Source of the DNA: Acidimicrobiales bacterium | GTDB lineage: Bacteria; Actinomycetota; Acidimicrobiia; Acidimicrobiales; JACCXE01 | Assembly (NCBI GenBank): GCA_035546775.1 | Contig: DASZWD010000049.1 | Coordinates: forward strand, 1 to 64,000 | Reading direction: 5' to 3' | DNA: 64,000 bases | Shown: positions 1 through 64,000 of the stretch, piece after piece | How the letters are laid out: each line of letters begins with the position of its first letter | How positions within the stretch are numbered: the first letter of the stretch is position 1 | Made by a program: the position numbers and the translations under genes | The notes under the pieces: model-generated | The model's input: only the letters and a program-made list of their open reading frames with translations | Database searches by the model: none | What the model was told of the DNA's origin: nothing

Positions 1-122
1 GAGCCGCCGCCGCGATGGACGCCTCCAGCGGCCAGTCCCAACAAGAACGCAGCGACAGAGACGTACGCCGCGCGCCTGCGGTCCGACCGGCCACCGGAGG
101 GCGTGGTGTTGCGCTGCGTCAC
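1..122 (-). CDS. N-terminus of a membrane protein, runs off the left edge
   Basis: A leftward frame starts at GTG 122-120, sharing one base with the TAG stop of the upstream gene (TAGTG), and stays open to the window edge for 40 codons. The visible part has a basic, hydrophilic leader (residues 1-18) followed by a hydrophobic stretch (about 20-35) that could be the first membrane segment or a signal anchor. The stop/start overlap means it is translated together with the small membrane protein upstream, so it probably belongs to the same conjugation-type operon. I do not recognise the family from so short a fragment. Confidence 0.6.
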   Translation of the reverse strand, partial: MTQRNTTPSGGRSDRRRAAYVSVAAFLLGLAAGGVHRGGG

Positions 123-412
123 TACTTGCCCGCGGCGCTGAAGAGCATGTTCACGGCAGTCGGTGCGAGCCCGGCGAGGATGGCGCCGATCGCCCCAGCG
201 GCGACAAGTTGCTTGCCCCGGAAGGCGTTGCTGTAGCTGCCGGCGTTCTGCGCCAGGCCGTAGACCGCGGCCCCGACGAGGATGCTGGCAAGCGAGCCCC
301 ACAGCGCCAGCTGTGCCAACCAACCGAGCATCTGCTGCAGTAGCGCGGAACCTGGCATCCCCGACGAGCTCGGTGTGACTGTCACGGGTGCTGCCAACAT
401 CGAACGGATCAC
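122..412 (-). CDS. Small two-helix membrane protein (DUF6112-like, conjugation-cluster type)
   Basis: A 96-residue protein with two hydrophobic helices (about residues 25-47 and 63-88) joined by a short polar loop. Size and layout match the small integral membrane proteins found in actinobacterial type IV secretion and conjugation clusters (DUF6112 and relatives, distantly like TrbC/VirB2). The GTG start at 412 is chosen because an AGGAGG ribosome site lies four bases upstream; a longer in-frame extension would read through the divergent promoter. It is the first gene of a leftward unit and is driven by one half of the palindromic promoter at 457-540. The family assignment rests on size and neighbours and is moderate; the membrane topology is visible in the sequence. 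Confidence 0.62.
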   Translation of the reverse strand: MIRSMLAAPVTVTPSSSGMPGSALLQQMLGWLAQLALWGSLASILVGAAVYGLAQNAGSYSNAFRGKQLVAAGAIGAILAGLAPTAVNMLFSAAGK

Positions 413-456
413 GGTGCCTCCTGGTCTGATCGGGAGGCGAGTCGTCACCTCCACCG

Positions 457-540
457 CACATCCACGTACGACGCGGGGCGCGAAAGCGCGACGCGAAATT
501 TCTGATCGCGCTTTCGCGGCGCCGCGCGTACGTGGATGTG
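457..540. promoter_or_regulatory. Near-palindromic divergent promoter with two copies of a shared 31-base motif
   Basis: Two copies of TCGCGCTTTC-N11-CGTACGTGGA lie back to back: on the minus strand at 491-461 and on the plus strand at 506-536. The outer arms (457-470 and 527-540) are perfect 14-base inverted repeats. The motif ends 48 bases before the leftward GTG at 412 and 45 bases before the rightward ATG at 582, so both genes would get similar leaders. Element spacing is promoter-like (TCGCGC as -35, CGTACG as -10). A third copy with identical spacing heads the pilus operon at 11525-11555. Whether a sigma factor or a repressor reads it cannot be told from sequence. Confidence 0.65.
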
Positions 541-581
541 TTCGGTCCGCCCCGGCCGGCGGGGCGGACCAGGAGGGCTCG

Positions 582-1577
582 ATGAAGTTCCTGTTCGCCA
601 TCGCAGGCTTTGTGATGGGGACGCCAATCGCGATCGCGGCCGTGTTCACCGGACCGAACGCGACGACGACCGCGCCCTCTGCCGCCGCCCGCGCCGAGAT
701 CCCAGCCGACTTGCTGCCCGTCTACATGGCGGCGTCGCTCACCTGTCCAGGGCTTCCGTGGCAGGTCCTCGCCGCGATCGGATGGGTCGAGTCACGCCAC
801 GCTCACGGGACCGCGGACCCGCGGACCGGCGATGTCGCCCCGCCGATCATCGGCCCGCCGCTGGACGGGCGGAACAGCACACGCGCGATCCGTGACGTGT
901 CGCAGCCCGACGGTTGGGCGCATGCGCTCGGGCCGATGCAGTTCCTGTCCACCACGTGGGCGAGATGGGGACAGCTCGCGCCCGACCGGCCGCCCGACGC
1001 GACACCGAACATCCAGAACGCGTGGGACTCGATCTACTCGGCTGCCGCGTACTCGTGTGCTGGCGCGGCGAGCGTCGACGACGTCCACGCCGCGGTTCTG
1101 CGCTACAACCATTCCGAGGCGTATGTCCAGCAGGTCATCGCGAAGGCGACCGAGTACGGCCTCGGCTCCGACGAGTCAGCCGACGGCGCGACATTCACTG
1201 GCTCGGGCGACGCCGTCGTCCGCGCCGCCATGACACAACTCGGCGTGCCCTACCAGTGGGGCGGCGAAACACCAGGTGTCGGCTTTGACTGCTCGGGGCT
1301 CGTCCAGTGGTCTTACGCCCAGATCGGCGTCGGTCTCCCGCGCACCACCAGCCAACAGGTGCTCGTCGGAGTCGCGGTAGCCGACGCCGCAGACCTCCGG
1401 CCCGGCGACCTCCTGTTCACGCGCAGCACCAGGAACGGGAGCGTGGTCGACTTCGGCCACGTCGCCATTTACGCGGGCGGCGGCAAGGAGGTCGTTGCTC
1501 CGAAGACGGGCGACGTCGTGTCACTACGTGCGGTTAGCTACAGCTCCTTGCAGGCCACGCGTCGCATCGTCAATTGA
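582..1577 (+). CDS. VirB1-like cell-wall hydrolase: lytic transglycosylase plus NlpC/P60 peptidase
   Basis: A 331-residue exported enzyme. Residues 1-22 form a hydrophobic signal anchor. Residues 42-195 are a lytic-transglycosylase-like domain with the catalytic glutamate in GWVESRH (Glu70) and an ALGPMQF core motif. Residues 210-331 are an NlpC/P60 (C40) domain with catalytic Cys237 in FDCSG and His293 in FGHVAIY. Together they would cut both the glycan strands and the peptide cross-links of peptidoglycan, as enzymes of this type do to make room for a conjugation or secretion channel. ATG 582 is preceded by AGGAGG at 571-576, which rules out longer in-frame starts. It is transcribed alone from the divergent promoter at 506-536. 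Confidence 0.9.
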   Translation: MKFLFAIAGFVMGTPIAIAAVFTGPNATTTAPSAAARAEIPADLLPVYMAASLTCPGLPWQVLAAIGWVESRHAHGTADPRTGDVAPPIIGPPLDGRNSTRAIRDVSQPDGWAHALGPMQFLSTTWARWGQLAPDRPPDATPNIQNAWDSIYSAAAYSCAGAASVDDVHAAVLRYNHSEAYVQQVIAKATEYGLGSDESADGATFTGSGDAVVRAAMTQLGVPYQWGGETPGVGFDCSGLVQWSYAQIGVGLPRTTSQQVLVGVAVADAADLRPGDLLFTRSTRNGSVVDFGHVAIYAGGGKEVVAPKTGDVVSLRAVSYSSLQATRRIVN

Positions 1578-1777
1578 TGTCGTCCACGGGCAGGCAATCC
1601 AGGGACGCCGGCGTCGAGCAAATCGATTCTCCACTTCCAGACTGACTGCGGCCACGAAGGCCTTTGCCTTGACGTTCGCCGTCAGGCCTACCGCGACCTT
1701 GTGCCTTAACGACGCAAGCTGGCGTTGTCCTCTCGGGTGGAAACTGAGAGGCGCCGATCCATCGCTTCTGTGCAGGC

Positions 1778-4261
1778 TCAGCTCGATGTCGTCGTGGGGA
1801 GCCGACTCGCCTCCAAAGGACCGTCAGCGCGGTCGCCGGCTTCCTCGATGAGGACGACGAGTCGGTGCGCTTGGCCTTCCTCGTACGCCCACTCGTAGCC
1901 ACCGGTCGTGCTCTCGAAGGGCAAGCCGCGCACGAGCCGAAGTGCTTCTCCCCACGTCTCGGAATGGATGCTCTCCTCAAGCAGCGCGGCATCCGTGAAC
2001 ACGAACGGCCCGAGGCGGTAGCGATGGTTGTCGACGTGTCGCAGATGGTGGTTGCCTTGCGGATCGAGGCCCAGCATGCGGCGCGCCTTTGAAACGGTCT
2101 CGTTGAAGGCTGCTTGCGTGGGCGCGCCGTCGGGCCACAGCGCAGTCCTGAGACGACCGTCGTCGACGCCGTCGGGATGCATCGCGAGGTACGCCACTAG
2201 TTCGACGCTGCGTCGGCGATCGATTGGCTGTTGGCCGCCAACGATCTCGACCGGACCGAGCACCTTCACCATCACATGCTTTGGCGGGACGATCGGCTCA
2301 CCGAGTAGGTCGAACGAGAGAGGAATTTGCTCCGGACCGACGGTGAGAGGAGCTGTCGGCTTCGCCTGTCGCAGATCGAGCAACTCTCCAGGCTCCAGGT
2401 CTGCGGCGACCTGTAACAGCTCGCCGGACGCCTCCAGGACTTCCGGTGGCAGGTGAGCAGGTGTGAGTCGCAGGCCGACGGGCTTCAGCACGAGCGTGTC
2501 GGCCTCGACGCAGAGTTCCCGGTCGAAGTCGCCGTCGGCGACACCACCGACGACGACGGCGACGCCGCGGTAGACGTGCGCGGTCTTCAGCAGGCGGTCG
2601 AGTTCCGCTTGCGGCTCCGCGACGAGGACAACGATCGGCGTGATCACATCGGACGCATCGTCGACGCGGGCTTCGAAGGCGGTCGTTGGATGCGCCGAGC
2701 CGACCTCCGTGAGTGCGGCGGCTTCGCTCTCTATTTCGTCGATGACATCGGCGAGACGTTCAAACACCCGCGCCCTTCCGGCAGCGTTAAAGCCCGCCGG
2801 CGGCCGGCCGACGAGGATGACATTCACGTCATCCGCGCGGTTACTGGTGACGAGGTCGAGCGCGAGCGTCCACAGGAGCGACGCTGCGTCGTGGGGATCA
2901 CCACCGACAAGCGTTCGCGGCGAGGCCTCGAGATCGATGAGAAGCGAGCGTTCGTCGAGGGCGCCAATGGTGACGAGCGCGGGAGCGGGTCCCGCCTGCG
3001 TGTTGGCGATGGGCCGGATTTCGTCATCGGGCACTGATGCAGACAGCGTCCACGCACGGCCATCGGCTTCGACAGCGAACGGACCCATAGGCGCGTCCAC
3101 CGCATCGGCCAAGAGGATTTCGATCGCCTCGGGTCCGACGCTTACGGCTGAGAGGCTTGGACACGGGCCACGTTTGCGCTGTCCAAGGCAGTTCGCCAGC
3201 ACTCGCAGCGCCATGTCGAGACGGTCGAAAGGTGCCGTGACCGCGGCGCGGCGAAGGTGCACTTCCGCCTGCGCCGCTTTCGGTTCCGGGAGCCGAGGCA
3301 TGCGACCCGGAACACGGTGCCGAAGCTGGCGACGGCGGAGCCGTGACAGACAGGCGACTATCCCTGCAGCGACGAGTGCCGAGGCGGCGAGCAGAGGGGC
3401 CACGGCGTAATCGGGATCGTCCTCGGGCGACGGAGCGACATTCGCAGGAGCGCGATCGCTCGTCGGAGCAACCGTGGGTTCCGTCGTGACTGACGGTGAT
3501 GCGGCAGCAAGCGGTGGCTCGGCGGTTGGAGTGGATGGTGCCGCGACCTTGTTGGCCGTGGGCGCACGCGGCACGTCTTCTCCCGGCAACCCGACGGCAT
3601 CAGGCGGCAGGACGAGCGTCCAGCCCGGGTTGATCAGGCTGGGTTCGACGAAGCGACGCCCATCTGGGAACGACCTGTCGCGGTTGAGATCCCAAATCTC
3701 GCGCCAGCGCAGACCGTCGCCGAGGTGCACCTCGGCGAGCTTCCACAGCGAGTCGCGCGGCGCGACCACGCACGTCGGTGAGGGAGTCGGCGGCTGAGCG
3801 GGAGTGGCGGCGGCGGTCTCAATGGCCGTAGGCACTGTCACCGCCATCGCGGCTGGGATCGGAGTGATGGTCGCGATGCCGGAAGGGCGCAAGGTGCCGA
3901 TCAACAGAGCCGCGGAGACGACGAGTTCGCGCACGAGCGGTTGGACGAAACCAGCGACCGGCAAGGAGCGCGCCTCGCGCCCGCGCATCCAGGCGCGCAC
4001 CTCGACGACGAAGCTCGCAGCCAAGAACGCCCACAGCACCCAAGCCGCGCAGGCGAGCGACTTGATCACCACCGCGTCCGAGATGGACGCGCCGTCCAAC
4101 GCGTGAGACACGTCGTTCCACGATGGGACGAGGGTGGGCAGCGGCCAACCGATGAACCGAACCAACGCCCATGGGACACCGACGAGAAGGACGCCGAGCG
4201 ACAGCAACGCAAGGCCAGCACGACTGAGACGCCAAACGGAACGGAGGCTGCGGCCCATCAC
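1778..4261 (-). CDS. Multi-pass LysM protein with C-terminal winged-helix (SARP/BTAD-type) domain
   Basis: An 827-residue protein that seems to join a wall sensor to a DNA-binding module. Hydrophobic segments lie near residues 14-38, 66-88 and 105-124. A LysM domain follows at 164-220, then a Pro/Thr/Ala-rich linker, a fourth membrane segment (285-305) with basic residues after it, and a long cytoplasmic part. From about 665 there is an OmpR/SARP-type winged helix, then a short BTAD-like stretch that ends in a low-similarity tail, so the usual all-helical BTAD domain looks cut short. It is the last gene of the pilus operon and overlaps its neighbour in a GTGA junction. LysM-BTAD proteins are known companions of actinobacterial Tad loci; the signalling role is inferred. 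Confidence 0.8.
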   Translation of the reverse strand: MMGRSLRSVWRLSRAGLALLSLGVLLVGVPWALVRFIGWPLPTLVPSWNDVSHALDGASISDAVVIKSLACAAWVLWAFLAASFVVEVRAWMRGREARSLPVAGFVQPLVRELVVSAALLIGTLRPSGIATITPIPAAMAVTVPTAIETAAATPAQPPTPSPTCVVAPRDSLWKLAEVHLGDGLRWREIWDLNRDRSFPDGRRFVEPSLINPGWTLVLPPDAVGLPGEDVPRAPTANKVAAPSTPTAEPPLAAASPSVTTEPTVAPTSDRAPANVAPSPEDDPDYAVAPLLAASALVAAGIVACLSRLRRRQLRHRVPGRMPRLPEPKAAQAEVHLRRAAVTAPFDRLDMALRVLANCLGQRKRGPCPSLSAVSVGPEAIEILLADAVDAPMGPFAVEADGRAWTLSASVPDDEIRPIANTQAGPAPALVTIGALDERSLLIDLEASPRTLVGGDPHDAASLLWTLALDLVTSNRADDVNVILVGRPPAGFNAAGRARVFERLADVIDEIESEAAALTEVGSAHPTTAFEARVDDASDVITPIVVLVAEPQAELDRLLKTAHVYRGVAVVVGGVADGDFDRELCVEADTLVLKPVGLRLTPAHLPPEVLEASGELLQVAADLEPGELLDLRQAKPTAPLTVGPEQIPLSFDLLGEPIVPPKHVMVKVLGPVEIVGGQQPIDRRRSVELVAYLAMHPDGVDDGRLRTALWPDGAPTQAAFNETVSKARRMLGLDPQGNHHLRHVDNHRYRLGPFVFTDAALLEESIHSETWGEALRLVRGLPFESTTGGYEWAYEEGQAHRLVVLIEEAGDRADGPLEASRLPTTTSS

Positions 4262-4680
4262 GCCGGCCCGTCCCGGACCGAACGAACACCGTGTGCCGTG
4301 CCCGACGCATGAATCGTGGCCGGCCGGACGCCGACAATGCCGAGGATGGCGAGTCGCTGCGTCACGGTCACGTGCACGGTCACCGTGTCACCGTTGACCT
4401 CGACGGTGCCAGCGTGGCCGGAACGGGCGAGGTAGTCAGCGACGCGCTGGCGCGCCGCGTCCGGTTGAATGACGACGCCGCCGCCCTGGCGCAGAGTGTC
4501 TTCGTCAACGGCTTGCGCGCCCACACGCGCCGCGGCCTCGGCTTCGTCGAACGCCGCGCGCTGGCCTGCCAACATGAAGCCGCCGTCGACGACCAAGCCC
4601 GCGACCGCGAGGAGCGCGACTGCGAACGCGGTCACGAACGCGGTGACCGTCCCGCGCTCGCCGGTGCCTCGCCGGGTCAC
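4258..4680 (-). CDS. TadG-like pilus-assembly protein
   Basis: A 140-residue protein with a short basic leader, one hydrophobic helix (about residues 10-33) ending in a VVDGG motif, and an extracytoplasmic part. The opening resembles the Flp pilus-assembly TadE/G family: a GTVTAF motif just before the helix, then an Ala/Glu-rich amphipathic stretch ending in AARVGA. These minor pilins are thought to prime or cap Tad pili. The start GTG at 4680 overlaps the stop of the upstream TadE-like gene (GTGA), and its own stop overlaps the next gene in the same way. Confidence 0.78.
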   Translation of the reverse strand: MTRRGTGERGTVTAFVTAFAVALLAVAGLVVDGGFMLAGQRAAFDEAEAAARVGAQAVDEDTLRQGGGVVIQPDAARQRVADYLARSGHAGTVEVNGDTVTVHVTVTQRLAILGIVGVRPATIHASGTAHGVRSVRDGPA

Positions 4681-5105
4681 TGGTCCGTCCCGCGGTAGGC
4701 GTCGATCGGCTCGGTGAACGACGCGGTGACGGTGCGCGACGCCGGCAGCTTCAGCCCGCTGAGGTCGGCGAGGTCGACCGCACAGGTCACGGTGGCGGTG
4801 ACGGAGCCTCCGGCACGGAATTCGCCGGTGTTGAGTGCGACGTTCAGTGTCCGGCAGGTGACGTCGCCCTCATGCAGTCGCGCTCGCGCGGCGGAGGCAC
4901 CGTCGGCGGCGGCGGAGTCGGGCCCGCGAGCAATGGAGCCGGCACGTGCGGCGTCTCGCGCCGCGGCGTCGACGTCGGCACGCGCCTGCGCGTAGCGGCC
5001 GCCCATGACGACGAGCAGGAGCATGGCGACGAGCGCGGGCGTCAGCAGCACCAGCTCGGCCGCCGCTGAGCCGGCATCGCCACGGAAGCGAGGACGTCGG
5101 ATCAC
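4677..5105 (-). CDS. TadE-like pseudopilin (second copy)
   Basis: A 142-residue protein with the TadE signature at its N-terminus: the GSAAAELVLLTP motif at residues 12-23, where the glutamate after the cleavage region is typical of prepilin-like substrates, followed by a hydrophobic helix to about residue 39. The rest is an extracytoplasmic beta-rich domain with two cysteines that could form a disulfide. It overlaps the upstream TadE-like gene by four bases (GTGA) and the downstream TadG-like gene likewise, so the three minor pilins are translated as a block. Confidence 0.82.
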   Translation of the reverse strand: MIRRPRFRGDAGSAAAELVLLTPALVAMLLLVVMGGRYAQARADVDAAARDAARAGSIARGPDSAAADGASAARARLHEGDVTCRTLNVALNTGEFRAGGSVTATVTCAVDLADLSGLKLPASRTVTASFTEPIDAYRGTDQ

Positions 5106-5482
5106 CCGGGGTCCTTCCGGAAACGCTCGACCGGGCTCGATGCGCGTGCCTTCACCGGCAGCGAGAAGCCAGGCAGCACGGTGACGGCGTGTCCTTGTAT
5201 TGATACGGCGGCGTTGTTGGCGTCTCTCGTCGCGGTGATGACTGGCTGTCGCACGATGGTGGGGCCGAGCCGCGTCAGGAAGTCGACGGCCCGGGTCCGC
5301 CCGGCGTCGGCGGTCGACCCTTCGAGGCGCGCCGTGCGAACGCCTTCCTGGGCCGCGGCCTGCACGACGTGCTCGGCGTGGTACCAGAGCCCGAACTGGA
5401 CGACGAGCATCACGAGGAACAGCAGGACCGGCGTCAGGAGAACGACTTCGGTGGTTGCCGAGCCTCGCTCCCTAGTTGCCAT
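5102..5482 (-). CDS. TadE-like pseudopilin (first copy)
   Basis: A 126-residue minor pilin. The N-terminus has the GSATTEVVLLTP motif (residues 7-18) and one long hydrophobic helix, then an Ala-rich amphipathic region and a small extracytoplasmic domain without cysteines. ATG 5482 is chosen because it puts the motif at the expected distance from the start and overlaps the end of the pilin gene by only 11 bases; a longer frame would run deep into that gene. TadE and TadG-type proteins are processed by a prepilin peptidase, but no TadV-like peptidase gene is seen in this window. Confidence 0.82.
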   Translation of the reverse strand: MATRERGSATTEVVLLTPVLLFLVMLVVQFGLWYHAEHVVQAAAQEGVRTARLEGSTADAGRTRAVDFLTRLGPTIVRQPVITATRDANNAAVSIQGHAVTVLPGFSLPVKARASSPVERFRKDPG

Positions 5483-5678
5483 CTGTCTGGATGTTGTTGG
5501 CCTTGTTCGTGACCTTGAGGACGATGATCGCTCCGGCGGCAAGAGCCAACGCGGCGAAGATCGCCGTGATGATGACCTTCTCCGTCGTCTCGCCGCGTTC
5601 GTCGTGACGAATGCTGCCGAGACGCAGTTCGAGCCAGCACTGGATGTACGCCAGCGCGGGATGGTTGATGAATGTCAC
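5472..5678 (-). CDS. Flp-like major pilin candidate
   Basis: A 68-residue protein with one hydrophobic helix (about residues 33-54) preceded by a charged DERGETTEK segment and followed by a short polar tail. Size, single helix and position between tadC and the tadE genes match actinobacterial Flp (type IVb) pilins, which form the Tad fibre. The start is GTG 5678 with a strong AAGGAG site six bases upstream, the best ribosome site in the operon and in line with a protein needed in many copies. The classical Gly-Glu-Tyr processing motif is not obvious; GETTEK is the nearest match, so processing is uncertain. Confidence 0.75.
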   Translation of the reverse strand: MTFINHPALAYIQCWLELRLGSIRHDERGETTEKVIITAIFAALALAAGAIIVLKVTNKANNIQTDGN

Positions 5679-5705
5679 GGGCTTCTCCTTCTCTTTGCGG
5701 TTGCG

Positions 5706-6602
5706 TTAGATCCCATGCAGCACCTGCTCGATGGCGGGGTAGACGAGAAAGACGATGAACCCGAGCATGAGGAGCACGACGGGCAGCGTCATGCGCTCGG
5801 TCGCGGCTTGCGCCGCGGTTTCGATGTCGGCGAGGCCGTGCAGCCGGAGTGAGCGCGCCTTGGCGGCGAGCGAGCTGCGGACGCGCGCGCCTTCGTCGCC
5901 GGCGAGCGCGGCGCTTGCGGCCAACTCGCCAAGCTCGGGTACCGCGAGGTCCTGACCGAGACGGGCCAATCCCGCCCACGGCGTCTCACCTAGCAGGCGC
6001 GCTTCGAGCAGCGCGCGGCGCAGTTCGTCGAAGGCCCAACCGCTGCCGGCCTCGGCGCCGTCATGCAGAGCGGAGTCGACGCCGCGACCGCCAGCGAGAC
6101 TGATCGACACGATGTCGAGGAACGAGCTGAAGGCGTGGCGGAAGCTGCGGCGCCGCTCCGCCGCCTTCGACTTCAACAGCAGCGTGGGGTAGAGGAACCC
6201 GACAGGCGCCAAGGCGAGCGACACCCACAGCGGGAACACGAAGCCGACGTGGACGCCGCCCGCCCACATCAACGCGGTGGTGACCGGCGCCCACAGCAGA
6301 CCTAGGGCGAAGAAGGCGGCGCGCTGAGAGACGTGTTCGGCCGCGGTGGTGTTCGTTATGCGAAGGTCCGCAGCGTCTTCACCCGCGAGGCGGGCGCCGA
6401 GAGGCGTCTCGACGAGCGGGACGCCCAGCAACCGCGTGATCGGCGAATGGCGCGGCCCGTCCGTGAAGCCGAGCGGGGTCGGGTGGCGGCGGCGCAAGCT
6501 CGCCAGCGCGAGATCGAGCGGGACGGGCGCGGGGATCAAACCGGATAGGAGCACGACGAGGCCGACGCCGACGCCGCAGCCGGCGATGAGTGCCGGCGTC
6601 AC
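5706..6602 (-). CDS. tadC: Tad secretion inner-membrane platform protein TadC
   Basis: A 298-residue polytopic protein of the type II secretion GspF/TadC family. Helices are visible near the N-terminus (about 5-24), in the middle (about 95-135) and at the C-terminus (about 270-295); a large cytoplasmic domain between them carries the F-domain features FLDIVSISLAGG and TERMTLPVVLLMLGF. TadB and TadC form the platform turned by the TadA ATPase to extrude pilin. The GTG start at 6602 overlaps the tadB stop (GTGA). Adjacency to tadB and tadA makes the family call secure. Confidence 0.9.
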   Translation of the reverse strand: MTPALIAGCGVGVGLVVLLSGLIPAPVPLDLALASLRRRHPTPLGFTDGPRHSPITRLLGVPLVETPLGARLAGEDAADLRITNTTAAEHVSQRAAFFALGLLWAPVTTALMWAGGVHVGFVFPLWVSLALAPVGFLYPTLLLKSKAAERRRSFRHAFSSFLDIVSISLAGGRGVDSALHDGAEAGSGWAFDELRRALLEARLLGETPWAGLARLGQDLAVPELGELAASAALAGDEGARVRSSLAAKARSLRLHGLADIETAAQAATERMTLPVVLLMLGFIVFLVYPAIEQVLHGI

Positions 6603-7444
6603 CGTTCGACCGCCTGTGGGCGAACGGCCAGGAATCGCTCCGGCGCGACGAACTCGCTCATCTGCGACAGCCATCGCAGCGCGATCCCCCAGCACAACGC
6701 GACGCAGGCGAGGGTGAGCTGCCCGGTCGCGGATCCGTAGACGTCGAGGTACTTGCGGTTAAGGAGGATGAGCCCGATGGCGGTGCCAGCAGTGCTCGCG
6801 GCGATAACGCGCACCGCGGTACGAAGCCGGGCACGGGCGGCTTCGACGCGTAGGCGCATGCCGGCTTCCTCGCGGGCCGACTCGGCGAGTGTTCCGAGCA
6901 GTTCGGCGAGGTCACCGACCGAGCCTTGCCACGCGAGGGTGAGCGCGGCGACGACGAGGTCGGCGGTCGGGTGCGCTAGGTCGGCGGCGAACTCTTGGAG
7001 CGCAACCGACAGCGGGACGCGTTCGAGCCGGACGGCGAGGTTCGTCACTTCGAGCTTGATCGGTGCCGGCGCGATCGCGGCCGTGGTGATCACAGCCTGT
7101 TCGAGACCGTGTGCGCCTGACATCGTGTCGCGCAGCATCTCGGTCCACGCCGCGATCGCCTCGGTACGGGCCGTCGCTCGGTCCTGTGTCGCCTTCGATC
7201 CGAACAGTTCGGGCGTGAACCATCCGGCGGCCGCGAGGGCGGCGGCGGCGACCGGCCACCTCGTGACGAGAGCAGTCGGCAACGCGAGCGCAGCCGCGAG
7301 CGTGACGCGTTGGCGGACGTCGGCCTGGACGTTCACCCGGCGCGGGACGGGCGCGCTGGCGGATGGGCGCTGTCGCAGCCCGTCGACGAGGATCCACGTA
7401 CCAAACGCAAGACCCGCTCCCGCGAGCGCGGCGAGCAAGTTCAT
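6599..7444 (-). CDS. tadB: Tad secretion inner-membrane platform protein TadB
   Basis: A 281-residue GspF-type membrane protein. It has an N-terminal helix (about 3-20), two more around 48-75, the soluble F domain with MSGAHGLEQAV (a usual family motif) near residue 110, and two C-terminal helices (about 212-262). Paralogous to the downstream TadC; the two probably form a heteromeric platform under the TadA hexamer. The ATG at 7444 overlaps the tadA stop (ATGA) and the gene ends in a GTGA overlap with tadC, so the three core motor genes are tightly coupled. Confidence 0.9.
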   Translation of the reverse strand: MNLLAALAGAGLAFGTWILVDGLRQRPSASAPVPRRVNVQADVRQRVTLAAALALPTALVTRWPVAAAALAAAGWFTPELFGSKATQDRATARTEAIAAWTEMLRDTMSGAHGLEQAVITTAAIAPAPIKLEVTNLAVRLERVPLSVALQEFAADLAHPTADLVVAALTLAWQGSVGDLAELLGTLAESAREEAGMRLRVEAARARLRTAVRVIAASTAGTAIGLILLNRKYLDVYGSATGQLTLACVALCWGIALRWLSQMSEFVAPERFLAVRPQAVER

Positions 7445-8751
7445 CGCCACCACGCGCTTGGGTTGTCGTGCAGCGACGGGTCGTAACCGGCGACGACGAG
7501 GTCGTCGAGCAAGTCGGTAGGAATTGGTGTGCCCGGGACGGCGCGGCCGTCGGGGCCGGGACGGAACAGTTCGTTGGTCAGGACCTGCTTACCGTCGAAT
7601 CCCGTCACTTGACGGACGCTGGCGACGTGGCGGCCCGAGCTGGTCTTGGCGATGAACACCAACAGGTCGATAGCCGCGGCAGCGAGGAGCAGCGTGGCTT
7701 CCATCGGAAGCCGCTCGGGCGACTGCATCGCGTAGAGCGCGAGCTTGCGGAACACGCCGCTCGACGAGTCGGCGTGGATGGTGCACATCGAGCCGTCGTT
7801 TCCTTGGCTCATGGCGTTGAGCATTGGGATGACCTCGTCGCCGCGGACCTCGCCGACGATGACGCGATCGGGGTTCATGCGCAGTGACATGCGCACGAGC
7901 TCGGCGGCCGTCACTTCGCCGACGCCTTCGACGTTGGCTTCTCGTGCTTCGAGCGCGACGCAGTCCGGATGGATCTCCGGGAAGCGGTCGAGGCCGAGTT
8001 CGAGTTCGGTCTCGATGGTGACGATCCGCTCCTCGGGCGGGATCTCCGACGCGAGGGCGCGCAACATCGTCGTCTTCCCTGCGCCCGTCGCCCCGGCGAT
8101 CATCAACTGCAGGCGCGCCCGGACTGCGGCGGCGAGGAACGACGCGAGGCCCTCGTCGATGGCGCCGAGCCCTTGCAGGTCGGCGAGGTCAACCTTGAGG
8201 TAGCGGTGCCGGCGGATAGCGAGGCACGGACGTGCGCACACCCACGCCGTGGCGAACAGTCGCGACCCGTCGGGCAGCTGGAGGTTGAGTTCCGGTCGGC
8301 TCGCATTGAACTCGCGCTCGGTGAGGCCGTGCCGCCGCCCGATCTCGCGCAGCAGTTCGATCATCTCGGCGTCGCTCGCCGCGATCGCGGGGCCGGGCAC
8401 CTTCGTGCCGTCGGCGTACTCGACGAACACGACGTCGCACCCGTTGGCGTGGACGTTCATGATCCGCTCGTCGTCGAGCAGCGGCTGGAGGCGTCCCAGT
8501 TGGAAGATGCGGTCGAAGACTGCTTGCGCGAGCGCGGCTTCCTCGTCCGGACCGAGGACCGGCTCGTTGCGGGCAAGGCAGTCGCGGGCGTGGGCTTCGA
8601 GTTGGTCGTTGATGAGGCTGCGCGCCAGCGCCGCCTGGTCGTCGGCGTCGAGGCGACGCCCGCCTGTCGCGAGCGCGGCTGAGGTCTGTTCGGTGAGACC
8701 CGTGGCGACGGCGGTACGTATGCGTAGGACGAGGGCTTCGTCGGTCGTCAT
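7441..8751 (-). CDS. tadA: CpaF/TadA-type secretion ATPase
   Basis: A 436-residue motor ATPase of the VirB11/CpaF family, near the usual 400-470. The C-terminal half has Walker A GATGAGKT at residues 220-227, the Walker B region RVIVGEVRG at 296-304, and the His box CTIHAD at 323-328. The N-terminal helical part (1-85) and the following sensor domain with PELNLQLPDGSRL are typical of CpaF. It would energise pilin export and assembly at the membrane. ATG 8751 overlaps the tadZ stop (ATGA); a longer reading frame upstream would run through tadZ and is not real. Because the element also looks conjugative, a VirB11-like role in DNA transfer cannot be excluded. Confidence 0.93.
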   Translation of the reverse strand: MTTDEALVLRIRTAVATGLTEQTSAALATGGRRLDADDQAALARSLINDQLEAHARDCLARNEPVLGPDEEAALAQAVFDRIFQLGRLQPLLDDERIMNVHANGCDVVFVEYADGTKVPGPAIAASDAEMIELLREIGRRHGLTEREFNASRPELNLQLPDGSRLFATAWVCARPCLAIRRHRYLKVDLADLQGLGAIDEGLASFLAAAVRARLQLMIAGATGAGKTTMLRALASEIPPEERIVTIETELELGLDRFPEIHPDCVALEAREANVEGVGEVTAAELVRMSLRMNPDRVIVGEVRGDEVIPMLNAMSQGNDGSMCTIHADSSSGVFRKLALYAMQSPERLPMEATLLLAAAAIDLLVFIAKTSSGRHVASVRQVTGFDGKQVLTNELFRPGPDGRAVPGTPIPTDLLDDLVVAGYDPSLHDNPSAWWR

Positions 8752-9476
8752 GCCAGCGCCGCTTCGGCCGGTGCAACCTCGATCGTGTCGAGGATTGATC
8801 GCGCGGAGCGGACGAGGCGACTCTTGCGTCCGGCGCGGGTACTCGCCGCGCCGTGGAGCGCATCGACGCCGTCGCGATCGACGGCGATCGTTGTCACGTT
8901 CGCGACGCCCGTCGCCCGCGCCACGTTGGCTGCGCCGTATGGCCGGTCGCCCACAAGCACGAGGCCGATCCGGCCACGCGCCGCCGCGGTGAGCGCTTCC
9001 TGCCGTTCCTGGAAGTGGGCGACTCCGGTGAGGTCGGGGTAAAGCACGACGATCGTGAAGTCGGCGGACCGTATGACGTCGAGGGATGGCGAGTTGCGCG
9101 ACCACCGGCCGCAGTCGATGACCCCGTTGCCGAGCGCGCCGACGGCGCCGCTGAGGCGTGACGCGACTGTGGCGACCGAGGCCTCCGCCTGGTCGAGATT
9201 GGTCGGGCCGAGAACTGCGGTGCCGCCGCACGGCAGAGGTTGCGCGTGGCCTGCAACGTCGACTTCGGAGTTGGCGTGACGTGCGCTCGCCGCCATCGTG
9301 ACCAGGCCCGGGTCGAAGGCGAGCCCGAGCCGGGCCGCGAGATCGCCACCGGCCGGGTCGGCCTCGACAAGCACGGCTGGCGATTCGCCGGAACTTGCCC
9401 ACGCCGCGACGAGCGCGAGAGCGAGCGTCGTCGCACCGGGTGAGTGCTTGGCAGAGCAAACAGCAATGAGAGTCAT
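8748..9476 (-). CDS. TadZ/CpaE-like MinD-family protein with degenerate P-loop
   Basis: A 242-residue protein of the ParA/MinD/CpaE superfamily, which places Tad machinery at defined sites in the cell. The N-terminal strand MTLIAVCSAKHSPGATT is where a KGGxGKT deviant Walker A is expected; the motif here reads HSPGATT, so the second lysine is missing, while VEADPAGGDL (switch region) is kept. Loss of the lysine suggests weak or no ATP hydrolysis, as in several TadZ and CpaE proteins that work as localisation factors. It is coupled by ATGA overlaps to the SAF-domain gene upstream and to tadA downstream. Confidence 0.8.
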   Translation of the reverse strand: MTLIAVCSAKHSPGATTLALALVAAWASSGESPAVLVEADPAGGDLAARLGLAFDPGLVTMAASARHANSEVDVAGHAQPLPCGGTAVLGPTNLDQAEASVATVASRLSGAVGALGNGVIDCGRWSRNSPSLDVIRSADFTIVVLYPDLTGVAHFQERQEALTAAARGRIGLVLVGDRPYGAANVARATGVANVTTIAVDRDGVDALHGAASTRAGRKSRLVRSARSILDTIEVAPAEAALA

Positions 9477-10162
9477 CGCGGTGCCAGCACGACGGCGAGA
9501 CGGCCACCTGCTCCGGCGACGGCGAGCGTCGCGGCTTCGGTTGGCGGTACCGCCAGCGAGATCGATACGCCGCCGCCGCTGTCGAGCAACTTCTCGACCG
9601 AGACGACCGTCACCGCGATCGGCGCGGCGATGTCGGCCTGACCGGTCGCCGACGCCGCCTCGGGCGGCATCACGATGGCGAGCACTCTGTCGCCGGGCCG
9701 GAGTCCCGAGGGGAACTGGCCCGGCTTGAGCACTGCGCCGACCACGGCAGCGGACGGATCGACGGTCGGTCCGGTCGCGAGCTGCGCGGGGTTGAACAGG
9801 CTGCCGGGAATGAGGTTCACGGCCGCGGTCTTGCCGACGACTGTTTCGCGGGCGGACCAGGGCGTCGTCCGCACGCCGGTGATCGTGCCGGCCAATGTCT
9901 CGCGCAAGTCGGCGTCCTGGATCACCTGACCGGCGGCGACCGGTCGCGCGATCGCAACGACGGCGTGCCGGCCGCCGATGTTGGCGTAGAGCAGACCGGC
10001 CACGAGCGCGCTGACGACGACGATGAACGCGCCGGTCACGATGCGGGTGCGGTTGCGAGCAGCGGCCTTAGCAGTCGCGCCGGTGGCGGGTGGCGGGGTG
10101 GATGCCATCCGTCGCATGGCGCCGTTTGCCGCTGCGGTCGGCGCGGTTCGGGTTGCAGGCAC
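9473..10162 (-). CDS. SAF-domain pilus protein (CpaB/RcpC-like)
   Basis: A 229-residue protein with a basic cytoplasmic leader (1-40), one membrane helix (about 41-62) and a SAF domain starting near residue 68 (ARPVAAGQVIQDADL), followed by a beta-rich segment. CpaB/RcpC proteins with this layout sit at the outer face of Tad machines and may touch peptidoglycan. The start is GTG 10162, with AAGGAGGG a few bases upstream. A 19-base gap separates it from the secreted-protein gene upstream, the only real gap in the first half of the operon, so the strong ribosome site may reset translation here. Confidence 0.85.
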   Translation of the reverse strand: MPATRTAPTAAANGAMRRMASTPPPATGATAKAAARNRTRIVTGAFIVVVSALVAGLLYANIGGRHAVVAIARPVAAGQVIQDADLRETLAGTITGVRTTPWSARETVVGKTAAVNLIPGSLFNPAQLATGPTVDPSAAVVGAVLKPGQFPSGLRPGDRVLAIVMPPEAASATGQADIAAPIAVTVVSVEKLLDSGGGVSISLAVPPTEAATLAVAGAGGRLAVVLAPR

Positions 10163-10181
10163 GATGCCCTCCTTGGTCGGA

Positions 10182-11024
10182 CTAGCGGTTCACGGCCTCG
10201 ATCTCCGAGACACGGACAGTGAAGGTGGTGGTGCGGCTGACGTTGCCGAGGTCCCCGCCGCCCGCCGCACCGGCGGCGGTCCAGGTGACGTGCCACGTGG
10301 CGGTGGCGGTCGCGGTGAACGCGCCGTTGGGCGCCGAAGCGGAACTGCGGCGGTAGGTGTAGGCGCAGTCGGTGTGCTGCTCGCTGGACGGCCGGTTGGG
10401 GTCGTAAGGAGTTCCCGGCCCGGTGCACGTGACGATGTCGCCGTTCCCCATCGCCCAACGGACCGACTGCGGCGCCGCGGATGCGGTGACGGTCACCCCG
10501 CCCGCACTCGCGGTGGCCGCCACCGGCTGCCACGCGGACGGGTCGACCCACATCCACGTCTCGAGGTTGACCACCTGCTCGCCGGTCTCGGGCGGGTTGA
10601 GATGAACGTCCGGCAGCGGGATCGGCGCGCGGCCCGACGCCTGCGCGGCGAGCTGAGCCGGGCTGATGGCGCGATCGGCGATCCAAATGACCGTCGCGCT
10701 CGACTGGCCGTTCGCGTCGACGCAGACCTTGCGGTACCAGGCTCCCGGTTCCTGACCCCGCGGCGGACCCGATCCGTTGGCCGCCATCGTGTCAGCAATC
10801 CCTTGGCTCTCGGCGTCGAGTCGCTCGTAGGTGCACGTCCGATGGCCGCCGCCTCCGCCGCCCTTGCCGGCGCTGCCGCCGGACCCGTCGCTCGTGCCGG
10901 CGTTAGCCCCGACCTGTGTGCCGTCACTGAATGCGTCGCCGGTGCCGTCGGCGCGGGCGACGACGGGACTAACACCGATGATCAGCCCCGCCACGGCGAG
11001 CATGGCGATCACGCGGCGGTACAC
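10182..11024 (-). CDS. Secreted protein of unknown function in pilus operon
   Basis: A 280-residue exported protein. Residues 1-26 are a signal peptide with an Ala-x-Ala cleavage site (VVARADG). A Gly/Ser-rich linker follows, then a Cys-containing domain and, from about residue 165, a beta-rich domain with SVRWAMGNGD and later SRTTTFTVRV, reminiscent of immunoglobulin-like or PKD-type folds. The start is GTG 11024, with GAGGG six bases upstream and inside the end of the lipoprotein gene, so the two are coupled. Similar secreted proteins lie next to CpaB-like genes in actinobacterial Tad islands; an extracytoplasmic structural or adhesive role is a guess. Confidence 0.7.
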   Translation of the reverse strand: MYRRVIAMLAVAGLIIGVSPVVARADGTGDAFSDGTQVGANAGTSDGSGGSAGKGGGGGGHRTCTYERLDAESQGIADTMAANGSGPPRGQEPGAWYRKVCVDANGQSSATVIWIADRAISPAQLAAQASGRAPIPLPDVHLNPPETGEQVVNLETWMWVDPSAWQPVAATASAGGVTVTASAAPQSVRWAMGNGDIVTCTGPGTPYDPNRPSSEQHTDCAYTYRRSSASAPNGAFTATATATWHVTWTAAGAAGGGDLGNVSRTTTFTVRVSEIEAVNR

Positions 11025-11518
11025 CCGTCGCCCTCGCGCTTGAGGTTGCTCACCTTCCACGCTCCAGCGTCACGGACGAGCGACGCGGTGATGAGGTGGC
11101 GCACACCCGTAGCCGTGTCTTTGCGCGTGCCCGTCGCCGCGTCGTAGATGCCGGTGTTGTCGAGGTAGCAGTCGCGGACAGACGCGCTCTCGCCAAGGAT
11201 GGAGAGGACACGAGGCGACAGGTTGAGGTTCCCTCGGATCACTTCACCGCCCGACTTGCGGGCAAGGAACGCTGTACGCAGGGTTTGGAGTTCCGGATCG
11301 GTCGCGTGATCTCCGAGCTTCGGGCTCTGCGGATCCATCGGATCGGCGGCGGCGAGATAGTCGTCCCAGAAGGCGCGGTACGCAGTGAGCACCTCGTGAT
11401 CGGCGGGCGCTGTCGTCGTTGTCGCGCGCGTCTTCGAGGACTTGTCGGCGTTCTTGTCGCCACCGTTCGAGCACGACGCCAGCAGCGCCACAACGGCGGC
11501 GAGCGTTACGAAATTCAC
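11009..11518 (-). CDS. Lipoprotein, first gene of the pilus operon
   Basis: A 169-residue protein with a signal peptide ending in the lipobox LLASC (Cys17), an acidic/Thr-rich linker, and a globular part that looks like a small NTF2-like or VirB8-like fold (EVLTAYRAFWDDYLAA, then beta strands with SLVRDAGAWKVSN near the end). It would sit on the outer face of the membrane. GTG 11518 is only six bases from the third copy of the shared promoter motif and has no ribosome site, which suggests a leaderless transcript. The fold is a weak impression; the lipobox is clear. Confidence 0.72.
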   Translation of the reverse strand: MNFVTLAAVVALLASCSNGGDKNADKSSKTRATTTTAPADHEVLTAYRAFWDDYLAAADPMDPQSPKLGDHATDPELQTLRTAFLARKSGGEVIRGNLNLSPRVLSILGESASVRDCYLDNTGIYDAATGTRKDTATGVRHLITASLVRDAGAWKVSNLKREGDGCTAA

Positions 11519-11888
11519 GCCGCGTCCACGTACGCGCGCGAGCGAGAAAGCGCGACGCGTTTCCGGCGATTTCTTCCCGGCTGGAGGTTGGGCGCTACCC
11601 CCGGGCGGCTGTTCGCCGTCCCTTGCTGCCGACCGCTCGAGGCGGTCGCCTCGGTACATCGCACACTTCGTCGTGGCACCTCCAATCGCCACGAACCGCC
11701 AACTGACCCAACAGTGCACCCAATAGGCAAACTCCGCAAGAGCCGCATCTGCGGGTTATCAGGCCTCTGACCAGGGACGCTGATCGACTCAGCGCGCCGA
11801 TCCCAGCCGCGCTGAGGTTTTCGCTGAGGGTCGCGGCGGACGCTCGGGCCACTAGCCGCAGCCAGCGGCTCCGACACGGGAGCGCCCG
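11519..11888. promoter_or_regulatory. 370-base regulatory region between the pilus operon and the sigma-like gene
   Basis: No convincing gene lies here. At the left is the leftward pilus-operon promoter motif (11525-11555). At the right, before the sigma-like gene, are four CGCTGA half-sites: an inverted pair CGCTGA-N5-TCAGCG at 11778-11794 and two direct copies CGCTGAGG at 11810-11817 and 11822-11829, exactly 12 bases apart. A separate hairpin AGCCGC-N5-GCGGCT is at 11854-11870. Repeated half-sites on one face of the helix are what an operator for a dimeric regulator looks like. The stretch 11564-11777 shows nothing I can interpret. Confidence 0.5.
11525..11555 (-). promoter_or_regulatory. 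Pilus-operon promoter: third copy of TCGCGCTTTC-N11-CGTACGTGGA
   Basis: On the minus strand the two ten-base boxes are at 11555-11546 and 11534-11525, separated by exactly 11 bases as in both copies at 457-540. The CGTACG box ends six bases before the GTG start of the lipoprotein, so transcription from a normal -10 distance would begin at or next to the start codon. The motif was not found elsewhere in this window by eye; a partial match near 7392-7400 lacks the other box. Confidence 0.62.
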
Positions 11889-12605
11889 ATGATGACCGAC
11901 CTGTTCACCCTTCTCGACCGTGACTGGCAGACGTGGAGCCGCCGACCCGCGGCGCAACACGCAATGGCCCGGTGGCACAACGCGGCGCCCAACCTCCGGT
12001 CGTTTACATCTGTCGACGAGCTCATGGCGGTGTTCGAGGACAGGAGCGCCCGCGACGAGCACGACGACGTGCTCCTCGCACTGTTGGCGGCAGCGCGCAG
12101 CGACGCCGACGCGCGCCGTGCGGTCGTTCAGATCCTTCGAGCTGGCCTGGTAGCGCTCGCGGTTCGAGCCCGGAAGTGGTCCGACTGGGACGAGGCCTCG
12201 AGCGCGGTCGTCGCTGCCGCCCTCGATCGCATCGGGCGGTATCCGGAGCACCGCACGGCGCGGGTGGCCGCAAATCTCCTCGGAGACATCTGGCACTCCG
12301 TTTGGGCCGAGCGTCAGATCGAACTTCGGCACCGAGCCGGTTGGACCCACCGTGTCGACGTCGAAGCGATCGACACGATCGGCGAAAGCGACGAAGCCGG
12401 CCGCGGCGAAGAACTCATGACGCTGATCGACGAAGCGGTCCACCGGCGGCGCATCACGCCGCGCGATGCGCGCATCGTCGTGCTCCACCGAGTACTCGGC
12501 TACACGAACGTCGAGGTCGGTCGCATCGAGGGTCAGCGGCCGTGCACGATCCGCAAGCGGCGTCTCGCCGCGGAGGCGGCGATCACGAAGCTGGCCGTGG
12601 CGTAG
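11889..12605 (+). CDS. Sigma-factor-like DNA-binding regulator of the element
   Basis: A 238-residue, mostly helical protein without cysteines or membrane segments. The C-terminal part (about residues 175-235) reads like sigma region 4: RRITPRDARIVVLHRV, then the helix-turn-helix YTNVEVGRIEG and the basic recognition region CTIRKRRLAAEAAI. The N-terminal half could be a degenerate region 2, though no clear -10 recognition motif is visible. Proteins like this are common in actinobacterial integrative elements. A GGGAG lies upstream of ATG 11889/11892. It is followed after 11 bases by the excisionase-like gene. As the only sigma-like gene in the element part seen here, it is the natural candidate to read the three-copy motif; this is inference. 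Confidence 0.68.
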   Translation: MMTDLFTLLDRDWQTWSRRPAAQHAMARWHNAAPNLRSFTSVDELMAVFEDRSARDEHDDVLLALLAAARSDADARRAVVQILRAGLVALAVRARKWSDWDEASSAVVAAALDRIGRYPEHRTARVAANLLGDIWHSVWAERQIELRHRAGWTHRVDVEAIDTIGESDEAGRGEELMTLIDEAVHRRRITPRDARIVVLHRVLGYTNVEVGRIEGQRPCTIRKRRLAAEAAITKLAVA

Positions 12606-12616
12606 GTGGCCATGCG

Positions 12617-12832
12617 ATGACCACATCGAATCCGACCGCGCGCCATGAAGTTCCTGACCTGCTCGACATCACGGAGTTGGCGGAACACCTCGGTGTCAAC
12701 GTTCGTCACGTGCGCCGGCTCATTGCAGAGCGTCGCATCCCGTTCATCAAGTGGGGCCACCTGATCCGATTCGACCCGAGCGAGATCGTGGAGTGGCTCG
12801 ACCGCAGCCGGCACGAGAGCGCCGGGCGCTGA
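12617..12832 (+). CDS. Excisionase-family helix-turn-helix protein
   Basis: A 71-residue protein with a MerR-like winged helix-turn-helix: DITELAEHLGVNVRHVRRLIAERRIPFIKWGHLIRF, then DPSEIVEWL. Such short proteins are recombination directionality factors (Xis) or regulators in phages and integrative elements. The gene starts 11 bases after the sigma-like gene and ends about 200 bases from the att scar, the usual place for xis. No tyrosine or serine integrase follows it here; the partner recombinase must lie at the other end of the element or has been lost. Confidence 0.82.
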   Translation: MTTSNPTARHEVPDLLDITELAEHLGVNVRHVRRLIAERRIPFIKWGHLIRFDPSEIVEWLDRSRHESAGR

Positions 12833-13028
12833 CTTTCATGGCGACAGCCGTCCGAACTCAGGCCCGTCAAAGCTCACGGCTCGTGCCCCACCCGTGCCCC
12901 ATGTACTGGTCTTTTCTGGACCTCAACCGGTCCTGGCGGTCACTTCCGGACACGCCGATTTTAGCCCGTCTAGCAGCGGAAATACCGATATCCCCAGGTC
13001 ACCCAGCACGTTCGGGATATCGCCTGCG
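12833..13028. other. Element end: integrase-site-like repeats next to the att scar
   Basis: No gene is supported. Two direct repeats CGTGCCCCA at 12882-12890 and 12893-12901 are 11 bases apart, one helical turn, as arm-type integrase sites often are. A nine-base inverted repeat CGATATCCC / GGGATATCG at 12986-12994 and 13014-13022 (19-base loop) directly abuts the tRNA fragment; it could be a core-flanking recombinase site or a terminator. Protein binding at any of these is inference. Confidence 0.4.
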
Positions 13029-13078
13029 CGCGCCTGAAAAGCGTGAGGTCACCGGATCGACGCCGGTCCCGACCACCA
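13029..13078 (+). other. tRNA-Phe 3' fragment (putative attR scar)
   Basis: The 50 bases fold as the 3' half of a tRNA. Anticodon stem CGCGC (13029-13033) pairs with GCGTG (13041-13045) around the loop CTGAAAA, anticodon GAA (Phe). The T stem ACCGG/CCGGT (13051-13055, 13063-13067) encloses the seven-base loop ATCGACG, where the first base is A instead of the usual T. The acceptor strand CCCGACC, discriminator A and encoded CCA end at 13078. The matching 5' acceptor strand GGTCGGG and D arm are absent upstream, so this is not a working gene. This is the expected right-hand scar of integration into tRNA-Phe; the intact gene should flank the left end outside the window. Confidence 0.85.
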
Positions 13079-13120
13079 AGTACGTACAGGTCCGACGGCG
13101 GCGGACTATCGCAGCACGAG

Positions 13121-13897
13121 CTATTCGGCGTGGCGGTGTCCGCTGCGTTCGTGGATGAGGTTCGCGCGCAGCAGCAGGTCGCGATCGTGCAGCAGATCGG
13201 CGGGCGTTGTCGTGAGCAGAATGCCGTGGTCTTCACCGAACACGATGCAGCGGTCGGCCACGGAGTCGAGGCTGTCGAGGTCGTGGGTCGCGACCACGAT
13301 GGTCTTGCCGGCGTGATTCAGCTCTTCGACCAGCTCCAGCAGCCAGTACTGCGTGCGGGGATCGAGGGCGGCGGTGGGCTCGTCGAACAAGAGCACTTCG
13401 GGGTTCATAACCAGCACCGATCCGATCGCCACCCGTTTCTTCTCGCCGCCCGAAAGTTGGTACGGCGCCCTGTCGGCGAGGCCGGCGATGCCGAGCATGC
13501 GCATCGTGTCGAGCACGCGGGCGTCGACCTCGTCGCGGCTCATGCCCATGTTGCGCGGTCCGAAGGCGAGCTCCTCGCGCACGGTCGGTGAGAACACCTG
13601 GGCGTCGGCATTCTGGAAGATGAAACCAACGCGGCTACGAAAGGCGCGGTTGAACTGTTGGTCTTCGAGCGTGTCTTCCGTGACGTCGGCGCCGAAGGCG
13701 CGGTACGTGCCCGACTCGGGGAACAGCAGCCCGTCGAGCACCTTGAGCAGCGTCGACTTTCCGCAGCCGTTGGCGCCGAGCAGCGCCACGCGCTCACCCT
13801 GGGCGACGGTGAGCGACACGTCGTCGAGCGCGACGAAGCGATCGAGGTACTTGTAGGTGACGTGCTCGACGACGAGCAGGTCCTCAGACACCGACAT
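13121..13897 (-). CDS. cbiO: ECF cobalt/nickel transporter ATPase CbiO
   Basis: A 258-residue ABC ATPase of the energy-coupling-factor type. It has Walker A GANGCGKST (41-49), Q-loop FIFQNADAQVFSP (the NxDxQ form typical of ECF ATPases), signature LSGGE (148-152), Walker B LLFDEP and the H-loop ATHD. It powers CbiMQ-mediated uptake of Co2+ or Ni2+. It is the last gene of the leftward cbiMQO operon, overlapping cbiQ by 14 bases, and is the first chromosomal gene right of the integrated element; its stop is 43 bases from the att scar. Confidence 0.93.
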   Translation of the reverse strand: MSVSEDLLVVEHVTYKYLDRFVALDDVSLTVAQGERVALLGANGCGKSTLLKVLDGLLFPESGTYRAFGADVTEDTLEDQQFNRAFRSRVGFIFQNADAQVFSPTVREELAFGPRNMGMSRDEVDARVLDTMRMLGIAGLADRAPYQLSGGEKKRVAIGSVLVMNPEVLLFDEPTAALDPRTQYWLLELVEELNHAGKTIVVATHDLDSLDSVADRCIVFGEDHGILLTTTPADLLHDRDLLLRANLIHERSGHRHAE

Positions 13898-14636
13898 CGC
13901 CGGTGTAGCCGCGCGCCGTCATCGCTTGATGTACTTCGTCGGCGAGCGCGTACGCCTTGCCGAAGAGCGCGCCGGCGCTGGCGGCGACGAAGCGGCGCGC
14001 GGTCGCGCCGTCCTCGGCGTTGGTCGTGCGGGCGCGGCGGGCCACGTACATGTCCTCAACCGCACCGAGCAGATAGAAAATGTAGCGGTAGGCCATCGCG
14101 AGCACGACCACGAAGATGCGGGGCACGCCGAGGCTACGAAGCCCCGCCAGCAGCCGGTTCCACTTGGTCGTGAGGGTGAGCAACACCACCAGCGAGATCG
14201 ACACCGCCACGCGCAACACGATCAGCGCGGCGGCCGACGGACCGTGCGCGATCGCGGTGGGAATCACGATGACCCCCGTGAAAATCGGAATGAACAGCCA
14301 GACGCGCATGACGAAGGACGACAGAGACAGCCCGGAGGCGGCGGCGATTGCGAGCGTGGCGACATAGAGGCCTGCCATCACCGCGAGCGAGTGCACGAAC
14401 GCGGTGCCGATGAGCAGGGCCAACGTCGCAACGAGCTTCGCCCGCACGTCGAGGCGTTGCAGGAATCCGCGGTGCGACGCCACGTCGTCGGCGAACATCG
14501 CCTGGCGCATGAGCCGGGAGCCACCGGCCAGCGTCTTGGCGATGTAGTTGCCCTTCGTCCGCTTGCCGATGCAGCCGCAGGGGCACAACCCGACGGTCGG
14601 CTGCAACAGCCAGTCGGGCGCCTGGTCGGAAGTCAT
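13884..14636 (-). CDS. cbiQ: ECF transporter T-component CbiQ
   Basis: A 250-residue membrane protein with about five helices and the CbiQ/EcfT cytoplasmic features: AMAYRYIFYLL and RRARTTNAEDG, then the coupling-helix region ALADEVHQAMTARGYTG near the end that contacts CbiO. The N-terminus is unusual: a CPCGC segment (residues 18-22) with three cysteines before the first helix, which could bind metal. ATG 14636 overlaps the cbiM stop (ATGA). Confidence 0.9.
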   Translation of the reverse strand: MTSDQAPDWLLQPTVGLCPCGCIGKRTKGNYIAKTLAGGSRLMRQAMFADDVASHRGFLQRLDVRAKLVATLALLIGTAFVHSLAVMAGLYVATLAIAAASGLSLSSFVMRVWLFIPIFTGVIVIPTAIAHGPSAAALIVLRVAVSISLVVLLTLTTKWNRLLAGLRSLGVPRIFVVVLAMAYRYIFYLLGAVEDMYVARRARTTNAEDGATARRFVAASAGALFGKAYALADEVHQAMTARGYTGDVGV

Positions 14637-15697
14637 GCGACGGGCGCGGTCTCGGCCGGATGGTCGCGACGCATCAGTCGACTGGCTCCGAAGATCGCCG
14701 CGACCACGATGGCGACGAAGGCAATGCCGGCGACCGCCGACACCAGATAGCCGACAACCGGATGGGTGTCGCCGCCGAAGGAGTACCCGTCGAAGATCGC
14801 GTTGTGCCAAAAGCCGGCGTAGTGCCGCAGCCCCTCCGGCACCGCGTTGAGGTGGTACTGCCGAAGATTGAGATCGTTGGGCGAGTCCTCGCCGAAGGCG
14901 CCGCCGGGCGCAATCAAACCGAGCGGAGCCAACGCGACCATGGCGCCCAGGCCGACGAACGCCCATCGCCATCCAAGTGACCGGGGAGCCGACACATCGG
15001 CGTCGGTGGCGGGCACCGCCGCGTGGTTGACCCGCATCAGCGGCACGTTGGCGCGCTGCAAGTAGGTGATCACACCCACCGTCAGCGCGAACTCGACGCC
15101 ACCGGCGACGGTCAGGTGCGCGAGCGCCATCGCCGGGATCGTCTGGCTGAGGTGGAACGGCGCGTACAACGGGGCGCCGCTGGCCGAATGAAACAGGCTC
15201 GGCTGCACGCCGAACTCGATCGCCGCGGCCAGAGCTGCGAGATTGATACCGACGTAGCCGCCAACACCCGCAGCGAGGGCGCGCCGCCGGGACGTCAACG
15301 AAGTCCGCGACGCGAGCAGCCGGTACACGGCGTAGCCCGCCATCGGCATCACGAAGGCCATGTTGATCACGTTGGCGCCATAGGCCAGCACGCCTCCGTC
15401 GCCGAAGAACAAGGCCTGAATCGCCAGCGCAACGCTCACCGCGATGACCGCCGCCCACGGACCGAGCACAACCGCCACCAACACGGCGCCCACCGCGTGC
15501 GCCGTCGTACCGTCCGGAACCGGCACGTTGAACATCATCACCATGAAGCAATAGGCGGCGCCCAACGCAACCAGGGGCACGTACCGGCTCTTCACGATCC
15601 GGCGCACACGGCGCGCCGCGGTGAACCACACCGGCACCGACGCCGCGTAAAACACGCCGCAGGTCTCCGGGCTGAGGTATCCGTCGGGGATGTGCAA
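14633..15697 (-). CDS. cbiM: ECF transporter substrate-binding component CbiM (CbiMN-type fusion), TTG start
   Basis: A 354-residue membrane protein. In CbiM the N-terminal Met amine and His2 bind the metal ion, so the mature protein must begin Met-His-Ile-Pro-Asp-Gly. That is obtained here only from TTG 15697, which has GGAG five bases upstream; longer starts would bury the motif. The body has the CbiM core (NVPVPDGTTAHAVG and the AYGANVINMAF region). The last 110 residues add two more helices around an extracytoplasmic loop with VPEGL, like the CbiN/PDGLE domain, so this is a CbiM-CbiN fusion. The operator palindrome at 15713-15729 lies just upstream. Confidence 0.88.
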   Translation of the reverse strand: MHIPDGYLSPETCGVFYAASVPVWFTAARRVRRIVKSRYVPLVALGAAYCFMVMMFNVPVPDGTTAHAVGAVLVAVVLGPWAAVIAVSVALAIQALFFGDGGVLAYGANVINMAFVMPMAGYAVYRLLASRTSLTSRRRALAAGVGGYVGINLAALAAAIEFGVQPSLFHSASGAPLYAPFHLSQTIPAMALAHLTVAGGVEFALTVGVITYLQRANVPLMRVNHAAVPATDADVSAPRSLGWRWAFVGLGAMVALAPLGLIAPGGAFGEDSPNDLNLRQYHLNAVPEGLRHYAGFWHNAIFDGYSFGGDTHPVVGYLVSAVAGIAFVAIVVAAIFGASRLMRRDHPAETAPVA

Positions 15698-15712
15698 CGC
15701 GACTCCAAGGAA

Positions 15713-15729
15713 ATGCGACTCAGTCGCAT
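15713..15729. promoter_or_regulatory. Perfect 17-bp palindrome, Fur-family (Nur-like) operator
   Basis: ATGCGACT-C-AGTCGCAT lies between the divergent cbiM (start 15697) and Fur-family gene (start 15741), 11-15 bases from each start. The layout TGCGA-N5-TCGCA parallels the TGCAA-N5-TTGCA core of the nickel regulator (Nur) box as I recall it from Streptomyces. It would let the regulator repress both its own gene and the transporter when metal is plentiful. The palindrome is seen; the metal specificity is inferred. Confidence 0.78.
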
Positions 15730-15740
15730 CGTAGGCTTCG

Positions 15741-16175
15741 GTGGTGACTGCGAGGCACGAGACGACTGCCGAGGTGCTGCGGGCGAGTGGGACGCGCCTC
15801 ACGCGCGCCCGTCAGCAGGTTCTGGACGCGATCGGCAGCACCACCGACCACCTGACCGCGGAGGAAATTCTCGACCGGGTGCGCAGCAATGCAGCCGACG
15901 TGCACCGCGCCACCGTCTACCGGAGCCTCGAGACCTTGGCGAGCCTCGGAGTGATCGAACACACGCACCTGGGCCATGGCCCGGCCGTGTACCACCTGGT
16001 GCGCGACCACCACAATCACCTTGTCTGCGAGAACTGCGGATCGGTGACCGACGTCGACGCCGGGCTGTTCGACTCGTTGGCCAGCCGCGTGCGACGCGAC
16101 TACGGATTCGTCATGGACACCGGCCACTTTGCCATCGTTGGCCGCTGCATCAACTGCGCGGGCGGCGCGACCTGA
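15741..16175 (+). CDS. Fur-family metalloregulator (Nur/Zur-like)
   Basis: A 144-residue repressor. The winged helix has the recognition helix HRATVYRSLETLASLGVIE (55-73). The metal region has HDHHNHLVCENCG-type spacing: His90, His91, His93, and CxxC at Cys96/Cys99 with a second CxxC at Cys136/Cys139, the structural zinc site of the family. The start is GTG 15741 (or 15744) with no ribosome site, so the transcript may be leaderless. It is divergent from cbiMQO with a shared palindromic operator, so it most likely controls cobalt or nickel uptake. Fur, Zur and Nur cannot be separated by eye; the neighbour favours Nur. Confidence 0.85.
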   Translation: MVTARHETTAEVLRASGTRLTRARQQVLDAIGSTTDHLTAEEILDRVRSNAADVHRATVYRSLETLASLGVIEHTHLGHGPAVYHLVRDHHNHLVCENCGSVTDVDAGLFDSLASRVRRDYGFVMDTGHFAIVGRCINCAGGAT

Positions 16176-16914
16176 TCGCCACGATCGCGGCGCCGACAAC
16201 GGCGGCCGCGGCGAGCAGCCCGACGATGACAGCAGTGCTGGGGCCGTCGCCCCCCTCGCCCCCGGAGGGCAACGTGGCGATAGAGACATCGGTGGTCGTG
16301 GTGCCTTGGCCGTTGTCGGGAATCTGCAGCGCGCCTCCGCCGGACGTGGTCGACGTCGCGACGGCGCCGGCGGGCGTCACCGTCGGCGTCGCATGGCCGC
16401 TGTGGGCAGTAGTTGGCGTGACCGACGACGGGGTGTCGCCGCTCGCCAGCACGTTCAGGATGGGCGCCGGTTGGTCGGAACCCTTCGGCCCGATCCAGCG
16501 CACGACCTCGTTGTCGTTGTAGGTCTGCAGGGTCGGAAAGGCGTACGCGCCAGCAGATGACGCCGTGCGCGCGACGAACGCGAAGTACTCGTCTTCGGCG
16601 GGAGCCGCGCCCGCGGCCTTGGTGAAGGTGATGGTCTGCCGGCCATCGGACGCGCCGAGCGCGCAGTCCCAGGTGGCCTTCGTCGCGCAGGATACGGGAG
16701 CCCACGAGTCGGGGAAGTAGACCGCGACGCTGATGTTGTAGTTCGAGTCGTCGCGTTCGTTCGGTACGTACATACGCAGGGACTGTTGCGAGTTCGCCGG
16801 CAACCCGTTCGTCGTCGTCTGGAACTGTGCGTGGGCGAGCGCCGCGGTCGCGCTCAGCGCGACGAACGCCAACGCGGCCGCGGCCACCGTCACCCGTCGA
16901 GACAATCGCTCCAC
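16150..16914 (-). CDS. Secreted, membrane-anchored DUF1775 (YcnI-like) protein
   Basis: A 254-residue protein. Its signal peptide ends ALA before HAQF, so the mature protein would start with histidine, as in YcnI proteins, where the N-terminal His forms part of a copper site. The DUF1775-like domain (28-150) has PANSQQSLRMYVPNERDD and EVVRWIGP. A Pro/Thr/Ser stalk and a C-terminal helix (about 227-247) with an Arg-rich tail anchor it outside the membrane. GTG 16914 gives a good signal peptide but has no clear ribosome site. It is divergent from a paralogue at 16999. The copper role comes from the family and is not tested here. Confidence 0.78.
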   Translation of the reverse strand: MERLSRRVTVAAAALAFVALSATAALAHAQFQTTTNGLPANSQQSLRMYVPNERDDSNYNISVAVYFPDSWAPVSCATKATWDCALGASDGRQTITFTKAAGAAPAEDEYFAFVARTASSAGAYAFPTLQTYNDNEVVRWIGPKGSDQPAPILNVLASGDTPSSVTPTTAHSGHATPTVTPAGAVATSTTSGGGALQIPDNGQGTTTTDVSIATLPSGGEGGDGPSTAVIVGLLAAAAVVGAAIVAIRSRRPRS

Positions 16915-16942
16915 AACGGGATGTAGTCCGCCGTTGGCGCCA

Positions 16943-17002
16943 AAAAGTTCCTGATTTCTTTCGGAACTTTTCGGGACCCGCGCATGACTTGCTATGTCAT
17001 GC
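16943..17002. promoter_or_regulatory. Two inverted repeats between divergent DUF1775-like genes
   Basis: The first repeat, AAAAGTTCC (16943-16951) and GGAACTTTT (16963-16971), is a nine-base perfect inverted repeat with an 11-base spacer. The second, GCATGAC (16982-16988) and GTCATGC (16996-17002), has a seven-base spacer and overlaps the ATG start at 16999. The intergenic region is only 84 bases, so both repeats can affect both genes. The AT-rich arms stand out against the GC-rich background and look like an operator. I do not recognise the regulator. Confidence 0.55.
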
Positions 17003-18150
17003 GCACTTGGAAGACCACGACGATTCTCTTGGCCGCGGCCGCTCTGGTGGGAGCGAGCGTCGCGCCCGCTTTCGCCCACGCCAGCTTCGCGTCCAGTTCG
17101 GCATTCGGATTCGCGCCGAACACGATGGGCGGGACCGGTGCCACCGGGTCGTCTCCGCCGTATCCCGCGAACTCGCAGCAGACGTTGTACACGCGGGTCC
17201 CGTTCGAGCAGACCGACCCGTACAACGGATCGGACGACACAACGGTGGACGTCAAGATCATCGTGCCCGACGGCTGGACCAGCCCCGCGTGTGGACCAGC
17301 GCAGAAGCAGATCAACGATGCGTCGACGAACTCGACGAACCAGCCGGGAGATCCGGTGGCCGGATGGACCTGCGAACTCCTCGACGTGTCGGGCCGCAAG
17401 GTCGTGCACTACTCGGGCCCGCAGGTTGTCGCGCCGGCCACGGCCGCCGACAGCCCGCAGTTCTTCACGTTCACCGTCGTCACGCCCTCGCCCAGCGTGC
17501 AGACCACCTACAACGGCACGAACGGCACCGAGGGCTTCATCGTCGACCAGACCTACGCGTCGGGCGAGATCGAGCACTGGATTCCCAACGCAGCATTCCC
17601 GGGCACGACGCCCTCCGGCGCGACGACCACGGTGGCGACCGGACTGGCTCGCACCGTCGCCGCGCCCGCCACGGGTCAGGCTGACGGCTCTCCCGGCAGC
17701 GAGACCATCACCGCGACCGTGCCGGCGACAGAGGAGTTCTCCATGTCGATCCCGACCAACGGCGGGGTCAACCTCACCCTCGGCACCACGTCGACCTACT
17801 ACGGCTTCAGCGGCAACATCAACAGCGTGGTCGTCACGGATACGCGCTCGGCCAAGCCGGCGTGGTCGGTCACCGGCCAGATCAGCGACTTCGCCCCCGG
17901 AGCGATCAGCGGGAAGTACCTCGGCTGGACGCCGTCGATCGCGGCGCCCGGCGCGGGTGCCGTCGCCGGGCCGGCCGTGCCCTCGGGCTTCGTCTCCGGG
18001 AACGGTCTGCGGACCGCCAGCGTGTTGGCGAACGCGCCGGCGGGCCACGACATCGGTTCGGCGACGCTTACCGCGGCGCTCGACCTGCGCTTCCCGACGT
18101 CGACGCCACCCGGTAGCTACTCGGGCGTGCTCACGTTGACCGCGATCTAA
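16999..18150 (+). CDS. Secreted protein: DUF1775-like N-terminus fused to a WxL-like domain
   Basis: A 383-residue exported protein. The signal peptide ends AFA before HASF, again leaving an N-terminal histidine. Residues 27-210 align by eye with the divergent DUF1775-like neighbour (shared PANSQQ, IIVPDGW, QTYASGEIEHWIP). Residues 250-383 resemble WxL wall-binding domains: SVVVTDTRSAKPAWSVTGQ and a final GSYSGVLTLTA strand. WxL domains bind peptidoglycan non-covalently and usually travel with DUF916 proteins, which is what follows next. ATG 16999 is preferred over 16984 because it starts the signal peptide directly and lies in the inverted repeat. Confidence 0.72.
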   Translation: MRTWKTTTILLAAAALVGASVAPAFAHASFASSSAFGFAPNTMGGTGATGSSPPYPANSQQTLYTRVPFEQTDPYNGSDDTTVDVKIIVPDGWTSPACGPAQKQINDASTNSTNQPGDPVAGWTCELLDVSGRKVVHYSGPQVVAPATAADSPQFFTFTVVTPSPSVQTTYNGTNGTEGFIVDQTYASGEIEHWIPNAAFPGTTPSGATTTVATGLARTVAAPATGQADGSPGSETITATVPATEEFSMSIPTNGGVNLTLGTTSTYYGFSGNINSVVVTDTRSAKPAWSVTGQISDFAPGAISGKYLGWTPSIAAPGAGAVAGPAVPSGFVSGNGLRTASVLANAPAGHDIGSATLTAALDLRFPTSTPPGSYSGVLTLTAI

Positions 18151-18185
18151 CACTGACCTAGTTGTTCGCACCATTCCATCGCGGC

Positions 18186-19160
18186 ATGCGCCGCGGCCGG
18201 CGCCTCGCGCTGGTCGCGGCGTTGGCCGCGCTCATCGCCGGCTTCGGCGCCCTTCCCGCGTCGGCGCAGACGGACACCACGACGTGGGCGGTGCGGCCGG
18301 CGCCCACCGCCGACGAACCCGCCCGAGACGCGTTCCGCTTCGACCTCAGCCCCGGTGCCGTAATCCACGACGCGTTCCGCGTCCGCCTGCAGAGCCAATC
18401 CCCGACCGCCTTCGACGTCTACGCGACCGACGCGGTCTTGCTCGCCAACGGCACGCTCGACCTGTTGCCCCGCACCCGGACCGCCCGTGACATCGGCTCG
18501 TGGGTGACCGTCGACACTCCGCACATCACCCTGGCGGGGGGCGAGTCAGTCGACGTGCCCTTCACCATTGCCGTCCCCGCGAATGCGAGCCCGGGCGATC
18601 ACGTCGGCGGCATCGTCGCCTCGCTGAGCACGCCCGGCTCTGATGGAAGCACCGTCGTGATTGACCGTCGCATCGGGTCGCGCATTTATGCACGCGTCAG
18701 CGGGGCCACCCGGTCGGCACTGACCATTACCAAGCTGCGCAGCACCTTCGAGGGCGGGCGCATCACGCCGGGTCGCGTCCGCACGTCATTCGTCGTCACG
18801 AACACCGGCAACGTCCGCGTCCACGCCCAAGCGCTGACCACGGTCACGGGACTGTTCTCGCGGGCGCACGCGCCCGTGAAGGTCGTGCCCGAGTTGTTGC
18901 CCGGCTCGAGTCTCCGCGTCGAGACCGTGACTGGCTCCGTCAAGCCCACGGGCAGGCTGAAGGTCCGGGTGCGCCTCGTCGAGCGCGCTGCGGCGCGGGG
19001 TGAAGAGCCGGCGGTCACGTTCCTCGGCAGCGAGGCGACGACGCACGTCAGCGCCTGGCCCGTGCCGTGGCTCATCGGTCTTACGCTCGTCGTCCTTCTA
19101 GGGGCCGGGCTTCGCGTGGCGCGACGACGCCCGTCCAACACCAACGCGGCTGTCGCCTGA
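18186..19160 (+). CDS. DUF916-like, WxL-partner cell-surface protein
   Basis: A 324-residue protein with a signal peptide (about 1-31, ending ASAQ), an extracytoplasmic beta-rich region, and a C-terminal helix (about 294-313) followed by an Arg-rich tail. The layout and motifs (TWAVRPAP opening; GAVIHDAFRVRLQSQSPTAFDVYATDA; VPFTIAVPANASPGDHVGGIVASL) match DUF916 peptidoglycan- and partner-binding proteins. Together with the WxL-like protein 35 bases upstream it would form a surface complex anchored in the membrane. The first ATG of the frame is used; no clear ribosome site is present. Confidence 0.8.
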   Translation: MRRGRRLALVAALAALIAGFGALPASAQTDTTTWAVRPAPTADEPARDAFRFDLSPGAVIHDAFRVRLQSQSPTAFDVYATDAVLLANGTLDLLPRTRTARDIGSWVTVDTPHITLAGGESVDVPFTIAVPANASPGDHVGGIVASLSTPGSDGSTVVIDRRIGSRIYARVSGATRSALTITKLRSTFEGGRITPGRVRTSFVVTNTGNVRVHAQALTTVTGLFSRAHAPVKVVPELLPGSSLRVETVTGSVKPTGRLKVRVRLVERAAARGEEPAVTFLGSEATTHVSAWPVPWLIGLTLVVLLGAGLRVARRRPSNTNAAVA

Positions 19161-19188
19161 GCGAGATCCGGGGCTTGCGCCGCGGTGC

Positions 19189-20760
19189 TCAGCCGACGTC
19201 GCGGCGGCCCAGGCTGGCGAGACCGGCGAGGGTGAGCGCCGACGCGATCGCCGCCAGGGCGAGCAGTGGACCGGGCGACAGCGCGGTGGCGGGGTAAGCC
19301 GGAACGTGCTGGAACGGTGAGAGGTCTTGGACCGCGTTCGACAGCTTCAGCAGTTGACCGAAGAAGCCGATGACGAAGCACGCCGCCAGCGCGCCCCACG
19401 CCGCCGCAGTCGCCCGCGGCGCCACGCCGACGAGAAACGCCGTGATACCGACGAGCACCCACACCGCGGGCACGAACGCCAAGGACGCCACGAGGCAGTG
19501 AGCGATCGCCGCGGTGTCACCCGTCACCGCCAGGTCGGCCACGCCGAAGACGACTCCCATCGCGACCGAGATGAGCAAGCTTCCGCCGAAAGCCATGGCG
19601 AGGTGGCTGGCCGCCCACCGTGTGCGTGACAACGGCGTCGCCAACAGCGCCTCGGCGTGCATCGACGTTTCTTCGCTGCGCATGCGCAGCGCCGACTGGA
19701 TGGCGAAGCCGGCGGCCACCAACGCGAGAATGCGAAACGACATGGCGACGTACTGCTCGACGATGCTGCCGTGTCCACCGGCGACGACGAGGTCGGCCAT
19801 CGCCTTGTTTTGCTTGACGTAGTCACTGATGGCGCTGGTGACCGTGCCGTAGGCCACGGCGAGAAGCGCCAGACCCAGACTCCAGCCGACGAAGCTGGCG
19901 CGCTGGAGGCGGGCGGCAAGACCGAGTGGTGTGCACAGCGACGGTGACGCCGCGGCTTTGCCCGGCCGCGGCGCAACGAGGCCCGCACCCACATCGCGGC
20001 GCCCCGACACGCTCACCGACACCCGCGCCAACAACGCGGTGGAGATCACGAGCACGAGAAACGGCCACCACTTCTCGCCGGCGAAGGGCCGGGTCTTCTG
20101 CGCCCAGCCGATGGGTGACAGCCACGACACCGCGCCGCTGCCGACGTCACCGATGCCCCGGAGCACCCACGCCGCACCGAGCAGCACGCCGCCGAGGCCG
20201 TAGGTGGTGCGCACATTCTCGCTCACCTGGGACGCCGCCAGGGTGAAGGCCGACAGCAGCAGCCCGAAGAGCGCGAAGGACAGCCCGAACACGATCGAAC
20301 CGGCGACCGGCAGCCTCTGCGCCATGAGCACGGCGGCGACGAGCGCGCCGGTGACGACGTTCATGCCTGCCACGGTCACGACCGCGGCGGCGTCGAGCGC
20401 GTGGGGCCCGATTGGAAGCGAGCGCAGCAATTCGCTGCGCCCCGCTTGCTCCTCGCCGCGGGTGAGGCGCCCCACCATGAACACGCTCATGAGACCCATC
20501 ACGATCAACCCGAACGTGCCCGTCTGATACGCCGCTTGCCCGCCCACGGTGGTGAGACCCTGCGCTGGGCCGTTGAAGATGATGGCGGCGGCGCTGCGCT
20601 CGGTCGGCACCGCGTTGTTCAGCGCGTCCTGCGTGGGGAACAGACCTTTCACACTGGCGACCGTCACCATCACCAGCAACACCGTCGATGCGATCCACAC
20701 GACGATGCGTACGCGATCGCGCCGGATGGTGAAGCGGATGAGCGCACCGACGCCGGTCAT
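19189..20760 (-). CDS. ABC-2 type exporter permease (TnrB3-like)
   Basis: A 523-residue permease with about 12 hydrophobic segments in two similar halves, as in the actinobacterial TnrB3 family (COG3559) first linked to tetronasin export. Motifs include [23 protein letters not shown] near residue 100 and, in the second half, the matching [21 protein letters not shown]. It pairs with the ATPase gene upstream (ATGA overlap at 20757-20760) to export a hydrophobic compound. The substrate cannot be read from sequence, and no biosynthetic cluster is adjacent. Confidence 0.88.
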
Positions 20761-21659
20761 GGTTCGTGGTGAAGTTCGTCGCCGTACTGGCGCAGGAACA
20801 ACTCCTCGAGCGTGGGCGGGTGACTGACCAGACTGCGCACGCCCAGTTCACCGAGACGACGGACCGCCGCCTCGAGGTGAGCGGTGTCGACGTCGAAGCG
20901 CACGCGGTGGCCGTCCACGACGAACCCGTGGATGCCGCGGACGCGGCTGAGCCCGTCGGCGGCGTGGTCGACCTCGGCGACGATGGTCGTACGCGTCGCC
21001 CCCCGCAGTTCTGCGAGCGTGCCGCTCTGCTTGACGCGTCCGGCGCGGATGATGCTCACCCGATCGCACAGCGCCTCGGCCTCGGCGAGGATGTGGCTCG
21101 ACAGCAACACGGTGCGCCCTTCGGCTTTGACCTCCCGGATGCAGTCTTGGAACACCGCTTCCATGAGCGGGTCGAGGCCCGAAGTCGGCTCGTCGAGGAT
21201 CAGCAGTTCGGCGCGTGAGGCGAGCGCGGCGATGAGCCCGACCTTCTGGCGGTTGCCCTTCGAATACGTGCGCGCCTTCTTGGTCGGGTCGAGTTCGAAC
21301 CGCTCCAGCAACTGGTCGCGCCGGGCCTCGTCGACGTCTCCCCGCAGGCGCCCGAACAAGTCGATCACCTCGCCGCCGCTGAGTTTCGGCCACAGCACGA
21401 CTTCGCCGGGCACGTAGGCCAGGCGCCGGTGCAACACGACGGCGTCTTGCCACGGATCGCCGCCGAGCACCCGCACCGCACCGCTGTCGGCGCGCAAGAG
21501 ACCGAGCAGTACCCGGATCGTCGTCGTCTTGCCCGAACCGTTGGGACCGAGAAACCCGTGCACCTCGCCCGAAGCGACGTCGAGGTCGAGGCCGTCGAGC
21601 GCCGTGGTCGATCCGAAGGTCTTGACCAGACCGGCAACATCGATCACGCGCTCGGCCAT
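20757..21659 (-). CDS. ABC transporter ATPase, drug-export type
   Basis: A 300-residue ATPase with Walker [10 protein letters not shown] (about 39-47), a Q-loop region at about 80-90, a signature region YSKGNRQK (the degenerate form usual in this family), Walker [14 protein letters not shown] and the H-loop LSSHIL. The last 80 residues form the DrrA-type C-terminal domain. It is the first gene of a two-gene exporter operon with the TnrB3-like permease. Confidence 0.92.
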
Positions 21660-21754
21660 GCCGCCAATTCTTGCCTACGCGCGCGTCAACCGATCTCCCA
21701 GAGACTCGGCGACGACGCCAAGCCAGACGCAAGCCAACAACTGAGCGGGCGCAG

Positions 21755-23110
21755 CTAGTCGTCGTTGGTGATGGTGGCCGTCGCTTGGCCATCCGCGATG
21801 GTGGCGTTGGTCGGCTTGGACAGCTTGGCCAGGAACGTCTCGTTGGCTTCCTTGGCGGTGTCGCCGGTGATGGTCACCGTGAACGTCGCCGAGGTCGCCC
21901 CGGCCGGGATCGACACCGTCCCCGACGCCCCCGTGTAATCAGAACCGGCGGTCGCGGTGCCGTTCGCCGTGGACCACTTCACCTTCGTCGCCGTACCACT
22001 GGGCGCCGACAACGACACCGTGAAGGTCATCGTCGACGAACCCGAGTTGCCCTCCGCCTTCGACACATCGGCGATCGCCAGGGTCGGCATGGGATCGTCG
22101 TTGTTGATCGTCCCGATTGCCTGCGCATCGGCGATGGTTGCACCCGTTGGCTTCGTCAGGTTCAGCAAGAACGTTTCAGGGGTCTCGAACAGCGTGTCGC
22201 CCGCCACCGGCACCGTCACCGTCTTGGAGGTCTGTCCGGGCGTGAAGGTCAGGGTGCCCGACGTCGACGTGAAGTCGGCGGGCGCCTTGGCCGTCTTGTT
22301 CTTCGTGGCGTAATGGACCGACACCGTGTTCGACGCCGCCGCCGACAACGACACGGTGAATACCGCCGACGACGAACTGTTCGTCTCCGTCACCGCCACA
22401 TCGCCCACCGACAGCGATGGCGTCGCCGCGTTGGATCCGAGCGGGAGCCACTCGACGTAGTTGAATCCGAGTTTCGCGACGTTCCAGTTGTTGACGGCGA
22501 GGTCGAGCGTCGCACCGGTCGCCGTGGCCCCGTTGATGCTGACGTTCTGGTTCAGGATCGACACCGAGCCGTTGCCGCTGCCGTCGACGCTGCTGGCGTA
22601 CACGACGGCCGCGTGGCCGGTGTCGGAGAAGTTGCTCTGGTTCGAGAAGCTGATGACGTCACCGACCTGCGGCGCCTTGCCGACGGTGCCGTTGCTTACC
22701 GTCGACAGGCTGTGCGCCGCCGCGTAGCCGCGCGCGACCCCCGCGCCGTTGGCGTTCACCGCCGTCCATCCCTTGGTGACGTACAGGTAGCGGTCGGTGA
22801 GTTCCACGCACTGGAACCCCGGCGTGTAGATGTTGCCCTTGAGGGAGATGTTCGTCGCGCCGGTGGGACCGCACGCGGGAACGCCGATCGCCTGCACCGC
22901 GACCGACCCGCCGCCCCCGGAACAAAACGCCGCCCACTTCGACGTGTCGGCGGGGTTGGCGTAATACGCATCCCAGGCGGCGTCGCCGGGACCAAAGCAA
23001 CTGACGCTGCCGCAGGTGGAGGCAAACGCCCCCGGAGCCGCGTGCAGGGCGCCATTGATCCACCCGACCACAAACAATGCCGCGACTATCGCGACGCGTA
23101 CCCGCTTCAT
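21755..23110 (-). CDS. Secreted CHAP-domain protein with two Calx-beta repeats
   Basis: A 451-residue exported protein: signal peptide (1-30), a Cys-rich short segment, a CHAP (amidase/endopeptidase) domain at about 80-225 with Cys101 in FQCVELTDRYLY and His166 in DTGHAAVVY, then two Calx-beta domains (about 231-340 and 345-451). The Calx repeats share PTLAIADV/PSLSVGDV openings and end in INNDD/ITNDD, a calcium-binding pattern. CHAP enzymes cut peptidoglycan peptides; Calx-beta domains are adhesion or calcium modules. The combination suggests a calcium-dependent surface hydrolase or a wall-remodelling enzyme. The C-terminus stops exactly after the second repeat. Confidence 0.85.
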   Translation of the reverse strand: MKRVRVAIVAALFVVGWINGALHAAPGAFASTCGSVSCFGPGDAAWDAYYANPADTSKWAAFCSGGGGSVAVQAIGVPACGPTGATNISLKGNIYTPGFQCVELTDRYLYVTKGWTAVNANGAGVARGYAAAHSLSTVSNGTVGKAPQVGDVISFSNQSNFSDTGHAAVVYASSVDGSGNGSVSILNQNVSINGATATGATLDLAVNNWNVAKLGFNYVEWLPLGSNAATPSLSVGDVAVTETNSSSSAVFTVSLSAAASNTVSVHYATKNKTAKAPADFTSTSGTLTFTPGQTSKTVTVPVAGDTLFETPETFLLNLTKPTGATIADAQAIGTINNDDPMPTLAIADVSKAEGNSGSSTMTFTVSLSAPSGTATKVKWSTANGTATAGSDYTGASGTVSIPAGATSATFTVTITGDTAKEANETFLAKLSKPTNATIADGQATATITNDD

Positions 23111-23175
23111 TTCATCGCCCCGCTCTCGCCGTCTTCGGTCCGGAAGCGTACCGGTCTTGTCCGCGGACTCGGGCT

Positions 23176-23227
23176 CCGATCCCGAACTGGGCGCTCCAGG
23201 TCTCGAAAAACGGGATCGGGCGCGCCC
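23176..23227. promoter_or_regulatory. Inverted repeats in the CHAP/MFS divergent intergenic region
   Basis: CCGATCCCG (23176-23184) and CGGGATCGG (23211-23219) form a nine-base perfect inverted repeat with a 26-base loop that contains a smaller CTGG/CCAG hairpin. The ten-base palindrome GGGCGCGCCC (23218-23227) overlaps its right arm. The MFS start codon is 23 bases further on. It may be an operator or a leader structure for the exporter; no regulator is identified. Confidence 0.4.
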
Positions 23228-23250
23228 AATTCGTCTTTTAGGATCGGTTG

Positions 23251-24498
23251 ATGGCAGGCGCGATCCAGCAGACGTTCGGGTCGCTGCGCAATCACAACTT
23301 CCGGTTGTTCTTCTTCGGAACGCTGGTGTCGTTCGCCGGTGAGTGGATGCAGAACATGGCGGAGGCGTGGCTCGTGTTGCAGCTGACGCACAACGGCGCG
23401 GCCGTCGGCGCCACGTTCGCGTTCCGGTTCGCGCCCGTCCTGTTCTTCGGCTTGTGGGGTGGCGTGGTCGCCGACCGGCTCGACCGGCGGCGACTCATGC
23501 TGGTGACGCAGTCGCTCGCCGCCGTGTTGGCGTTCGTGCTGTGGGCCATCGTGGCGCTGCACGTGGTGCACGTGTGGATGATCTACGCGCTGGCGGCCAC
23601 GCTCGGCCTCGTCGTCGTGTTCGACCACCCAGCGCGCAACGCGTTCCTCGAAGAGATGGTCGGGCCCGAAGCGATGCCCAACGCCGTGGCGTTGCTGAGC
23701 GCGGTGTCGAACTCGGCGCGCATCACCGGTCCCGCGATCGCGGCGATCCTGATCGCCCACTTCGGCGTGGCGTGGGTGTTCTTCGTCAACGGCGTCAGCT
23801 TCCTGTTCGTCGTCGCCGCACTGCTGGGCATGCGCACCCGCGATCTGTTGCCGGTCCACCGCGACGGCGTGCGGGCGCGGATCAAGGACGGGCTGCGTTA
23901 CGCGTGGTCGGTCACCGACATGCGCGGCACGATCGTGTTGCTCGGCGTGATCGGCACGCTGGTGTGGAACTTCCCGACGTTCCTCACGCTGGTGGCGCAG
24001 CGCACGCTGCACGGCGACGCCGGCCTCGCCGGCACGCTCATGGCCATCCTCGGGGTCGGCAGCGTGATCGGCGCGCTGGCCGCCGCGCACCGCGCCACCA
24101 CGAGCGCGCTGGTCGTGCGCACCGTCGCGCTGCTACTCGGCGCCGCGATGCTGGCGACCGCGCTGGCGCCCACGCGCCTACTCGTCATGGCGTCGCTCGT
24201 ACCGACCGGGGCACTGGCGATCATGTTCGGCGCCGTGGCCAATTCGCACATGCAGTCGCTGTCGTCCCGCGAATTTCGCGGCCGCGTGATGTCGATCTAC
24301 AGCATCCTCGGCCTCGGCACGACGGTCGTCGGCGGTCCGTTCGTCGGCCTCGTGTCACAGGTGTGGAGCCCGCGCGTCGCCATGGGACTCGCGGGCGCGG
24401 CGGCCGCGATCACCGCGCTGGCGCTGTTCGCCACCCGCCCGGGACGCACCTATGAGATGCACGTCGACCCGATCGTCGCCGAAGAAGCCGCCACCTAG
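23251..24498 (+). CDS. MFS exporter (EntS/MFS_3-like)
   Basis: A 415-residue major facilitator with 10-12 helices. The family features are NHNFRLFFFGTLVSFAGEWMQ at the start, GGVVADRLDRRRLMLVTQ (the conserved MFS loop 2-3 motif), and SREFRGRVMSIYSILGLGTTVVGGPFVG in the second half, which match enterobactin-exporter-like (EntS) proteins. It probably exports a small molecule or siderophore. ATG 23251 has AGGA upstream; the preceding TTG is ignored. Confidence 0.88.
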   Translation: MAGAIQQTFGSLRNHNFRLFFFGTLVSFAGEWMQNMAEAWLVLQLTHNGAAVGATFAFRFAPVLFFGLWGGVVADRLDRRRLMLVTQSLAAVLAFVLWAIVALHVVHVWMIYALAATLGLVVVFDHPARNAFLEEMVGPEAMPNAVALLSAVSNSARITGPAIAAILIAHFGVAWVFFVNGVSFLFVVAALLGMRTRDLLPVHRDGVRARIKDGLRYAWSVTDMRGTIVLLGVIGTLVWNFPTFLTLVAQRTLHGDAGLAGTLMAILGVGSVIGALAAAHRATTSALVVRTVALLLGAAMLATALAPTRLLVMASLVPTGALAIMFGAVANSHMQSLSSREFRGRVMSIYSILGLGTTVVGGPFVGLVSQVWSPRVAMGLAGAAAAITALALFATRPGRTYEMHVDPIVAEEAAT

Positions 24499-24540
24499 GT
24501 ACCCTTTGCCCGAGTTGTGCAAGGGGGTGGCGACGCGGTT

Positions 24541-27500
24541 ATGACGACGAGCACGGTGACGGTGCTGTTCACCGACCTGGTCGGTTCCACCGCGCTCCTG
24601 ATCGGCCGCGCCGACTTCGACGAGGTCCGCCGCACCCACGACGTGCTGCTGCACGCCGCCATCGAGTCCAACGGCGGCACGGTGGTCAAGGGTCTCGGCG
24701 ACGGTGTGATGGCCACGTTCAGCTCGGCCAAGTCGGGAGTGGCCGCGGCGCGCGCCATCCAGCAGTCCGTCCACCGCCACAACCGCCGCGGCCGCGGACC
24801 GGAGCTGTCGCTGCGGGTCGGCATCTCGGTGGGCGACGTCACCTTCGACGGCCTCGACTGCTTCGGCGCGCCGGTGATCGAAGCGGCGCGGTTGTGCGCG
24901 CTGGCCGACGGCGACCAGATCCTGGCCACCGACGTGTTGCGCGTCATGGCCCGCGACACCGCCTTCCGCGCGGTGGGGGCCCTCGAGTTGAAGGGCCTCC
25001 CCGAGCCGGTCGACACCGTCGAGATCGAGTGGGACCGTGTGCAGGCGTCGGACGCACCGCTGCCGGCGCGGCTGGCGCTGGATGCGCCGGAATTCGTCGG
25101 GCGCACCGACGTGCTCACGGCGCTCAACAGCGTCTACGCGCGCGTGCGCCGCACCGGCCAGCGCGCCGTGTTGCTCATCGGCGGCGAACCCGGCGGCGGC
25201 AAGACGACCGTCGTAAGCCGCGCCGTGCGCGCCTGGCACGACGACGGCGCCACCGTCGCCATGGGGCGCTGCGAGGAAGACGTGCGGGCGCCGTACCGCC
25301 CGATGATCGAAGCGCTCGACCACATCGTCGGCCACGCCCGCGCCGACCTGCTCGACGCGCACGCGCAGCGACACGGCGCCGGCGTGTTGCCGCTCGCCCC
25401 GTCGCTGGCGCGCCGGTTGCCGAAGCTCGCCGACCCGATCTCGACTGATCCCGAGAGCGAACGCTTCCTGTTGTTCTCCGCCGTCGGGGATCTCCTGTGC
25501 ACCGTCGGCGCCGAGGACCCGGTCGTGCTCTTCCTCGACGACCTGCATTGGGCCGACGCTGCCACCGCGTCACTGCTGCGCAGCATCGCCACCGCGCCCG
25601 AGCCGGCACGCCTGCTCGTGGTCGGCACGTTCCGCGACGCCGAGCTGGCACCGGATCATCCGATGGCGCAGGCGCTCGCCGCCTTCCGGCGTGTGCCGTG
25701 TGTGGAGCGGCTGGCCCTCGACGGCCTCGACGCCACCGAAGTCACCGAGCTGCTCTCCAAGTGGACGGGCGCTACTGCGAGTGCCGGTACGGCGCAGCTG
25801 GCCGAGGGCCTCGTCGCCGAGACCGACGGCAACGCCTTCTTCGTGACCGAGGTCATCCGCCACCTCGACGCCACCGGCCAACTCGAAGACCTAGCGGCCA
25901 AGGGCGCGCTCGGTGGCGCGGTGACGTTGCCGGACAGCGTGCTCGAGGTGCTGGCCGAGCGCGTCGGGCGCCTCGGCACCGCGGCGGAAGAAATCCTCGG
26001 CGCGGCGGCGGTGATCGGGCTCGAGTTCGAGCTGGCGGTCGTCAGCGGCGTCACGGGCACCAGCGACGAGAAGGTGCTGTCGGTCCTGCACGACGCCACC
26101 AGCGCGGCGCTGGTACTCGAAGTGCGCGACGCGCCCGGGCGCTTCCAGTTCACGCACGCGCTGGTCCAGCACGCCATCCTGACCAACCTCGGCCCGACGC
26201 GCGAGGTGAGCCTGCACCGCCGCGTCGCCGAGTTCCTCGAACAGGCCGGCACCCGTGAGGCGTCAGTCGCCGAGTTGGCGCGCCACTGGTTCCAGGCGAC
26301 GCGCGTCTCCGACACCGCCCGCGCCCGCGACTCGGCGCGCCAAGCCGGCGACGCCGCCCTCGACGCCCTCGCGCCCGGCGACGCCGTCGCCTACTTCCGC
26401 CAGGCGCTGCTACTGCACGAGCAGTCGCCCCAGCCCGACGCTGCGACCCGCATCGACCTGCTCACGCAACTGGGCACCGCCGAGCGGCTGTCGGGCGACC
26501 CGGAGCACCGCGAGACGCTGCTGCGCGCCTGCCGTCTCGCGCAGCGCGAGAACGACGGATCGCGCCTCGCCACCGCCGCGCTGGCCAACAACGTCGGCAC
26601 GTTCAGCACCTTCGGCGGCGTGGATGTCGAACGCGTCGAGATGCTCGAGGCCGCCGTCGCCGTCGCCACCGATCCGCAGCAGCGGGCGCTGCTGCTCGGC
26701 ACGCTCGCCAACGAACTCACCTATTCGGGCAACTACCCGCGCCGGCGCCAGATCGCGGACGCGGCGCTCGACGCGGCGCGGGCGACGGGCGACCGCCTCC
26801 TCGTGGTGCGGGTCATGAACATGATCTTCTATCCGCTGTGGGTGCCCGAGACGCTCGCGGAGCGCGTCGCGCTCACCGAGGAGAGCCGCGCCATCGTCGC
26901 CACCACCGACGATCCACTGGTGCTGTTCTGGTCGGGCATCTCCAACTACCTGAACCTCGTGCAGGCCGGTCGCGTGGAAGAGGCCGACGAGATCCTCCAC
27001 GCGACGCAACCGCTGGCCGACCGGCTGGCGCAACCGGCGCTGCAGTGGCGCTCGGCGCATCGCGTCGCCTGCCGACACATGCTCGGCGGCAACGCCGATG
27101 CCGCCGAGGAGTTCGCCCGCCGCGCCTTCGACTACGGCGAGCAGGCCGGCGACGCCGCGGCGGTCGTGTACTTCAAGTCACAGTCGATGTGCGTGCACTG
27201 GATGCGCGGCACGCTCCACGAACTGGCCGCCGGCATCAAGGGCGACTCGCCGCGGCCGGCGACGGCAGTGGCGTCGCTGGTCCTGATCTTCACCGACTCC
27301 GGCCGCCTCGACGACGTGCGCCGCCTGCTCGACCGCGAGGCGGCCAACGGCTTCACCAACCTGGCGCGTGACCCGGCGTACGTGACGAGCATGGCGTTGT
27401 TCGCCGAGGGCGCGGTCGCCACCCGGCACCGCGAAGCCGCGGAGCTCGTACACCAGCTGCTGTTGCCCTTCGCCGACCAGATCGGCTTCGACGGCGTGAC

Positions 27501-27798
27501 GACCGTCGGCGGGCTCGAGCACTACCTCGGCGCGCTGGCGGCGTCGCTCGGGCGCTACGACGAAGCGGTCGATCGACTCGAGCGCAGCGCGGCGTTGCAC
27601 GAGCGCATCAACGCCCCGTTTTTCGAAGCGCGCAGCCGGCTGCAACTGGCCGACGCGCTCGCCGTCCGCGCCCACGACGACGACGCGGCGCGGGCGCAGT
27701 CGGCGCTGGCGCGCGCCGGCGTGCTGGCGAAGCGGCACGGCTTCGCACTCATCGGCGAGCGCACCCGCGCCCTCGCCGCATCCCTCACCGGAGGCTGA
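24541..27798 (+). CDS. Class III cyclase-AAA ATPase-TPR regulator
   Basis: A 1085-residue signalling protein. Residues 1-170 are a class III nucleotide cyclase domain with both metal aspartates (TDLVGST and GLGDGV). The transition-state asparagine usual before AAR is replaced (PVIEAARL), as often in this subfamily, so activity is uncertain. Next comes an AAA_16/STAND ATPase with Walker A GGEPGGGKTT (about 214-223) and Walker B VLFLDDLHWADA, and then several hundred residues of TPR-like helices. Proteins of this kind are very common in actinobacteria; there is no LuxR HTH at the end. ATG 24541 is used; a GTG 24 bases upstream is possible. Confidence 0.87.
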   Translation: MTTSTVTVLFTDLVGSTALLIGRADFDEVRRTHDVLLHAAIESNGGTVVKGLGDGVMATFSSAKSGVAAARAIQQSVHRHNRRGRGPELSLRVGISVGDVTFDGLDCFGAPVIEAARLCALADGDQILATDVLRVMARDTAFRAVGALELKGLPEPVDTVEIEWDRVQASDAPLPARLALDAPEFVGRTDVLTALNSVYARVRRTGQRAVLLIGGEPGGGKTTVVSRAVRAWHDDGATVAMGRCEEDVRAPYRPMIEALDHIVGHARADLLDAHAQRHGAGVLPLAPSLARRLPKLADPISTDPESERFLLFSAVGDLLCTVGAEDPVVLFLDDLHWADAATASLLRSIATAPEPARLLVVGTFRDAELAPDHPMAQALAAFRRVPCVERLALDGLDATEVTELLSKWTGATASAGTAQLAEGLVAETDGNAFFVTEVIRHLDATGQLEDLAAKGALGGAVTLPDSVLEVLAERVGRLGTAAEEILGAAAVIGLEFELAVVSGVTGTSDEKVLSVLHDATSAALVLEVRDAPGRFQFTHALVQHAILTNLGPTREVSLHRRVAEFLEQAGTREASVAELARHWFQATRVSDTARARDSARQAGDAALDALAPGDAVAYFRQALLLHEQSPQPDAATRIDLLTQLGTAERLSGDPEHRETLLRACRLAQRENDGSRLATAALANNVGTFSTFGGVDVERVEMLEAAVAVATDPQQRALLLGTLANELTYSGNYPRRRQIADAALDAARATGDRLLVVRVMNMIFYPLWVPETLAERVALTEESRAIVATTDDPLVLFWSGISNYLNLVQAGRVEEADEILHATQPLADRLAQPALQWRSAHRVACRHMLGGNADAAEEFARRAFDYGEQAGDAAAVVYFKSQSMCVHWMRGTLHELAAGIKGDSPRPATAVASLVLIFTDSGRLDDVRRLLDREAANGFTNLARDPAYVTSMALFAEGAVATRHREAAELVHQLLLPFADQIGFDGVTTVGGLEHYLGALAASLGRYDEAVDRLERSAALHERINAPFFEARSRLQLADALAVRAHDDDAARAQSALARAGVLAKRHGFALIGERTRALAASLTGG

Positions 27799-27799
27799 C

Positions 27800-30151
27800 A
27801 TGCAACGGATCTCGTCGCGACCCGAGGAGCTGGCGGCCTCGTACGAAATCGTGATCATCGGATCGGGCTACGGCGGGTCGATCATGGCGTCGCGCCTCGC
27901 CCGCGCCGGGCGCGACGTTTGCCTGCTCGAGCGCGGCGCCGAGCGGCTGCCGGGCGAATACCCCGACAGCGTGATGGAGGCCGCCGACGAGTGGCAGATG
28001 ACAACCGGCGGCGGTCACCACTACGGCAACCGCCAGGCGCTGTACCAGTTCAACATCGGCGACGACATCAACGTGTTCAAGGGGTGCGGCCTCGGCGGCA
28101 CATCGCAGGTCAACGCCGGCGTCGCCATCGAACCCGACCCGCGGGTGTTCGACGACCCGCGCTGGCCCGCACCGCTGCGCGCCGACCTCGACGGCCTACG
28201 CGCCGGGTTCGACCGCGCCCGTCACATGCTCGGGTCCACGGCCTATCCACAGGAGCGCAGTCCGCTCGCGAAGACAACGTTGCTGCAGCGCAGCGCGGCG
28301 GCGCTGAACGAACCGTTCCTGCTCCCCACGATCAACGTCACGTTCGATGACCGCGTCAACGCCGCGGGCGTCGAGCAACCGGCGTGCAACGGGTGCGGCG
28401 ACTGCGTGAGCGGGTGCAACACCGGCGCCAAGAACACGCTGATCATGAACTACCTGCCCGACGCGCAGCGGTGGGGCGCCAAGATCTTCACCGGCGTCGA
28501 CGTGCGGTGGGTCGAGCGCTGCGCCAACGGCAAGTGGAACGTGCAGTACCAAGTGCTGGGCGCCGGCCGCGGCCGCTTCGGTGAGGCGCCGCTCACGCTC
28601 GAGGCCGACATCGTCGTGCTCGCCGCCGGCACCCTCGGCAGCACCGAGCTGCTGCTGCGCTCGCGCGAGCACGGACTGACCACGTCGGCGCGGCTCGGCC
28701 AGTCCTTCAGCGGCAACGGCGACGTGCTGGGCTTCGCCTTCGACTGCGACGAACCGGCCCACGGCATCGGGTGGGGCCACGAAGTCCACACCCGCGGCCC
28801 ACTGGTCGGACCGTGCATCACCGGCGTCATCGACGAACGCGCCGACCGTCCGCTCGACGACGGCATCATCATCGAAGAGGGCTCGATCCCCGGCGCGCTG
28901 GCGCACCTGATCGCGCCGGCGTTCGCGGCGGCGCCCGAAGAGCCGCTGGAAGAACAGCACCGGTTGCGGCGCATCAAGATGGCGGCCGAGGCCATTCTCG
29001 AAGGCTCGTACCACGGGCCGATCAACCGCACCCAGACGTTCCTCGTGATGGGCCACGACGACGGCGCCGGCACGATGGCGCTCGAGAACGACCAGCTGCG
29101 GATCCACTGGCCCGGCGTCGGCGGCCAGCCGCTGTTCAAGCGGGTCGACACCGAGTTGCGCAAGGCATCAGAGGCCGTCGGCGGGACGTACATCCCGAAC
29201 CCGCTGTGGCACGAGATGCTGCGCCAGCCGCTGATCACCGTGCATCCGCTCGGCGGCTGCCCGATGGGCGACACCGCCGCCACCGGCGCCGTCGACCACA
29301 TGGGCCGCGTGTTCACCGGTGAGGCGGGCGACACCGTGCACGACGGGCTGATCGTGTGCGACGCCGCCATCATCCCGCGGCCGCTCGGCGTCAATCCGCT
29401 ATTGACGATCTCGGCGCTGGCCGAGCGCAACGCCGCGCAACTGGCGGCGACGCGCGGCTGGACGATCTCGTATGCCGCCGCGCCGGCGCACGACGCTCCG
29501 CATCCCGCCGACGCGCTGTTGCTCGAGTTCACCGAGAAGATCAAGGGCTACGTCGGTGTCGGCGCGACCGAACCCGCGGCGGGCTTCGCCCAAGGCATGG
29601 CGGACAAGACCGAGTGCTGGTACGAGATCTCGATGGCCGGTGACGCGCGGGCGATCGCGCGCGACCCGTCGACGACCGCCGCGATCACCGGCCTCGTCGG
29701 GTGCCCCGCGATCTCACCGGACAACCTCACGATCGAAGGCGGTGAGTTCCAGCTCTTCGTGCCGCAGAACGGCGACCCAGCCGACACCAAGATGCTGTAC
29801 CGCCTGCCGCTGCGCGCCACCGACGGCTCGCGCTGGTTCCTCGACGGCTACAAGCAGGTGCGCGAGGGAGAGCCGTGGCAGCTGTGGCACGACACCACGA
29901 CGCTGTACGTCACGATCCATCACGACGACGTGAACGGTCCGATCTGGGGCGCGGGCGTGCTGCGCATCGCGGCCCACGACTTCGCCAAGCAGTTGACGAC
30001 GATGCGCGTGTCGGGCGCGGCACCCCTCACGCACCGCCTCGCCGCGCTGGCGAGCTACGGCAAGATGTTCGCCGGTCACCTCTTCGAGTACTACGCCGGA
30101 CCGGTCGGTTGGAAGCACCTGCACGCGGCGGAGCCGAAGGCAACGAAGTGA
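27800..30151 (+). CDS. GMC-family FAD oxidoreductase (cholesterol-oxidase-like) with extra C-terminal domain
   Basis: A 783-residue flavoprotein. The FAD-binding motif GSGYGG is at 21-26, GLGGTSQVNAG near 95, the cluster-like cysteine motif CNGCGDCVSGCNTGAKNT (about 196-213), and the active-site region HPLGGCPMG near 480. This matches the GMC/cholesterol-oxidase group that oxidises alcohols or steroids. From about 570 an extra domain follows (LLLEFTEKIKGYVG, then YRLPLRATDGSRWFLDGYKQV) that is repeated at the start of the next protein. It begins one base after the cyclase stop and overlaps the next gene (GTGA), so the two enzymes act together. The substrate is unknown; lipid or steroid is a guess. 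Confidence 0.86.
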   Translation: MQRISSRPEELAASYEIVIIGSGYGGSIMASRLARAGRDVCLLERGAERLPGEYPDSVMEAADEWQMTTGGGHHYGNRQALYQFNIGDDINVFKGCGLGGTSQVNAGVAIEPDPRVFDDPRWPAPLRADLDGLRAGFDRARHMLGSTAYPQERSPLAKTTLLQRSAAALNEPFLLPTINVTFDDRVNAAGVEQPACNGCGDCVSGCNTGAKNTLIMNYLPDAQRWGAKIFTGVDVRWVERCANGKWNVQYQVLGAGRGRFGEAPLTLEADIVVLAAGTLGSTELLLRSREHGLTTSARLGQSFSGNGDVLGFAFDCDEPAHGIGWGHEVHTRGPLVGPCITGVIDERADRPLDDGIIIEEGSIPGALAHLIAPAFAAAPEEPLEEQHRLRRIKMAAEAILEGSYHGPINRTQTFLVMGHDDGAGTMALENDQLRIHWPGVGGQPLFKRVDTELRKASEAVGGTYIPNPLWHEMLRQPLITVHPLGGCPMGDTAATGAVDHMGRVFTGEAGDTVHDGLIVCDAAIIPRPLGVNPLLTISALAERNAAQLAATRGWTISYAAAPAHDAPHPADALLLEFTEKIKGYVGVGATEPAAGFAQGMADKTECWYEISMAGDARAIARDPSTTAAITGLVGCPAISPDNLTIEGGEFQLFVPQNGDPADTKMLYRLPLRATDGSRWFLDGYKQVREGEPWQLWHDTTTLYVTIHHDDVNGPIWGAGVLRIAAHDFAKQLTTMRVSGAAPLTHRLAALASYGKMFAGHLFEYYAGPVGWKHLHAAEPKATK

Positions 30152-31836
30152 CCGCGGGGCTGCGCTTCGACGAGGAGATGCGTGGCTTCTGGGCCCCGAC
30201 CGACGCGCCCGACGCCGGCGACATCCAGCAGTACCTCGACGCGGCGGACGCCGGTAAGCGCGCCGCCCGTCCACTGGTGCTGCGCCTCACGCTGTCCACC
30301 GACGACGTGGAGGCCCTCGCCGGTGACCTTGACCGCGCCATGCATGCGGAGGGGTACGTGACGGTCGGAGGCGGAACCGGCGACGTCGCCCTGGCCGGCG
30401 GCCGCGTCGAGCTCGTCGTCGCCGACGACGCGCTGACACCCACGACGCGCCACATGCGCTACCTCCTGCCGTTGCCGAGCGCGGGACTGCACCTCGAGGG
30501 GTTCAAGGAACTGCAGGAGGGCGACCTCACGCAGTTGTGGGGTGCGTCGACGACGCTGTACTGCACGATCACCCGCGGAGGTCCCCGCGGCGAGCTGGTG
30601 GGTCGCGGCGTCGTGCACATCGCGCCGGCGGCGTTCGCCCATCAGGTGTCGACCATGCGCATCACCGGCGAGCACGGTGAGCTGCGTCGCCTGGAATTGC
30701 TGGCCCAGTTCGGCGCCGCGTTCTTCGGCGCGCTGTGGCACGAGTACGGCACCGTCGTGCACCGTTCGACGCGCATCGCCCGCCACGCCCCGCCGCGCCC
30801 GCACCGCCCGCTCGACCTGCCACCCGCCCAGGTGCATCCGTACCGCACCGACGACGGCGTGGACCTGCGCCTCACGCGTTACCGCGGCGGCGACAAGGGA
30901 CCCGTGGTGCTCGTGCACGGCATGGGCGCCAACCCGCTCACTTACACGCTCGACACCGTCAAGCCGAACCTCGCCGAGTACCTCGTGGCCCACGGCTACG
31001 ACGTGTGGATCCAGGAGTGGCGCGGCTCGACGCAACTGCCCGCGTCGACGGGTCAGTTCAATGCGGACGACGTGGCGAACCTCGACCACCCCGCGGCCGA
31101 GAAGGCGATCGCGGCGCTGACCGGTCGGCGTGACCTGCACTGGGTCACCCACTGCGTCGGGTCCATGACGTGGATGATGGCGACGCTGGCCGGCACCACG
31201 ACTCCGGCGTCGCTGCTGTTGTCGTCCGTGGGTGCGCATCCGATCGCGCCGCGCCTCACGCGTCTCAAGGCCCGCCTGCGGGCGCCGGGCATGCTGCATC
31301 GTCTCGGGGTGCAGCTGATGACGACCGACAGCTACGACGACGAATCGCTCGGCGCCAAGGCGTTCGATGCGCTGCTGCGCTTCAACCCGATCCCGCGCGA
31401 AGAGCGCTGCGCCTCGTCGGTGTGCCGGCGCCTGTCGTTCATCTACGGCATCTCGGTCCACCACGCGGCGGTCGACGAACTGACGCATGCGACGCTGCAC
31501 GAACTGTTCGGCGTGACCGACCTGACGATGATGACCCACCTGGCCACGTGCGCCCGCGTCGGCCATCTCGTCGCCGCCGACGGGCGCGACGTCTACATGC
31601 CCAACGTCAAGCGGGCGCAGCTACCGATCACGCTGTTCCACGGCGCCCACAACCTCGTGTGGCTGCCGGAGTCGACCAAGCAGACCTACGACTGGCTGGT
31701 CGGCGAACTCGGCCCCGACGGGTTCGAACGCATCCTGTTCGACAACCACGGCCACCAGGACAACATGATGGGCGCCCAGTCGGCGCAAGCGGCGTTCCCC
31801 GCGGTCGTCCGCCACCTCGAGCGCGCCGGCGCCTAG
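30148..31836 (+). CDS. Alpha/beta hydrolase with N-terminal domain shared with the GMC protein
   Basis: A 562-residue protein. Residues 1-205 match the GMC protein's C-terminal domain by eye: RFDEEMRGFWAP versus EFTEKIKGYVG, MRYLLPLPSAGLHLEGFKELQEG versus YRLPLRATDGSRWFLDGYKQVREG, and LWGASTTLYCTI versus LWHDTTTLYVTI. Residues 225-562 are an alpha/beta hydrolase with the oxyanion motif HGMGANP, a nucleophile elbow HCVGSMTW (Ser about 337) and catalytic His in DNHGHQDNMMG. The GTG start overlaps the upstream stop (GTGA). An oxidoreductase and a hydrolase sharing one accessory domain suggests both use the same bulky hydrophobic substrate or surface. Confidence 0.85.
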   Translation: MTAGLRFDEEMRGFWAPTDAPDAGDIQQYLDAADAGKRAARPLVLRLTLSTDDVEALAGDLDRAMHAEGYVTVGGGTGDVALAGGRVELVVADDALTPTTRHMRYLLPLPSAGLHLEGFKELQEGDLTQLWGASTTLYCTITRGGPRGELVGRGVVHIAPAAFAHQVSTMRITGEHGELRRLELLAQFGAAFFGALWHEYGTVVHRSTRIARHAPPRPHRPLDLPPAQVHPYRTDDGVDLRLTRYRGGDKGPVVLVHGMGANPLTYTLDTVKPNLAEYLVAHGYDVWIQEWRGSTQLPASTGQFNADDVANLDHPAAEKAIAALTGRRDLHWVTHCVGSMTWMMATLAGTTTPASLLLSSVGAHPIAPRLTRLKARLRAPGMLHRLGVQLMTTDSYDDESLGAKAFDALLRFNPIPREERCASSVCRRLSFIYGISVHHAAVDELTHATLHELFGVTDLTMMTHLATCARVGHLVAADGRDVYMPNVKRAQLPITLFHGAHNLVWLPESTKQTYDWLVGELGPDGFERILFDNHGHQDNMMGAQSAQAAFPAVVRHLERAGA

Positions 31837-32076
31837 CTACTCGTCGCCCTGGCTGATGCCGCGCTCGACGTGCATCGCCGCGTCTTCGGCGTTGAGCGAC
31901 GACTCGCGTTCCTGGCCGATGTCGTCTTCGTCGCTGAGGCTGTCCATGTGCTCGGGCTCTTCGTCGGCGCCGGCGCCCGCGTCCCAGTCGGCGGGATCGA
32001 TGAACTTGTCGGGGATGATGTCTTCGGGGAGTTCGTCTTCGTCGAGCTGTTCGGCGTTGGCCTGCGGGTCACTCAT
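31837..32076 (-). CDS. Small acidic protein (DUF5709-like)
   Basis: A 79-residue, very acidic protein (about a quarter Asp/Glu), with the core DELPEDIIPDKFIDPADWD and a later MDSLSDEDDIGQE segment. This fits the DUF5709 family of small acidic actinobacterial proteins of unknown function. No membrane segment, cysteine or signal peptide. Its stop lies directly against the hydrolase stop with no spacer. The antisense frame of the same length is basic and low-complexity and is not considered real. Confidence 0.68.
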   Translation of the reverse strand: MSDPQANAEQLDEDELPEDIIPDKFIDPADWDAGAGADEEPEHMDSLSDEDDIGQERESSLNAEDAAMHVERGISQGDE

Positions 32077-32093
32077 GGTCTCGTCGTACCCCC

Positions 32094-33677
32094 TTAAAGG
32101 TCGGGCAGTTCCTGTTGCAGGCCTACCAGGTCGCGCAACGGGTCACCAGAGGCTTCCAGCCTCTTGAGGGCGTTGCGGACGTTCCACTTGTCCGGCTTGA
32201 GCGTGCGGTCGTCGAGATCGTCCCACGTGATCGGCATCGAGACCGACGCGCCCGGCGTCGGGCGCGTGCTGAAGGGTGCGATCAGCGTCTTGTTGATGGC
32301 GTTCTGCGTGTAGTCGAGACGGGCTTTGCCGCCGCGCTCGGACTTCTGCCACTTCCAGCTGACGAGGTCGGGCAGCGTGCCGCCCACCGCACGCGACACC
32401 TGCTCGACCCAGTTGCGCGTGTCGTCGAACGTGTAGCCGGACTTCACCGGGACCCAAATCTGGATGCCGCGCTTGCCCGTCACCTTCGGGCAGCCGACGA
32501 CGTGGAGGTGGTCGAGGGCGACGCAGTACAGATGCGCCAGTTGGCGCGCCTGGGCGAAGGTCGTATCCGTCCCGGGGTCGATGTCGATGAGCGCCCACGT
32601 CGGTTCGTGCGGCTTGTCGCCCCGCGACGTCCACGGGTTCAACTCGATGGCGGCGAAGTTCGCCATCCACACCAGCGACGGGAGGCTGTCGACCACCGCG
32701 TACCACTCGGTCTCGCCCTTCTCGAAGTCGTCGTAGTGCCAGCGCGTGATCCACTCGGGCGCGTACTCGGGCACCGCCTTGTTCCAGAAGCCCTTCTCCT
32801 CGACGCCGTCGGGATGGCGGTAGGCGTTGACGGGCCGGCCCGCCAGGTACGGCAGGATCCACGGCGCGATCTGCGCGTTGTACCGGATGAGATCGCGCTT
32901 GGTGACGGGCTTGGCGCGCGCTCCCTTGCCGGGGAACAGCACCTTGTCGAGGTTGGTCAGGTGCACGACCTCGCCGCCGACCTTCCAGTCGCCTTCCTTC
33001 TTCAGCGCGTCGAGCGCCGCCAGTTCGTCGTCGTCGGCCGCCGGAAACGGGCCGAGCTTGCGGGCCCACGCCGCAATCGTCGGCACCTTGCTCGACCATT
33101 GCGCCTTCGGTTGGGCCAGCACCTCGTCGTTGGTGCGCCCCGACTTCACCGACTTCGGGTGGTCTTCGGCGTCCCAGCCGTCGACGGCGGCCTCGTCGCG
33201 CTTGTGCAGCAGCATCCACTGCTCGCGCTCGCCGGGGGCGCCGCGGCGGATGAGGATGAAGCGGCCCTGCAGCTTCTCGCCGTCGAGGTCGAAGTGCAGT
33301 TCGCCGTCGGCCACCGCCTTTGCCGGGTCGTCGGTGTGCACCGGGGCGTAGGTGCCCCAGTCCCACACGATGACGTCGCCGGCGCCGTAGCCGCCGCGGG
33401 GGATCACGCCTTCGAAGTCGAAGTACTCGAGCGGGTGGTCCTCGACGTGCATGGCGAGGCGTTTCGCCTTCGGGTCGAGCGTCGGGCCCTTCGGCACCGC
33501 CCAGCTGGCGAGCACGCCGTCCATCTCCAACCGCAGGTCGTAGTGGAGGTGGCTGGCGCGGTGGCGCTGCACCACGAAGCGGTGCCCGCCCTTCGCGCTC
33601 GGCTTCTTGCCCCGCGGCTCGGGCGTCTTGGTGAAGTCGCGCTTGGCGACGTAGGTGGCGAGGCGGTTACGCGGCAT
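32094..33677 (-). CDS. LigD-like NHEJ polymerase with phosphoesterase domain, no ligase domain
   Basis: A 527-residue protein of the PE-POL type. The N-terminal 3'-phosphoesterase domain (about 15-190) has the family motif HLHYDLRLE. The primase-polymerase domain (about 230-527) has LTNLDKVLFPG, the catalytic LIDIDPG, and VVGCPKVTGKRGIQIWVPV. These activities trim and fill DNA ends in bacterial non-homologous end joining. The ATP-dependent ligase domain of full LigD is missing, so a separate ligase must act. The gene is clustered with Ku and overlaps the DUF72 gene by 11 bases, so it is co-translated with it. Confidence 0.9.
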   Translation of the reverse strand: MPRNRLATYVAKRDFTKTPEPRGKKPSAKGGHRFVVQRHRASHLHYDLRLEMDGVLASWAVPKGPTLDPKAKRLAMHVEDHPLEYFDFEGVIPRGGYGAGDVIVWDWGTYAPVHTDDPAKAVADGELHFDLDGEKLQGRFILIRRGAPGEREQWMLLHKRDEAAVDGWDAEDHPKSVKSGRTNDEVLAQPKAQWSSKVPTIAAWARKLGPFPAADDDELAALDALKKEGDWKVGGEVVHLTNLDKVLFPGKGARAKPVTKRDLIRYNAQIAPWILPYLAGRPVNAYRHPDGVEEKGFWNKAVPEYAPEWITRWHYDDFEKGETEWYAVVDSLPSLVWMANFAAIELNPWTSRGDKPHEPTWALIDIDPGTDTTFAQARQLAHLYCVALDHLHVVGCPKVTGKRGIQIWVPVKSGYTFDDTRNWVEQVSRAVGGTLPDLVSWKWQKSERGGKARLDYTQNAINKTLIAPFSTRPTPGASVSMPITWDDLDDRTLKPDKWNVRNALKRLEASGDPLRDLVGLQQELPDL

Positions 33678-34425
33678 GACGCGTCCCGTAGGAGGAGAGC
33701 CGGTCGCGCAACCACGTGCCGTCCTTCACCGCGTTGGCGTGCCAGTCGTTGTTGAAATAGGCGTAGACGTCAGCGCCCTCCTCGAGCCAGTGCTGCATCC
33801 GCTTGGCGGCGCGGCCGAGACGGATCGGGCCGTAGCGCCCGAAGTAGGCCCGCGTGGTCGCGCTCGGTCCATGGAAGCGCACGTAGCTCCAGTTGGTCGT
33901 GCGGATCCACGGGTGATCGTCGATCAGGTCGTGGACGCACAGCGCGGCGCCGTGCTTTTCGAGCACGGCGTACACGTCGTCGTGCAGCCAGCTGGCGTCG
34001 CGGACTTCGACCGCCCAGCGAATGTCCTTCGGTGCCCGCGAGAGGAACTCGTCGAGCCGTTCGGGGTTGCGCTTCCAGCGCGGCGGGAGCTGCACCAGGT
34101 TCGGACCCAGGTGGCTCCCGAGCCGGTACACCCGGTCGAGGTGGTTGGCGAGCCAGCCGCTGTCGGCGTCCTTGAGCTTCTTGCGATGAGAGCCGAACTG
34201 GCCGAGCTTCAACGCGTAGGTGAAGCCCGGCGGCGCCTGCTGCTCCCACTTCTCCACCGCCTGGTGCGTCGGGAGGCGGTAGAAGCTGTTGTTGATCTCG
34301 ACGGTGTCGAAGTGGCGGGCGTAGTACGCGAACCACTGGGTCGTCTTGAGCTCCCGGGGATAGAACAGCCCGCGCCACTCTTTGTACACCCACCCGGAAC
34401 AGCCGACGTGCGCGACTCCAGTCAC
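33667..34425 (-). CDS. DUF72 (YecE-like) TIM-barrel protein
   Basis: A 252-residue TIM-barrel protein of the DUF72/YecE family: VGCSGWVYKEWRGLFYP at the start, FDTVEINNSFYRLP, FTYALKLG, LVQLPPRWKRN, WAVEVRDASW and VYAYFNND near the end. The function of this family is not settled; it often sits beside DNA-repair genes, as here between the LigD-like and Ku genes. GTG 34425 is the likely start; a further upstream start would cross the divergent Ku gene. The ribosome site is weak. The divergent spacer to Ku is only 23 bases. Confidence 0.85.
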   Translation of the reverse strand: MTGVAHVGCSGWVYKEWRGLFYPRELKTTQWFAYYARHFDTVEINNSFYRLPTHQAVEKWEQQAPPGFTYALKLGQFGSHRKKLKDADSGWLANHLDRVYRLGSHLGPNLVQLPPRWKRNPERLDEFLSRAPKDIRWAVEVRDASWLHDDVYAVLEKHGAALCVHDLIDDHPWIRTTNWSYVRFHGPSATTRAYFGRYGPIRLGRAAKRMQHWLEEGADVYAYFNNDWHANAVKDGTWLRDRLSSYGTRHAA

Positions 34426-34448
34426 GCCCCCATGGGTACCCACTTCGC

Positions 34449-35276
34449 ATGCCGCGAGCAATCTGGTCGGGCTCGATCAGCTTCGGCTTGGTCAACGTGC
34501 CCGTGAAGGCCTACACCGCCGTGCGCGACCACAGCGTGCACTTCCATCAACTCGATCCCAAGGGTTCGCGTATCAAGTACGAGAAGGTGTCGGAGAAAAC
34601 CGGTAAGGAGGTCGACGCCGACGAGATCAAGCTCGGCTTCGAAGTGTCCAAGGGCCACTACGTCGAGCTGACCAAGGACGAGGTCGACGAGATGCAGCCG
34701 GCGTCGACGAAGTCGATCGACATTGGCGACTTCGTCGACCTCGCCGAGATCGACCCGATCTTCTACGACCACACCTACTGGCTGGCGCCCGACGGGGAGG
34801 CGGCGACCAAGGCCTACGCCCTGCTGCGCGACGCCATGGAGGACGAGCAACGCGTCGGCATCGGCTCGGTCGTGATGCGCAAGAAGCAGTACCTCGCGGC
34901 GATCCGTCCGGTGAAGGGCGCGCTGGCGATGTCGACGATGCGCTTCGCCGACGAGGTCGTCCCGTCGAGCGACATCGAGGGCATCCCCAAGCGCGCCGGC
35001 ACGGCGAAGAACCACAAGGAAATGCAGCTGGCCAAGCAGATCGTCGACGCGCTGGCGAGCGACTGGAAGCCCGAGCGCTACCACGACACCTATACCGAGG
35101 AACTGCGGGACCTCATCGAGAAGAAGCGCAAGGGCCAGAAGATCACCGTCGCCGCGGAACCCGAGGCAAAGGACGCCGACGTCGTCGACCTGATGGCCGC
35201 GCTCGAAGAGAGCGTTAAGTCAGCTCGAGGCCGGAAACGACCGGCGCCGCGGTCATCGCGGAAGAAGTCGGCGTAA
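34449..35276 (+). CDS. ku: Ku protein, non-homologous end joining
   Basis: A 275-residue Ku core protein close to the usual bacterial length (about 270-300). It has the family start PRAIWSGSISFGLVNVPVKAY, FHQLD followed by the RIKYEKV strand, FYDHTYWLAPD, and the C-terminal LIDALASDWKPERYHDTYTEELRDLI region followed by a basic tail (RGRKRPAPRSSRKK) that can bind DNA. Ku forms a ring on DNA ends and recruits LigD. It is divergent from the PE-POL gene pair, and its 3' end overlaps the convergent YczE-like gene by 62 bases. Confidence 0.95.
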   Translation: MPRAIWSGSISFGLVNVPVKAYTAVRDHSVHFHQLDPKGSRIKYEKVSEKTGKEVDADEIKLGFEVSKGHYVELTKDEVDEMQPASTKSIDIGDFVDLAEIDPIFYDHTYWLAPDGEAATKAYALLRDAMEDEQRVGIGSVVMRKKQYLAAIRPVKGALAMSTMRFADEVVPSSDIEGIPKRAGTAKNHKEMQLAKQIVDALASDWKPERYHDTYTEELRDLIEKKRKGQKITVAAEPEAKDADVVDLMAALEESVKSARGRKRPAPRSSRKKSA

Positions 35277-35853
35277 CGCGCTCGATCCAGAAATGGAGCG
35301 CCGGCCCGATCAGGAGCCCGGTGATGACGGTGCCGAGGCCGATGGTGCCGCCGAGCAGCCAGCCCGTCGCCACCCACGACGCTTCCATCGCCAGGCGCAC
35401 GGCGCGGTTGCTGCGACCGGTCTTCCGGCTCAGCGCCAGCATGCACAAGTCGGGCGCGGCCGCGCCGACACGACTGCGGATGATGATCGCCCCACCGAGC
35501 GCCATGAACCACGTGGCGAGCACGACCACGGCGAGCCGGAGCACGAGCCCGTGCGCCGTCGGCGTGTGCGGCAGGAACGCGTCGAGGAACGCGCCCTGCA
35601 CGAACGGCAGCGCGACGGTGCCCGGCCCGGGCCACATGCGCAGCAGCACGGCGATGACGCACAGGATGCTGCCGGTGATCATCACCGCGTGACCAAGCGT
35701 GATGTGGAGGTGGCGGGCGATGCCCTGCTGCACCGTGTACAGCGGGCCGAGGCCGAGCGCCGCCTTTACGGTGAGGGCGTAGCAAGCGGCGCTGAGGGCG
35801 CTGCCGCCGAGGAGGAGCGGGACGCGTCGGATCCAGTCTTGCGTTTGCCCCAT
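35215..35853 (-). CDS. YczE/YitT-like membrane protein
   Basis: A 212-residue polytopic protein with about five helices, lacking a signal peptide. The start MGQTQDWIRRVPLLLGG and the loop GLGPLYTVQQGIARHLHITLGHAV are characteristic of the YczE/YyaS/YitT group, of unknown transport function. It overlaps Ku tail-to-tail by 62 bases and overlaps the upstream same-strand GT39-like gene by 88 bases, an unusually long same-strand overlap in a window where most junctions are 1-4 bases. Confidence 0.78.
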   Translation of the reverse strand: MGQTQDWIRRVPLLLGGSALSAACYALTVKAALGLGPLYTVQQGIARHLHITLGHAVMITGSILCVIAVLLRMWPGPGTVALPFVQGAFLDAFLPHTPTAHGLVLRLAVVVLATWFMALGGAIIIRSRVGAAAPDLCMLALSRKTGRSNRAVRLAMEASWVATGWLLGGTIGLGTVITGLLIGPALHFWIERVTPTSSAMTAAPVVSGLELT

Positions 35854-37247
35854 CGAGCGATGCTAAACGCCGCCACCGCGACACCCCACCCGATTACGGC
35901 CCACGCCCGTGGCGCCAGCATCGCAAGCGTGTAGCGCGATCCGCTGCCCTCGACGAGGTGGACCAGCCACGGCACGTCGCCCGCTTCGAGGGTCAGGGCC
36001 ACCGCGGCCACGAGGGCGAGGCAACCGAGCCCGGCGCGCCCGAAGCCACGGTACGCGGCGAGCGCCAAGGCCAGCGCGACCGCGGGCAGCGCCACGTAGA
36101 GGTGCCGGCCGGCGATGTCGGAACGGCCGCCGGAGAGGTGCAGGATCACGACGGCCATCGTGAAGAAGGCCAGCGGCCACGCCGCCAGGAGCCAGGCGAG
36201 CAACGCCAGGTCGCGCCCGGCGCGGCGTCGCCACAGCCGCGCCGCGGCGACGACACCGAACAGCGCTGTGGCGGCGAACCAAAGCTTGCCGGCGTGCGTG
36301 GCGTTGGGGCTGACGATCTGGGCGTCGAAGAAGCCGTGACCGCCCTGACGCAGGCGCGTAGCCAGTCCGTGCAGGTTGAACGGCGGGTTCGACTGCAGCG
36401 AACCGGTGATGGCGTCGAGCTGTTTGGCGGCGGTGAGCCCGCCGTAGTGCGCGTGGTTGAACGCCAGCCACGGGGCCACCAGCACGGCGGCGATCGCACC
36501 GGCGATGGCGCCGAAACGCACGACGTCAGCCAGGCGTTGACCGTTCCAGCGCGCCGCCAGGACGGCGGCGACGGCCACGACGGCCACGATCGACAGACCG
36601 GTGGTCTTGGTGAGCACGGTGGCGCCGACCAGCACACCGGTGACCGCGGCGCGCCGCGTCGTCAGCCCGCGGCGTAAGGCACGGGCCAGCACGAGGAACG
36701 TCGCCGCGGCCAGCACCGTCATCAGGCCGTCGTTCGCCACGATGGCGAAGTTGCTGTTGGTACCGGACCACACGGCGGCGAGGGCGGCGGCGACCACGCC
36801 GATGCTCGGCTCGTCGGGCCACAACTCGCGCCCGATCAAGTACACGAGCGGGATGAGCAACAGCGACACCAGCAGCGTTGCGACCCGCAACGCGTACATG
36901 GTTGTCGACGTGCGCGCCCCGTCGAAGACGCGCCACACCGGCGCCATCACCGCGTAGTACAGCGGCGGCTGGGCGGCCTCGTAGGACTCGTGCAGCACCG
37001 ACGGAATCGTCTCGTCGTGGAAGCGCGACGACGGCGACGACTTCGCCAGCGCCAGCACGTCGGCGTGCACGTGGGTCTGGCCGACGATCGGGATCCCGTC
37101 GCCGCGAGCGATCGCCTCGACGTAGTCGTAGTGGGCCTGCTCGTCGATCGGGCTCCACACCGGCGTGACCGCCACCCACCACAGCCCGCGCAGCAGTCCC
37201 ACGCAGGCGATGAGCGCGACCAGCAGGCGCTGTCGCCGGTCAGTCAA
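35766..37247 (-). CDS. GT39-like membrane glycosyltransferase (GT-C fold)
   Basis: A 493-residue membrane protein with about 11-12 helices. The first extracytoplasmic loop has the acidic SPIDEQAHYDYVEA motif expected for a GT-C enzyme, followed by a long periplasmic loop and QPPLYYAVMA. Such proteins transfer a sugar from a polyprenyl carrier to a protein or glycan outside the membrane. Its first four bases overlap the HAD gene upstream (ATGA). The last residues (Ser/Ala/Pro-rich tail after about 465) lie in the stretch that overlaps the YczE-like gene. Confidence 0.8.
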   Translation of the reverse strand: MTDRRQRLLVALIACVGLLRGLWWVAVTPVWSPIDEQAHYDYVEAIARGDGIPIVGQTHVHADVLALAKSSPSSRFHDETIPSVLHESYEAAQPPLYYAVMAPVWRVFDGARTSTTMYALRVATLLVSLLLIPLVYLIGRELWPDEPSIGVVAAALAAVWSGTNSNFAIVANDGLMTVLAAATFLVLARALRRGLTTRRAAVTGVLVGATVLTKTTGLSIVAVVAVAAVLAARWNGQRLADVVRFGAIAGAIAAVLVAPWLAFNHAHYGGLTAAKQLDAITGSLQSNPPFNLHGLATRLRQGGHGFFDAQIVSPNATHAGKLWFAATALFGVVAAARLWRRRAGRDLALLAWLLAAWPLAFFTMAVVILHLSGGRSDIAGRHLYVALPAVALALALAAYRGFGRAGLGCLALVAAVALTLEAGDVPWLVHLVEGSGSRYTLAMLAPRAWAVIGWGVAVAAFSIARWGKRKTGSDASRSSSAAAPSAPLATPSP

Positions 37248-37975
37248 AGACCGAGCAGTCCCGGCAACTCCGCATAGTCGGTGATCGTAAACGTCGCTTC
37301 GGGTCCGTTTTCGGACGGGTCGTCGAACACGCCGGCGTACCGGACGGCCGTCATGCCCATGGCGAGGGCGCCGGCGACGTCAGTGCGGCGCAGGTCGCCA
37401 ATGTGGGCGACGCGAGCGGGCTCCGGACTGCCGAGGGTTTCGAGGGCGTGCTCGAAGATCTCGCGGGCGGGCTTGTAGTAGCCGACCTCGTCGCTGAAGG
37501 ACCAGCCGTCGAAGTACTGGAGTAGGCCGCGGCGCTCGAGGTGGTCGCGCAGGTGCGTCGATGGCGTGAAGCCGACGTCGCAGATGATGCCGAGCTTGAG
37601 CCCGGCGTCCTTGAGGGTGCGCAGCGCGTCTTCCAAGCCGACGGTCATGTGGAAGTCGACGTCCTTGCCGGCTTCAACGAAGTGCTCGATCAGTTCGCCG
37701 TGCAGTTCGTCGGTGATCGGCAGGTCGAGCAGCGACAGGGCGTGGCGCGCCGCGTCCTCACCGGTGCGCTGCACGCCGGCGTGCCAGTCGACGGTGAACG
37801 CGTCCCACGTCGTGGAGAACGTGCCTTGCAGTAACTCGCGCTCGACGGCGTGGCCTTCCTCGTGCAGGCGAGCCACCCAGGTGTCGATGCGCTTGTGCGA
37901 CAGGTTGCTGCCTTCGGACTCGAAGAACAGCGTGTTCCAGTGATCGAAGGTGACCGCGTCGTAGTGCGCCGTCAT
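37244..37975 (-). CDS. HAD-superfamily hydrolase
   Basis: A 243-residue HAD phosphatase. Motif I is FDHWNTLFF (nucleophile Asp in place; the second acid is replaced by Trp, as in some HAD subfamilies). The cap follows, motif II lies in the ICDVGF strand, motif III lysine near GYYKPAREIF, and motif IV in HIGDLRRTDVAGA. The substrate is unknown. It is coupled to the malic enzyme upstream and the GT39-like gene downstream by ATGA overlaps. Confidence 0.85.
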   Translation of the reverse strand: MTAHYDAVTFDHWNTLFFESEGSNLSHKRIDTWVARLHEEGHAVERELLQGTFSTTWDAFTVDWHAGVQRTGEDAARHALSLLDLPITDELHGELIEHFVEAGKDVDFHMTVGLEDALRTLKDAGLKLGIICDVGFTPSTHLRDHLERRGLLQYFDGWSFSDEVGYYKPAREIFEHALETLGSPEPARVAHIGDLRRTDVAGALAMGMTAVRYAGVFDDPSENGPEATFTITDYAELPGLLGL

Positions 37976-39369
37976 CGCGTGACGCCGTCGGCCCGCGCCG
38001 CTTGGGCGACGTCGGCCGCGACCAACTCGACGACCTTCTTGTTGAACACGCTCGGCACGACGTAGCTGGGCGACAACTCGGCGTCGGTCACGGTGCGGGC
38101 GATGGCGTCGGCCGCGGCGAGCTTCATGTTCTCGGTGATCGTCGTCGCGCCGGCGTCGAGCGCGCCACGGAATATCCCGGGGAAGCACAGCACGTTGTTG
38201 ATCTGGTTCGGGTAGTCGGAACGACCGGTCGCGATGACCGCCGCCAGGCCCGCCGCTTCCTCGGGCAGGATCTCGGGGGTCGGGTTGGCGAGGGCGAACA
38301 CGATCGGGTCGTGGTTCATGGCGCGCAGGTCGTCGCGGATGAGGAGCCCGGGACCGGACACACCGACGAAGACGTCGGCGCCGGGCATCACTTCGTGCAG
38401 CGCGCCCTGGCGCATCTCGGGATTGGTGTTCTCGGCGAACCACTGCTTCGACGAATCCGTCTCCCCACGGCCCGAGTAGATCGCGCCGCGCCGGTCGACG
38501 CCGATCACGTTGGGCACGCCGGCGGCCTGGAGGATCTTGGTGATGGCGACACCCGCGGCGCCGGCACCGGCGATGACGACCTTGAGGTCCTCCATCCGCT
38601 TGTCGACGACCTTGAGCGCGTTGCGCAGCGCCGCGAGCACGACGACGGCGGTGCCGTGCTGGTCGTCGTGGAACACGGGGATGTCGAGCTCGGCCTTGAG
38701 CTTCTCTTCGACTTCGAAGCAGCGCGGCGCGGCGATGTCTTCGAGGTTGATGCCGCCGAACACGGGCTCGAGTCGCTTGACCGTCTCGATCAGTTGGTCA
38801 GCGGAGTCGACGTTCAAGCAGATCGGGAAGGCGTCGATGCCGGCGAACTCCTTGAAGAGCATCGCCTTGCCTTCCATGACAGGCAGCGCGGCGTGCGGGC
38901 CGATGTCGCCGAGACCGAGCACCGCGGTGCCGTCGGTCACGATCGCGACGGTGTTGCGCTTGATCGTGTACTTGTGGACCTCGGACGGGTTCTCTTCGAT
39001 CGCGGTGCACACGCGGGCGACGCCCGGGGTGTAGGCCATCGAGAGGTCGTCGCGGTCGTGCAGCGCGCTCTTCGAGCGCACCTCGATCTTGCCCCCGACG
39101 TGCATCTCGAAGGTGCGGTCGCGCACCTTCTTGACGACGACTCCGTCGACCGCTTCTACCGCGGCGCGGATGCGCTGGACGTGGGCCTCGTCGGCGGCGA
39201 AAACCGTGACGTCCTCGACGATGTCAGCCCCCTCGGACTCGATGATCTCGAGCGAGGAGATGTTGCCGCCGGCGTTTCCGATCGCGGTCGCGAGCCGACC
39301 GAGCACACCTGGCTCGTTCGGCAGCGCGACGCGGATACGGACGGAGTACGAAGCGTTGGGGGTCGCCAC
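37972..39369 (-). CDS. NAD-dependent malic enzyme with N-terminal ACT domain
   Basis: A 465-residue enzyme that would convert malate to pyruvate and CO2. Residues 8-80 are an ACT regulatory domain (VALPNEPGVLGRLATAIGNAGG). The malic-enzyme body has SMAYTPGVARVC, RNTVAIVTDGTAVLGLGDIGP, the metal-binding FHDDQHGTA, the Rossmann GAGAAGVA, and ALANPTPEI. The GTG start at 39369 has no ribosome site and is close to an AT-rich TAATTTT stretch (39376-39382 on the minus strand), so it may be leaderless. First gene of an operon with the HAD and GT39-like genes. Confidence 0.92.
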   Translation of the reverse strand: MATPNASYSVRIRVALPNEPGVLGRLATAIGNAGGNISSLEIIESEGADIVEDVTVFAADEAHVQRIRAAVEAVDGVVVKKVRDRTFEMHVGGKIEVRSKSALHDRDDLSMAYTPGVARVCTAIEENPSEVHKYTIKRNTVAIVTDGTAVLGLGDIGPHAALPVMEGKAMLFKEFAGIDAFPICLNVDSADQLIETVKRLEPVFGGINLEDIAAPRCFEVEEKLKAELDIPVFHDDQHGTAVVVLAALRNALKVVDKRMEDLKVVIAGAGAAGVAITKILQAAGVPNVIGVDRRGAIYSGRGETDSSKQWFAENTNPEMRQGALHEVMPGADVFVGVSGPGLLIRDDLRAMNHDPIVFALANPTPEILPEEAAGLAAVIATGRSDYPNQINNVLCFPGIFRGALDAGATTITENMKLAAADAIARTVTDAELSPSYVVPSVFNKKVVELVAADVAQAARADGVTR

Positions 39370-39386
39370 GTACTGAAAATTACTGG

Positions 39387-39405
39387 CGGGTCCGCAAAGG
39401 ACCCG
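39387..39405 (-). terminator. Hairpin after bldC, overlapping the malic-enzyme promoter region
   Basis: CGGGTCC and GGACCCG form a seven-base stem with a five-base loop. On the minus strand the stem is followed within four bases by a T-rich TAATTTT run, so it can act as a rho-independent terminator for bldC. The same AT-rich run is the only -10-like sequence before the malic-enzyme start, so end and start signals are superimposed. Confidence 0.6.
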
Positions 39406-39414
39406 AATCAGGAG

Positions 39415-39657
39415 CTACGCCTCGTCGGCGAAGCCGCCCATGTGCTCTTCCATGTCGGCGAGGGCAGCCATGACCTCGGCGGCGCGGAAGCGGCGGTGAC
39501 CGCCGAGAGTACGGATAGCGTTGATCCTGCCGGCACGGGCCCAACGCGTGACAGTCTTCGGGTTCACACGGAACATCGCTGCTACCTCGGACGGAGTCAG
39601 CAGCTTCTCCTGTGCATAGACCTGTGCCACAGCGTCGCCTTTCGTTTGTTCGTTCAC
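39415..39657 (-). CDS. bldC: BldC-family helix-turn-helix regulator
   Basis: An 80-residue MerR-like DNA-binding protein nearly matching Streptomyces BldC in the core: LLTPSEVAAMFRVNPKTVTRWARAG and IRTLGGHRRFRAAEV. BldC-type proteins bind head-to-tail on direct repeats and control development or stress genes in actinobacteria. The frame opens at GTG 39657, but a second GTG at 39630 with AAAGG upstream is an equally good start and gives a 71-residue protein, closer to typical BldC. It is divergent from the dehydrogenase gene. Confidence 0.9.
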   Translation of the reverse strand: MNEQTKGDAVAQVYAQEKLLTPSEVAAMFRVNPKTVTRWARAGRINAIRTLGGHRRFRAAEVMAALADMEEHMGGFADEA

Positions 39658-39766
39658 GATGGCCCCGACGGTACGGATTGACCGAGTTGCGGTCGATAGC
39701 GCACGAGGACCATTACGCGGCGCCCGACCGGACTAGTCATCGCGGGCGATTTGGTGGCGTGCCACG

Positions 39767-41836
39767 ATGGCGACGATGTTCCGGGGGTTTGCCGAAGCCG
39801 AACTCGTCGAGGACCTGCGGCGGGCCCACGTGTCCCGCTGCCTGGACGATCGCGAGATCGCCCTGCAAAAACAGAGCCGGGTCTTCTTCCAGATCTCGGG
39901 TGCGGGCCACGAAGGGCTGCTGCTGGCGCTGGCGCGCAGCCTGCGTCCGGGTTACGACTGGTTTTTCCCGTATTACCGGGATCGGGCGCTGGTTCTGGCG
40001 TTGGGCGTGACGCCCACGGAGATCCTCTACGAAGCCGTGGGCTCCGCGCTCGACCCGTCGTCAGGCGGGCGGCAGATGCCGTGCCACTGGGGTCACAAGG
40101 ACCTCAACGTCGTCAGCCAGACGAGTGCGACGGGCACGCAGTGCCTGCCGGCGGTTGGCAGCGCCGAGGCGGCGCGCTACATCGGCCGGCGCGACCTGCC
40201 CGGCTGCGTCGCCCACGGCGACGAACTGACCTACGTCTCCCTCGGCGAGGGGGCGACGTCGGAAGGCGAGTTCTGGGAGAGCCTCAACACCGCGTGCACC
40301 GAGCATTTGCCGGTGCTCTACGTCGTGGCCGACAACGGCTTCGCCATCTCCGTGCCCGCCAGCGAGCAGGCGCCGGCGCCCGTCGCCGAGTTGGTGCAGG
40401 GCTTCCGCGGCCTCGCCGTCCACCGCTTCGACGGGCGCGACTACTTCGAGGCGCGCCGCCGCGGCGCCGAGGCCATCGCCCGCGTGCGCGCCTCGGAAGG
40501 CCCCGCGCTGATCCACGCCACCGTGACCCGTCCGTATTCACACTCGGCGGCCGACACGCAGAGCAAGTACCGGTCGCGCGAAGAACTCGCCGACGAGGCG
40601 GAGCACGATCCGATCCTCGTGCTCGAAACCGCGCTGGTCGAAGGCGGCGTCCTGTCGCCCGCCGAAGCCCAGGCGTTGCGCGACGAGGCGTTCCAGATCG
40701 TGGCCGACGCGGCGAAGGAAGCGATGCGGGCGCCGCGGCCCGATCCCGCCGACATCGCCAAGCACGTGAAGAACCTGCCGGCGCTGCGCGAGCGCGCCTA
40801 CGACGCGGCGGAAGCGGGCGAGCCCGTCGCCTTCGGCGAGGCGATCAAACGCACGCTGCACGAGGTGATGGCGAAGGACGAACGCATCCGCGTCTTCGGG
40901 GAGGACGTCGGCGACGCCCGCGAGACGGTGCTCAAAGACGTCGAAGGCAAAGGCGGCGTGTTCGGCACCACCCACGGCCTGCAGCGCGAGTTCGGGCGCG
41001 CCCGCTGCTTCAACACGCCGCTCGCCGAAGCCAACATCGTCGGGCGCGCCGTGGGCCAGGCGATTCGGGGTTTGCGGCCCGCGCCCGAAGTGCAGTTCTT
41101 CGACTACATCTGGCCGGCGATGCAGCAGATCAAGACCGAGGCGGCGACGGCGCGCTGGCGGTCGAACGGCGCCTTCAGCGTCCCGATGGTGCTGCGGGTG
41201 CCGATCGGCGGATACCTCGTCGGCGGTGCGATCTGGCATTCGCAGTGCGGCGAGTCGATCTTCGCCCACGTGCCCGGACTCACGATCGGGTTCCCGTCAC
41301 GCGCCCGTGACGCGGCGGGCATGCTGCGCGCCGCCTTCAGCGCGGATGACCCGATCATGTTCCTCGAGCACAAGCACCTGCTGCGCCAGCCCTACACCGT
41401 CGACCCGTTCCCGCCCGAGGACTACGTGGTGCCTTTCGGCAAGGGGTACGTCGACCACGCAGGCGGCGCGCTCACCGTCGTGAGCTACGGCGCCACCGTC
41501 GAGCGGACGCGCAAAGCAGTGGCGTCGCTCGGCTACGAGGACGAGGTCGAGCTGATCGACCTGCGCTGGATCATTCCGTGGGACCACGACCTCGTCGCCG
41601 CGTCGGTCGCCAAGACCGGCCGCTGCCTCGTCGTGCACGAAGACGTCATCACGTGCGGCTTCGGCGCCGAGGTCGCGGCCTGGGTGGCTGAACACTGCTT
41701 CGAGTCACTCGACGCCCCCGTGCGCCGCGTCGCCGCCATCGACACCCACGTCGCCTACGAGCCGACCCTCGAAGCCGCCGTCCTCCCCCAAGTCGACGAC
41801 ATCGCCGCAGCCATCAAAGACCTGCTGGCCTACTAA
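39767..41836 (+). CDS. Fused E1 alpha-beta subunit of a 2-oxoacid dehydrogenase
   Basis: A 689-residue thiamine-diphosphate enzyme made of both E1 subunits in one chain. The alpha part (1-325) has the ThDP region GDELTYVSLGEGATSEGEF...VADNGFAIS (the GDG-to-N motif in modified form). The beta part (345-689) has the MAKDERIRVFGEDVGDARETV start, FGTTHGLQREFG, FNTPLAEANIVG and the RVPIGGY loop. It resembles branched-chain 2-oxoacid or pyruvate E1, which decarboxylates the acid and passes the acyl group to an E2. No E2 or E3 gene is adjacent, so the partner subunits are elsewhere. Confidence 0.9.
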   Translation: MATMFRGFAEAELVEDLRRAHVSRCLDDREIALQKQSRVFFQISGAGHEGLLLALARSLRPGYDWFFPYYRDRALVLALGVTPTEILYEAVGSALDPSSGGRQMPCHWGHKDLNVVSQTSATGTQCLPAVGSAEAARYIGRRDLPGCVAHGDELTYVSLGEGATSEGEFWESLNTACTEHLPVLYVVADNGFAISVPASEQAPAPVAELVQGFRGLAVHRFDGRDYFEARRRGAEAIARVRASEGPALIHATVTRPYSHSAADTQSKYRSREELADEAEHDPILVLETALVEGGVLSPAEAQALRDEAFQIVADAAKEAMRAPRPDPADIAKHVKNLPALRERAYDAAEAGEPVAFGEAIKRTLHEVMAKDERIRVFGEDVGDARETVLKDVEGKGGVFGTTHGLQREFGRARCFNTPLAEANIVGRAVGQAIRGLRPAPEVQFFDYIWPAMQQIKTEAATARWRSNGAFSVPMVLRVPIGGYLVGGAIWHSQCGESIFAHVPGLTIGFPSRARDAAGMLRAAFSADDPIMFLEHKHLLRQPYTVDPFPPEDYVVPFGKGYVDHAGGALTVVSYGATVERTRKAVASLGYEDEVELIDLRWIIPWDHDLVAASVAKTGRCLVVHEDVITCGFGAEVAAWVAEHCFESLDAPVRRVAAIDTHVAYEPTLEAAVLPQVDDIAAAIKDLLAY

Positions 41837-41837
41837 A

Positions 41838-41880
41838 CCTGTGTTCTGTGGCACACGATTCGTGTGCCACAGAACACAGG
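41838..41880. terminator. Perfect 43-nt palindromic bidirectional terminator
   Basis: Two 21-base arms (41838-41858 and 41860-41880) are perfectly complementary around one central base. The outer ends read CCTGTG and CACAGG. It lies two bases after the E1 stop and five bases before the convergent pyrE stop, so it can stop transcription from both sides. The stem is far longer than a usual terminator and has no U tract, so a different role (mRNA end protection, protein site) is also possible. Confidence 0.75.
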
Positions 41881-41884
41881 CTCG

Positions 41885-42436
41885 CTAGGAGACGGGGCCG
41901 TCGTAGTCGAAGCCCAAGTCGGGGGCGGTCACGAGGGCGACGAAGGGGATACCGGCGTCGGCGGCGTAGCCGGCCGCGGTGCCGCCGCGGTCGACAAGGG
42001 CGACCATGAGGACGGGCTCCGCGCCCTCGGCGCGCACGGCTTCGGCGGCTTCGAGAATCGACACGCCCCGCGACGTGGTGTCCTCGGTGAGGACGACTTT
42101 GTCCCCGGGGTCGAGGGCGCCGGCGATGCGACCGCCGGCGCCGTGGTCTTTGACTTCCTTGCGCACCGAGAACGACTTGAGGCTACGACCGACAGTGGCG
42201 GCGTAGGCGGCGGTGGCGAACGCGATCGGATCGGCGCCCATCGTGAGGCCACCGATAGCCGTGGCTTCCGGCGGAATGACGGCGAGGGCGGCCTGGGCGA
42301 CGAGGAGGATGCCGTCGGGGCGGCAGGCGGTCTGCTTGGAGTCGAGGAAGTACGGGCTCTTCTTGCCCGACTTCAACGTGAAGTCGCCCCGCTTGACCGA
42401 GTACTTGAGCAGGTGCTCGATCAATTGCTGCTTCAC
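41885..42436 (-). CDS. pyrE: Orotate phosphoribosyltransferase
   Basis: A 183-residue type I phosphoribosyltransferase that makes orotidine 5'-phosphate in pyrimidine synthesis. It has the family start region GDFTLKSGKKSPYFLDSK, the hinge GGLTMGADPIA, RKEVKDHG and the PRPP-binding motif VVLTEDTTSRG. GTG 42436 starts one base after the purM stop (TGA, then C, then GTG). A longer start inside purM is less likely. Last gene of the purF-purM-pyrE run. Confidence 0.92.
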   Translation of the reverse strand: MKQQLIEHLLKYSVKRGDFTLKSGKKSPYFLDSKQTACRPDGILLVAQAALAVIPPEATAIGGLTMGADPIAFATAAYAATVGRSLKSFSVRKEVKDHGAGGRIAGALDPGDKVVLTEDTTSRGVSILEAAEAVRAEGAEPVLMVALVDRGGTAAGYAADAGIPFVALVTAPDLGFDYDGPVS

Positions 42437-42437
42437 G

Positions 42438-43484
42438 TCAGGCAAGGTGGACCTCGTTGCGGCCGGTGACGACCTCGCCAACCTGCACGGCGAGATGACC
42501 GGCGGCGCGCAGCACGTCGAGCGCCTTGTAGGCGTCCGACGGCGGCACGACCACGATCATGCCGAGGCCGAGGTTGAACGTGGCCGCCATCTCGGCGTCA
42601 GGAATCTCGCCGATGTGCTGAATCTCGCTGAAGATGCGGGGCGTCTCGAAGCGGCGGCGCTCGACGACGGCGTCGCAACTGTCGGGCAGGACGCGCACGA
42701 GGTTGCCCGGAATGCCGCCGCCGGTGATGTGGGCGACGGCGTGCACGTCGACGTGGCGCAGCAACTCGAGGATCGCCGGCGCGTAGATGACCGACGGGCT
42801 CAGCAGCTCGTCGGCGAGCGAATGGTGCGCCCCGGAGTACGCCGGCGCGTCGAGCGAGCGGCCGTCGACTTCGAGCAACGCCTTGCGTGCCAGCGAATAG
42901 CCGTTCGAGCGCAGGTTGGGCGAGGGCAAGCCGACGAGGACGTCGCCGGCGCGTACGTGCTCGCCGGTGATCAGGCGGTCGCGCTCGACGACGCCGACGG
43001 TGAAGCCGACGAGGTCGAACTCGCCTTCCTTCATCGCGCCGGGGTGCTCGGCCATCTCACCGCCGACGAGGGCACACCCGGCGATGCGGCAACCCTCGGC
43101 GATGCCGGCCACGAGCTGGTCGATCTGGTGCGGGTCGAGCTTGCCCACCGCGATGTAGTCGTTGAAGAACAGCGGCTCGGCACCCTGGCACACGATGTCG
43201 TCGACGCACATCGCCACGAGGTCCTGGCCGATGGTGGTGAAGCGTCCGGTCGCCTGCGCGATCAGCGCCTTGGTGCCGGTGCCGTCGGTCGAGCTGACGA
43301 GGACGGGGTTCTTGTAGCGACCGGCCGGAAAACCGAACAGACCGCCGAAGCCGCCGATGTCGCCGATGACTTCGGGACGGAAGGTGGAGCGCACGTGCTC
43401 GCGGATGCGACGCACGGCTTCCTCACCCGCCGCGATGTCGACGCCGGCGGCCTTGTAGCTGAGCTGCTTGTCGGCGTCAGGCAC
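42438..43484 (-). CDS. purM: Phosphoribosylformylglycinamidine cyclo-ligase
   Basis: A 348-residue AIR synthetase of purine synthesis. Family motifs: LSYKAAGVDIAAGEEAV, VLVSSTDGTGTK, DDIVCQGAEPLFFNDYIA, LVGGEMAEHPG, GLPSPNLRSNGYSLAR and AHITGGGIPGN. GTG 43484 gives the usual N-terminus and overlaps purF by eight bases; GGAAG lies upstream. Confidence 0.94.
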   Translation of the reverse strand: MPDADKQLSYKAAGVDIAAGEEAVRRIREHVRSTFRPEVIGDIGGFGGLFGFPAGRYKNPVLVSSTDGTGTKALIAQATGRFTTIGQDLVAMCVDDIVCQGAEPLFFNDYIAVGKLDPHQIDQLVAGIAEGCRIAGCALVGGEMAEHPGAMKEGEFDLVGFTVGVVERDRLITGEHVRAGDVLVGLPSPNLRSNGYSLARKALLEVDGRSLDAPAYSGAHHSLADELLSPSVIYAPAILELLRHVDVHAVAHITGGGIPGNLVRVLPDSCDAVVERRRFETPRIFSEIQHIGEIPDAEMAATFNLGLGMIVVVPPSDAYKALDVLRAAGHLAVQVGEVVTGRNEVHLA

Positions 43485-44916
43485 GCGAGGCTTCCAGCAC
43501 ACCCTTCGACAAGGCGATGTCCGGGGCGACGGGGTACTCGCCCGTAAGGCACGCCGTGCAGAACCCGGCGCCGGGCGCGTCGATCGCCTCGATCAACTTG
43601 TCGAGTTGGAGATACGCCAGCGAGTCGGCGCCGAGATAGTCGCGGATCTCGTCGACGGTCATGTTGGCGGCGATGAGTTCGGCCTTGGTGCCGGTGTCGA
43701 TCCCGTAGAAGCACGGCCATTTCCACGGCGGCAACGTCACCCGCAGGTGAATCTCGGCCGCACCGGCCTCGCGCAGCATGCGCACGACGGCCTTGTGCGT
43801 GGTGCCGCGCACGATGGAGTCCTCGACGACGATCAACCGCTTGCCCTCGACGTTGTCGCGCAGCGGGTTGAATTTGCGGCGCACGCCGGCGTCGCGGCTG
43901 GCCTGGTCGGGGGCGATGAACGTGCGGCCGATATAGCGGTTCTTCACCAGCCCCTGGCCGTAGGGAATGCCGGAGCGCTTGGCGTAGCCCTCCGCCGCCG
44001 GCAGGCTCGACTCGGGCACCCCCATGACCATGTCGGCGTCGACCGGCGCCTGCTCGGCGAGCAGCTCACCCATGCGGCGACGGGCGCCGTGGACTTCCTT
44101 CCCGTAGAGCTGGGCGTCGGGACGCGAGAAGTAGACGGCCTCGACGATGCACAGCCGGGGCGAGACGCGCTCGCTCGGGAACGGGTGCAGCGAACGCAGA
44201 CCCGACGCGTCGATGACGACCATCTCGCCCGGGTCGATCTCGCGCACGAAGTGCGCACCGACGATGTCGAGCGCCGGGCTCTCGGACGCGATCACCCAGC
44301 CGCCGTCGATCTTGCCGAGACACAGCGGACGGAAACCGTTGGGGTCGCGCACGCCGATCACGTGCGAGGCGTCCATCACCACAAGGCTGAACGCGCCTTC
44401 GAGTTGCGGCAGCACGTGCATCAGGGACCGCTCGAGGTCGCGACCGTCGGCGGACTCTTCGGCGGGATAGGCACGGGCGATGAGCTCGCCCATGAGGTCG
44501 CTGTCGGACGACACGGTGCCGGCGAGCATGCCGGCCGACTCCATCAACGACACCGTGTTGCTCAGGTTGCCGTTGTGGCCGAGGGCGAAACCGGCGTCGC
44601 CGACCGTGCGGTAGATCGGCTGGGCGTTGTGCCACTCCGACGAGCCCGTCGTCGAGTACCGCGTATGGCCCATGCCGAGGTGACCGGTGAGCGCCGCGAG
44701 GATGTTCTTGTTGAACACGTTGGACACGAGGCCCATGTCCTTGGTGACTTCCATGAAGCGCCCGTCGGACACCGCCATGCCGGCGGATTCCTGGCCGCGG
44801 TGCTGGAGAGCGAACAGCCCGTCGTAGATGGCGTAGGAGACGGCGCGGCCAGGCGCGTAAATACCGAAGACGCCGCACGCCTCGCGCAGCTCAGGCGCGA
44901 GTTCCGATTCACTCAC
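43477..44916 (-). CDS. purF: Amidophosphoribosyltransferase
   Basis: A 479-residue first-step enzyme of purine synthesis. After a short propeptide (ELAPELREA) comes the catalytic Cys14 in CGVFGIYAPG; the glutaminase domain has ALQHRGQESAGMAV and GHNGNL. The phosphoribosyltransferase domain has GVPESSLPAAEGYAKRSGIPYGQGLVKNRYIGRTFI and the PRPP motif LIVVEDSIVRGTT. Its ATG overlaps the stop of the upstream ECF sigma gene (ATGA), an unexpected partner. PurF feeds PurM and, two genes on, PyrE. Confidence 0.95.
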   Translation of the reverse strand: MSESELAPELREACGVFGIYAPGRAVSYAIYDGLFALQHRGQESAGMAVSDGRFMEVTKDMGLVSNVFNKNILAALTGHLGMGHTRYSTTGSSEWHNAQPIYRTVGDAGFALGHNGNLSNTVSLMESAGMLAGTVSSDSDLMGELIARAYPAEESADGRDLERSLMHVLPQLEGAFSLVVMDASHVIGVRDPNGFRPLCLGKIDGGWVIASESPALDIVGAHFVREIDPGEMVVIDASGLRSLHPFPSERVSPRLCIVEAVYFSRPDAQLYGKEVHGARRRMGELLAEQAPVDADMVMGVPESSLPAAEGYAKRSGIPYGQGLVKNRYIGRTFIAPDQASRDAGVRRKFNPLRDNVEGKRLIVVEDSIVRGTTHKAVVRMLREAGAAEIHLRVTLPPWKWPCFYGIDTGTKAELIAANMTVDEIRDYLGADSLAYLQLDKLIEAIDAPGAGFCTACLTGEYPVAPDIALSKGVLEASRA

Positions 44917-45983
44917 CTGATCGTGCGGATGGTGTTGCCGAGAAGGTTGGTGACCGCGGGCACGAGGCCAGTTTGGCCGCTGGCCGCGGGTGCCCTGGGC
45001 GTTGTGACGGCAGGCGGGGTTGCGGGCAGCGCGGGAGCGATCGGCGCGCTCGTGTGGGCCGCACCCACGAGCGGCTTCGCCTGCTCTTCGAGCGTCGCGA
45101 CGAGCGCCGGTGCCGAACGCGCGAGGGGCACCGAGACCGGCGCCGTGATGGTTGGCACCGTCGGCGGCGTGACCTGCGCCGTCGGGCCGGCGGCGCCGAA
45201 GGGCGCCAGCGCGATAGCGCCCGCCGCGAGCGGCGCGGCGGCCTGCGAGACAACCGAAGGCACGCCCGGCACCATGCCCATCGCGGAGGCGACGTGGTAC
45301 GACGCCGTGGCCACGGCGTTGGACACCGCCTGCGCGACCCGGGTGATCGTGGCGAACTGCGTGACGCCGGCGCTCACGGCGGTGACCGCCGTGGTGCTGG
45401 CGACGCTGGCGGCGCCGGACTCGGTCGACATCGCCTGGACCGACGCGGCGAGGCGGCGGCGCGCCCGCAGCAGCAGCGAGTCCACGGCACCGAGCGACAG
45501 ACCAAGGGCGGCGGCGATTTCCGGCGGGCGCCGGCCGTCGACGTCGCGGGCGACGACGACGTCGCGCTGGCGGTCGGGCAGCGACGCCAGGGCCCGCTGG
45601 ATCAGGGCGGCCTGCTCGGCGCGCAGCACGGCGTTCTCAGGAGCGTTCTCGACGGCCTCCACGCTGTCGTTGCCCACCTCGTCGGACGGGGTGGTGCGGG
45701 CCGCGGCGCGCATGTGGTCGACGCACAGGTTGTTGGCGATCACCTGCACCCAGGCGCCGAAGCGACGGTCGCCGGTGCAGCGATCGAGGCGCTCGTAGGC
45801 GCGCACGAACGCGGCTTGGGCGACCTCGTCGGCCTCGCGGATGTCCCGCAGGCGGCGGGCGCAGGAGCGGCGGACCGTCTGGTAGTGGCGGCGGAACAGC
45901 TCAGAGAAGGCGTCGGCGTCGCCTTCTTGCGCGGCGAAAACCAACATGGCGTCGGTTTCGACGTCGTGCGGTGATGCAACCAC
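44913..45983 (-). CDS. ECF sigma factor with long Ala/Pro/Thr-rich C-terminal extension, coupled to purF
   Basis: A 356-residue protein. Residues 18-90 are sigma region 2 (FSELFRRHYQTVRRSCARRLRDIREADEVAQAAFVRAYERL), and 125-180 region 4 (LASLPDRQRDVVVARDVDGRRPPEIAAALGLSLGAVDSLLLRARRRL). The last 170 residues are Ala, Val, Thr and Pro rich with a weakly hydrophobic middle (about 225-275), as in membrane- or partner-bound sigma factors. GTG 45983 is chosen because GGGAG lies six bases upstream. It overlaps purF (ATGA). Why a sigma factor is co-translated with purine synthesis is unclear. Confidence 0.82.
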   Translation of the reverse strand: MVASPHDVETDAMLVFAAQEGDADAFSELFRRHYQTVRRSCARRLRDIREADEVAQAAFVRAYERLDRCTGDRRFGAWVQVIANNLCVDHMRAAARTTPSDEVGNDSVEAVENAPENAVLRAEQAALIQRALASLPDRQRDVVVARDVDGRRPPEIAAALGLSLGAVDSLLLRARRRLAASVQAMSTESGAASVASTTAVTAVSAGVTQFATITRVAQAVSNAVATASYHVASAMGMVPGVPSVVSQAAAPLAAGAIALAPFGAAGPTAQVTPPTVPTITAPVSVPLARSAPALVATLEEQAKPLVGAAHTSAPIAPALPATPPAVTTPRAPAASGQTGLVPAVTNLLGNTIRTIR

Positions 45984-46072
45984 CAGCTGCTCCCAGTTAA
46001 TGGACCCGCGCCCGGACCCGCTTCTCGACGTCCTCAGGGTACCAGCCAGAACTCGCAACTACGTTTCGCTCG

Positions 46073-47083
46073 GTGGAGGTGGTGTTCGCGGGTCGGGGCG
46101 ATTCGGTCACAGCGCCCAAAGTGGCCGGTGACCTGTTCTTGCGCGGCGTGCAGGCGCTGTTCCGCAACTTCAACGCCGGACGCGGCCACCCGCGCCCGGC
46201 GGGGCTTGCGGGCGTGTGCGACGAGGCCACGTTCATCGGCGCGGTGCGAGGCCTGACCGACGCCATCTACGCGGCGACGGGGTCCCCCGCGGTCGAAGAC
46301 GTATCGCCCGGGAACGCCGAGGTGCGCGACCTCATCGAAGCCGTGTATGCCGACGACGTCGCGGCGCCGGCGCCGGCGACGTTGCGGGCGCCGGTGTTCG
46401 TCGTCGGCGTCCCGCGCAGTGGCACCACCTGGGTCGCCAACATGCTGCGGGCGCACCCCGCGCTCGACGGACCCGATGTCGAAACCGCCCTCTTCGTCTC
46501 GCTGCAGCCGCTGTGGAACAACGCGGCGTTACGAGACTGGGTCAGCGACGACGCGCTGGCGACGGCGATGCGCGGCTTCGTGAGCACCGTGCTGGCGCCG
46601 TGGGGCCCCCGCGTCGTCGAGAAGACGCCCCTGCACGCCGAGCACCTGCCCCTCATCGCCACGGTGTTCCCCGACGCCTCGGTCGTGTCGGTGCACCGCG
46701 ACGGCCGCGACGTGGTGCGATCGCTGTTGGAGATGGAGGCGGGCACCGACGACGTCGTCGTCGCGGCCACCCGCTGGTCCGAGATCACGCGTGAGGTGTC
46801 GGCGAGGCTGCCGTCGCTCGCCCACGCCTGCGACCTGCGCTACGAGTCGCTCCTCGCCGACCCGGTCGCCGGCGTCGTCGACCTGTTCGCCTGGCTCGGG
46901 CTGGCGGTCGACGACGACGTGCGCGCCGAGGTGGCGCGTCGCGCCGGCGAACGCGTCAGCCAGTACAACACCACCGGCGATGTCGGCGCCGGCAAGTGGC
47001 GCAGCTTGTCGCGCAAGCAACTGCGGGCCGTGTACCGCCACGCCGGCGACCGGCTCGACGAACTCGGATACGCCGATCGGTGA
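46073..47083 (+). CDS. Sulfotransferase (PAPS-dependent)
   Basis: A 336-residue cytoplasmic sulfotransferase. The 5'-phosphosulfate-binding loop is VPRSGTTWVANMLRAHP (about 114-130); the 3'-phosphate-binding region is VSVHRDGRDVVRSLLEM, and a late YNTTGDVGAGKWRSLSRKQL element is typical of the family. It would transfer sulfate from PAPS to an acceptor, here most likely a sugar of the surface polysaccharide. Divergent from the ECF sigma gene; the first gene of the surface-glycan region, coupled to the next by a GTGA overlap. Confidence 0.86.
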   Translation: MEVVFAGRGDSVTAPKVAGDLFLRGVQALFRNFNAGRGHPRPAGLAGVCDEATFIGAVRGLTDAIYAATGSPAVEDVSPGNAEVRDLIEAVYADDVAAPAPATLRAPVFVVGVPRSGTTWVANMLRAHPALDGPDVETALFVSLQPLWNNAALRDWVSDDALATAMRGFVSTVLAPWGPRVVEKTPLHAEHLPLIATVFPDASVVSVHRDGRDVVRSLLEMEAGTDDVVVAATRWSEITREVSARLPSLAHACDLRYESLLADPVAGVVDLFAWLGLAVDDDVRAEVARRAGERVSQYNTTGDVGAGKWRSLSRKQLRAVYRHAGDRLDELGYADR

Positions 47084-47943
47084 GGGTGACAGTCAACATC
47101 GCGGTCAAGAACCGGCGCGCCATGCTCGCCGCGTGTCTCGACGGCTTGGCGCGCCAGACGTTTCGCGACTTCGACGTCGTCGTGGTCGACAACGGATCGA
47201 CCGACGGCACACCTGACGAAGCGCGCGCGCCGCGCAACTTCGACGTCAAGGTGCTCACCGAACTCGGCTCCCTCGGCGCGGTGCGCAACGCCGGCGTGCA
47301 CGCGAGCGACGGTGAGATCGTCGCCTTCGTCGACTCCGACTGCGTGCCGACGCCGACGTGGTTGGCTGCTGGTATCGCCGCCTTCGACGATGCGTCGGTG
47401 ACCACCGTGCAGGGCATGACCCTGCCCGATCCCGCGGCGCCCCGCGGCCGCTGGGACGCGACGCAGGAGATCACGTCGTTTTCCGGTCGCTACGAGGCGT
47501 GCAACCTCTTCTACCGCCGCGACGCCCTGGTCGCCGCCGGCGGGTTCGACGAGGCCATCGGATTCTTCGGCGAGGACTCGATGGCGGGCTGGGCCGTCCG
47601 CCGCCTCGGCGGCCAGGAGGGCTTCGCCGCCGACGCCGTCGTCCACCACGCCGTGACCTACCCCGGGTTGCGATGGCACCTGCGGCGCTGCCTGCGATAC
47701 GGCAACTGGAACAAGCTCGTCCGTCGCTACCCGGAGATGCGCCAGCTGTTCTGGCGGCGCTACGTCATGCGCCAATCGCACCTGCAGACGCTGCTGGTGT
47801 TCCCGATGCTGTGGCGCCACCGTCCGTATACGTGGCGCCGCCGCGACGCCATCGTCGACGCCGCCGGCGGTGTCCTCTTCGATCTGGCGATCGAGGTCGC
47901 CCTACTGTGGGGCTCGATCCGTGAGCACACCCTTGTCCTCTGA
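47080..47943 (+). CDS. Family 2 glycosyltransferase
   Basis: A 287-residue GT-A enzyme. It opens with a beta strand and NGSTDGTP, then FVDSDC (the DxD sugar-metal motif), GGFDEAIGFFGED for acceptor binding, and a C-terminal Trp/Arg-rich helical region (RRCLRYGNWNKLVRRYPEMRQLFWRR) that may touch the membrane. GTG 47080 overlaps the sulfotransferase stop. It probably adds one sugar to the lipid-linked glycan. Confidence 0.86.
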   Translation: MRVTVNIAVKNRRAMLAACLDGLARQTFRDFDVVVVDNGSTDGTPDEARAPRNFDVKVLTELGSLGAVRNAGVHASDGEIVAFVDSDCVPTPTWLAAGIAAFDDASVTTVQGMTLPDPAAPRGRWDATQEITSFSGRYEACNLFYRRDALVAAGGFDEAIGFFGEDSMAGWAVRRLGGQEGFAADAVVHHAVTYPGLRWHLRRCLRYGNWNKLVRRYPEMRQLFWRRYVMRQSHLQTLLVFPMLWRHRPYTWRRRDAIVDAAGGVLFDLAIEVALLWGSIREHTLVL

Positions 47944-48709
47944 GTCGCGCTTGTGGCGCGTGCTCGTCATCGGCAACTCGATGACGACGATCGTGCCCGG
48001 CCGCACGTCGCGCCTCGAAGGCCCGTATGCCGAAGTGCTCGAACTGCTGCTGCGCGACGCCGGCATCAACGCCGAGGTGCGCAACGCCGGCAAGGAATAC
48101 GAGCTGATCGACGACGGGATCCACCGGTACCAGGAAGACGAGCGGGCCTGGAGTCCCGACGTGCTCGTCGTCAACTACGGCATGGCCGAGGCGCAGGCGC
48201 CGGCGATCCCGAAGGGCGTGCACAACCACTTCATGACGTGGGAGAAGGGCCTGTCGCGGCCGGCCGCCGCCTACCGGCGCCGGATCGCGCCCCAGGTCTG
48301 GCCGCGGCTGCGGCGCTACCAGCGCTGGGCGATGCGTCGGCTGGGCACGCGCACGTGGCGCATGTCGCCGCGCCGTTTCGCCGCCGAGTTGCAGCGGGTG
48401 ATCCTGCTGGCGCGCAGCGATCATCGCCTCGTGCTCGTCATCGACATCAACCCGCCGGGGCCGCGGCTGCTCTACAACCTGCCGGGCATCGACAAGCGGG
48501 TGGCGATTCTCAACGGCGTGCTCCACGACGTGGTGGGAAAGGCGGCCGCGGAAGACAGCGACGTGAAGCTGATCGAAGCCTCAGTGCTGGCCGACGAGAT
48601 GGGCATCGACCAAGCCATCCCCGACGGCTACCACTGGTCGCCGCCGGCCCAGCGCCGCGTGGCGCAGATGCTGGCCGACGAAATCGCGCCCTGGATCAAG
48701 AGCTTCTGA
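47921..48709 (+). CDS. SGNH-hydrolase-like protein
   Basis: A 262-residue protein with SGNH-type spacing: block I VLVIGNSMTT (GNS in place of GDS), a conserved asparagine region NAGKEYELIDDGIHRYQED, DVLVVNYGMAE, and a C-terminal DGYHWSPPAQRRVAQML with the catalytic Asp/His arrangement. Members deacylate or acylate sugars and lipids; here a glycan O-acetyl esterase or acyltransferase is plausible. GTG 47921 overlaps the glycosyltransferase by 23 bases. Its 3' end overlaps the convergent Wzt gene by 14 bases. Confidence 0.72.
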   Translation: MSTPLSSESRLWRVLVIGNSMTTIVPGRTSRLEGPYAEVLELLLRDAGINAEVRNAGKEYELIDDGIHRYQEDERAWSPDVLVVNYGMAEAQAPAIPKGVHNHFMTWEKGLSRPAAAYRRRIAPQVWPRLRRYQRWAMRRLGTRTWRMSPRRFAAELQRVILLARSDHRLVLVIDINPPGPRLLYNLPGIDKRVAILNGVLHDVVGKAAAEDSDVKLIEASVLADEMGIDQAIPDGYHWSPPAQRRVAQMLADEIAPWIKSF

Positions 48710-49838
48710 AGTCGAACTGCCCGTGCAGATCGGCAACGCCCTTGGCGTTGGGACGGCCGTCGACGTAGAAGTGCACCGGCCGGGCTGAGGCGACCATCTC
48801 GAAGGTGTCGTGCTCCGAGACGCCGAGGCCGGCCTTGTACGACCCCGAGACGAGCTCGGTCGGGATGCGCACGCGGAACTCGACGCGGTCGCCGGCCGCG
48901 AACGCGCGCCCGGCCTGGACGCCTTCGCCGTAGACCATCACGCCGCGATCGGTGCTGATGCTGAAGCCGAATACCGGATCGTCCATCGGCGCGGTGAACG
49001 CGACGACCGCTTCGAATCCGTCGTCGGTGCGCTTCCACGACTCCACCTGGGCGAGACCGCGCACCTCTTCGTCCGACCCGATGCTGACATCGGCGTCAGG
49101 CTCGCGCTCCTCGCCGAGCAACTGGTGGTACAGCGAGATGGCGTCCGCGGTGGCGCCGTAGAACCGCTGGGCACCGTTGTGCAGCACCATCGTGTGGTCG
49201 CACATGCGCCGCACGGCGTTGAGGTTGTGACTGACGACCACGACCGTGGCGCCCGAGTCACGAATCTCGGCCATCTTGTCGAAGCACTTCATCTGGAACC
49301 CGAGGTCGCCCACGGCGAGCACCTCATCGATGAGCAGCACTTGCGGGTTGACGTTGATGGCCACCGCGAAGCCGAGGCGCACGAACATGCCCGACGAATA
49401 GAATTTCACCGGCGTGTCGACGAAGCCGGTGACGTCGGCGAAGTCGATGATGTCGTCGAGCCGGGCGTCGACCTCGGCGCGGCTGAGCCCGAGGATGGCG
49501 GCGTTCACGTAGACGTTCTCGCGGCCGGTCAACTCAGGGTGAAAGCCGACGCCGACGGAGATGAGCGGCGCCACCTTCCCCCGCACGCTCACGCGACCCT
49601 CGCTCGGTGCGGTGACACCGGCGAGCATCTGGAGCAGGGTGGACTTGCCCGAACCGTTGCGACCGATGACGCCGACGCACTCTCCGGCGCCGACCTCGAG
49701 GTCGACGTGGCGGACGGCCCACAGCTGCGAGCGCGTCGTGCGGGCCCGGAACCGCAGCGCGGACACGAGCATCGGCGCGTCCTCGAACTTCGTGTAGCGC
49801 TTGCCGACGTCGGCCAGAGAGATGAGCGGCGTCGGCAT
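48696..49838 (-). CDS. wzt: Polysaccharide ABC exporter ATPase with C-terminal cargo domain
   Basis: A 380-residue ATPase of the Wzt/TagH type. Walker A GRNGSGKST (59-67), signature YSSGM (148-152), Walker B VLLIDEVLAVGD (167-178), H-loop VSHN. The domain after residue 255 is a beta-sandwich of the Wzt C-terminal type (FGFSISTDRGVMVYGEG), which in known systems recognises the cap or modified end of the glycan. ATG 49838 shares a base with the upstream permease stop (TGATG). It works with Wzm to carry lipid-linked polysaccharide across the membrane. Confidence 0.92.
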   Translation of the reverse strand: MPTPLISLADVGKRYTKFEDAPMLVSALRFRARTTRSQLWAVRHVDLEVGAGECVGVIGRNGSGKSTLLQMLAGVTAPSEGRVSVRGKVAPLISVGVGFHPELTGRENVYVNAAILGLSRAEVDARLDDIIDFADVTGFVDTPVKFYSSGMFVRLGFAVAINVNPQVLLIDEVLAVGDLGFQMKCFDKMAEIRDSGATVVVVSHNLNAVRRMCDHTMVLHNGAQRFYGATADAISLYHQLLGEEREPDADVSIGSDEEVRGLAQVESWKRTDDGFEAVVAFTAPMDDPVFGFSISTDRGVMVYGEGVQAGRAFAAGDRVEFRVRIPTELVSGSYKAGLGVSEHDTFEMVASARPVHFYVDGRPNAKGVADLHGQFDFRSS

Positions 49839-50662
49839 CAGAGGCGGTCGGCGAAGAGTCGGTCGAAGCGACGGTGCAACGCGAGCGCAACGAGCACGAG
49901 GGCGACGATCCATGCGCCGGCGACGAGCAGCGACAGTGTCCAGTTCGGCGACGCGCCCACGGTGGCGAAGCGGAACAGCTCGACGACGCCGGTCATCGGG
50001 TTGACCCGCACGAAGGGCCGCAGCGAGCGCGGCAGCTGGTCGATCGAAAAGATGATCGGCGTCACGTAGAGCCACACGGTGAGCGCCGCGGTCACGAGGA
50101 AGCGCACGTCGCGGAAGTAGACGTGGAGCGCCGCGAGCACGAGCGAGAACGCCGACGCCAGCACCGCTACCAGCACGACGCCCGGGATCAGCAGCAGCAG
50201 TTTCGGTCCAAGGTGCACGCCGAAGCCGAGGCACATGACCACGAGAATGACGACGCTCACGGCCACGCCGTACATGGCGCTCACCGCGCTCACGAGCGGC
50301 AGCACCGCGCGGGGGAAGTAGATGCGGTTCGACAGCGACGAGTTGTCGACGATGGCCGTAGCCCCGCCGCCGAGCGTGGAGGAGAAGTACGACCACGGCA
50401 CCATGCCGGCGAACACGTAGGCGGCGTAGTCGGGCGCGTGGGACCGCAGCAGGTGGCCGAACACCAGCGTGAGGATCATCGCCTGAAGCAGCGGCAGGCC
50501 GACGGCCCACAGCAAACCGAACGACGTGCGGCGGTAACGGACGAAGAAGTCCTTGCGGGCCAGCACCGCGACGAGACCTCGAGAGCGCCAGACGTCGCGC
50601 ACGATCCCGCGCACCGGCGGCGGCGTCGGCGTGAGGTCGAACCCCTCCAGAGTGCTGGCCAC
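49838..50662 (-). CDS. wzm: Polysaccharide ABC exporter permease
   Basis: A 274-residue ABC-2 permease with six helices; ARKDFFVRYRRTSFGLLWAVGLPLLQAM at the start is the typical amphipathic interface helix of Wzm/TagG, and the last helix ends before a short basic tail. GTG 50662 is a reasoned choice; upstream starts would enter the divergent glycosyltransferase gene, and no ribosome site is clear. Followed by wzt in a one-base overlap. Confidence 0.9.
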   Translation of the reverse strand: MASTLEGFDLTPTPPPVRGIVRDVWRSRGLVAVLARKDFFVRYRRTSFGLLWAVGLPLLQAMILTLVFGHLLRSHAPDYAAYVFAGMVPWSYFSSTLGGGATAIVDNSSLSNRIYFPRAVLPLVSAVSAMYGVAVSVVILVVMCLGFGVHLGPKLLLLIPGVVLVAVLASAFSLVLAALHVYFRDVRFLVTAALTVWLYVTPIIFSIDQLPRSLRPFVRVNPMTGVVELFRFATVGASPNWTLSLLVAGAWIVALVLVALALHRRFDRLFADRL

Positions 50663-50672
50663 GGCGAGAACG

Positions 50673-51812
50673 ATGGCAGACTGCGCCGTCGTGCGCGAAC
50701 TACGAGTGTTGTTGACGCACACCTATTGCTGGCCCGAAGTGCGTCGCGGCGCGGAGCGCTACATCCACGAGCTCGGCGCGGCGCTGGTCGACGCCGGCCA
50801 CGACGTCCGCATCGTCGCCACCGCGCCGCAGCCGTCGAAGGGCACGGTGCTCGACGTGCCGGTCCAGCGTTTGCAGCGGCGCACCGGACCGACCCGCTAC
50901 GGCGAGTTCGCCCCCGAAGTCGCCTTCGGGCGCGAAGTGCTGGTGCGGCACCTCTTCGACGGCATCGACGTGTGGCACGCCTTCGGGACGGGAGACGCGG
51001 CGGCCGCCGCGTTTTTGTCGTCGGTGCGTCTGTTCCCGAAGGTGCGCTCGGTCTACACCGACCTCGGCGGCCCCGTCCGCTCGTACCGCGAGCAGCGGCC
51101 CGACCACCGGCTGTTCCAGTACGCGGTGCGCAACCTCGACGCCTACGTGTGCCTGTCCGAAGCAACGCGTGCGGTGCTCGAATCCGACTACGACCGGCGC
51201 GGCCTCGTGGTCGGCGGCGGCGTCGACCTCGTGCGCTTCGCTCCGCCCTCGCAGCGCAGCGACGTGCCGACGCTGCTGTTCATGAGCGCCGTCGACGAGC
51301 CGCGCAAGAACCTGCCGTTGCTGCTCGAAGCCTTCGACCTCATCGTGGCGACCCGCCCCGAGGTGCGGTTGATGCTCGCCGGCCCCGGCGACCCGACCTC
51401 GGCGCTGGCCGATTCGACCGCTCGAGTGCGCGCCGCCACCGACGTGCACGGCGTAGGCGATGTCGAAGACGTGGCATCGCTCTACGGGGCAGCGTGGGCG
51501 ACGGTGCTGCCGTCGATGCGCGAGGCGTTCGGCCTCGTGCTCGTCGAGTCGCTGGCGTCGGGGACGCCCATCGTCGCCATCGCCGACAGCGGCGGGCCGG
51601 TCGAGATCGTCCAGCCCGGCATCGGCGTGCTGGCGCGCGACCAGTCGCCCAAGGCGCTGGCCAACGCCTGCCTCGAGGCGCTCGCCCTCGCCGCCAAGGG
51701 CGACAAGACGCGGGACGCCTGCCGCCGCGAAGCCGTCGCCAAGTACAGCTGGGAAGCGGCGATCGTGCCGCGCCTCGAGCAGATCTACCGCGGCGAACTC
51801 ACCGAGAGCTAG
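50673..51812 (+). CDS. Family 4 glycosyltransferase
   Basis: A 379-residue GT-B retaining glycosyltransferase. N-terminal domain: VLLTHTYCWPEVRRGAERYIHELG with the acceptor-side loop. C-terminal nucleotide-sugar domain: TLLFMSAVDEPRKNLPLLLEAF, LVLVESLASGTPIVAIADSGGPVEIV (the E(x7)E motif). ATG 50673 or GTG 50691 may be the start. It is divergent from wzm with a very small overlap of control region and ends before a large hairpin. Confidence 0.88.
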   Translation: MADCAVVRELRVLLTHTYCWPEVRRGAERYIHELGAALVDAGHDVRIVATAPQPSKGTVLDVPVQRLQRRTGPTRYGEFAPEVAFGREVLVRHLFDGIDVWHAFGTGDAAAAAFLSSVRLFPKVRSVYTDLGGPVRSYREQRPDHRLFQYAVRNLDAYVCLSEATRAVLESDYDRRGLVVGGGVDLVRFAPPSQRSDVPTLLFMSAVDEPRKNLPLLLEAFDLIVATRPEVRLMLAGPGDPTSALADSTARVRAATDVHGVGDVEDVASLYGAAWATVLPSMREAFGLVLVESLASGTPIVAIADSGGPVEIVQPGIGVLARDQSPKALANACLEALALAAKGDKTRDACRREAVAKYSWEAAIVPRLEQIYRGELTES

Positions 51813-51861
51813 CGGCGGCGGCGCCAGCCGCCACCGGCGCAAGCCGCCCCGCCGCATCCAT

Positions 51862-51935
51862 GCTGTGCAAGCGAAAGCAACGCCGCTGGTTCCACCAAAC
51901 GAGGCCAAGCGCGCTCGCCTTTTCGCTTGCACAGC
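51862..51935. terminator. Long-armed hairpin between convergent glycosyltransferase and FkbM genes
   Basis: GCTGTGCAAGCGAAA (51862-51876) and TTTCGCTTGCACAGC (51921-51935) are perfectly complementary 15-base arms with a 44-base loop. They sit in the 175-base spacer between two converging genes, so a shared terminator is likely. The rest of the spacer is GC-rich, imperfectly self-complementary sequence with no gene. Confidence 0.6.
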
Positions 51936-51987
51936 GACAGGACCCGCGGCCGCCCGCCGCGCGGCCGCCGCCGGTGCGCCCGGCGGG

Positions 51988-52731
51988 CTAGGAGCGCAGG
52001 GCGGTGATCGACTTCGTCGTCGGGGTGACGGGGGCGTCGAGGGTGAAGCCCCAGTCGGTGAGGCGAGCGCCGACGGCGACGGGGTCGACGCCGCGGCCTG
52101 GGTGCACGTCGAGCAGCACCAGCATCGGGTGGTCGCCGGAGAACGTGGCGGCCGCGCCGGCGAGGACGCGTTCCTCGGCGCCTTCGACGTCGATCTTGAT
52201 GGCGTCGACGTGGTCGACGTCGCGGGCCGCGAGCATGGCGTCGAGGGTTTGGGTGGGCACGGTGACCTCGCCGGTGGTGGCGACGCCCTCGGTCGACAGC
52301 AGGCTGTGCCATCCGGACTTTTCGCCGAGGTGCAGGACCGCATCGCCGTCGCGTTCGGCCAGCGCGACACGCACCACCTCGACGTTGGCGTAGTGGTTAC
52401 GCGCCACGCTGCGCTCGATCCAGTCGGCATTGGTCGGCTCCGGCTCGACGGCGATCACGCGCCCGCCGGCGCCGACGAGACGGGCGGCGAACAGCGCGAA
52501 GTCGCCCTTGTTGGCGCCGACGTCGACGAACACGTCGCCGGGGCGCAGGTGCTGGCGCAGCGCGGCGAACTTGGGCGCCTCGTACATGCGCAGCACCCGC
52601 GCCAGCATCATCGGCGACTCGCGCAGGTCGAGATAGATCCGCCCGCCGGCGACGGGATAGGCGTGGTAGCCGCGGGGCAGCAACGGCCGCAGCGCCGCGT
52701 GCCGGCGGAGCAACCTGCGCCGAACGTCCAT
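51988..52731 (-). CDS. FkbM-family methyltransferase
   Basis: A 247-residue SAM methyltransferase: VFVDVGANKGDFALFAARLVG (SAM motif I), VIAVEPEP, and the FkbM signature IKIDVEGAEERVLAG. FkbM enzymes methylate sugar hydroxyls, often on terminal or capping residues of polysaccharides. Translation starts at an ATG that overlaps the upstream methyltransferase stop (TGATG). Confidence 0.9.
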   Translation of the reverse strand: MDVRRRLLRRHAALRPLLPRGYHAYPVAGGRIYLDLRESPMMLARVLRMYEAPKFAALRQHLRPGDVFVDVGANKGDFALFAARLVGAGGRVIAVEPEPTNADWIERSVARNHYANVEVVRVALAERDGDAVLHLGEKSGWHSLLSTEGVATTGEVTVPTQTLDAMLAARDVDHVDAIKIDVEGAEERVLAGAAATFSGDHPMLVLLDVHPGRGVDPVAVGARLTDWGFTLDAPVTPTTKSITALRS

Positions 52732-53882
52732 CACGCGCCGGTCCCGACCGTCAGCGGCACCGCTTCGCCCGACCCCGAGAAGGGTCCGGGCCACACGCCC
52801 GGTGGCGGCGTCAGGCTCACCGGCGCGCCGGTCTTCCGGCACACGACGAGCATGTGACAACCGAGGCGGTTGAGCAGCGGTACGGCGCGGCACACCCGCT
52901 CGACGACGTCCACGGCGCGACGCCCCCACTCACCGCGGCGGTCGAAGAACTTCGCCGACTGTGATTGCGGTGGCGGGAATTCGAAGGTCGAGAAGTGGAA
53001 GTCGCCGAACCCGGCGGCGGCGAACATGGCGCGCGTCTCGCCGTAGATGTGATGCGTGTGCGGCACCCACACGTCGGGCGCGTCGGGGGGCAGCAGCGCG
53101 CGGTCCACCTTGTAGGGCCACACCCACGGTCGCAGCGAGATGAGCTCGGGTCGGTAGGCGCCGAACGCCTTTTCCAGCCAGGCGAACAGGTGCGTGAGTG
53201 GCGAGCGCAGCGGTACCTCCGACGCGTTGTTGGTCGTCATCACGAACGTGCCGCCGGGCTTGAGCACGCGGGCGATCTCCCACACTGCCAACTCAGGTTG
53301 CATCAGGTGCTCGATGACTTCGGAGAACACGACCACGTCGAAGGTCGCGTCGGCGAAGGGCAATTCCTCGGCCGACGACCGCGCCCACACCGTCGTGAGC
53401 GTCTTCGGGTCGTCCGCGTGCTTGGCCTTGGCGTAGGCAATGTGGTGGCCGCCGTAGTCGACGCCGACGTAGGTGAGCGTGCGGTCGGCGAGGCGGTCCG
53501 CGACCAGCGCGGAGCCGCACCCGAGGTCGAGCACGACACCGCCGTCCGGGCACGCACGCGACGCGGCGGTCGAGGTCAGGTCGTAGCGCATCTCGTGGCG
53601 GTGCTGGTGGTACTCGCCCCAGATGTCGAACTCTTCTTCGATGGTGACGACCTTCTCGTTGTAGACGCGCGAGAACGTCTCCCAGTTGGCGGTGCGTAGC
53701 AGCTCGCGCTCACGCGCCGTCTCGGCCCGCGCCGCGCGGCGGTAGCGGACATAGGAGTACGTCCACACGCCGAGGAGCGCCGCGAGGGACACCAGGTGCA
53801 CCCACCACGGATAAAACGGCCACACGACGAGGGCGAGCAGCGCGAGGGGCACGGCCACCTTGAGGAGACGAATGCGCCGCAT
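52731..53882 (-). CDS. Membrane-anchored class I (type 11) methyltransferase
   Basis: A 383-residue protein with N-terminal hydrophobic segments (about 7-45) followed by a SAM-dependent fold: VVLDLGCGSALVADRLA, VGVDYGGHHIAYAK, DVVVFSEVIEHLMQPE and LKPGGTFVMTTNN. A membrane-tethered methyltransferase suggests the acceptor is a lipid-linked intermediate. ATG 53882 is used; a GTG one codon upstream is possible. It is coupled to the FkbM gene by TGATG. Confidence 0.82.
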   Translation of the reverse strand: MRRIRLLKVAVPLALLALVVWPFYPWWVHLVSLAALLGVWTYSYVRYRRAARAETARERELLRTANWETFSRVYNEKVVTIEEEFDIWGEYHQHRHEMRYDLTSTAASRACPDGGVVLDLGCGSALVADRLADRTLTYVGVDYGGHHIAYAKAKHADDPKTLTTVWARSSAEELPFADATFDVVVFSEVIEHLMQPELAVWEIARVLKPGGTFVMTTNNASEVPLRSPLTHLFAWLEKAFGAYRPELISLRPWVWPYKVDRALLPPDAPDVWVPHTHHIYGETRAMFAAAGFGDFHFSTFEFPPPQSQSAKFFDRRGEWGRRAVDVVERVCRAVPLLNRLGCHMLVVCRKTGAPVSLTPPPGVWPGPFSGSGEAVPLTVGTGA

Positions 53883-53905
53883 CACCCGTAGATTGTGGGC
53901 GCTTT

Positions 53906-54646
53906 ATGAGACCCGTCCAATTCATGCGCGACCACCAGCACCAAGTCGTGGTCGCCTGGCGCCGTTTGCGCCAGCAGGTCTTCGTGGCGCGGGTCAAGGC
54001 GATGGCCACGTGGGAGCGGGCCACGGTCGAGTTCCACTTCGCCCCCGACGTGCGCATCGGCCGGGGCGTGCGGGTCTATGTCTGGCCGGGTACCCACACC
54101 ACCTTTTCGATGGGCGCCCGGTCGCGCATCGGCGACAACGTGACGATCCACATGAAGGGCGGCTCGTTCACCGCCGGCATCCGCACCGACCTGCGCGCCG
54201 GTGTGGCGGTGCAGATCGAAGGGCGCATCACCCTCGACGGCGAGAACACCATCAGCTACGGCTCGGTGCTTCACTGCGGCGACTCCGTCCATCTCGGCTA
54301 CGCGGCCATCATGGCCGAGTACGCCACCGTGGCCGACTCCACGCACTTTCACACGACGCCCGACGAGCCCGTCGGTGAGAACGTCAAGTTCGCCCCCGTC
54401 GACATCGGCCGCAACACGTTCATCTGCCCGCGGGTCTCGGTGGGTCGGGGCGTGACCATCGGCCCGTGGACGGTGATCGGTCCGAGCTCCGTCGTGGCCA
54501 AGGACATCCCCGCCGGCGTGTTCGCGTCCGGCGTGCCGGCCGAGGTGGTGCGCTCGCTCGACCACCCGTGGATGGACGCCGTGGAGCGCGGGGCTGCGGG
54601 CGCGCCTGACCCGGAGTGGCCGGCCTGGACGAAGCACAAGGCATGA
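53906..54646 (+). CDS. Left-handed beta-helix (hexapeptide-repeat) acyltransferase
   Basis: A 246-residue protein with hexapeptide repeats from about residue 45: IGRGVRVYVWPGTH, IGDNVTIHMKGG, ITLDGENTISYGSVLHC and, after a loop with His residues (DSTHFHTTP), IGRNTFICPRVSVGRGVTIGPWTVIGPSSVVAKDIPAG. This is the NodL/WbbJ-type acetyltransferase fold, which acetylates sugars from acetyl-CoA as a trimer. The C-terminal GVPAEVVRSL matches the family closing. It overlaps the next gene (ATGA). Confidence 0.88.
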   Translation: MRPVQFMRDHQHQVVVAWRRLRQQVFVARVKAMATWERATVEFHFAPDVRIGRGVRVYVWPGTHTTFSMGARSRIGDNVTIHMKGGSFTAGIRTDLRAGVAVQIEGRITLDGENTISYGSVLHCGDSVHLGYAAIMAEYATVADSTHFHTTPDEPVGENVKFAPVDIGRNTFICPRVSVGRGVTIGPWTVIGPSSVVAKDIPAGVFASGVPAEVVRSLDHPWMDAVERGAAGAPDPEWPAWTKHKA

Positions 54647-55566
54647 GCGAACCGCGCATATCCGTCGTGGTGCCCACCGTCGACCGCGTCGCGCTGCTCG
54701 AGCGCACGCTGCGCGGCCTCGCCGCCCAGGACGGCGTCGACTTCGAGGCCATCGTCGTGCACGACGGCGACTTCGGCGTGCGGGCCCTGCTCGCCGCCTG
54801 GCAGGACCGCCTGCCGCTGCGCGCTCTCCAGATCCCCGAACGGGGTGCGGTGCCGAAACGAAACGTCGGTTGGCGCGCCGCCCGGGCGCCGTTCGTCGCC
54901 TTCACCGACGACGACTGCGAACCGGCGCCCGGCTGGCTCAAGAGCGCGCTCGCCGCCTTCGATGCCGCCGACGACTCCGTCGACATCGTCCAGGGCCGCG
55001 TCGACGCTCATCCAGAGGACGCCGGCGTCGAGGGCGTGTTCAAACGCACCATCGAAGTGCACCAGCGCTACGAGGGGTACCCGAACGCCAACCTCGTCTA
55101 CCGGCGCAGCGCCCTAGAGCGCGTCGGCGGATACGACGACGCCTACTGGGGCGCGGGCGAGGACTCCGACCTCGCCCATCGCGTCCTCGAGTCCGGTGGC
55201 GGCGTGCGCTACGTCGACGACGCCGTCGTGTGGCACGCCGTGCGCGCCGTCACGTTCCAGGATCACTTGCGGTCGCTGCCGCGGTGGGCGAACGCGCCGC
55301 TGAGCATCAAGCGCCATCCGCAACTGCGGCCACTGATTTACCGCCGCATCTTCTGGAAGAAGTCGCACACGACTGGCGCGCTGGCGCTGCTCGGTCTCGT
55401 GCTGGCGCCGTTCAACTGGCGCTGGCTCGCGCTCGTGGCGCCGGTCTTCGTACGACGGATGCGGGCCAGCGGAGGCCGCGCCGGCGCGCAGTTGGCCGTC
55501 GCCGACATCGCCGAGGTGGCCGTCACCGCCGCCGGTTCGGTGCGCTACGGCACGCTGTTCATTTGA
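54643..55566 (+). CDS. Family 2 glycosyltransferase
   Basis: A 307-residue GT-A enzyme. It starts RISVVVPTVDR, has a variant nucleotide-binding strand ending VHDGDF, AFTDDDCEPAPGWL (DxD motif), the acceptor region GGYDDAYWGAGEDSDLAHRVLESGG, and a C-terminal helical part with an Arg-rich membrane-proximal tail. ATG 54643 overlaps the acyltransferase stop. Its sugar is unknown. Confidence 0.88.
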   Translation: MSEPRISVVVPTVDRVALLERTLRGLAAQDGVDFEAIVVHDGDFGVRALLAAWQDRLPLRALQIPERGAVPKRNVGWRAARAPFVAFTDDDCEPAPGWLKSALAAFDAADDSVDIVQGRVDAHPEDAGVEGVFKRTIEVHQRYEGYPNANLVYRRSALERVGGYDDAYWGAGEDSDLAHRVLESGGGVRYVDDAVVWHAVRAVTFQDHLRSLPRWANAPLSIKRHPQLRPLIYRRIFWKKSHTTGALALLGLVLAPFNWRWLALVAPVFVRRMRASGGRAGAQLAVADIAEVAVTAAGSVRYGTLFI

Positions 55567-56450
55567 CACGCCCTCCCCTGTCGATCGTCGTCCCCTCACG
55601 CGACCGTCCCGAGCAACTCGCCCGCTGCGTCGCCAGCGTGCGGGCCGCCATGGGCCCCGAGGACGAACTCATCGTCGTGGATTCCGCGTCGCAACCACCG
55701 ATCGCGCTCGCCGATACGCGGGTGGTGCGCGTCGAGCGGCCGGGAGTGAACCGCGCCCGCAACGCCGGGTGGCACGCGGCGACGCATGACTTACTGGCCT
55801 ACGTCGACGACGACGTCGTCGTCGATCCCGGCTGGGCCGACGCCTTCGCCACCAGCGCGGCGGCCCACCCCGACGCCGCGTTCATCACCGGCCGCCTCGG
55901 GCCGCTCGACGCCGGCACCCACCACGGCGGCGTGGCGGTCAAGGACGACGCCGACCCCGCGACCCTCGACGACGACAGCCGCGGCGACCTCGGCCACGGC
56001 GCCAATTTGCTCGTGCGCGCCGAAGCCCTCGCCGCTGTCGGCGGATGGGACGACGCCCTGGGCAACGGCGGCCGTTTTAAGTCCGCCCCCGAGGCCGATC
56101 TCTACGACCGCCTATTCGCGGCGGGCTACCTGGGTCGCTATGAACCGACGGCGGCCGCCCGCCACGAGCAGTGGCGCTCGCCGGCGCAGCTCGTCCGGCT
56201 CGACTGGCGCTACGGGTTCGGCAACGGCGCCCGCCTGGCCAAGCTCGTCCGCACCGACCGGCGCCGTGCCCGGCGCGTGGGGGGCGAAGCGCTGTGGGGC
56301 TGGGGGCTCCAGCGCTTTGGAGCCCCGCTACGCGACCGCAACAAGACCGAGGTGGCCCGCGTCGCCGCCCGTCTCGCCGGGACGGCGGCGGGGTTCGCCC
56401 GCGCCGCCTTCGTACCGGTCCGCAACGGACATTTCGTGGACCGCTGGTAG
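55563..56450 (+). CDS. Family 2 glycosyltransferase, TTG start
   Basis: A 295-residue GT-A enzyme (LSIVVPSRDRPEQLARCVASV, VDSASQPP, AYVDDDVVVDPGWADAF, GGWDDALGNGGRFKSAPEADLYDRL). It starts at TTG 55563, overlapping the previous gene's stop as TTGA, which preserves the coupled pattern of the locus. The C-terminus has the LVRLDWRYGFGNGARLAKL element seen in several glycosyltransferases. Confidence 0.86.
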   Translation: MTRPPLSIVVPSRDRPEQLARCVASVRAAMGPEDELIVVDSASQPPIALADTRVVRVERPGVNRARNAGWHAATHDLLAYVDDDVVVDPGWADAFATSAAAHPDAAFITGRLGPLDAGTHHGGVAVKDDADPATLDDDSRGDLGHGANLLVRAEALAAVGGWDDALGNGGRFKSAPEADLYDRLFAAGYLGRYEPTAAARHEQWRSPAQLVRLDWRYGFGNGARLAKLVRTDRRRARRVGGEALWGWGLQRFGAPLRDRNKTEVARVAARLAGTAAGFARAAFVPVRNGHFVDRW

Positions 56451-56491
56451 CATCTCGCCCGAAACCAGCTGGGAACCATGGGGTTGTAGAC

Positions 56492-57619
56492 GTGATCGTG
56501 AAGTACGTGCGGAAGAACATGGCCAAGCGGGCGGCGGTACTCGGCGTCGCCGCCACGATGCTCGTGGGCCTGTCGTCGAATGCCGAGGCGCTGCCAAAGG
56601 TGAAAGCCGTCTCGAAGGTCCAGGCAGCGACGAAGCCGGTGAACGGCAAGTTCACCGTCGTCGGGACGCAGATCATCGGCCCGACGGGCAAGCAATTCAT
56701 GCCTCGCGGCGTGAACAAGGGCGGGCTGCAGTTCACCAAGGGCGGCTACGGCGACACCTACGAGAACTACAAGAAGATGAAGAGCTGGGGCGTCAACGTC
56801 GTGCGCATTCCCCTGTCGCCGACGTTCGGCCTGCCCCGCATGTGCACCTACGACAAGAACTACCTGAAGCACGTCGACAAGATCGTGCGCTGGGCCGAGC
56901 AGCTCAAGATGCTCGTCATCCTCGACGACCACATGTCGACCAAAGGACTCACGTGCGGCACCGGTCAGTGGTGGGGCCCGGAGCGGGCGCCCGACCTCCA
57001 GAACCTGGCCTTCGTCAAGGCGCTGGGCACCCGCTACAAGAACCACCCTTGGGTCGCCGTCGACCTCTACAACGAGCCCCACGACATTCCTGACGGCATC
57101 TGGCGCAACGGCGGCATCGTCGACGGTTTCCGCGCCGTCGGCATGCAGCAGATGCTCGACGGGTTCCGCTCGACCGGCAACACCAACCTGGTCTTCGCCA
57201 CCGGCAACCTGTGGGGCAACGACCTGCGCATGGTCGTGAACAACCCGCTGTCGGGTGACCACAACGTCGTGTACGCCGCGCACACGTACCCCTTCTATTG
57301 CGTCGGTCTTGGCGGCACCGTCTACTACCAGACGCCGTACTGGTGCGAGGGCAAGCAGTACCCGCCGTTCCTCGACACCCAGATCGCGCCGGCCGTCGCC
57401 AAGCGCGCCGTCATGATCACCGAGTTCGGCACGCAGCGCTCGATCCCCGGCGAGATCCAAGCGCCGATCGACTGGGCCGAGCAACACCACATCGGTTGGG
57501 CCACGTGGCAGTGGTGCAGCGGTCGCATGACCGACTTCTGCCTCCTCGACAGCAGCGGTCACGCCTCGGTCAGCGGTAAGCCAGTGAAGGACTCGCTGGC
57601 ACGCGCGACCGGGAAGTAA
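56492..57619 (+). CDS. Secreted family 5 glycoside hydrolase
   Basis: A 375-residue exported glycosidase. The signal peptide is best read from ATG 56519 (AKRAAVLGVAATMLVGLSSNAEA); GTG 56492 is the frame's other start. The GH5 barrel has RGVNKGGLQ, VNVVRIPL, DLYNEPHD (acid/base Glu) and MITEFGTQR (nucleophile Glu). It would cut beta-linked glucan or mannan outside the cell, perhaps trimming or releasing the exported glycan. Its 3' end overlaps the convergent ligase gene by 50 bases. Confidence 0.88.
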   Translation: MIVKYVRKNMAKRAAVLGVAATMLVGLSSNAEALPKVKAVSKVQAATKPVNGKFTVVGTQIIGPTGKQFMPRGVNKGGLQFTKGGYGDTYENYKKMKSWGVNVVRIPLSPTFGLPRMCTYDKNYLKHVDKIVRWAEQLKMLVILDDHMSTKGLTCGTGQWWGPERAPDLQNLAFVKALGTRYKNHPWVAVDLYNEPHDIPDGIWRNGGIVDGFRAVGMQQMLDGFRSTGNTNLVFATGNLWGNDLRMVVNNPLSGDHNVVYAAHTYPFYCVGLGGTVYYQTPYWCEGKQYPPFLDTQIAPAVAKRAVMITEFGTQRSIPGEIQAPIDWAEQHHIGWATWQWCSGRMTDFCLLDSSGHASVSGKPVKDSLARATGK

Positions 57620-59408
57620 CCCGGCGCCGTCGGAACCGGATCGACGGCAACAGCAGCGCCAACTCGGCGAACAGCAACGCACCCGTGCCCGGTGCCGTGC
57701 GCGCCCACGTCGGTTTGGCCGCCACCGCCGGGCGCACGATCGCAATCCGCGTTGCGCCGTGGACGCGCTTGGCCACGCCGTAGAACGTCGTCGCCGCGTC
57801 GCGCAACTCCGCACGCGTGCGCGTCTCGATGCGCACCAGACCCGTGCCCGGCCCCGACTGGAGTGGGTCGAAGCAGTCGAGGTGAACGTCGGAGCGGACC
57901 GCGAAGGCGGCGCGTACCGAATCGCACGTCGCCTGCACGAGCACGCGCCCGACGAAGTCGACGTGGGGCGTGTCGGCCTGTGTGAGATACGTCGGGCTGA
58001 GCGTGAACATCGTGAACTCCGACGCCACGTGGGTCGGCGTCGCCGCCATGACCGCGGCGCCGAGACCGAGCCCGAACAGCGGCAGGATCAGCCGCCGCGG
58101 TGACAACCTGACCGAGCGCGGCCGTAATGGTCCGGCCCGCTTGGCCATGACCTCTTCGTAGAGGCCGACGCCGAGGGCGGCGAAGAGCCACAGGTTCCAA
58201 CTCGGCAGCGGGCCGCTGAGGGAGTCGAACGCGAACATGCCGAGGCCGGCGGCGACCAGCGCCCCGAGCAAGGCGCCGGCGATCGGTCCGTCTTCGGGGT
58301 CACCGAGCACGCCAGCCGCCACGATCGTCAATGCGGCCGTCGCCAGCGCTCCGATCAGTGCGGCGACGCCGAGCGCACCCGTCCCGGCGTAGGTGCCCAA
58401 CAGTGCGGAGTCGGTCGAGTCGATGCCCCGCTCGGTCGGCCCGTCGAGGCCTAGACCGGTCCACTGGTAGTGCGTGAGTTCGTTGGTGAGGATGCTCAGG
58501 CGGCGCGTCCGCACCGTCTGCGATTCGGGATCGGCCGCCTGGTACGGGTGGCGCACCGCGCCGCTCGACGCGTACACCGCCGCGGCCAGCAGCGCGACGC
58601 CGAATACGGCGCCGATCACCTTGCGGTCGCCGCGGGCGAACAGCAGCAGGCACAGCGCGCCGAGCCCGAGTCCTCCGAAGACGCTGCGGGTCACGGTCAA
58701 GACGATGGCGATCATCACCACCACCGGCGCCAGCAGTACCAGGAAGCGCTTCGTCCGCAGCGCCAGCACGCCGAGCAGCGGCATGAAGTAGGCCAGCACC
58801 CACGCGAACTGGAGCGAGTATTCACCCGTCGCCCGCACCCGCACTTTGCCGCCGCGCGTTTCGAGACGCTGGCCGGCGAGGCCGAACTTCACCTGGTGGC
58901 GGAACCACCAGTGGGCGTAGCTGGCGCCGGTGACGCGCTCGGCGATGGCGATGCCCGAGGCGAACACCACACCCACGAGCGCGCACGCGGCGATGAAGCG
59001 GACGCCCAATAGGCGCACGAACACCGTCGCCGCCCACAGGAACAGGAACTGGTCGAGCAACAGCAGCCACAACTCGAACGAGCGGGCGCTCTGCGACGGA
59101 TAGGGGCCGTTGGCCACGCCGATGACGAAGGCGGCGGCGACGAACAATCCGAAGGCCACGAGGACGCGCGACGGGCGCAGCAGCGAGCGGTCGATGTCGC
59201 CACGCCCGGCGCGGACGAGCAGTCCGACGCAGGCCGCCCACAGCCCGAGGCGAGCGACGAACACGTACGCCGGCGCCTGCGGGAAGAGGATCGCTCCGGG
59301 GATGACGAACGTCGATCCGATGAGCGCGGCCGCGGAGACCTTCACCGAACCCCGCAGGTGCACGACGAGCAGCGCGACCGCGATCAGCTGGATCGCGAGA
59401 GTGGGCAC
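57570..59408 (-). CDS. O-antigen-ligase-like (Wzy/WaaL type) membrane protein
   Basis: A 612-residue membrane protein with about 11-12 helices and one large extracytoplasmic loop between about 270 and 330 (SQTVRTRRLSILTNELTHYQWTGLGLDGPT), which resembles the ligase/polymerase loop of the family. A soluble C-terminal region (about 465-590) with two cysteines follows, then a last helix. In Gram-negatives such proteins join or polymerise glycans; here the acceptor is more likely a wall or membrane lipid. No ATG is ambiguous. It is followed on the chromosome by the Wzz-like gene on the same strand. Confidence 0.8.
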   Translation of the reverse strand: MPTLAIQLIAVALLVVHLRGSVKVSAAALIGSTFVIPGAILFPQAPAYVFVARLGLWAACVGLLVRAGRGDIDRSLLRPSRVLVAFGLFVAAAFVIGVANGPYPSQSARSFELWLLLLDQFLFLWAATVFVRLLGVRFIAACALVGVVFASGIAIAERVTGASYAHWWFRHQVKFGLAGQRLETRGGKVRVRATGEYSLQFAWVLAYFMPLLGVLALRTKRFLVLLAPVVVMIAIVLTVTRSVFGGLGLGALCLLLFARGDRKVIGAVFGVALLAAAVYASSGAVRHPYQAADPESQTVRTRRLSILTNELTHYQWTGLGLDGPTERGIDSTDSALLGTYAGTGALGVAALIGALATAALTIVAAGVLGDPEDGPIAGALLGALVAAGLGMFAFDSLSGPLPSWNLWLFAALGVGLYEEVMAKRAGPLRPRSVRLSPRRLILPLFGLGLGAAVMAATPTHVASEFTMFTLSPTYLTQADTPHVDFVGRVLVQATCDSVRAAFAVRSDVHLDCFDPLQSGPGTGLVRIETRTRAELRDAATTFYGVAKRVHGATRIAIVRPAVAAKPTWARTAPGTGALLFAELALLLPSIRFRRRRVTSRSRVPASPSLAYR

Positions 59409-59415
59409 TGCGTCG

Positions 59416-60153
59416 TTACGCGGACGAGGTGGGCAGTGGAGCGCGCCGCGCCGAGCGCAGCTGCAACCCGACGTAGGCCAGCAGCATGCCGCCCGCCGCC
59501 GCGACCAGGGCGACTTGGCGGGCGCGCTGGGTCACGGGTGAAACCTTGAGCCCGGGCCCGGCGTTCTGGATGACGCGCAAGCTCAGGCGCGTGGCCGGAT
59601 CGAGACCGGTGGCCGCCTGCTCATCCTGGACGTACTTCGTCAGCGCGTCGGCTGTGGCCTGCGCGATCTTCTGCGCGCGCTCGGGACTGCTGGTGCGGGC
59701 GATGGGCAGCAGCGTCAACGAGTTCTGCGGATACAGCGGATGTTCTGCGCTGCGCACCTCACCAGCCGACAGGCCGGATTCGCGGGCGGCGGGCAGGACG
59801 ATCTCGGGCGTCGTGATCAGGGCTGCGTACTTCGCCCGCAGCAAGTTGAGCTTCACCACGATGCCAGAGTCGCCCTTGGTGAGCGCCTGAGGCTGGTCCA
59901 TCAGCATGATGGCGGTCGACTGGTACTCGGCGGGCTGGCGCATCACGTCGGCGTAACCGAGGCCGGCGCAGATGAGCCCGATGGCGACCGCCACCAGGAG
60001 ATTGGCGATCGACAGCACCATGATCGCGTCCCACGCGTTGGCGTAGGCCACGCCCTGCGGGGCGAAGCGCCGCGGCGGTGCCGGCAGTGGCTGAGGCTCC
60101 GGTACCGCCTCGGGCTCGAGCGGAACGGGACGGGGTTTCGGTCGCGACGCCAC
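59416..60153 (-). CDS. Wzz/chain-length-type membrane protein
   Basis: A 245-residue protein with a Pro/Glu-rich cytoplasmic leader (1-40), a first helix (about 44-66), an extracytoplasmic region with coiled-coil character (about 75-205) and a second helix (about 212-230) with a short tail. The two-helix Wzz layout and a PxxP-like linker match chain-length regulators or capsule co-polymerases, though the tyrosine-kinase domain is missing. It lies seven bases upstream of the ligase-like gene in the same operon. Confidence 0.8.
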   Translation of the reverse strand: MASRPKPRPVPLEPEAVPEPQPLPAPPRRFAPQGVAYANAWDAIMVLSIANLLVAVAIGLICAGLGYADVMRQPAEYQSTAIMLMDQPQALTKGDSGIVVKLNLLRAKYAALITTPEIVLPAARESGLSAGEVRSAEHPLYPQNSLTLLPIARTSSPERAQKIAQATADALTKYVQDEQAATGLDPATRLSLRVIQNAGPGLKVSPVTQRARQVALVAAAGGMLLAYVGLQLRSARRAPLPTSSA

Positions 60154-60174
60154 AGTCTTTCTAGGTTAGGAGCC

Positions 60175-61218
60175 GTGGGCCGTCTGCTTGTGGTCAGTGA
60201 CACCCTGGCGGGCGGCCTCGGCGCGCTGGTCCGCCTGCAAGCCGAATGGTTCGCCGGCCGCGGCTGGGGCGTCATCGTCGCCGCCCCGGCGGACGGAGCC
60301 GCGCCGGCCGCGCCGGCGATCTGGGTCGAGATACCGGCGGTGGTAACGGCGCGGCGCGCCGGCGAGATGCGCGCCGCCCGCCGGGCGCTGCACGCGCTTC
60401 AGGTGCTGGTCGACGACAACACCGTCGTGCACGTCCACGGGATGCGGTCGGTGCTCCTCGCCCGTCTCGCCGGCCTGCCCACCCCGTTCCTCTCGGTGCA
60501 CGGCGCCCATCCCGACCCGAGCGATCCCCCGGGCTACGCGCGCCTGCGGCGGCTGTGGCTGGCCACGCTGCCGCGGTTGGCGCGGCGGGCGTCGACGGGC
60601 GAACCCGGCTACCCGAAGCCGTGGGTGTACGAGCCCTACGCCAGCCCGGCGTTGCGCGCCCTCGACGTCATGGGCCTGCCGAGCGGAGAGGTGCCGGTCA
60701 TCGGCTGGCTCGGCGCCCTCGACCAGCGCAAGCAACCGGAGATCTTCGTGCGAGCTATCGCCGAGACGGTGCGGCGCGGCCAGCGCGTACGCGGTCTGCT
60801 CGGCGGTACCGGCGACCGCGGCGACGAGATCGCCGCACTCATCGCGCAGCTGGGTGCGCCGGTCGAGATGCTCGGCCAGGCCGACCCGGCAACAGTGCTG
60901 CGCCGTTCGTGGGCGCTGGCGCTGTTCGCCCGCAGCGAGGGCACGCCGCTTGCCGTCATGGAAGCGATGTGGGCGGGCCGCACCGTGGTGGGCTCGCCGG
61001 TGCCCGGCATCGAGTTGCTGGTAGGCGATACGGGATTCATCGCCGGTACCGTCGACGCCGCCGCTGATGCGTTCGTGCGCATCGCGACCGATCGCGACGC
61101 GACGACGCGCCTGGGCCTCGCCGCCGCGCAACGCGTGCGCGAGCTCGTGGGCCCGTGGACGCCGTGGGACACGATGGAGCCGATCTACCGCGCCTACCTG
61201 GCGACGCGCGCGCGATGA
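60175..61218 (+). CDS. Family 4 glycosyltransferase
   Basis: A 347-residue GT-B enzyme. It starts RLLVVSDTLAGGLGALVRLQAEWFA, has the sugar-nucleotide domain IGWLGALDQRKQPEIFVRAIAE and the E(x7)E region FARSEGTPLAVMEAMWAGRTVVGSPVPG. GTG 60175 has AGGAG very close upstream (two-base spacing), unusually short. Divergent from the Wzz-like gene across about 20 bases; coupled to the next gene by ATGA. Confidence 0.86.
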   Translation: MGRLLVVSDTLAGGLGALVRLQAEWFAGRGWGVIVAAPADGAAPAAPAIWVEIPAVVTARRAGEMRAARRALHALQVLVDDNTVVHVHGMRSVLLARLAGLPTPFLSVHGAHPDPSDPPGYARLRRLWLATLPRLARRASTGEPGYPKPWVYEPYASPALRALDVMGLPSGEVPVIGWLGALDQRKQPEIFVRAIAETVRRGQRVRGLLGGTGDRGDEIAALIAQLGAPVEMLGQADPATVLRRSWALALFARSEGTPLAVMEAMWAGRTVVGSPVPGIELLVGDTGFIAGTVDAAADAFVRIATDRDATTRLGLAAAQRVRELVGPWTPWDTMEPIYRAYLATRAR

Positions 61219-62291
61219 AGATCCTCCTCGTCCACCAGCCCTACGCCCAGCCCGGCGGGGAGGAGCGGCTGGCAGACACGCAGGAGACCGTGCTCGCCGC
61301 GCGCGGCCACTCCGTGGTGCGCAGCGGCGGCCGGGACGTACGGGCGTTGCTGGAACGCGAGCGCTTCGACGTCGTGCACGTGCACAACCAGTTCCTGATG
61401 GCGCGTCCCGCGGTGTACGCCGCGGCGCACGCCGCGGGTGTACCCGTCGTGCAACACCTGCACAACGCGCGCGCCGTGTGCGTGCAGCCGTTCCTCGTAC
61501 GCGACGGACACGCCTGCACCGACTGCGTCGGCCACGCGCCGCTGCCCGGCGTCGTCCACCGCTGCTACCGCGACTCGTTCGTGCTCTCCGCCGCGGCCGT
61601 GGCGCTGCAGGTGCGGCAACGGCGAACGTGGACGCGGCGCGTCGCCCGCTTCGTGGCGGTCAGCGAGGCCGTCGCCGCATCTGTTCGTGCTGCGCTGCCC
61701 GCGGACCGAATCGTCGTGTGCCCCAACGGCCTCGACGTGGATCCGTCGCCACGCGACCCCGCACAGGACGAGGGCTTCGCGCTCTACGTCGGTCGCCTGT
61801 CGTACGAAAAGGGCGTCGATCTGTTGCTCGACGCGGCGGCGCGACGCGGCGAGATGCGGTTCGCGATCGTGGGTGAGGGACCGGAGCGCGCCGCGCTAGA
61901 GCGGATCGCGGGGGCGAACGTCACCTTCCTCGGCCGTCTCGACCGCGCCGGCGTATTCGACGCGCTGGCCCGCGCTCGCGTCCTCGTCGCGCCGTCGCGC
62001 GGTCAGGAGCCGTTCGGGCTCGGCGTGGCCGAAGCCGCGGCGTTGGGCGTGCCGGCGCTGGTGACGCGCGTCGGTGGGCTGCCCGAAGTGGTGGGCGACG
62101 GCGGCGTGATCGTCGACCCGTTCGACGCGGCGGCACTCGCCACGGGTCTCGACGCGTTCGCCGACGCGTCGGCCGCACACGCGCTGGGCGCGGCGGCGCG
62201 CCGTCACTACGAGATGCAGTTCACGCCCGACGCGTTCGCCGACCGCCTGCTGAGTATCTACGACGCCGTGCTCGGCGGTCAGGCGCCGTAG
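61215..62291 (+). CDS. Family 4 glycosyltransferase
   Basis: A 358-residue GT-B enzyme: KILLVHQPYAQPGGEERLADTQ start with a conserved glycine-rich acceptor loop, HVHNQFLMARPAVYAAAHAAGVPVVQHLHNAR, and a second domain with YVGRLSYEKGVDLLLDAA, GEGPERAALER and PFGLGVAEAAALGVPALVTRVGGLPEVVGDGG. A CVQPFLVRDGHACTDC loop carries three cysteines. ATG 61215 overlaps the preceding gene; the stop overlaps the convergent glycosyltransferase by 13 bases. Confidence 0.87.
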   Translation: MKILLVHQPYAQPGGEERLADTQETVLAARGHSVVRSGGRDVRALLERERFDVVHVHNQFLMARPAVYAAAHAAGVPVVQHLHNARAVCVQPFLVRDGHACTDCVGHAPLPGVVHRCYRDSFVLSAAAVALQVRQRRTWTRRVARFVAVSEAVAASVRAALPADRIVVCPNGLDVDPSPRDPAQDEGFALYVGRLSYEKGVDLLLDAAARRGEMRFAIVGEGPERAALERIAGANVTFLGRLDRAGVFDALARARVLVAPSRGQEPFGLGVAEAAALGVPALVTRVGGLPEVVGDGGVIVDPFDAAALATGLDAFADASAAHALGAAARRHYEMQFTPDAFADRLLSIYDAVLGGQAP

Positions 62292-63226
62292 CGGCGCAAC
62301 CAGACGTCGGGGTCATAGCGCACCTCGTTGCGCCGGGCCACCGCCCACTTGGGCGCAATCGCCATTGCCGCGCCGCGCACGGCGACGGCGCGGATGCCGG
62401 GCAGGGCGCGCAGGCCGGCGACGCGCGCCGCGGTCACCCGTCCCCGCGACGCGAGGTCGTAGGACCGCACCAGGTTCGCCGCCGCCCGGTTGTGCCGCAG
62501 CCCGACGCGCAACGCGGCGCGCTCGTCCGCGCCGCCTTCGCGGGCGGCGGCGTCGAGCACGGCGCGGCGCGCCGCCACCATGCGATCGTCACTCGACACC
62601 GCGCCGCGCGACAACCGGTACAGCACCGTGGGGTGATCCGGTCGCGCAACGGCGGCGCCGGCGCGCACCATGCGGATCCACAGGTCCCAGTCCTCCGTGC
62701 CGCGGAACTCAGGGCGGAAACCGCCGACGGCGTCGTAACGGGTGCGGGAGAACAGCGCCGAGATCGACAGGTGGTTCTCGACGAGCAGCCACGCCAGCTG
62801 CTTGTCGCGCTCCGGCAGGGGTGCGGCGACGCCGAGCGGGCGCGTGCTGACGGCGCGGCCGGGGATCCACGTCAGCGTGTCGGCCGACGCCAGCCCGTCG
62901 TCGGTGGTGGCGTAGGCCCCGAGCATCGCGTCGAGGTGGTCCGGGAACCACACGTCGTCGGCGTCGAGCAGGGCGATCAGGTCGCTGGTCGCCGCTGCGA
63001 TCCCGGCGCGGCGCGCCGCGGACGGCCCGGCGTTCGTGCCGCTGCTGATGACCGTGAGCGGCAGATGCGAGTCCCAACTCTTGGCCAGCGCGACGGTGTC
63101 GTCGCGCGAGCCGTCGTCGACCACGACGACCTCTTCGGGCGGGCGCGTCTGGGCCGCCACCGACGCCAGCGTGGCGCCGAGCGTCGACGCCGCCTGGAAG
63201 GCGGGCACGATGACTGCGACTTGCAT
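62279..63226 (-). CDS. Family 2 glycosyltransferase
   Basis: A 315-residue GT-A enzyme: VAVIVPAFQAASTLGATLASVAAQ, VVVVDDGSRDDT, LIALLDADDVWFPDHLDAM (DxD motif), GGFRPEFRGTEDWDLWIRMV. The C-terminal 80 residues are Arg-rich and amphipathic. It runs against the upstream glycosyltransferase gene and is divergent from the last gene of the window. Confidence 0.88.
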   Translation of the reverse strand: MQVAVIVPAFQAASTLGATLASVAAQTRPPEEVVVVDDGSRDDTVALAKSWDSHLPLTVISSGTNAGPSAARRAGIAAATSDLIALLDADDVWFPDHLDAMLGAYATTDDGLASADTLTWIPGRAVSTRPLGVAAPLPERDKQLAWLLVENHLSISALFSRTRYDAVGGFRPEFRGTEDWDLWIRMVRAGAAVARPDHPTVLYRLSRGAVSSDDRMVAARRAVLDAAAREGGADERAALRVGLRHNRAAANLVRSYDLASRGRVTAARVAGLRALPGIRAVAVRGAAMAIAPKWAVARRNEVRYDPDVWLRRYGA

Positions 63227-63253
63227 TCACCGGGAACGTAGCCTCGCCGCTCG

Positions 63254-64000
63254 ATGCGCCTGGCCTTCGTCAGCCGACACAACCCGACGCCCGAAGGCAG
63301 CCAGGACGGCAAGATCTTTCGCGCCCTCGTGGAGGGCCTCCTCGCCGACGGTCACGAGGTGACGGCGATGTCGTGGGCCCACGACCAGCCCCACGACGAC
63401 ATGCCCGACTGGTGCGAGTACCGGCCCGTTCCCTACGAGGCCGGTTGGAAGATGCACGGGCGGGCGCTGTTCAAGCCGCGCTGGGACGCGGCCCGCATCG
63501 AATGGCGGCCACCGGCAGATGCGACCGCCATCGCCGAAGACCCACTGTCGTGGCCCGTCGTGGCGCAGCACCCGGGCGCCGCAGTTGTCTTCCACTACCT
63601 CACCAAGATCGACGCGCCGGCGCTGCGGCGCCCGACGCCGCCCGACGTACAGGACATGCGCCACGAGCGGCGGGTCGCGGCGCGGGCGTCCAAGGTGCTG
63701 GCGATGTCGGACCGCGTCGCGAGGGCCGCCGCCGGCCGACGCGCCACCGTCGTACCGATGGCGTATCCGGTGCCGCCGCAGCCCCTCGACGTCGTCGACG
63801 AACCCGTCGTCGCGCTGCTGGCGTCGTGGAACTGGGCGCCGAACCACGCAGCGCTCGATCGTCTTTTGGCGTGCTGGCCGGCGGTGCGCGACGCGGTGCC
63901 CGGCGCCCGTTTGCTGCTGGCGGGCCGCGGCCTCGAGACGATGGGCGTGGGCACGCTCGCCGGCGTCGAACAGGTGGGCGCCGTGCGCCGGCCTGCGGAC
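63254..64000 (+). CDS. Family 4 glycosyltransferase, truncated by the window edge
   Basis: A frame starting at ATG 63254 stays open to the last base for 249 codons. The N-terminus RLAFVSRHNPTPEGSQDGKIFRALVEGLLADGHEV is typical of GT-B glycosyltransferases, followed by a middle region with HPGAAVVFHYLTK and, near the edge, VVALLASWNWAPNHAALDRLLACWPAV and ARLLLAGRG, the start of the second Rossmann domain. The active-site E(x7)E is beyond the window. No ribosome site is clear. Confidence 0.75.
   Translation, partial: MRLAFVSRHNPTPEGSQDGKIFRALVEGLLADGHEVTAMSWAHDQPHDDMPDWCEYRPVPYEAGWKMHGRALFKPRWDAARIEWRPPADATAIAEDPLSWPVVAQHPGAAVVFHYLTKIDAPALRRPTPPDVQDMRHERRVAARASKVLAMSDRVARAAAGRRATVVPMAYPVPPQPLDVVDEPVVALLASWNWAPNHAALDRLLACWPAVRDAVPGARLLLAGRGLETMGVGTLAGVEQVGAVRRPAD

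Follow-up and report, generated by a model that had tools for sequence, protein, structure and literature searches.

The right end of an integrated element fills positions 1-13078 of the 64,000-nucleotide stretch analysed here (the window), and a 52-nt partial copy of tRNA-Phe (attR) marks its boundary there. We read this region, with a probability of about 0.6, as the right end of an integrative and conjugative element (ICE) of the T4SS type, or a remnant of one, in the tRNA-Phe of an Acidimicrobiia-related actinobacterium; it would carry a conjugation-travelling Tad (type IVc) pilus that serves mating, and a sigma-like factor that co-induces the T4SS, VirB1 and tad genes. An initial annotation had proposed an integrative element joining a Tad operon to conjugation genes. 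This is now supported by gene content, attR, synteny with a relative's element in which relaxase, VirD4, VirB4 and TrbL are present, a statistical link across the phylum, and common promoter motifs.

Conjugation and Tad genes of the element

Three features represent the T4SS side of the element, and are described with reference to a syntenic Acidimicrobiia element (G040):

1..121, minus strand: 5' end of a truncated gene, TcpC-like in position and cut by the contig end; the frame begins at the DUF6112 stop and resembles, by eye and unscored, the start of the DUF6112-adjoining gene in G040
122..412, minus strand: DUF6112 two-helix membrane protein, first gene of the T4SS operon; PF19607 below cut-off, weak VirB2-like match
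582..1577, plus strand: VirB1-like cell-wall hydrolase; NlpC/P60 C-terminus (PF00877, 6.5e-21), lysozyme-like N-terminus by eye

The hydrolase next to the Tad operon, recognised as VirB1-like at the outset, is supported by its NlpC/P60 match and by a G040 counterpart 59% identical over 192 aa. The accompanying "small conjugation-type membrane proteins" hold up in the DUF6112 protein, which is 66% identical to the G040 gene adjoining TrbL/VirB4/VirD4, although its PF19607 score stays below cut-off.

The Tad module follows, with domain calls from Pfam and NCBIfam models:

1778..4258, minus strand: LysM-BTAD membrane protein; plasmid orthologue with LysM and BTAD; ends the tad operon in relatives
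4258..4680, minus strand: TadG-like minor pilin; PF13400 weak, synteny
4677..5105, minus strand: TadE minor pilin; PF07811, 3.4e-10
5102..5485, minus strand: TadE minor pilin; PF07811, 1.8e-14
5472..5678, minus strand: Flp-like major pilin; small ORF kept at this place in relatives, 59% in G040
5706..6644, minus strand: TadC platform protein; T2SSF, 2.9e-8
6599..7444, minus strand: TadB platform protein; T2SSF weak, below cut-off; position and synteny
7441..8730, minus strand: TadA/CpaF ATPase of the conjugation-linked clade; T2SSE, 9.2e-32; TIGR03819, 6e-65 (best NCBIfam model); tree
8748..9476, minus strand: TadZ-like ATPase; TIGR03815, 2.6e-11, below cut-off
9473..10162, minus strand: SAF-domain CpaB/RcpC-like protein; PF08666, 1.8e-5; TIGR03177, 4.6e-6
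10182..11060, minus strand: conserved secreted/membrane protein of the Tad module; orthologues at the same place in relatives
11009..11518, minus strand: putative lipoprotein, first gene of the tad operon; NF053527 weak, G040 orthologue

The module thus has a TadA/CpaF-type ATPase, two T2SSF platform proteins (TadB below cut-off) and TadE/TadG minor pilins, with a prepilin peptidase in the genome, as expected of a Tad system. The tadZ-tadA-tadB-tadC set, the SAF protein and the three TadE/G proteins named initially are all recovered, the last as two TadE and one TadG-like; the matches of TadZ, TadB and the TadG-like protein are weak. Two other assignments stand in part. The presumed Flp-like pilin occupies the Flp slot of a conserved gene order, but this 68-aa ORF has no Pfam match, and its GETTEK sequence places the glutamate at +4, versus +5 in the prepilin site G|xxxxE. 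The "LysM-winged-helix" protein matches neither domain by Pfam in the window, whereas its plasmid orthologue matches both LysM and BTAD. No prepilin peptidase was seen within the Tad module here; plasmid versions of the module have one near LysM-BTAD, and the source genome (G000) encodes one A24 peptidase on another contig, a candidate processor of the Flp-like pilin.

Synteny and linkage with transfer genes

The G040 element carries a serine recombinase, TrwC relaxase, VirD4, VirB4, TrbL, DUF6112, NlpC/P60, LysM-BTAD, tad and a sigma-like gene, and the single-contig genome G003 has two such loci, with relaxase, VirD4 and VirB4 present. Transfer-type genes also lie near the same module in 8/9 inspected plasmids. 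The gene-order comparison in other actinobacteria that had been recommended favours the pairing, with full synteny in G040 and transfer-type genes nearby in most plasmids.

A scan of +/-10 kb around 80 named loci for T4SS genes gave few matches because the coupling protein usually lies farther out, and whole-record distances were used instead. At the order level, 37/53 genomes carrying the LysM-BTAD marker also have TraG-D_C, compared with 8/27 that lack the marker (p=8e-4); where both are on one contig, TraG-D_C is mostly 10-20 kb downstream of the marker. Across Actinomycetota, TraG/VirD4 (TraG-D_C) lies within 60 kb of 41/86 TadA of this clade; for canonical TadA from those genomes the figure is 0/54 (p=2e-11). 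A tree separates the two groups with 100/99 support. An absence of transfer genes, which the initial annotation took as contrary to its proposal, is seen in part: at the order level, 16 of the 53 marker genomes are without TraG-D_C, and in the phylum 45 of the 86 clade TadA are without a nearby one. Contig ends and FtsK-type transfer genes account for some of these cases. The recurrence of the same pairing across actinobacteria suggests that such elements may use the filament to hold the mating partner.

A promoter motif common to T4SS, VirB1 and tad genes

A bipartite motif, TCGCGCTTT-N12-CGTACGTGGA, precedes the DUF6112 gene, the VirB1 gene and the tad operon with the same 19 fixed bases and 12-nt spacer, which bears out the earlier suggestion of one putative regulon. 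Two further genes lie to the right of the tad promoter:

461..491, minus strand: promoter motif for the DUF6112/T4SS operon; exact copy
506..536, plus strand: same motif, for the VirB1-like gene; exact copy
11525..11555, minus strand: same motif, for the tad operon; exact copy, start codon 6 nt downstream
11889..12605, plus strand: divergent ECF-like sigma factor, candidate master regulator; weak TIGR02937/Sigma70_r4_2, residues 163-238 match sigma region 4
12617..12832, plus strand: HTH_17 excisionase-like gene; PF12728, 3.8e-12; likely co-transcribed with the sigma-like gene

Elsewhere in the genome, allowing 0-2 mismatches, the motif is confined to two further integrated elements, where the copies include ones ahead of xis-int. 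G040 has a different motif common to the same three promoters (3/3 copies in 91 kb; base composition predicts 0.06), and its orthologue of the putative lipoprotein also begins a few bases after that motif. In the G003/L125 subtype, the motif occurs at T4SS, at VirB1 and at a promoter next to the relaxase, but the search gave no copy ahead of tad.

The sigma-like protein is the candidate reader of the motif. In its predicted structure, residues 163-238 adopt a sigma region 4 fold (VIA Z 8-9, nearly all top matches being sigma factors); Foldseek alone gave no E below 0.001 for this model. The N-terminal part, where region 2 for core RNA polymerase binding was sought, has a low-confidence structure prediction. 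The excisionase-like gene is 71% and 57% identical to xis genes that lie immediately ahead of integrases on C72 and C4.

We propose the following mechanism. The element's own sigma-like factor, encoded with the excisionase, would turn on three promoters together: those of the T4SS operon (DUF6112 first), of the wall hydrolase VirB1 and of the tad operon. If the pilus is made, TadA/B/C would extend and retract a Tad filament that catches and draws in the recipient or stabilises the mating pair; VirB1 would open the cell wall, and the T4SS would pass DNA nicked by a TrwC relaxase.

The pilus might instead be adhesion cargo that helps its host to colonise surfaces and has no part in transfer, a reading that we consider unlikely. 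Tad pili are generally adhesive, and the authors of the Cutibacterium acnes work regarded the plasmid tad locus as a host-adhesion factor whose link to conjugation is unclear (PMC5696575). Cargo, however, is not expected to have a promoter code in common with the T4SS, nor to stay, from order to order, at a nearly constant place relative to the coupling protein.

Extent and integrity of the element

The right boundary is a single feature:

13027..13078, plus strand: attR, a 52-nt 3' part of tRNA-Phe(GAA) that matches exactly the 3' part of the intact gene in a genome from the same genus

Neither ARAGORN nor Rfam called a tRNA gene in the window, because only a fragment is there. The description of the element as tRNA-bounded is therefore right as to its right end, which is tRNA-Phe sequence, but the boundary is this fragment and not a tRNA gene. 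Other direct repeats in the window, the motif aside, look like chance in 68% GC DNA.

The contig begins at position 1, inside the element, and the window holds the right boundary only; the T4SS core and left half, which this copy presumably had or has, would lie beyond the contig start, outside the assembly. The proposed leftward search for relaxase, VirD4/TraG, VirB4 and integrase ends there: there was no TraG-D_C match anywhere in the source genome, but the elements of syntenic relatives have TrwC relaxase, VirD4 and VirB4, and that of G040 a serine recombinase. Neither an intact tRNA-Phe nor a left att copy was found in the assembly. The sole TrwC relaxase of the genome (C4:37186) was rejected as the missing left half: it sits on a different element, which has an xis and int of its own and gave no match to VirB4/VirD4 in the 46 kb inspected. 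No integrase lies between the xis-like gene and attR, and this copy may therefore be unable to excise on its own; the genome has eight integrase-family matches, none placed in the tRNA-Phe element.

The lack of an integrase beside xis at the right end, the unassembled left half and the lack of TraG-D_C would also fit a decayed, immobile ICE remnant with a domesticated or dying tad. We find this improbable: all tad ORFs of the element are open and the motifs exact, while a contig that begins 121 bases to the left of DUF6112 is explained simply by a gap in the assembly, the genome's intact tRNA-Phe being likewise missing from the assembly. That the Tad pilus imports DNA and the element is a DNA-uptake island is very improbable, even though a tad/Flp locus is required for natural transformation in Micrococcus luteus (PMC4322843, also as cited in PMC5696575), as no com genes were noticed in passing in the region and the neighbours of the Tad module in relatives are T4SS and relaxase genes.

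Relation to known systems

To our knowledge, there is no clear account of how monoderm actinobacteria with T4SS elements hold their partner during mating. Given a dedicated Tad clade that goes with transfer genes and has a promoter code in common with them, the question is directly testable. The initial annotation's "little-described" system is indeed under-recognised, but it is a variant of a known arrangement: linear plasmids of C. acnes have the same operon beside VirB4/TcpC/FtsK-like genes (PMC3666418, PMC5696575), and one has been reported transferable (PMC9119108). Plasmids pIMPLE-HL096PA1, p09-9 and pTP-CU411 (PMC3666418, PMC5696575, PMC9119108) show, in the same order as here, a sigma-like gene, SAF, TadZ, TadA, two TadB/C, a small ORF, three TadE and LysM-BTAD. 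They are extrachromosomal and linear, whereas the present element is inserted in the chromosome at tRNA-Phe; reports on them describe an anti-sigma gene but no common promoter motif.

The proposed functional analogue is the type IVb pilus of the I-complex plasmids R64/TP114, a type IV filament of conjugative elements for mating-pair stabilisation (PMC9045228). Those pili are of class IVb, with Gram-negative hosts and a PilV shufflon, in contrast to class IVc (Tad) and a presumed monoderm host here; no class IVb pilin, pil genes or PilV shufflon were seen at this locus, whose ATPase and minor pilins are Tad. T4SS-type ICEs of Actinobacteria, as far as the main text of PMC3218068 covers them, resemble our relatives in having MOBF/TrwC relaxase, VirD4 and VirB4 in integrated elements; a term search of that text turned up no mention of a Tad pilus in them. 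Chromosomal Tad/Flp loci of Actinobacteria use the same ATPase and platform protein family, but their canonical TadA forms the separate group described above, with no member within 60 kb of TraG-D_C in the tested genomes.

A broader possibility, which we advance tentatively, is that many Actinomycetota T4SS elements have as their mating pilus a Tad pilus that is dedicated to conjugation and found throughout the phylum. A sigma factor encoded by the element would induce it together with the T4SS and excision, and satellite elements in the same cell would have copied the promoter code of this factor, so that they excise and move with the ICE. SGI1 obeys the activator of another element, the IncC plasmids. 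Similarly, the small integrated elements C4 and C72 carry the ICE's promoter motif at xis-int, as if timed by it, although the agents here would be a predicted sigma-like factor and motif. Should this factor control three elements of a single genome, it would be an actinobacterial counterpart of SXT/SGI1-type activator hijacking.

Organization of the element and its relatives

The element in window 1-13078, the right end of a putative integrative conjugative element (ICE), is real, and so is its joining of a Tad pilus operon to conjugation-type genes; that the Tad module would serve mating is the most probable interpretation. The genome assembly comprises 75 contigs (3.75 Mb), and position 1 of the window is the start of the 71.7-kb contig C49, of which the window takes in bases 1-64000. 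The element is arranged as follows:

Left of the tad operon, - strand: DUF6112 gene, divergent from the VirB1-like gene and followed by a truncated gene
Left of the tad operon, + strand: VirB1-like hydrolase gene
Leftwards from 11518, - strand: tad operon, a single operon in the order putative lipoprotein, conserved secreted protein, SAF/CpaB, TadZ, TadA, TadB, TadC, Flp-like pilin, TadE, TadE, TadG-like, LysM-BTAD membrane protein
Right of the tad operon, + strand: sigma-like gene (11889-12605) and excisionase gene, 11 bases apart
13027-13078, + strand: partial tRNA-Phe copy, closing the element

The transfer genes that the initial annotation would look for leftwards are found in relatives. 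In G040, an Acidimicrobiia MAG of the same order (contig CANJRG010000006.1), which relates this order to the Acidimicrobiia, the arrangement DUF6112 - VirB1 - LysM-BTAD - tad - sigma-like is retained, with a TadA 71% identical to that of the window. Left of DUF6112 lie a TcpC-like gene, TrbL, a SCO6880-like gene, VirB4, VirD4, other genes, PrimPol, a TrwC relaxase, ParB and a serine recombinase (VirB4, SCO6880-like, TcpC-like and ParB being named by eye from sequence and similarity); the window gene directly left of DUF6112 resembles the beginning of the gene at that place in G040. Two loci of this kind occur in G003, a genome on a single contig, and one of them holds relaxase, tad, VirB1, DUF6112, TrbL, VirB4 and VirD4 inside ~31 kb. 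In the Flp-like pilins of the window (5472-5678, GETTEK) and of G040 (GEVTEK), the conserved glutamate follows the glycine at +4, not +5.

Comparison of gene order in other actinobacteria recovered the same module on plasmids of Embleya, Kitasatospora, Kineococcus, Streptomyces, Paenarthrobacter, Nocardioides, Micromonospora and Nonomuraea. Transfer-type genes, either T4SS (PrgI/SCO6880, VirB4, VirD4) or FtsK-type, lie near the module in eight of nine plasmids inspected, so that the module is not tied to a single type of transfer machinery; the ninth has no evident transfer-type gene within 18 kb. An A24/prepilin peptidase gene adjoins or is near LysM-BTAD in plasmid versions of the module (L075, L076) and is absent from the window module.

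Linkage of the Tad clade to coupling proteins

At the order level, the TraG/VirD4 coupling-protein domain (TraG-D_C) occurs in 37/53 genomes with the LysM-BTAD marker versus 8/27 without it (Fisher p=8e-4), mostly 10-20 kb downstream of LysM-BTAD when both share one contig. Across the phylum (45 genomes or plasmids), TraG-D_C lies within 60 kb of 41/86 TadA of the window's clade versus 0/54 canonical TadA from the same genomes (p=2e-11), a comparison in which the bit-score cut (290.5) was chosen after the list was seen, TadA rows are phylogenetically non-independent, many TraG-D_C matches are weak and contig ends hide partners. In these 41 cases the coupling protein is almost always on the downstream side of TadA. 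In the TadA tree, a 100/99 branch separates all 16 sampled canonical TadA from those of the window, G040 and L084.

The initial annotation took such a system to be little-described. Its kind is known from linear plasmids of C. acnes, where the same operon, including sigma, SAF and LysM-BTAD, adjoins VirB4/TcpC/FtsK-like genes, and where TadE protein was detected at the cell surface; the authors considered the tie between plasmid tad and conjugation unclear (PMC3666418, PMC5696575). One plasmid of this group is reported to be transferable (PMC9119108). A search of the open-access literature found no publication on a conjugation-linked Tad clade or a shared promoter code; as far as that search reached, the integrated chromosomal form, the phylum-wide linkage and the promoter code common to the element and satellite-like elements are new.

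A shared promoter motif

The proposal of a single regulon is borne out by the motif TCGCGCTTT-N12-CGTACGTGGA, present without mismatch and in the correct orientation ahead of DUF6112 (461-491), VirB1 (506-536) and the tad operon (11525-11555). With 0-2 mismatches it occurs at seven places in the 3.75-Mb genome: these three, one on contig C4 and three on contig C72. Base composition would predict ~2e-5 exact copies. Since the pattern was built from the window and C4 sites, those on C72 are independent. In G040 a different sequence, GCGCGCTTATC, is present once at each of the DUF6112, VirB1 and tad promoters and nowhere else in the 91 kb. In G003 and the locus L125, GGGGCCTAC stands at the promoters of DUF6112 and VirB1 and at one next to the relaxase gene, with a further copy at VirD4 in G003; no copy was found ahead of tad in either. 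The motif's candidate reader is the divergent product of 11889-12605. In a structure model that is otherwise poor, its C-terminal domain has the fold of sigma region 4, and we infer that this protein would recognize the motif.

On C72, the sites belong to a 6.6-kb insertion (230115-236747, L179) flanked by tRNA-Pro on one side and a 60-bp tRNA-Pro repeat on the other. It carries int and xis, the latter 71% identical to that of the window, and one of its three motif copies precedes xis-int; it is possibly a satellite. The C4 element (28875-44839; L169, L170) encodes a TrwC relaxase together with xis and int, and an exact motif copy stands in front of xis-int; its ends may carry an imperfect repeat of 34 bp. 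No VirB4/VirD4 match was found in the 46 kb read, and it may be a mobilisable element riding on the ICE.

The tRNA-Phe boundary

The description of the element as tRNA-bounded holds for its right end, where 13027-13078 is identical to the 3'-terminal 52 nt of an intact tRNA-Phe(GAA) in the same-genus genome G001; the strand and terminal place of this fragment are as expected for a distal att copy. No intact tRNA-Phe was found in the window's genome assembly, which is consistent with an assembly gap left of the element. In G001 this tRNA-Phe is occupied by another small insertion, which brings a partial copy of its own (C54:172-2898; L056, L062), and a second copy, in altered form, is present in the relative G065; the site is thus an insertion hotspot. 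Beyond the G001 partial copy lies acyltransferase-like DNA, whereas a cobalt-type ABC transporter flanks the window element. In the relatives examined (L051-L055, L058, L062), as at window 13054-13064, the T-loop of this order's tRNA-Phe reads ATCGACG rather than TTCGANN.

Follow-up and report, generated by a model that had tools for sequence, protein, structure and literature searches.

The window analysed here is the whole stretch of 64,000 bases (bases 1-64000 of contig C49) from an Acidimicrobiales assembly of 75 contigs that is 97.5% complete. On its plus strand, positions 13026-13078 carry a piece of a tRNA-Phe(GAA) gene, running from the 3′ strand of the D stem to CCA, and the question that this locus raises is whether the piece is an attR core that marks the right edge of an integrated mobile element. 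We found that all 53 bases (53/53) are identical to the intact tRNA-Phe(GAA) genes of three relatives, G001 of the same genus, G002 and G007, and the E value of the match was about 1.5e-21, indicating that the identity is not due to chance. In a search of 40 genomes including the own one, the tRNA-Phe core was matched at E <= 0.01 in 38, while none was found in G028 and G037. The fragment comprises the anticodon arm with a CTGAAAA loop (GAA), an AGGTC variable loop, the T arm, the 3′ strand of the acceptor stem, A73 and the CCA at 13076-13078, so that the anticodon arm, T arm, acceptor strand and CCA listed in an earlier note on this DNA were all recovered. That note had also described the 5′ half as missing, and we confirmed its absence from the window, because neither ARAGORN nor Rfam (at the gathering threshold) called a tRNA anywhere in it. 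However, the proposal that the fragment fixes the boundary between mobile and core DNA to the base did not hold, since the crossover can have taken place anywhere within the 53-bp identical block. The 12 bases after the CCA (13079-13090) resemble those 3′ of a corresponding fragment in G001 (L107) and are also partly like the bases after the intact tRNA-Phe of G001, and the core or its flank may reach beyond the CCA.

In the fragment, position 54 of the T loop is an A (window position 13056), which the earlier note had read as an altered first T-loop base. However, A54 was present at all 34 intact tRNA-Phe loci that were read, representing 33 distinct genes (L061 and L176 are the same locus), and in one comparison the T loop began with ATCGA at the tRNA-Phe loci of all 29 relatives. 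A54 is therefore native to the tRNA-Phe of the relatives, the fragment is undamaged, and "altered" is wrong. From the same loci as the A54 tRNA-Phe genes, tRNA-Asp (29/29) and tRNA-Glu (15/15) carried T54, and T54 was likewise found in all 38 readable tRNAs among the 39 distinct ones predicted in the own genome; the 39th, a 93-base tRNA-Asp called by ARAGORN on contig C34 and without Rfam support, is probably spurious and was treated as such. With a tRNA-Phe pattern open at positions 54, 59 and 60, a class-wide search gave matches in 259 of 296 genomes. Within the same order 94 of 96 genomes were matched (own fragment included), and in all 94 the match list was read as showing A54 together with purine 60, while T54 and T60 were found for other orders of the class among the matches listed. 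In a phylum sample, in which 62 of 296 genomes were matched, A54 occurred in 22 of the 22 matched same-order genomes, in three of four from other orders of the class and in four of 36 from other classes. Loci with A54 and purine 60 among the relatives include L048-L076, L109 and L174-L177. The accessible part of PMC7912444 calls U54 universally conserved and treats A54 in the eukaryotic initiator tRNA as a special case. Among literature titles and abstract openings, we found no description of A54 in bacterial tRNA-Phe, which is not proof of its absence from print. Taken together, these results make it quite likely that the whole order has an elongator tRNA-Phe with A54 and purine 60, where U54 and pyrimidine 60 are nearly universal elsewhere, and keeps U54 in its other tRNAs. 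Such a tRNA would represent a T-loop variant fixed in the lineage, with an A54-A58 contact like that of the eukaryotic initiator tRNA and without m5U54, that is common to chromosomal genes and to the tRNA attachment cores of phages and islands. A false clue is thereby removed, and the odd base, being native, points to an order-wide and testable tRNA-Phe variant.

Given the plus orientation of the tRNA 3′ fragment, one would look for element DNA to the left of it and for displaced chromosome to the right. On the left, a 71-aa excisionase (Xis) is encoded on the plus strand at 12617..12832 (TIGR01764, E 4e-11, above the cut-off), followed at 12882..12899, on the same strand, by an arm-type-like direct repeat, CGTGCCC-N4-CGTGCCC. 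The distances are 49 bp from xis to the repeat, 126 bp from the repeat to the tRNA core and 193 bp from xis to the core. This pattern occurs at exactly three places in the 3.75-Mb genome (the reversed-pattern control gave 0). Besides the copy described here, one copy stands at each end of a complete 6.5-kb element located in a tRNA-Pro(TGG) gene on contig C72, whose extent was put at about 230175-236738 or about 230098-236738 of G000:C72 (L162 8099-14739). The tRNA-Pro element is ordered as intact tRNA-Pro, arm repeat, int (a PF00589 match), xis, further genes, second arm repeat and tRNA fragment; its first arm repeat lies 56 bp after the intact tRNA-Pro(TGG), and a gap of about 86 bp separates the second from a 60-bp tRNA-Pro 3′ repeat. 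Two small ORFs of this element presumably resemble a toxin-antitoxin pair. The two Xis are 71% identical over 62 aa (82.5% over 160 bp of DNA), and at both sites an arm repeat adjoins the core and the tRNA 3′ repeat is about 50-60 bp long. However, the tRNA-Pro element has another target tRNA, contains int, measures 6.5 kb and lacks a Tad cluster, and its xis and int lie at the intact-tRNA end, whereas xis in the window lies at the fragment end. From their position, the CGTGCCC-N4-CGTGCCC repeats may be arm sites that the integrase would bind. A comparison of Xis with plasmids gave no match.

The base composition also changes at the fragment. With a simple purpose-made gene finder, mean GC at third codon positions (GC3) was 0.798 in the 12 genes on the left and 0.894 in the 40 genes on the right, and a Mann-Whitney comparison limited to genes of 130 aa or more gave p 2e-6; one or two of the right-side ORFs are probably spurious. 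On the right, GC3 was 0.855 in the first 10 kb and 0.88-0.91 further on, which is near core values. The first gene on this side encodes an ECF cobalt-type transporter ATPase (CbiO; 13121..13897, minus strand; PF00005, TIGR01166 just below the cut-off), and an ORF containing CbiQ follows (13884..15629, minus strand; PF02361). We considered whether the CbiO/CbiQ DNA right of 13078 is itself a second element of a tandem array, so that the fragment would part two elements and not element and core. This would agree with the best CbiO match in G001, which is only 36%, with the different gene that follows the island in G001, and with the best CbiO match in each of seven relatives (G011, G005, G027, G012, G018, G006 and G003), which is not near tRNA-Phe. 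However, we consider a second element unlikely, given the near-core GC3 on the right, a contig with neither a second fragment nor a tyrosine recombinase, and the likeness of the 12 bases after the CCA to those after the G001 fragment.

We then turn to the genes that would belong to the element. From the left end of the window, these encode an NlpC/P60 cell-wall hydrolase (282..1577, plus strand; PF00877; partial homologue at the same place in G040), a large protein with no function assigned (1778..4261, minus; homologue in the G040 cluster), a small membrane protein of the Tad cluster (4258..4680, minus; G040 homologue, 57% identity), two TadE-like pilins (4677..5105 and 5102..5542, both minus; PF07811), a T2SSF/TadC-like protein (5706..6695, minus; PF00482), a membrane protein that we take to be TadB-like (6599..7453, minus; no Pfam match; G040 homologue at the same place, 61% identity), a TadA/VirB11-type ATPase with an uncertain start codon (7441..9507, minus; PF00437, TIGR03819 below the cut-off), a CpaB-like SAF-domain protein (9473..10162, minus; PF08666), a secreted protein with no function assigned (10182..11060, minus) and a putative lipoprotein (11009..11719, minus), the last two with same-order homologues in G065 and G040. 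A 238-aa sigma-70-like regulator (11889..12605, plus; weak TIGR02937 match, below the cut-off) stands next to xis. In G065, a protein with 54% identity to this regulator is followed by xis and int, in the order lipoprotein-sigma-xis-integrase. In G040, the whole cluster of Tad, SAF, secreted, lipoprotein and sigma-like genes is found in the same order as in the window, and beyond it lie a coupling protein (PF02534), a VirB4-like ATPase, a weak TrbL match and an M23 peptidase; no xis or int match was found near this cluster. Relatives of the sigma-like protein were absent from the 46 pattern stretches of IMG/VR, and in the genome contig collection one of 45 pattern stretches was related by alignment, which was the G065 contig itself.

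No T4SS-type transfer genes occur in the 13 kb to the left of the fragment, and among the ORFs scanned there none gave a Pfam match to an FtsK/SpoIIIE-type translocase or a replication gene. Moreover, the VirB4-like protein of G040 has no match in the own genome (G000), which would be explained by an element half left unassembled, but also by an element of another kind. The contig begins inside the element, of which 13 kb is the minimum known. On the basis of the Tad cluster and the synteny with G040, the element is probably a T4SS-type conjugative one whose left half, with the transfer genes and perhaps the integrase, is not in the assembly. Tad clusters can be chromosomal, and the Tad-sigma-xis block might also be resident chromosome that ends beside a scar left by an earlier element, now lost, as an absence of integrase between xis and the site and a G040 cluster with no nearby xis or int would allow. 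However, xis and the genome-rare arm repeat sit between the block and the core, like the arm repeats of the tRNA-Pro element, the GC3 of the block differs from that of the right side, and the sigma-like protein is unmatched in the sister genome G001. A scar of this kind is thus quite improbable.

We further compared the tRNA-Phe locus with those of sister genomes. In G001 (L107, G001:C54), intact tRNA-Asp and tRNA-Phe genes are followed by a 2.6-kb island, a truncated 3′ copy of tRNA-Phe and then another gene; the island gave no integrase match, and its two longest ORFs matched neither Pfam nor PADLOC. In G133, 1.8 kb separates an intact tRNA-Phe from a 3′ fragment. Similarly, G231 carries an intact Glu-Asp-Phe cluster, about 22 kb of DNA and a fragment (G231:C10, L173 1323-1366 to L174 11363), with a probable tyrosine integrase adjoining the intact tRNA-Phe (tblastn E 6e-6, 24% identity) and ORFs within the 22 kb that presumably resemble type I restriction-modification. 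The repeats of the sister genomes begin in the anticodon stem or loop, which is one known crossover region according to the accessible part of PMC4383910. In IMG/VR, six stretches carry the tRNA-Phe core: on three contigs (L179, L180/L183 and L182) it lies near an integrase and without an intact tRNA, and in L178 and L181 it falls within a predicted tRNA-Phe. One of these contigs, of 38,559 bases, has the core at both ends (L180 5368-5401; L183 4-37), with an integrase near one of them. A search of phage records with the core gave no match. Further genomes of the order also gave two tRNA-Phe-like core matches and may carry islands, namely G686 (G686:C1, 3347236 and 3377033) and, at contig ends, G745 and G748. 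Overall, insertion into the 3′ half of tRNA-Phe has recurred within the order, as found in the window, G001, G133 and G231.

These layouts also bear on whether the fragment could be a chance duplication, a pseudogene or an assembly chimera that arose without site-specific recombination. A fragmented assembly of 75 contigs in which several tRNA genes are missing would be compatible with such an origin, but, like its counterparts in three sister genomes, the fragment runs from near the anticodon stem to CCA, and xis and the arm repeat lie alongside it, which makes this origin extremely unlikely. We conclude that the fragment is very probably the attR of an element put by a tyrosine integrase into a tRNA-Phe gene, within its 3′ half, with the element on the left and the chromosome on the right, because xis, the arm-type repeat, the GC3 step and the same layout in G001, G133 and G231 all agree; the earlier note's placement of the right edge of a mobile element here is thus supported. 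The attR itself is an ordinary arrangement, and the order-wide A54/purine-60 tRNA-Phe is more unusual than it.

The other end of the element was sought throughout the assembly. Neither an intact tRNA-Phe nor its 5′ half was found on any of the 75 contigs by a DNA search with the fragment, by Rfam, by ARAGORN or by a search with the tRNA-Asp/tRNA-Phe stretch of G001. Rfam identified 38 complete tRNAs and one fragment, located in C72, over the own genome, and ARAGORN was run on the loci covering these 39 matches. The assembly also has no Rfam-supported tRNA-Asp, the usual neighbours of tRNA-Phe in the relatives being Glu-Asp, and none for Glu(TTC), Trp, Tyr, Lys(TTT) and Thr(GGT); with several other tRNA genes missing, the lack of tRNA-Phe is therefore not special to this locus. 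A gene adjoining the tRNA cluster of G001, which we take to be acyl-CoA-dehydrogenase-like, gave no lead to the cluster in G000. In contrast to G065, the interval from xis to the arm repeat contains no integrase gene, so that int lies either at the unseen left end or has been lost. Eight tyrosine recombinase matches were obtained in the genome, none of them on contig C49. Contig C55, with an integrase 1.4 kb from its left end, was examined as the missing left end and rejected, having no arm repeat and no piece of tRNA-Phe.

With the fragment taken as attR, the attP of the element would have included its own copy of the tRNA-Phe 3′ part. Insertion by the integrase would have restored a complete tRNA-Phe gene at the left end, outside the assembly, and the original 3′ part would have been pushed to the right end, where it now forms 13026-13078. 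Element DNA would then extend at least from window base 1 to about 13025, with chromosome after 13078, and the element may be able to excise. Against the attR reading stand the 13 kb on the left without intact tRNA-Phe, integrase or T4SS-type transfer genes, the missing int after xis where G065 has the order sigma-xis-int, and the position of xis at the fragment end, compared with the intact-tRNA end in the tRNA-Pro element.

AICEs, the actinomycete integrative conjugative elements, target tRNA genes. As described in the accessible part of PMC3218068, they resemble the present element in being tyrosine-integrase/Xis elements of actinobacteria, but no FtsK/SpoIIIE-type transfer or replication gene occurs among the window ORFs scanned. 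The same part of that paper reports AICEs as not found in Acidimicrobidae, as it names the group, to which the host may or may not belong. The tRNA-gene islands catalogued by Islander, as far as the accessible part of PMC4383910 describes them, share the displaced 3′ fragment of a tDNA, a repeat starting in the anticodon region and a nearby excisionase, although the filters given there require an intact tDNA and an integrase, neither of which is in the assembled part of this element. Among T4SS-type actinobacterial conjugative elements, the G040 cluster differs in its coupling protein, VirB4-like ATPase and weak TrbL match, which are not in the window, but has the same succession of Tad cluster, SAF protein, secreted protein, lipoprotein and sigma-like regulator. 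One end of a probably conjugative element has thus been fixed in a poorly known actinobacterial lineage.
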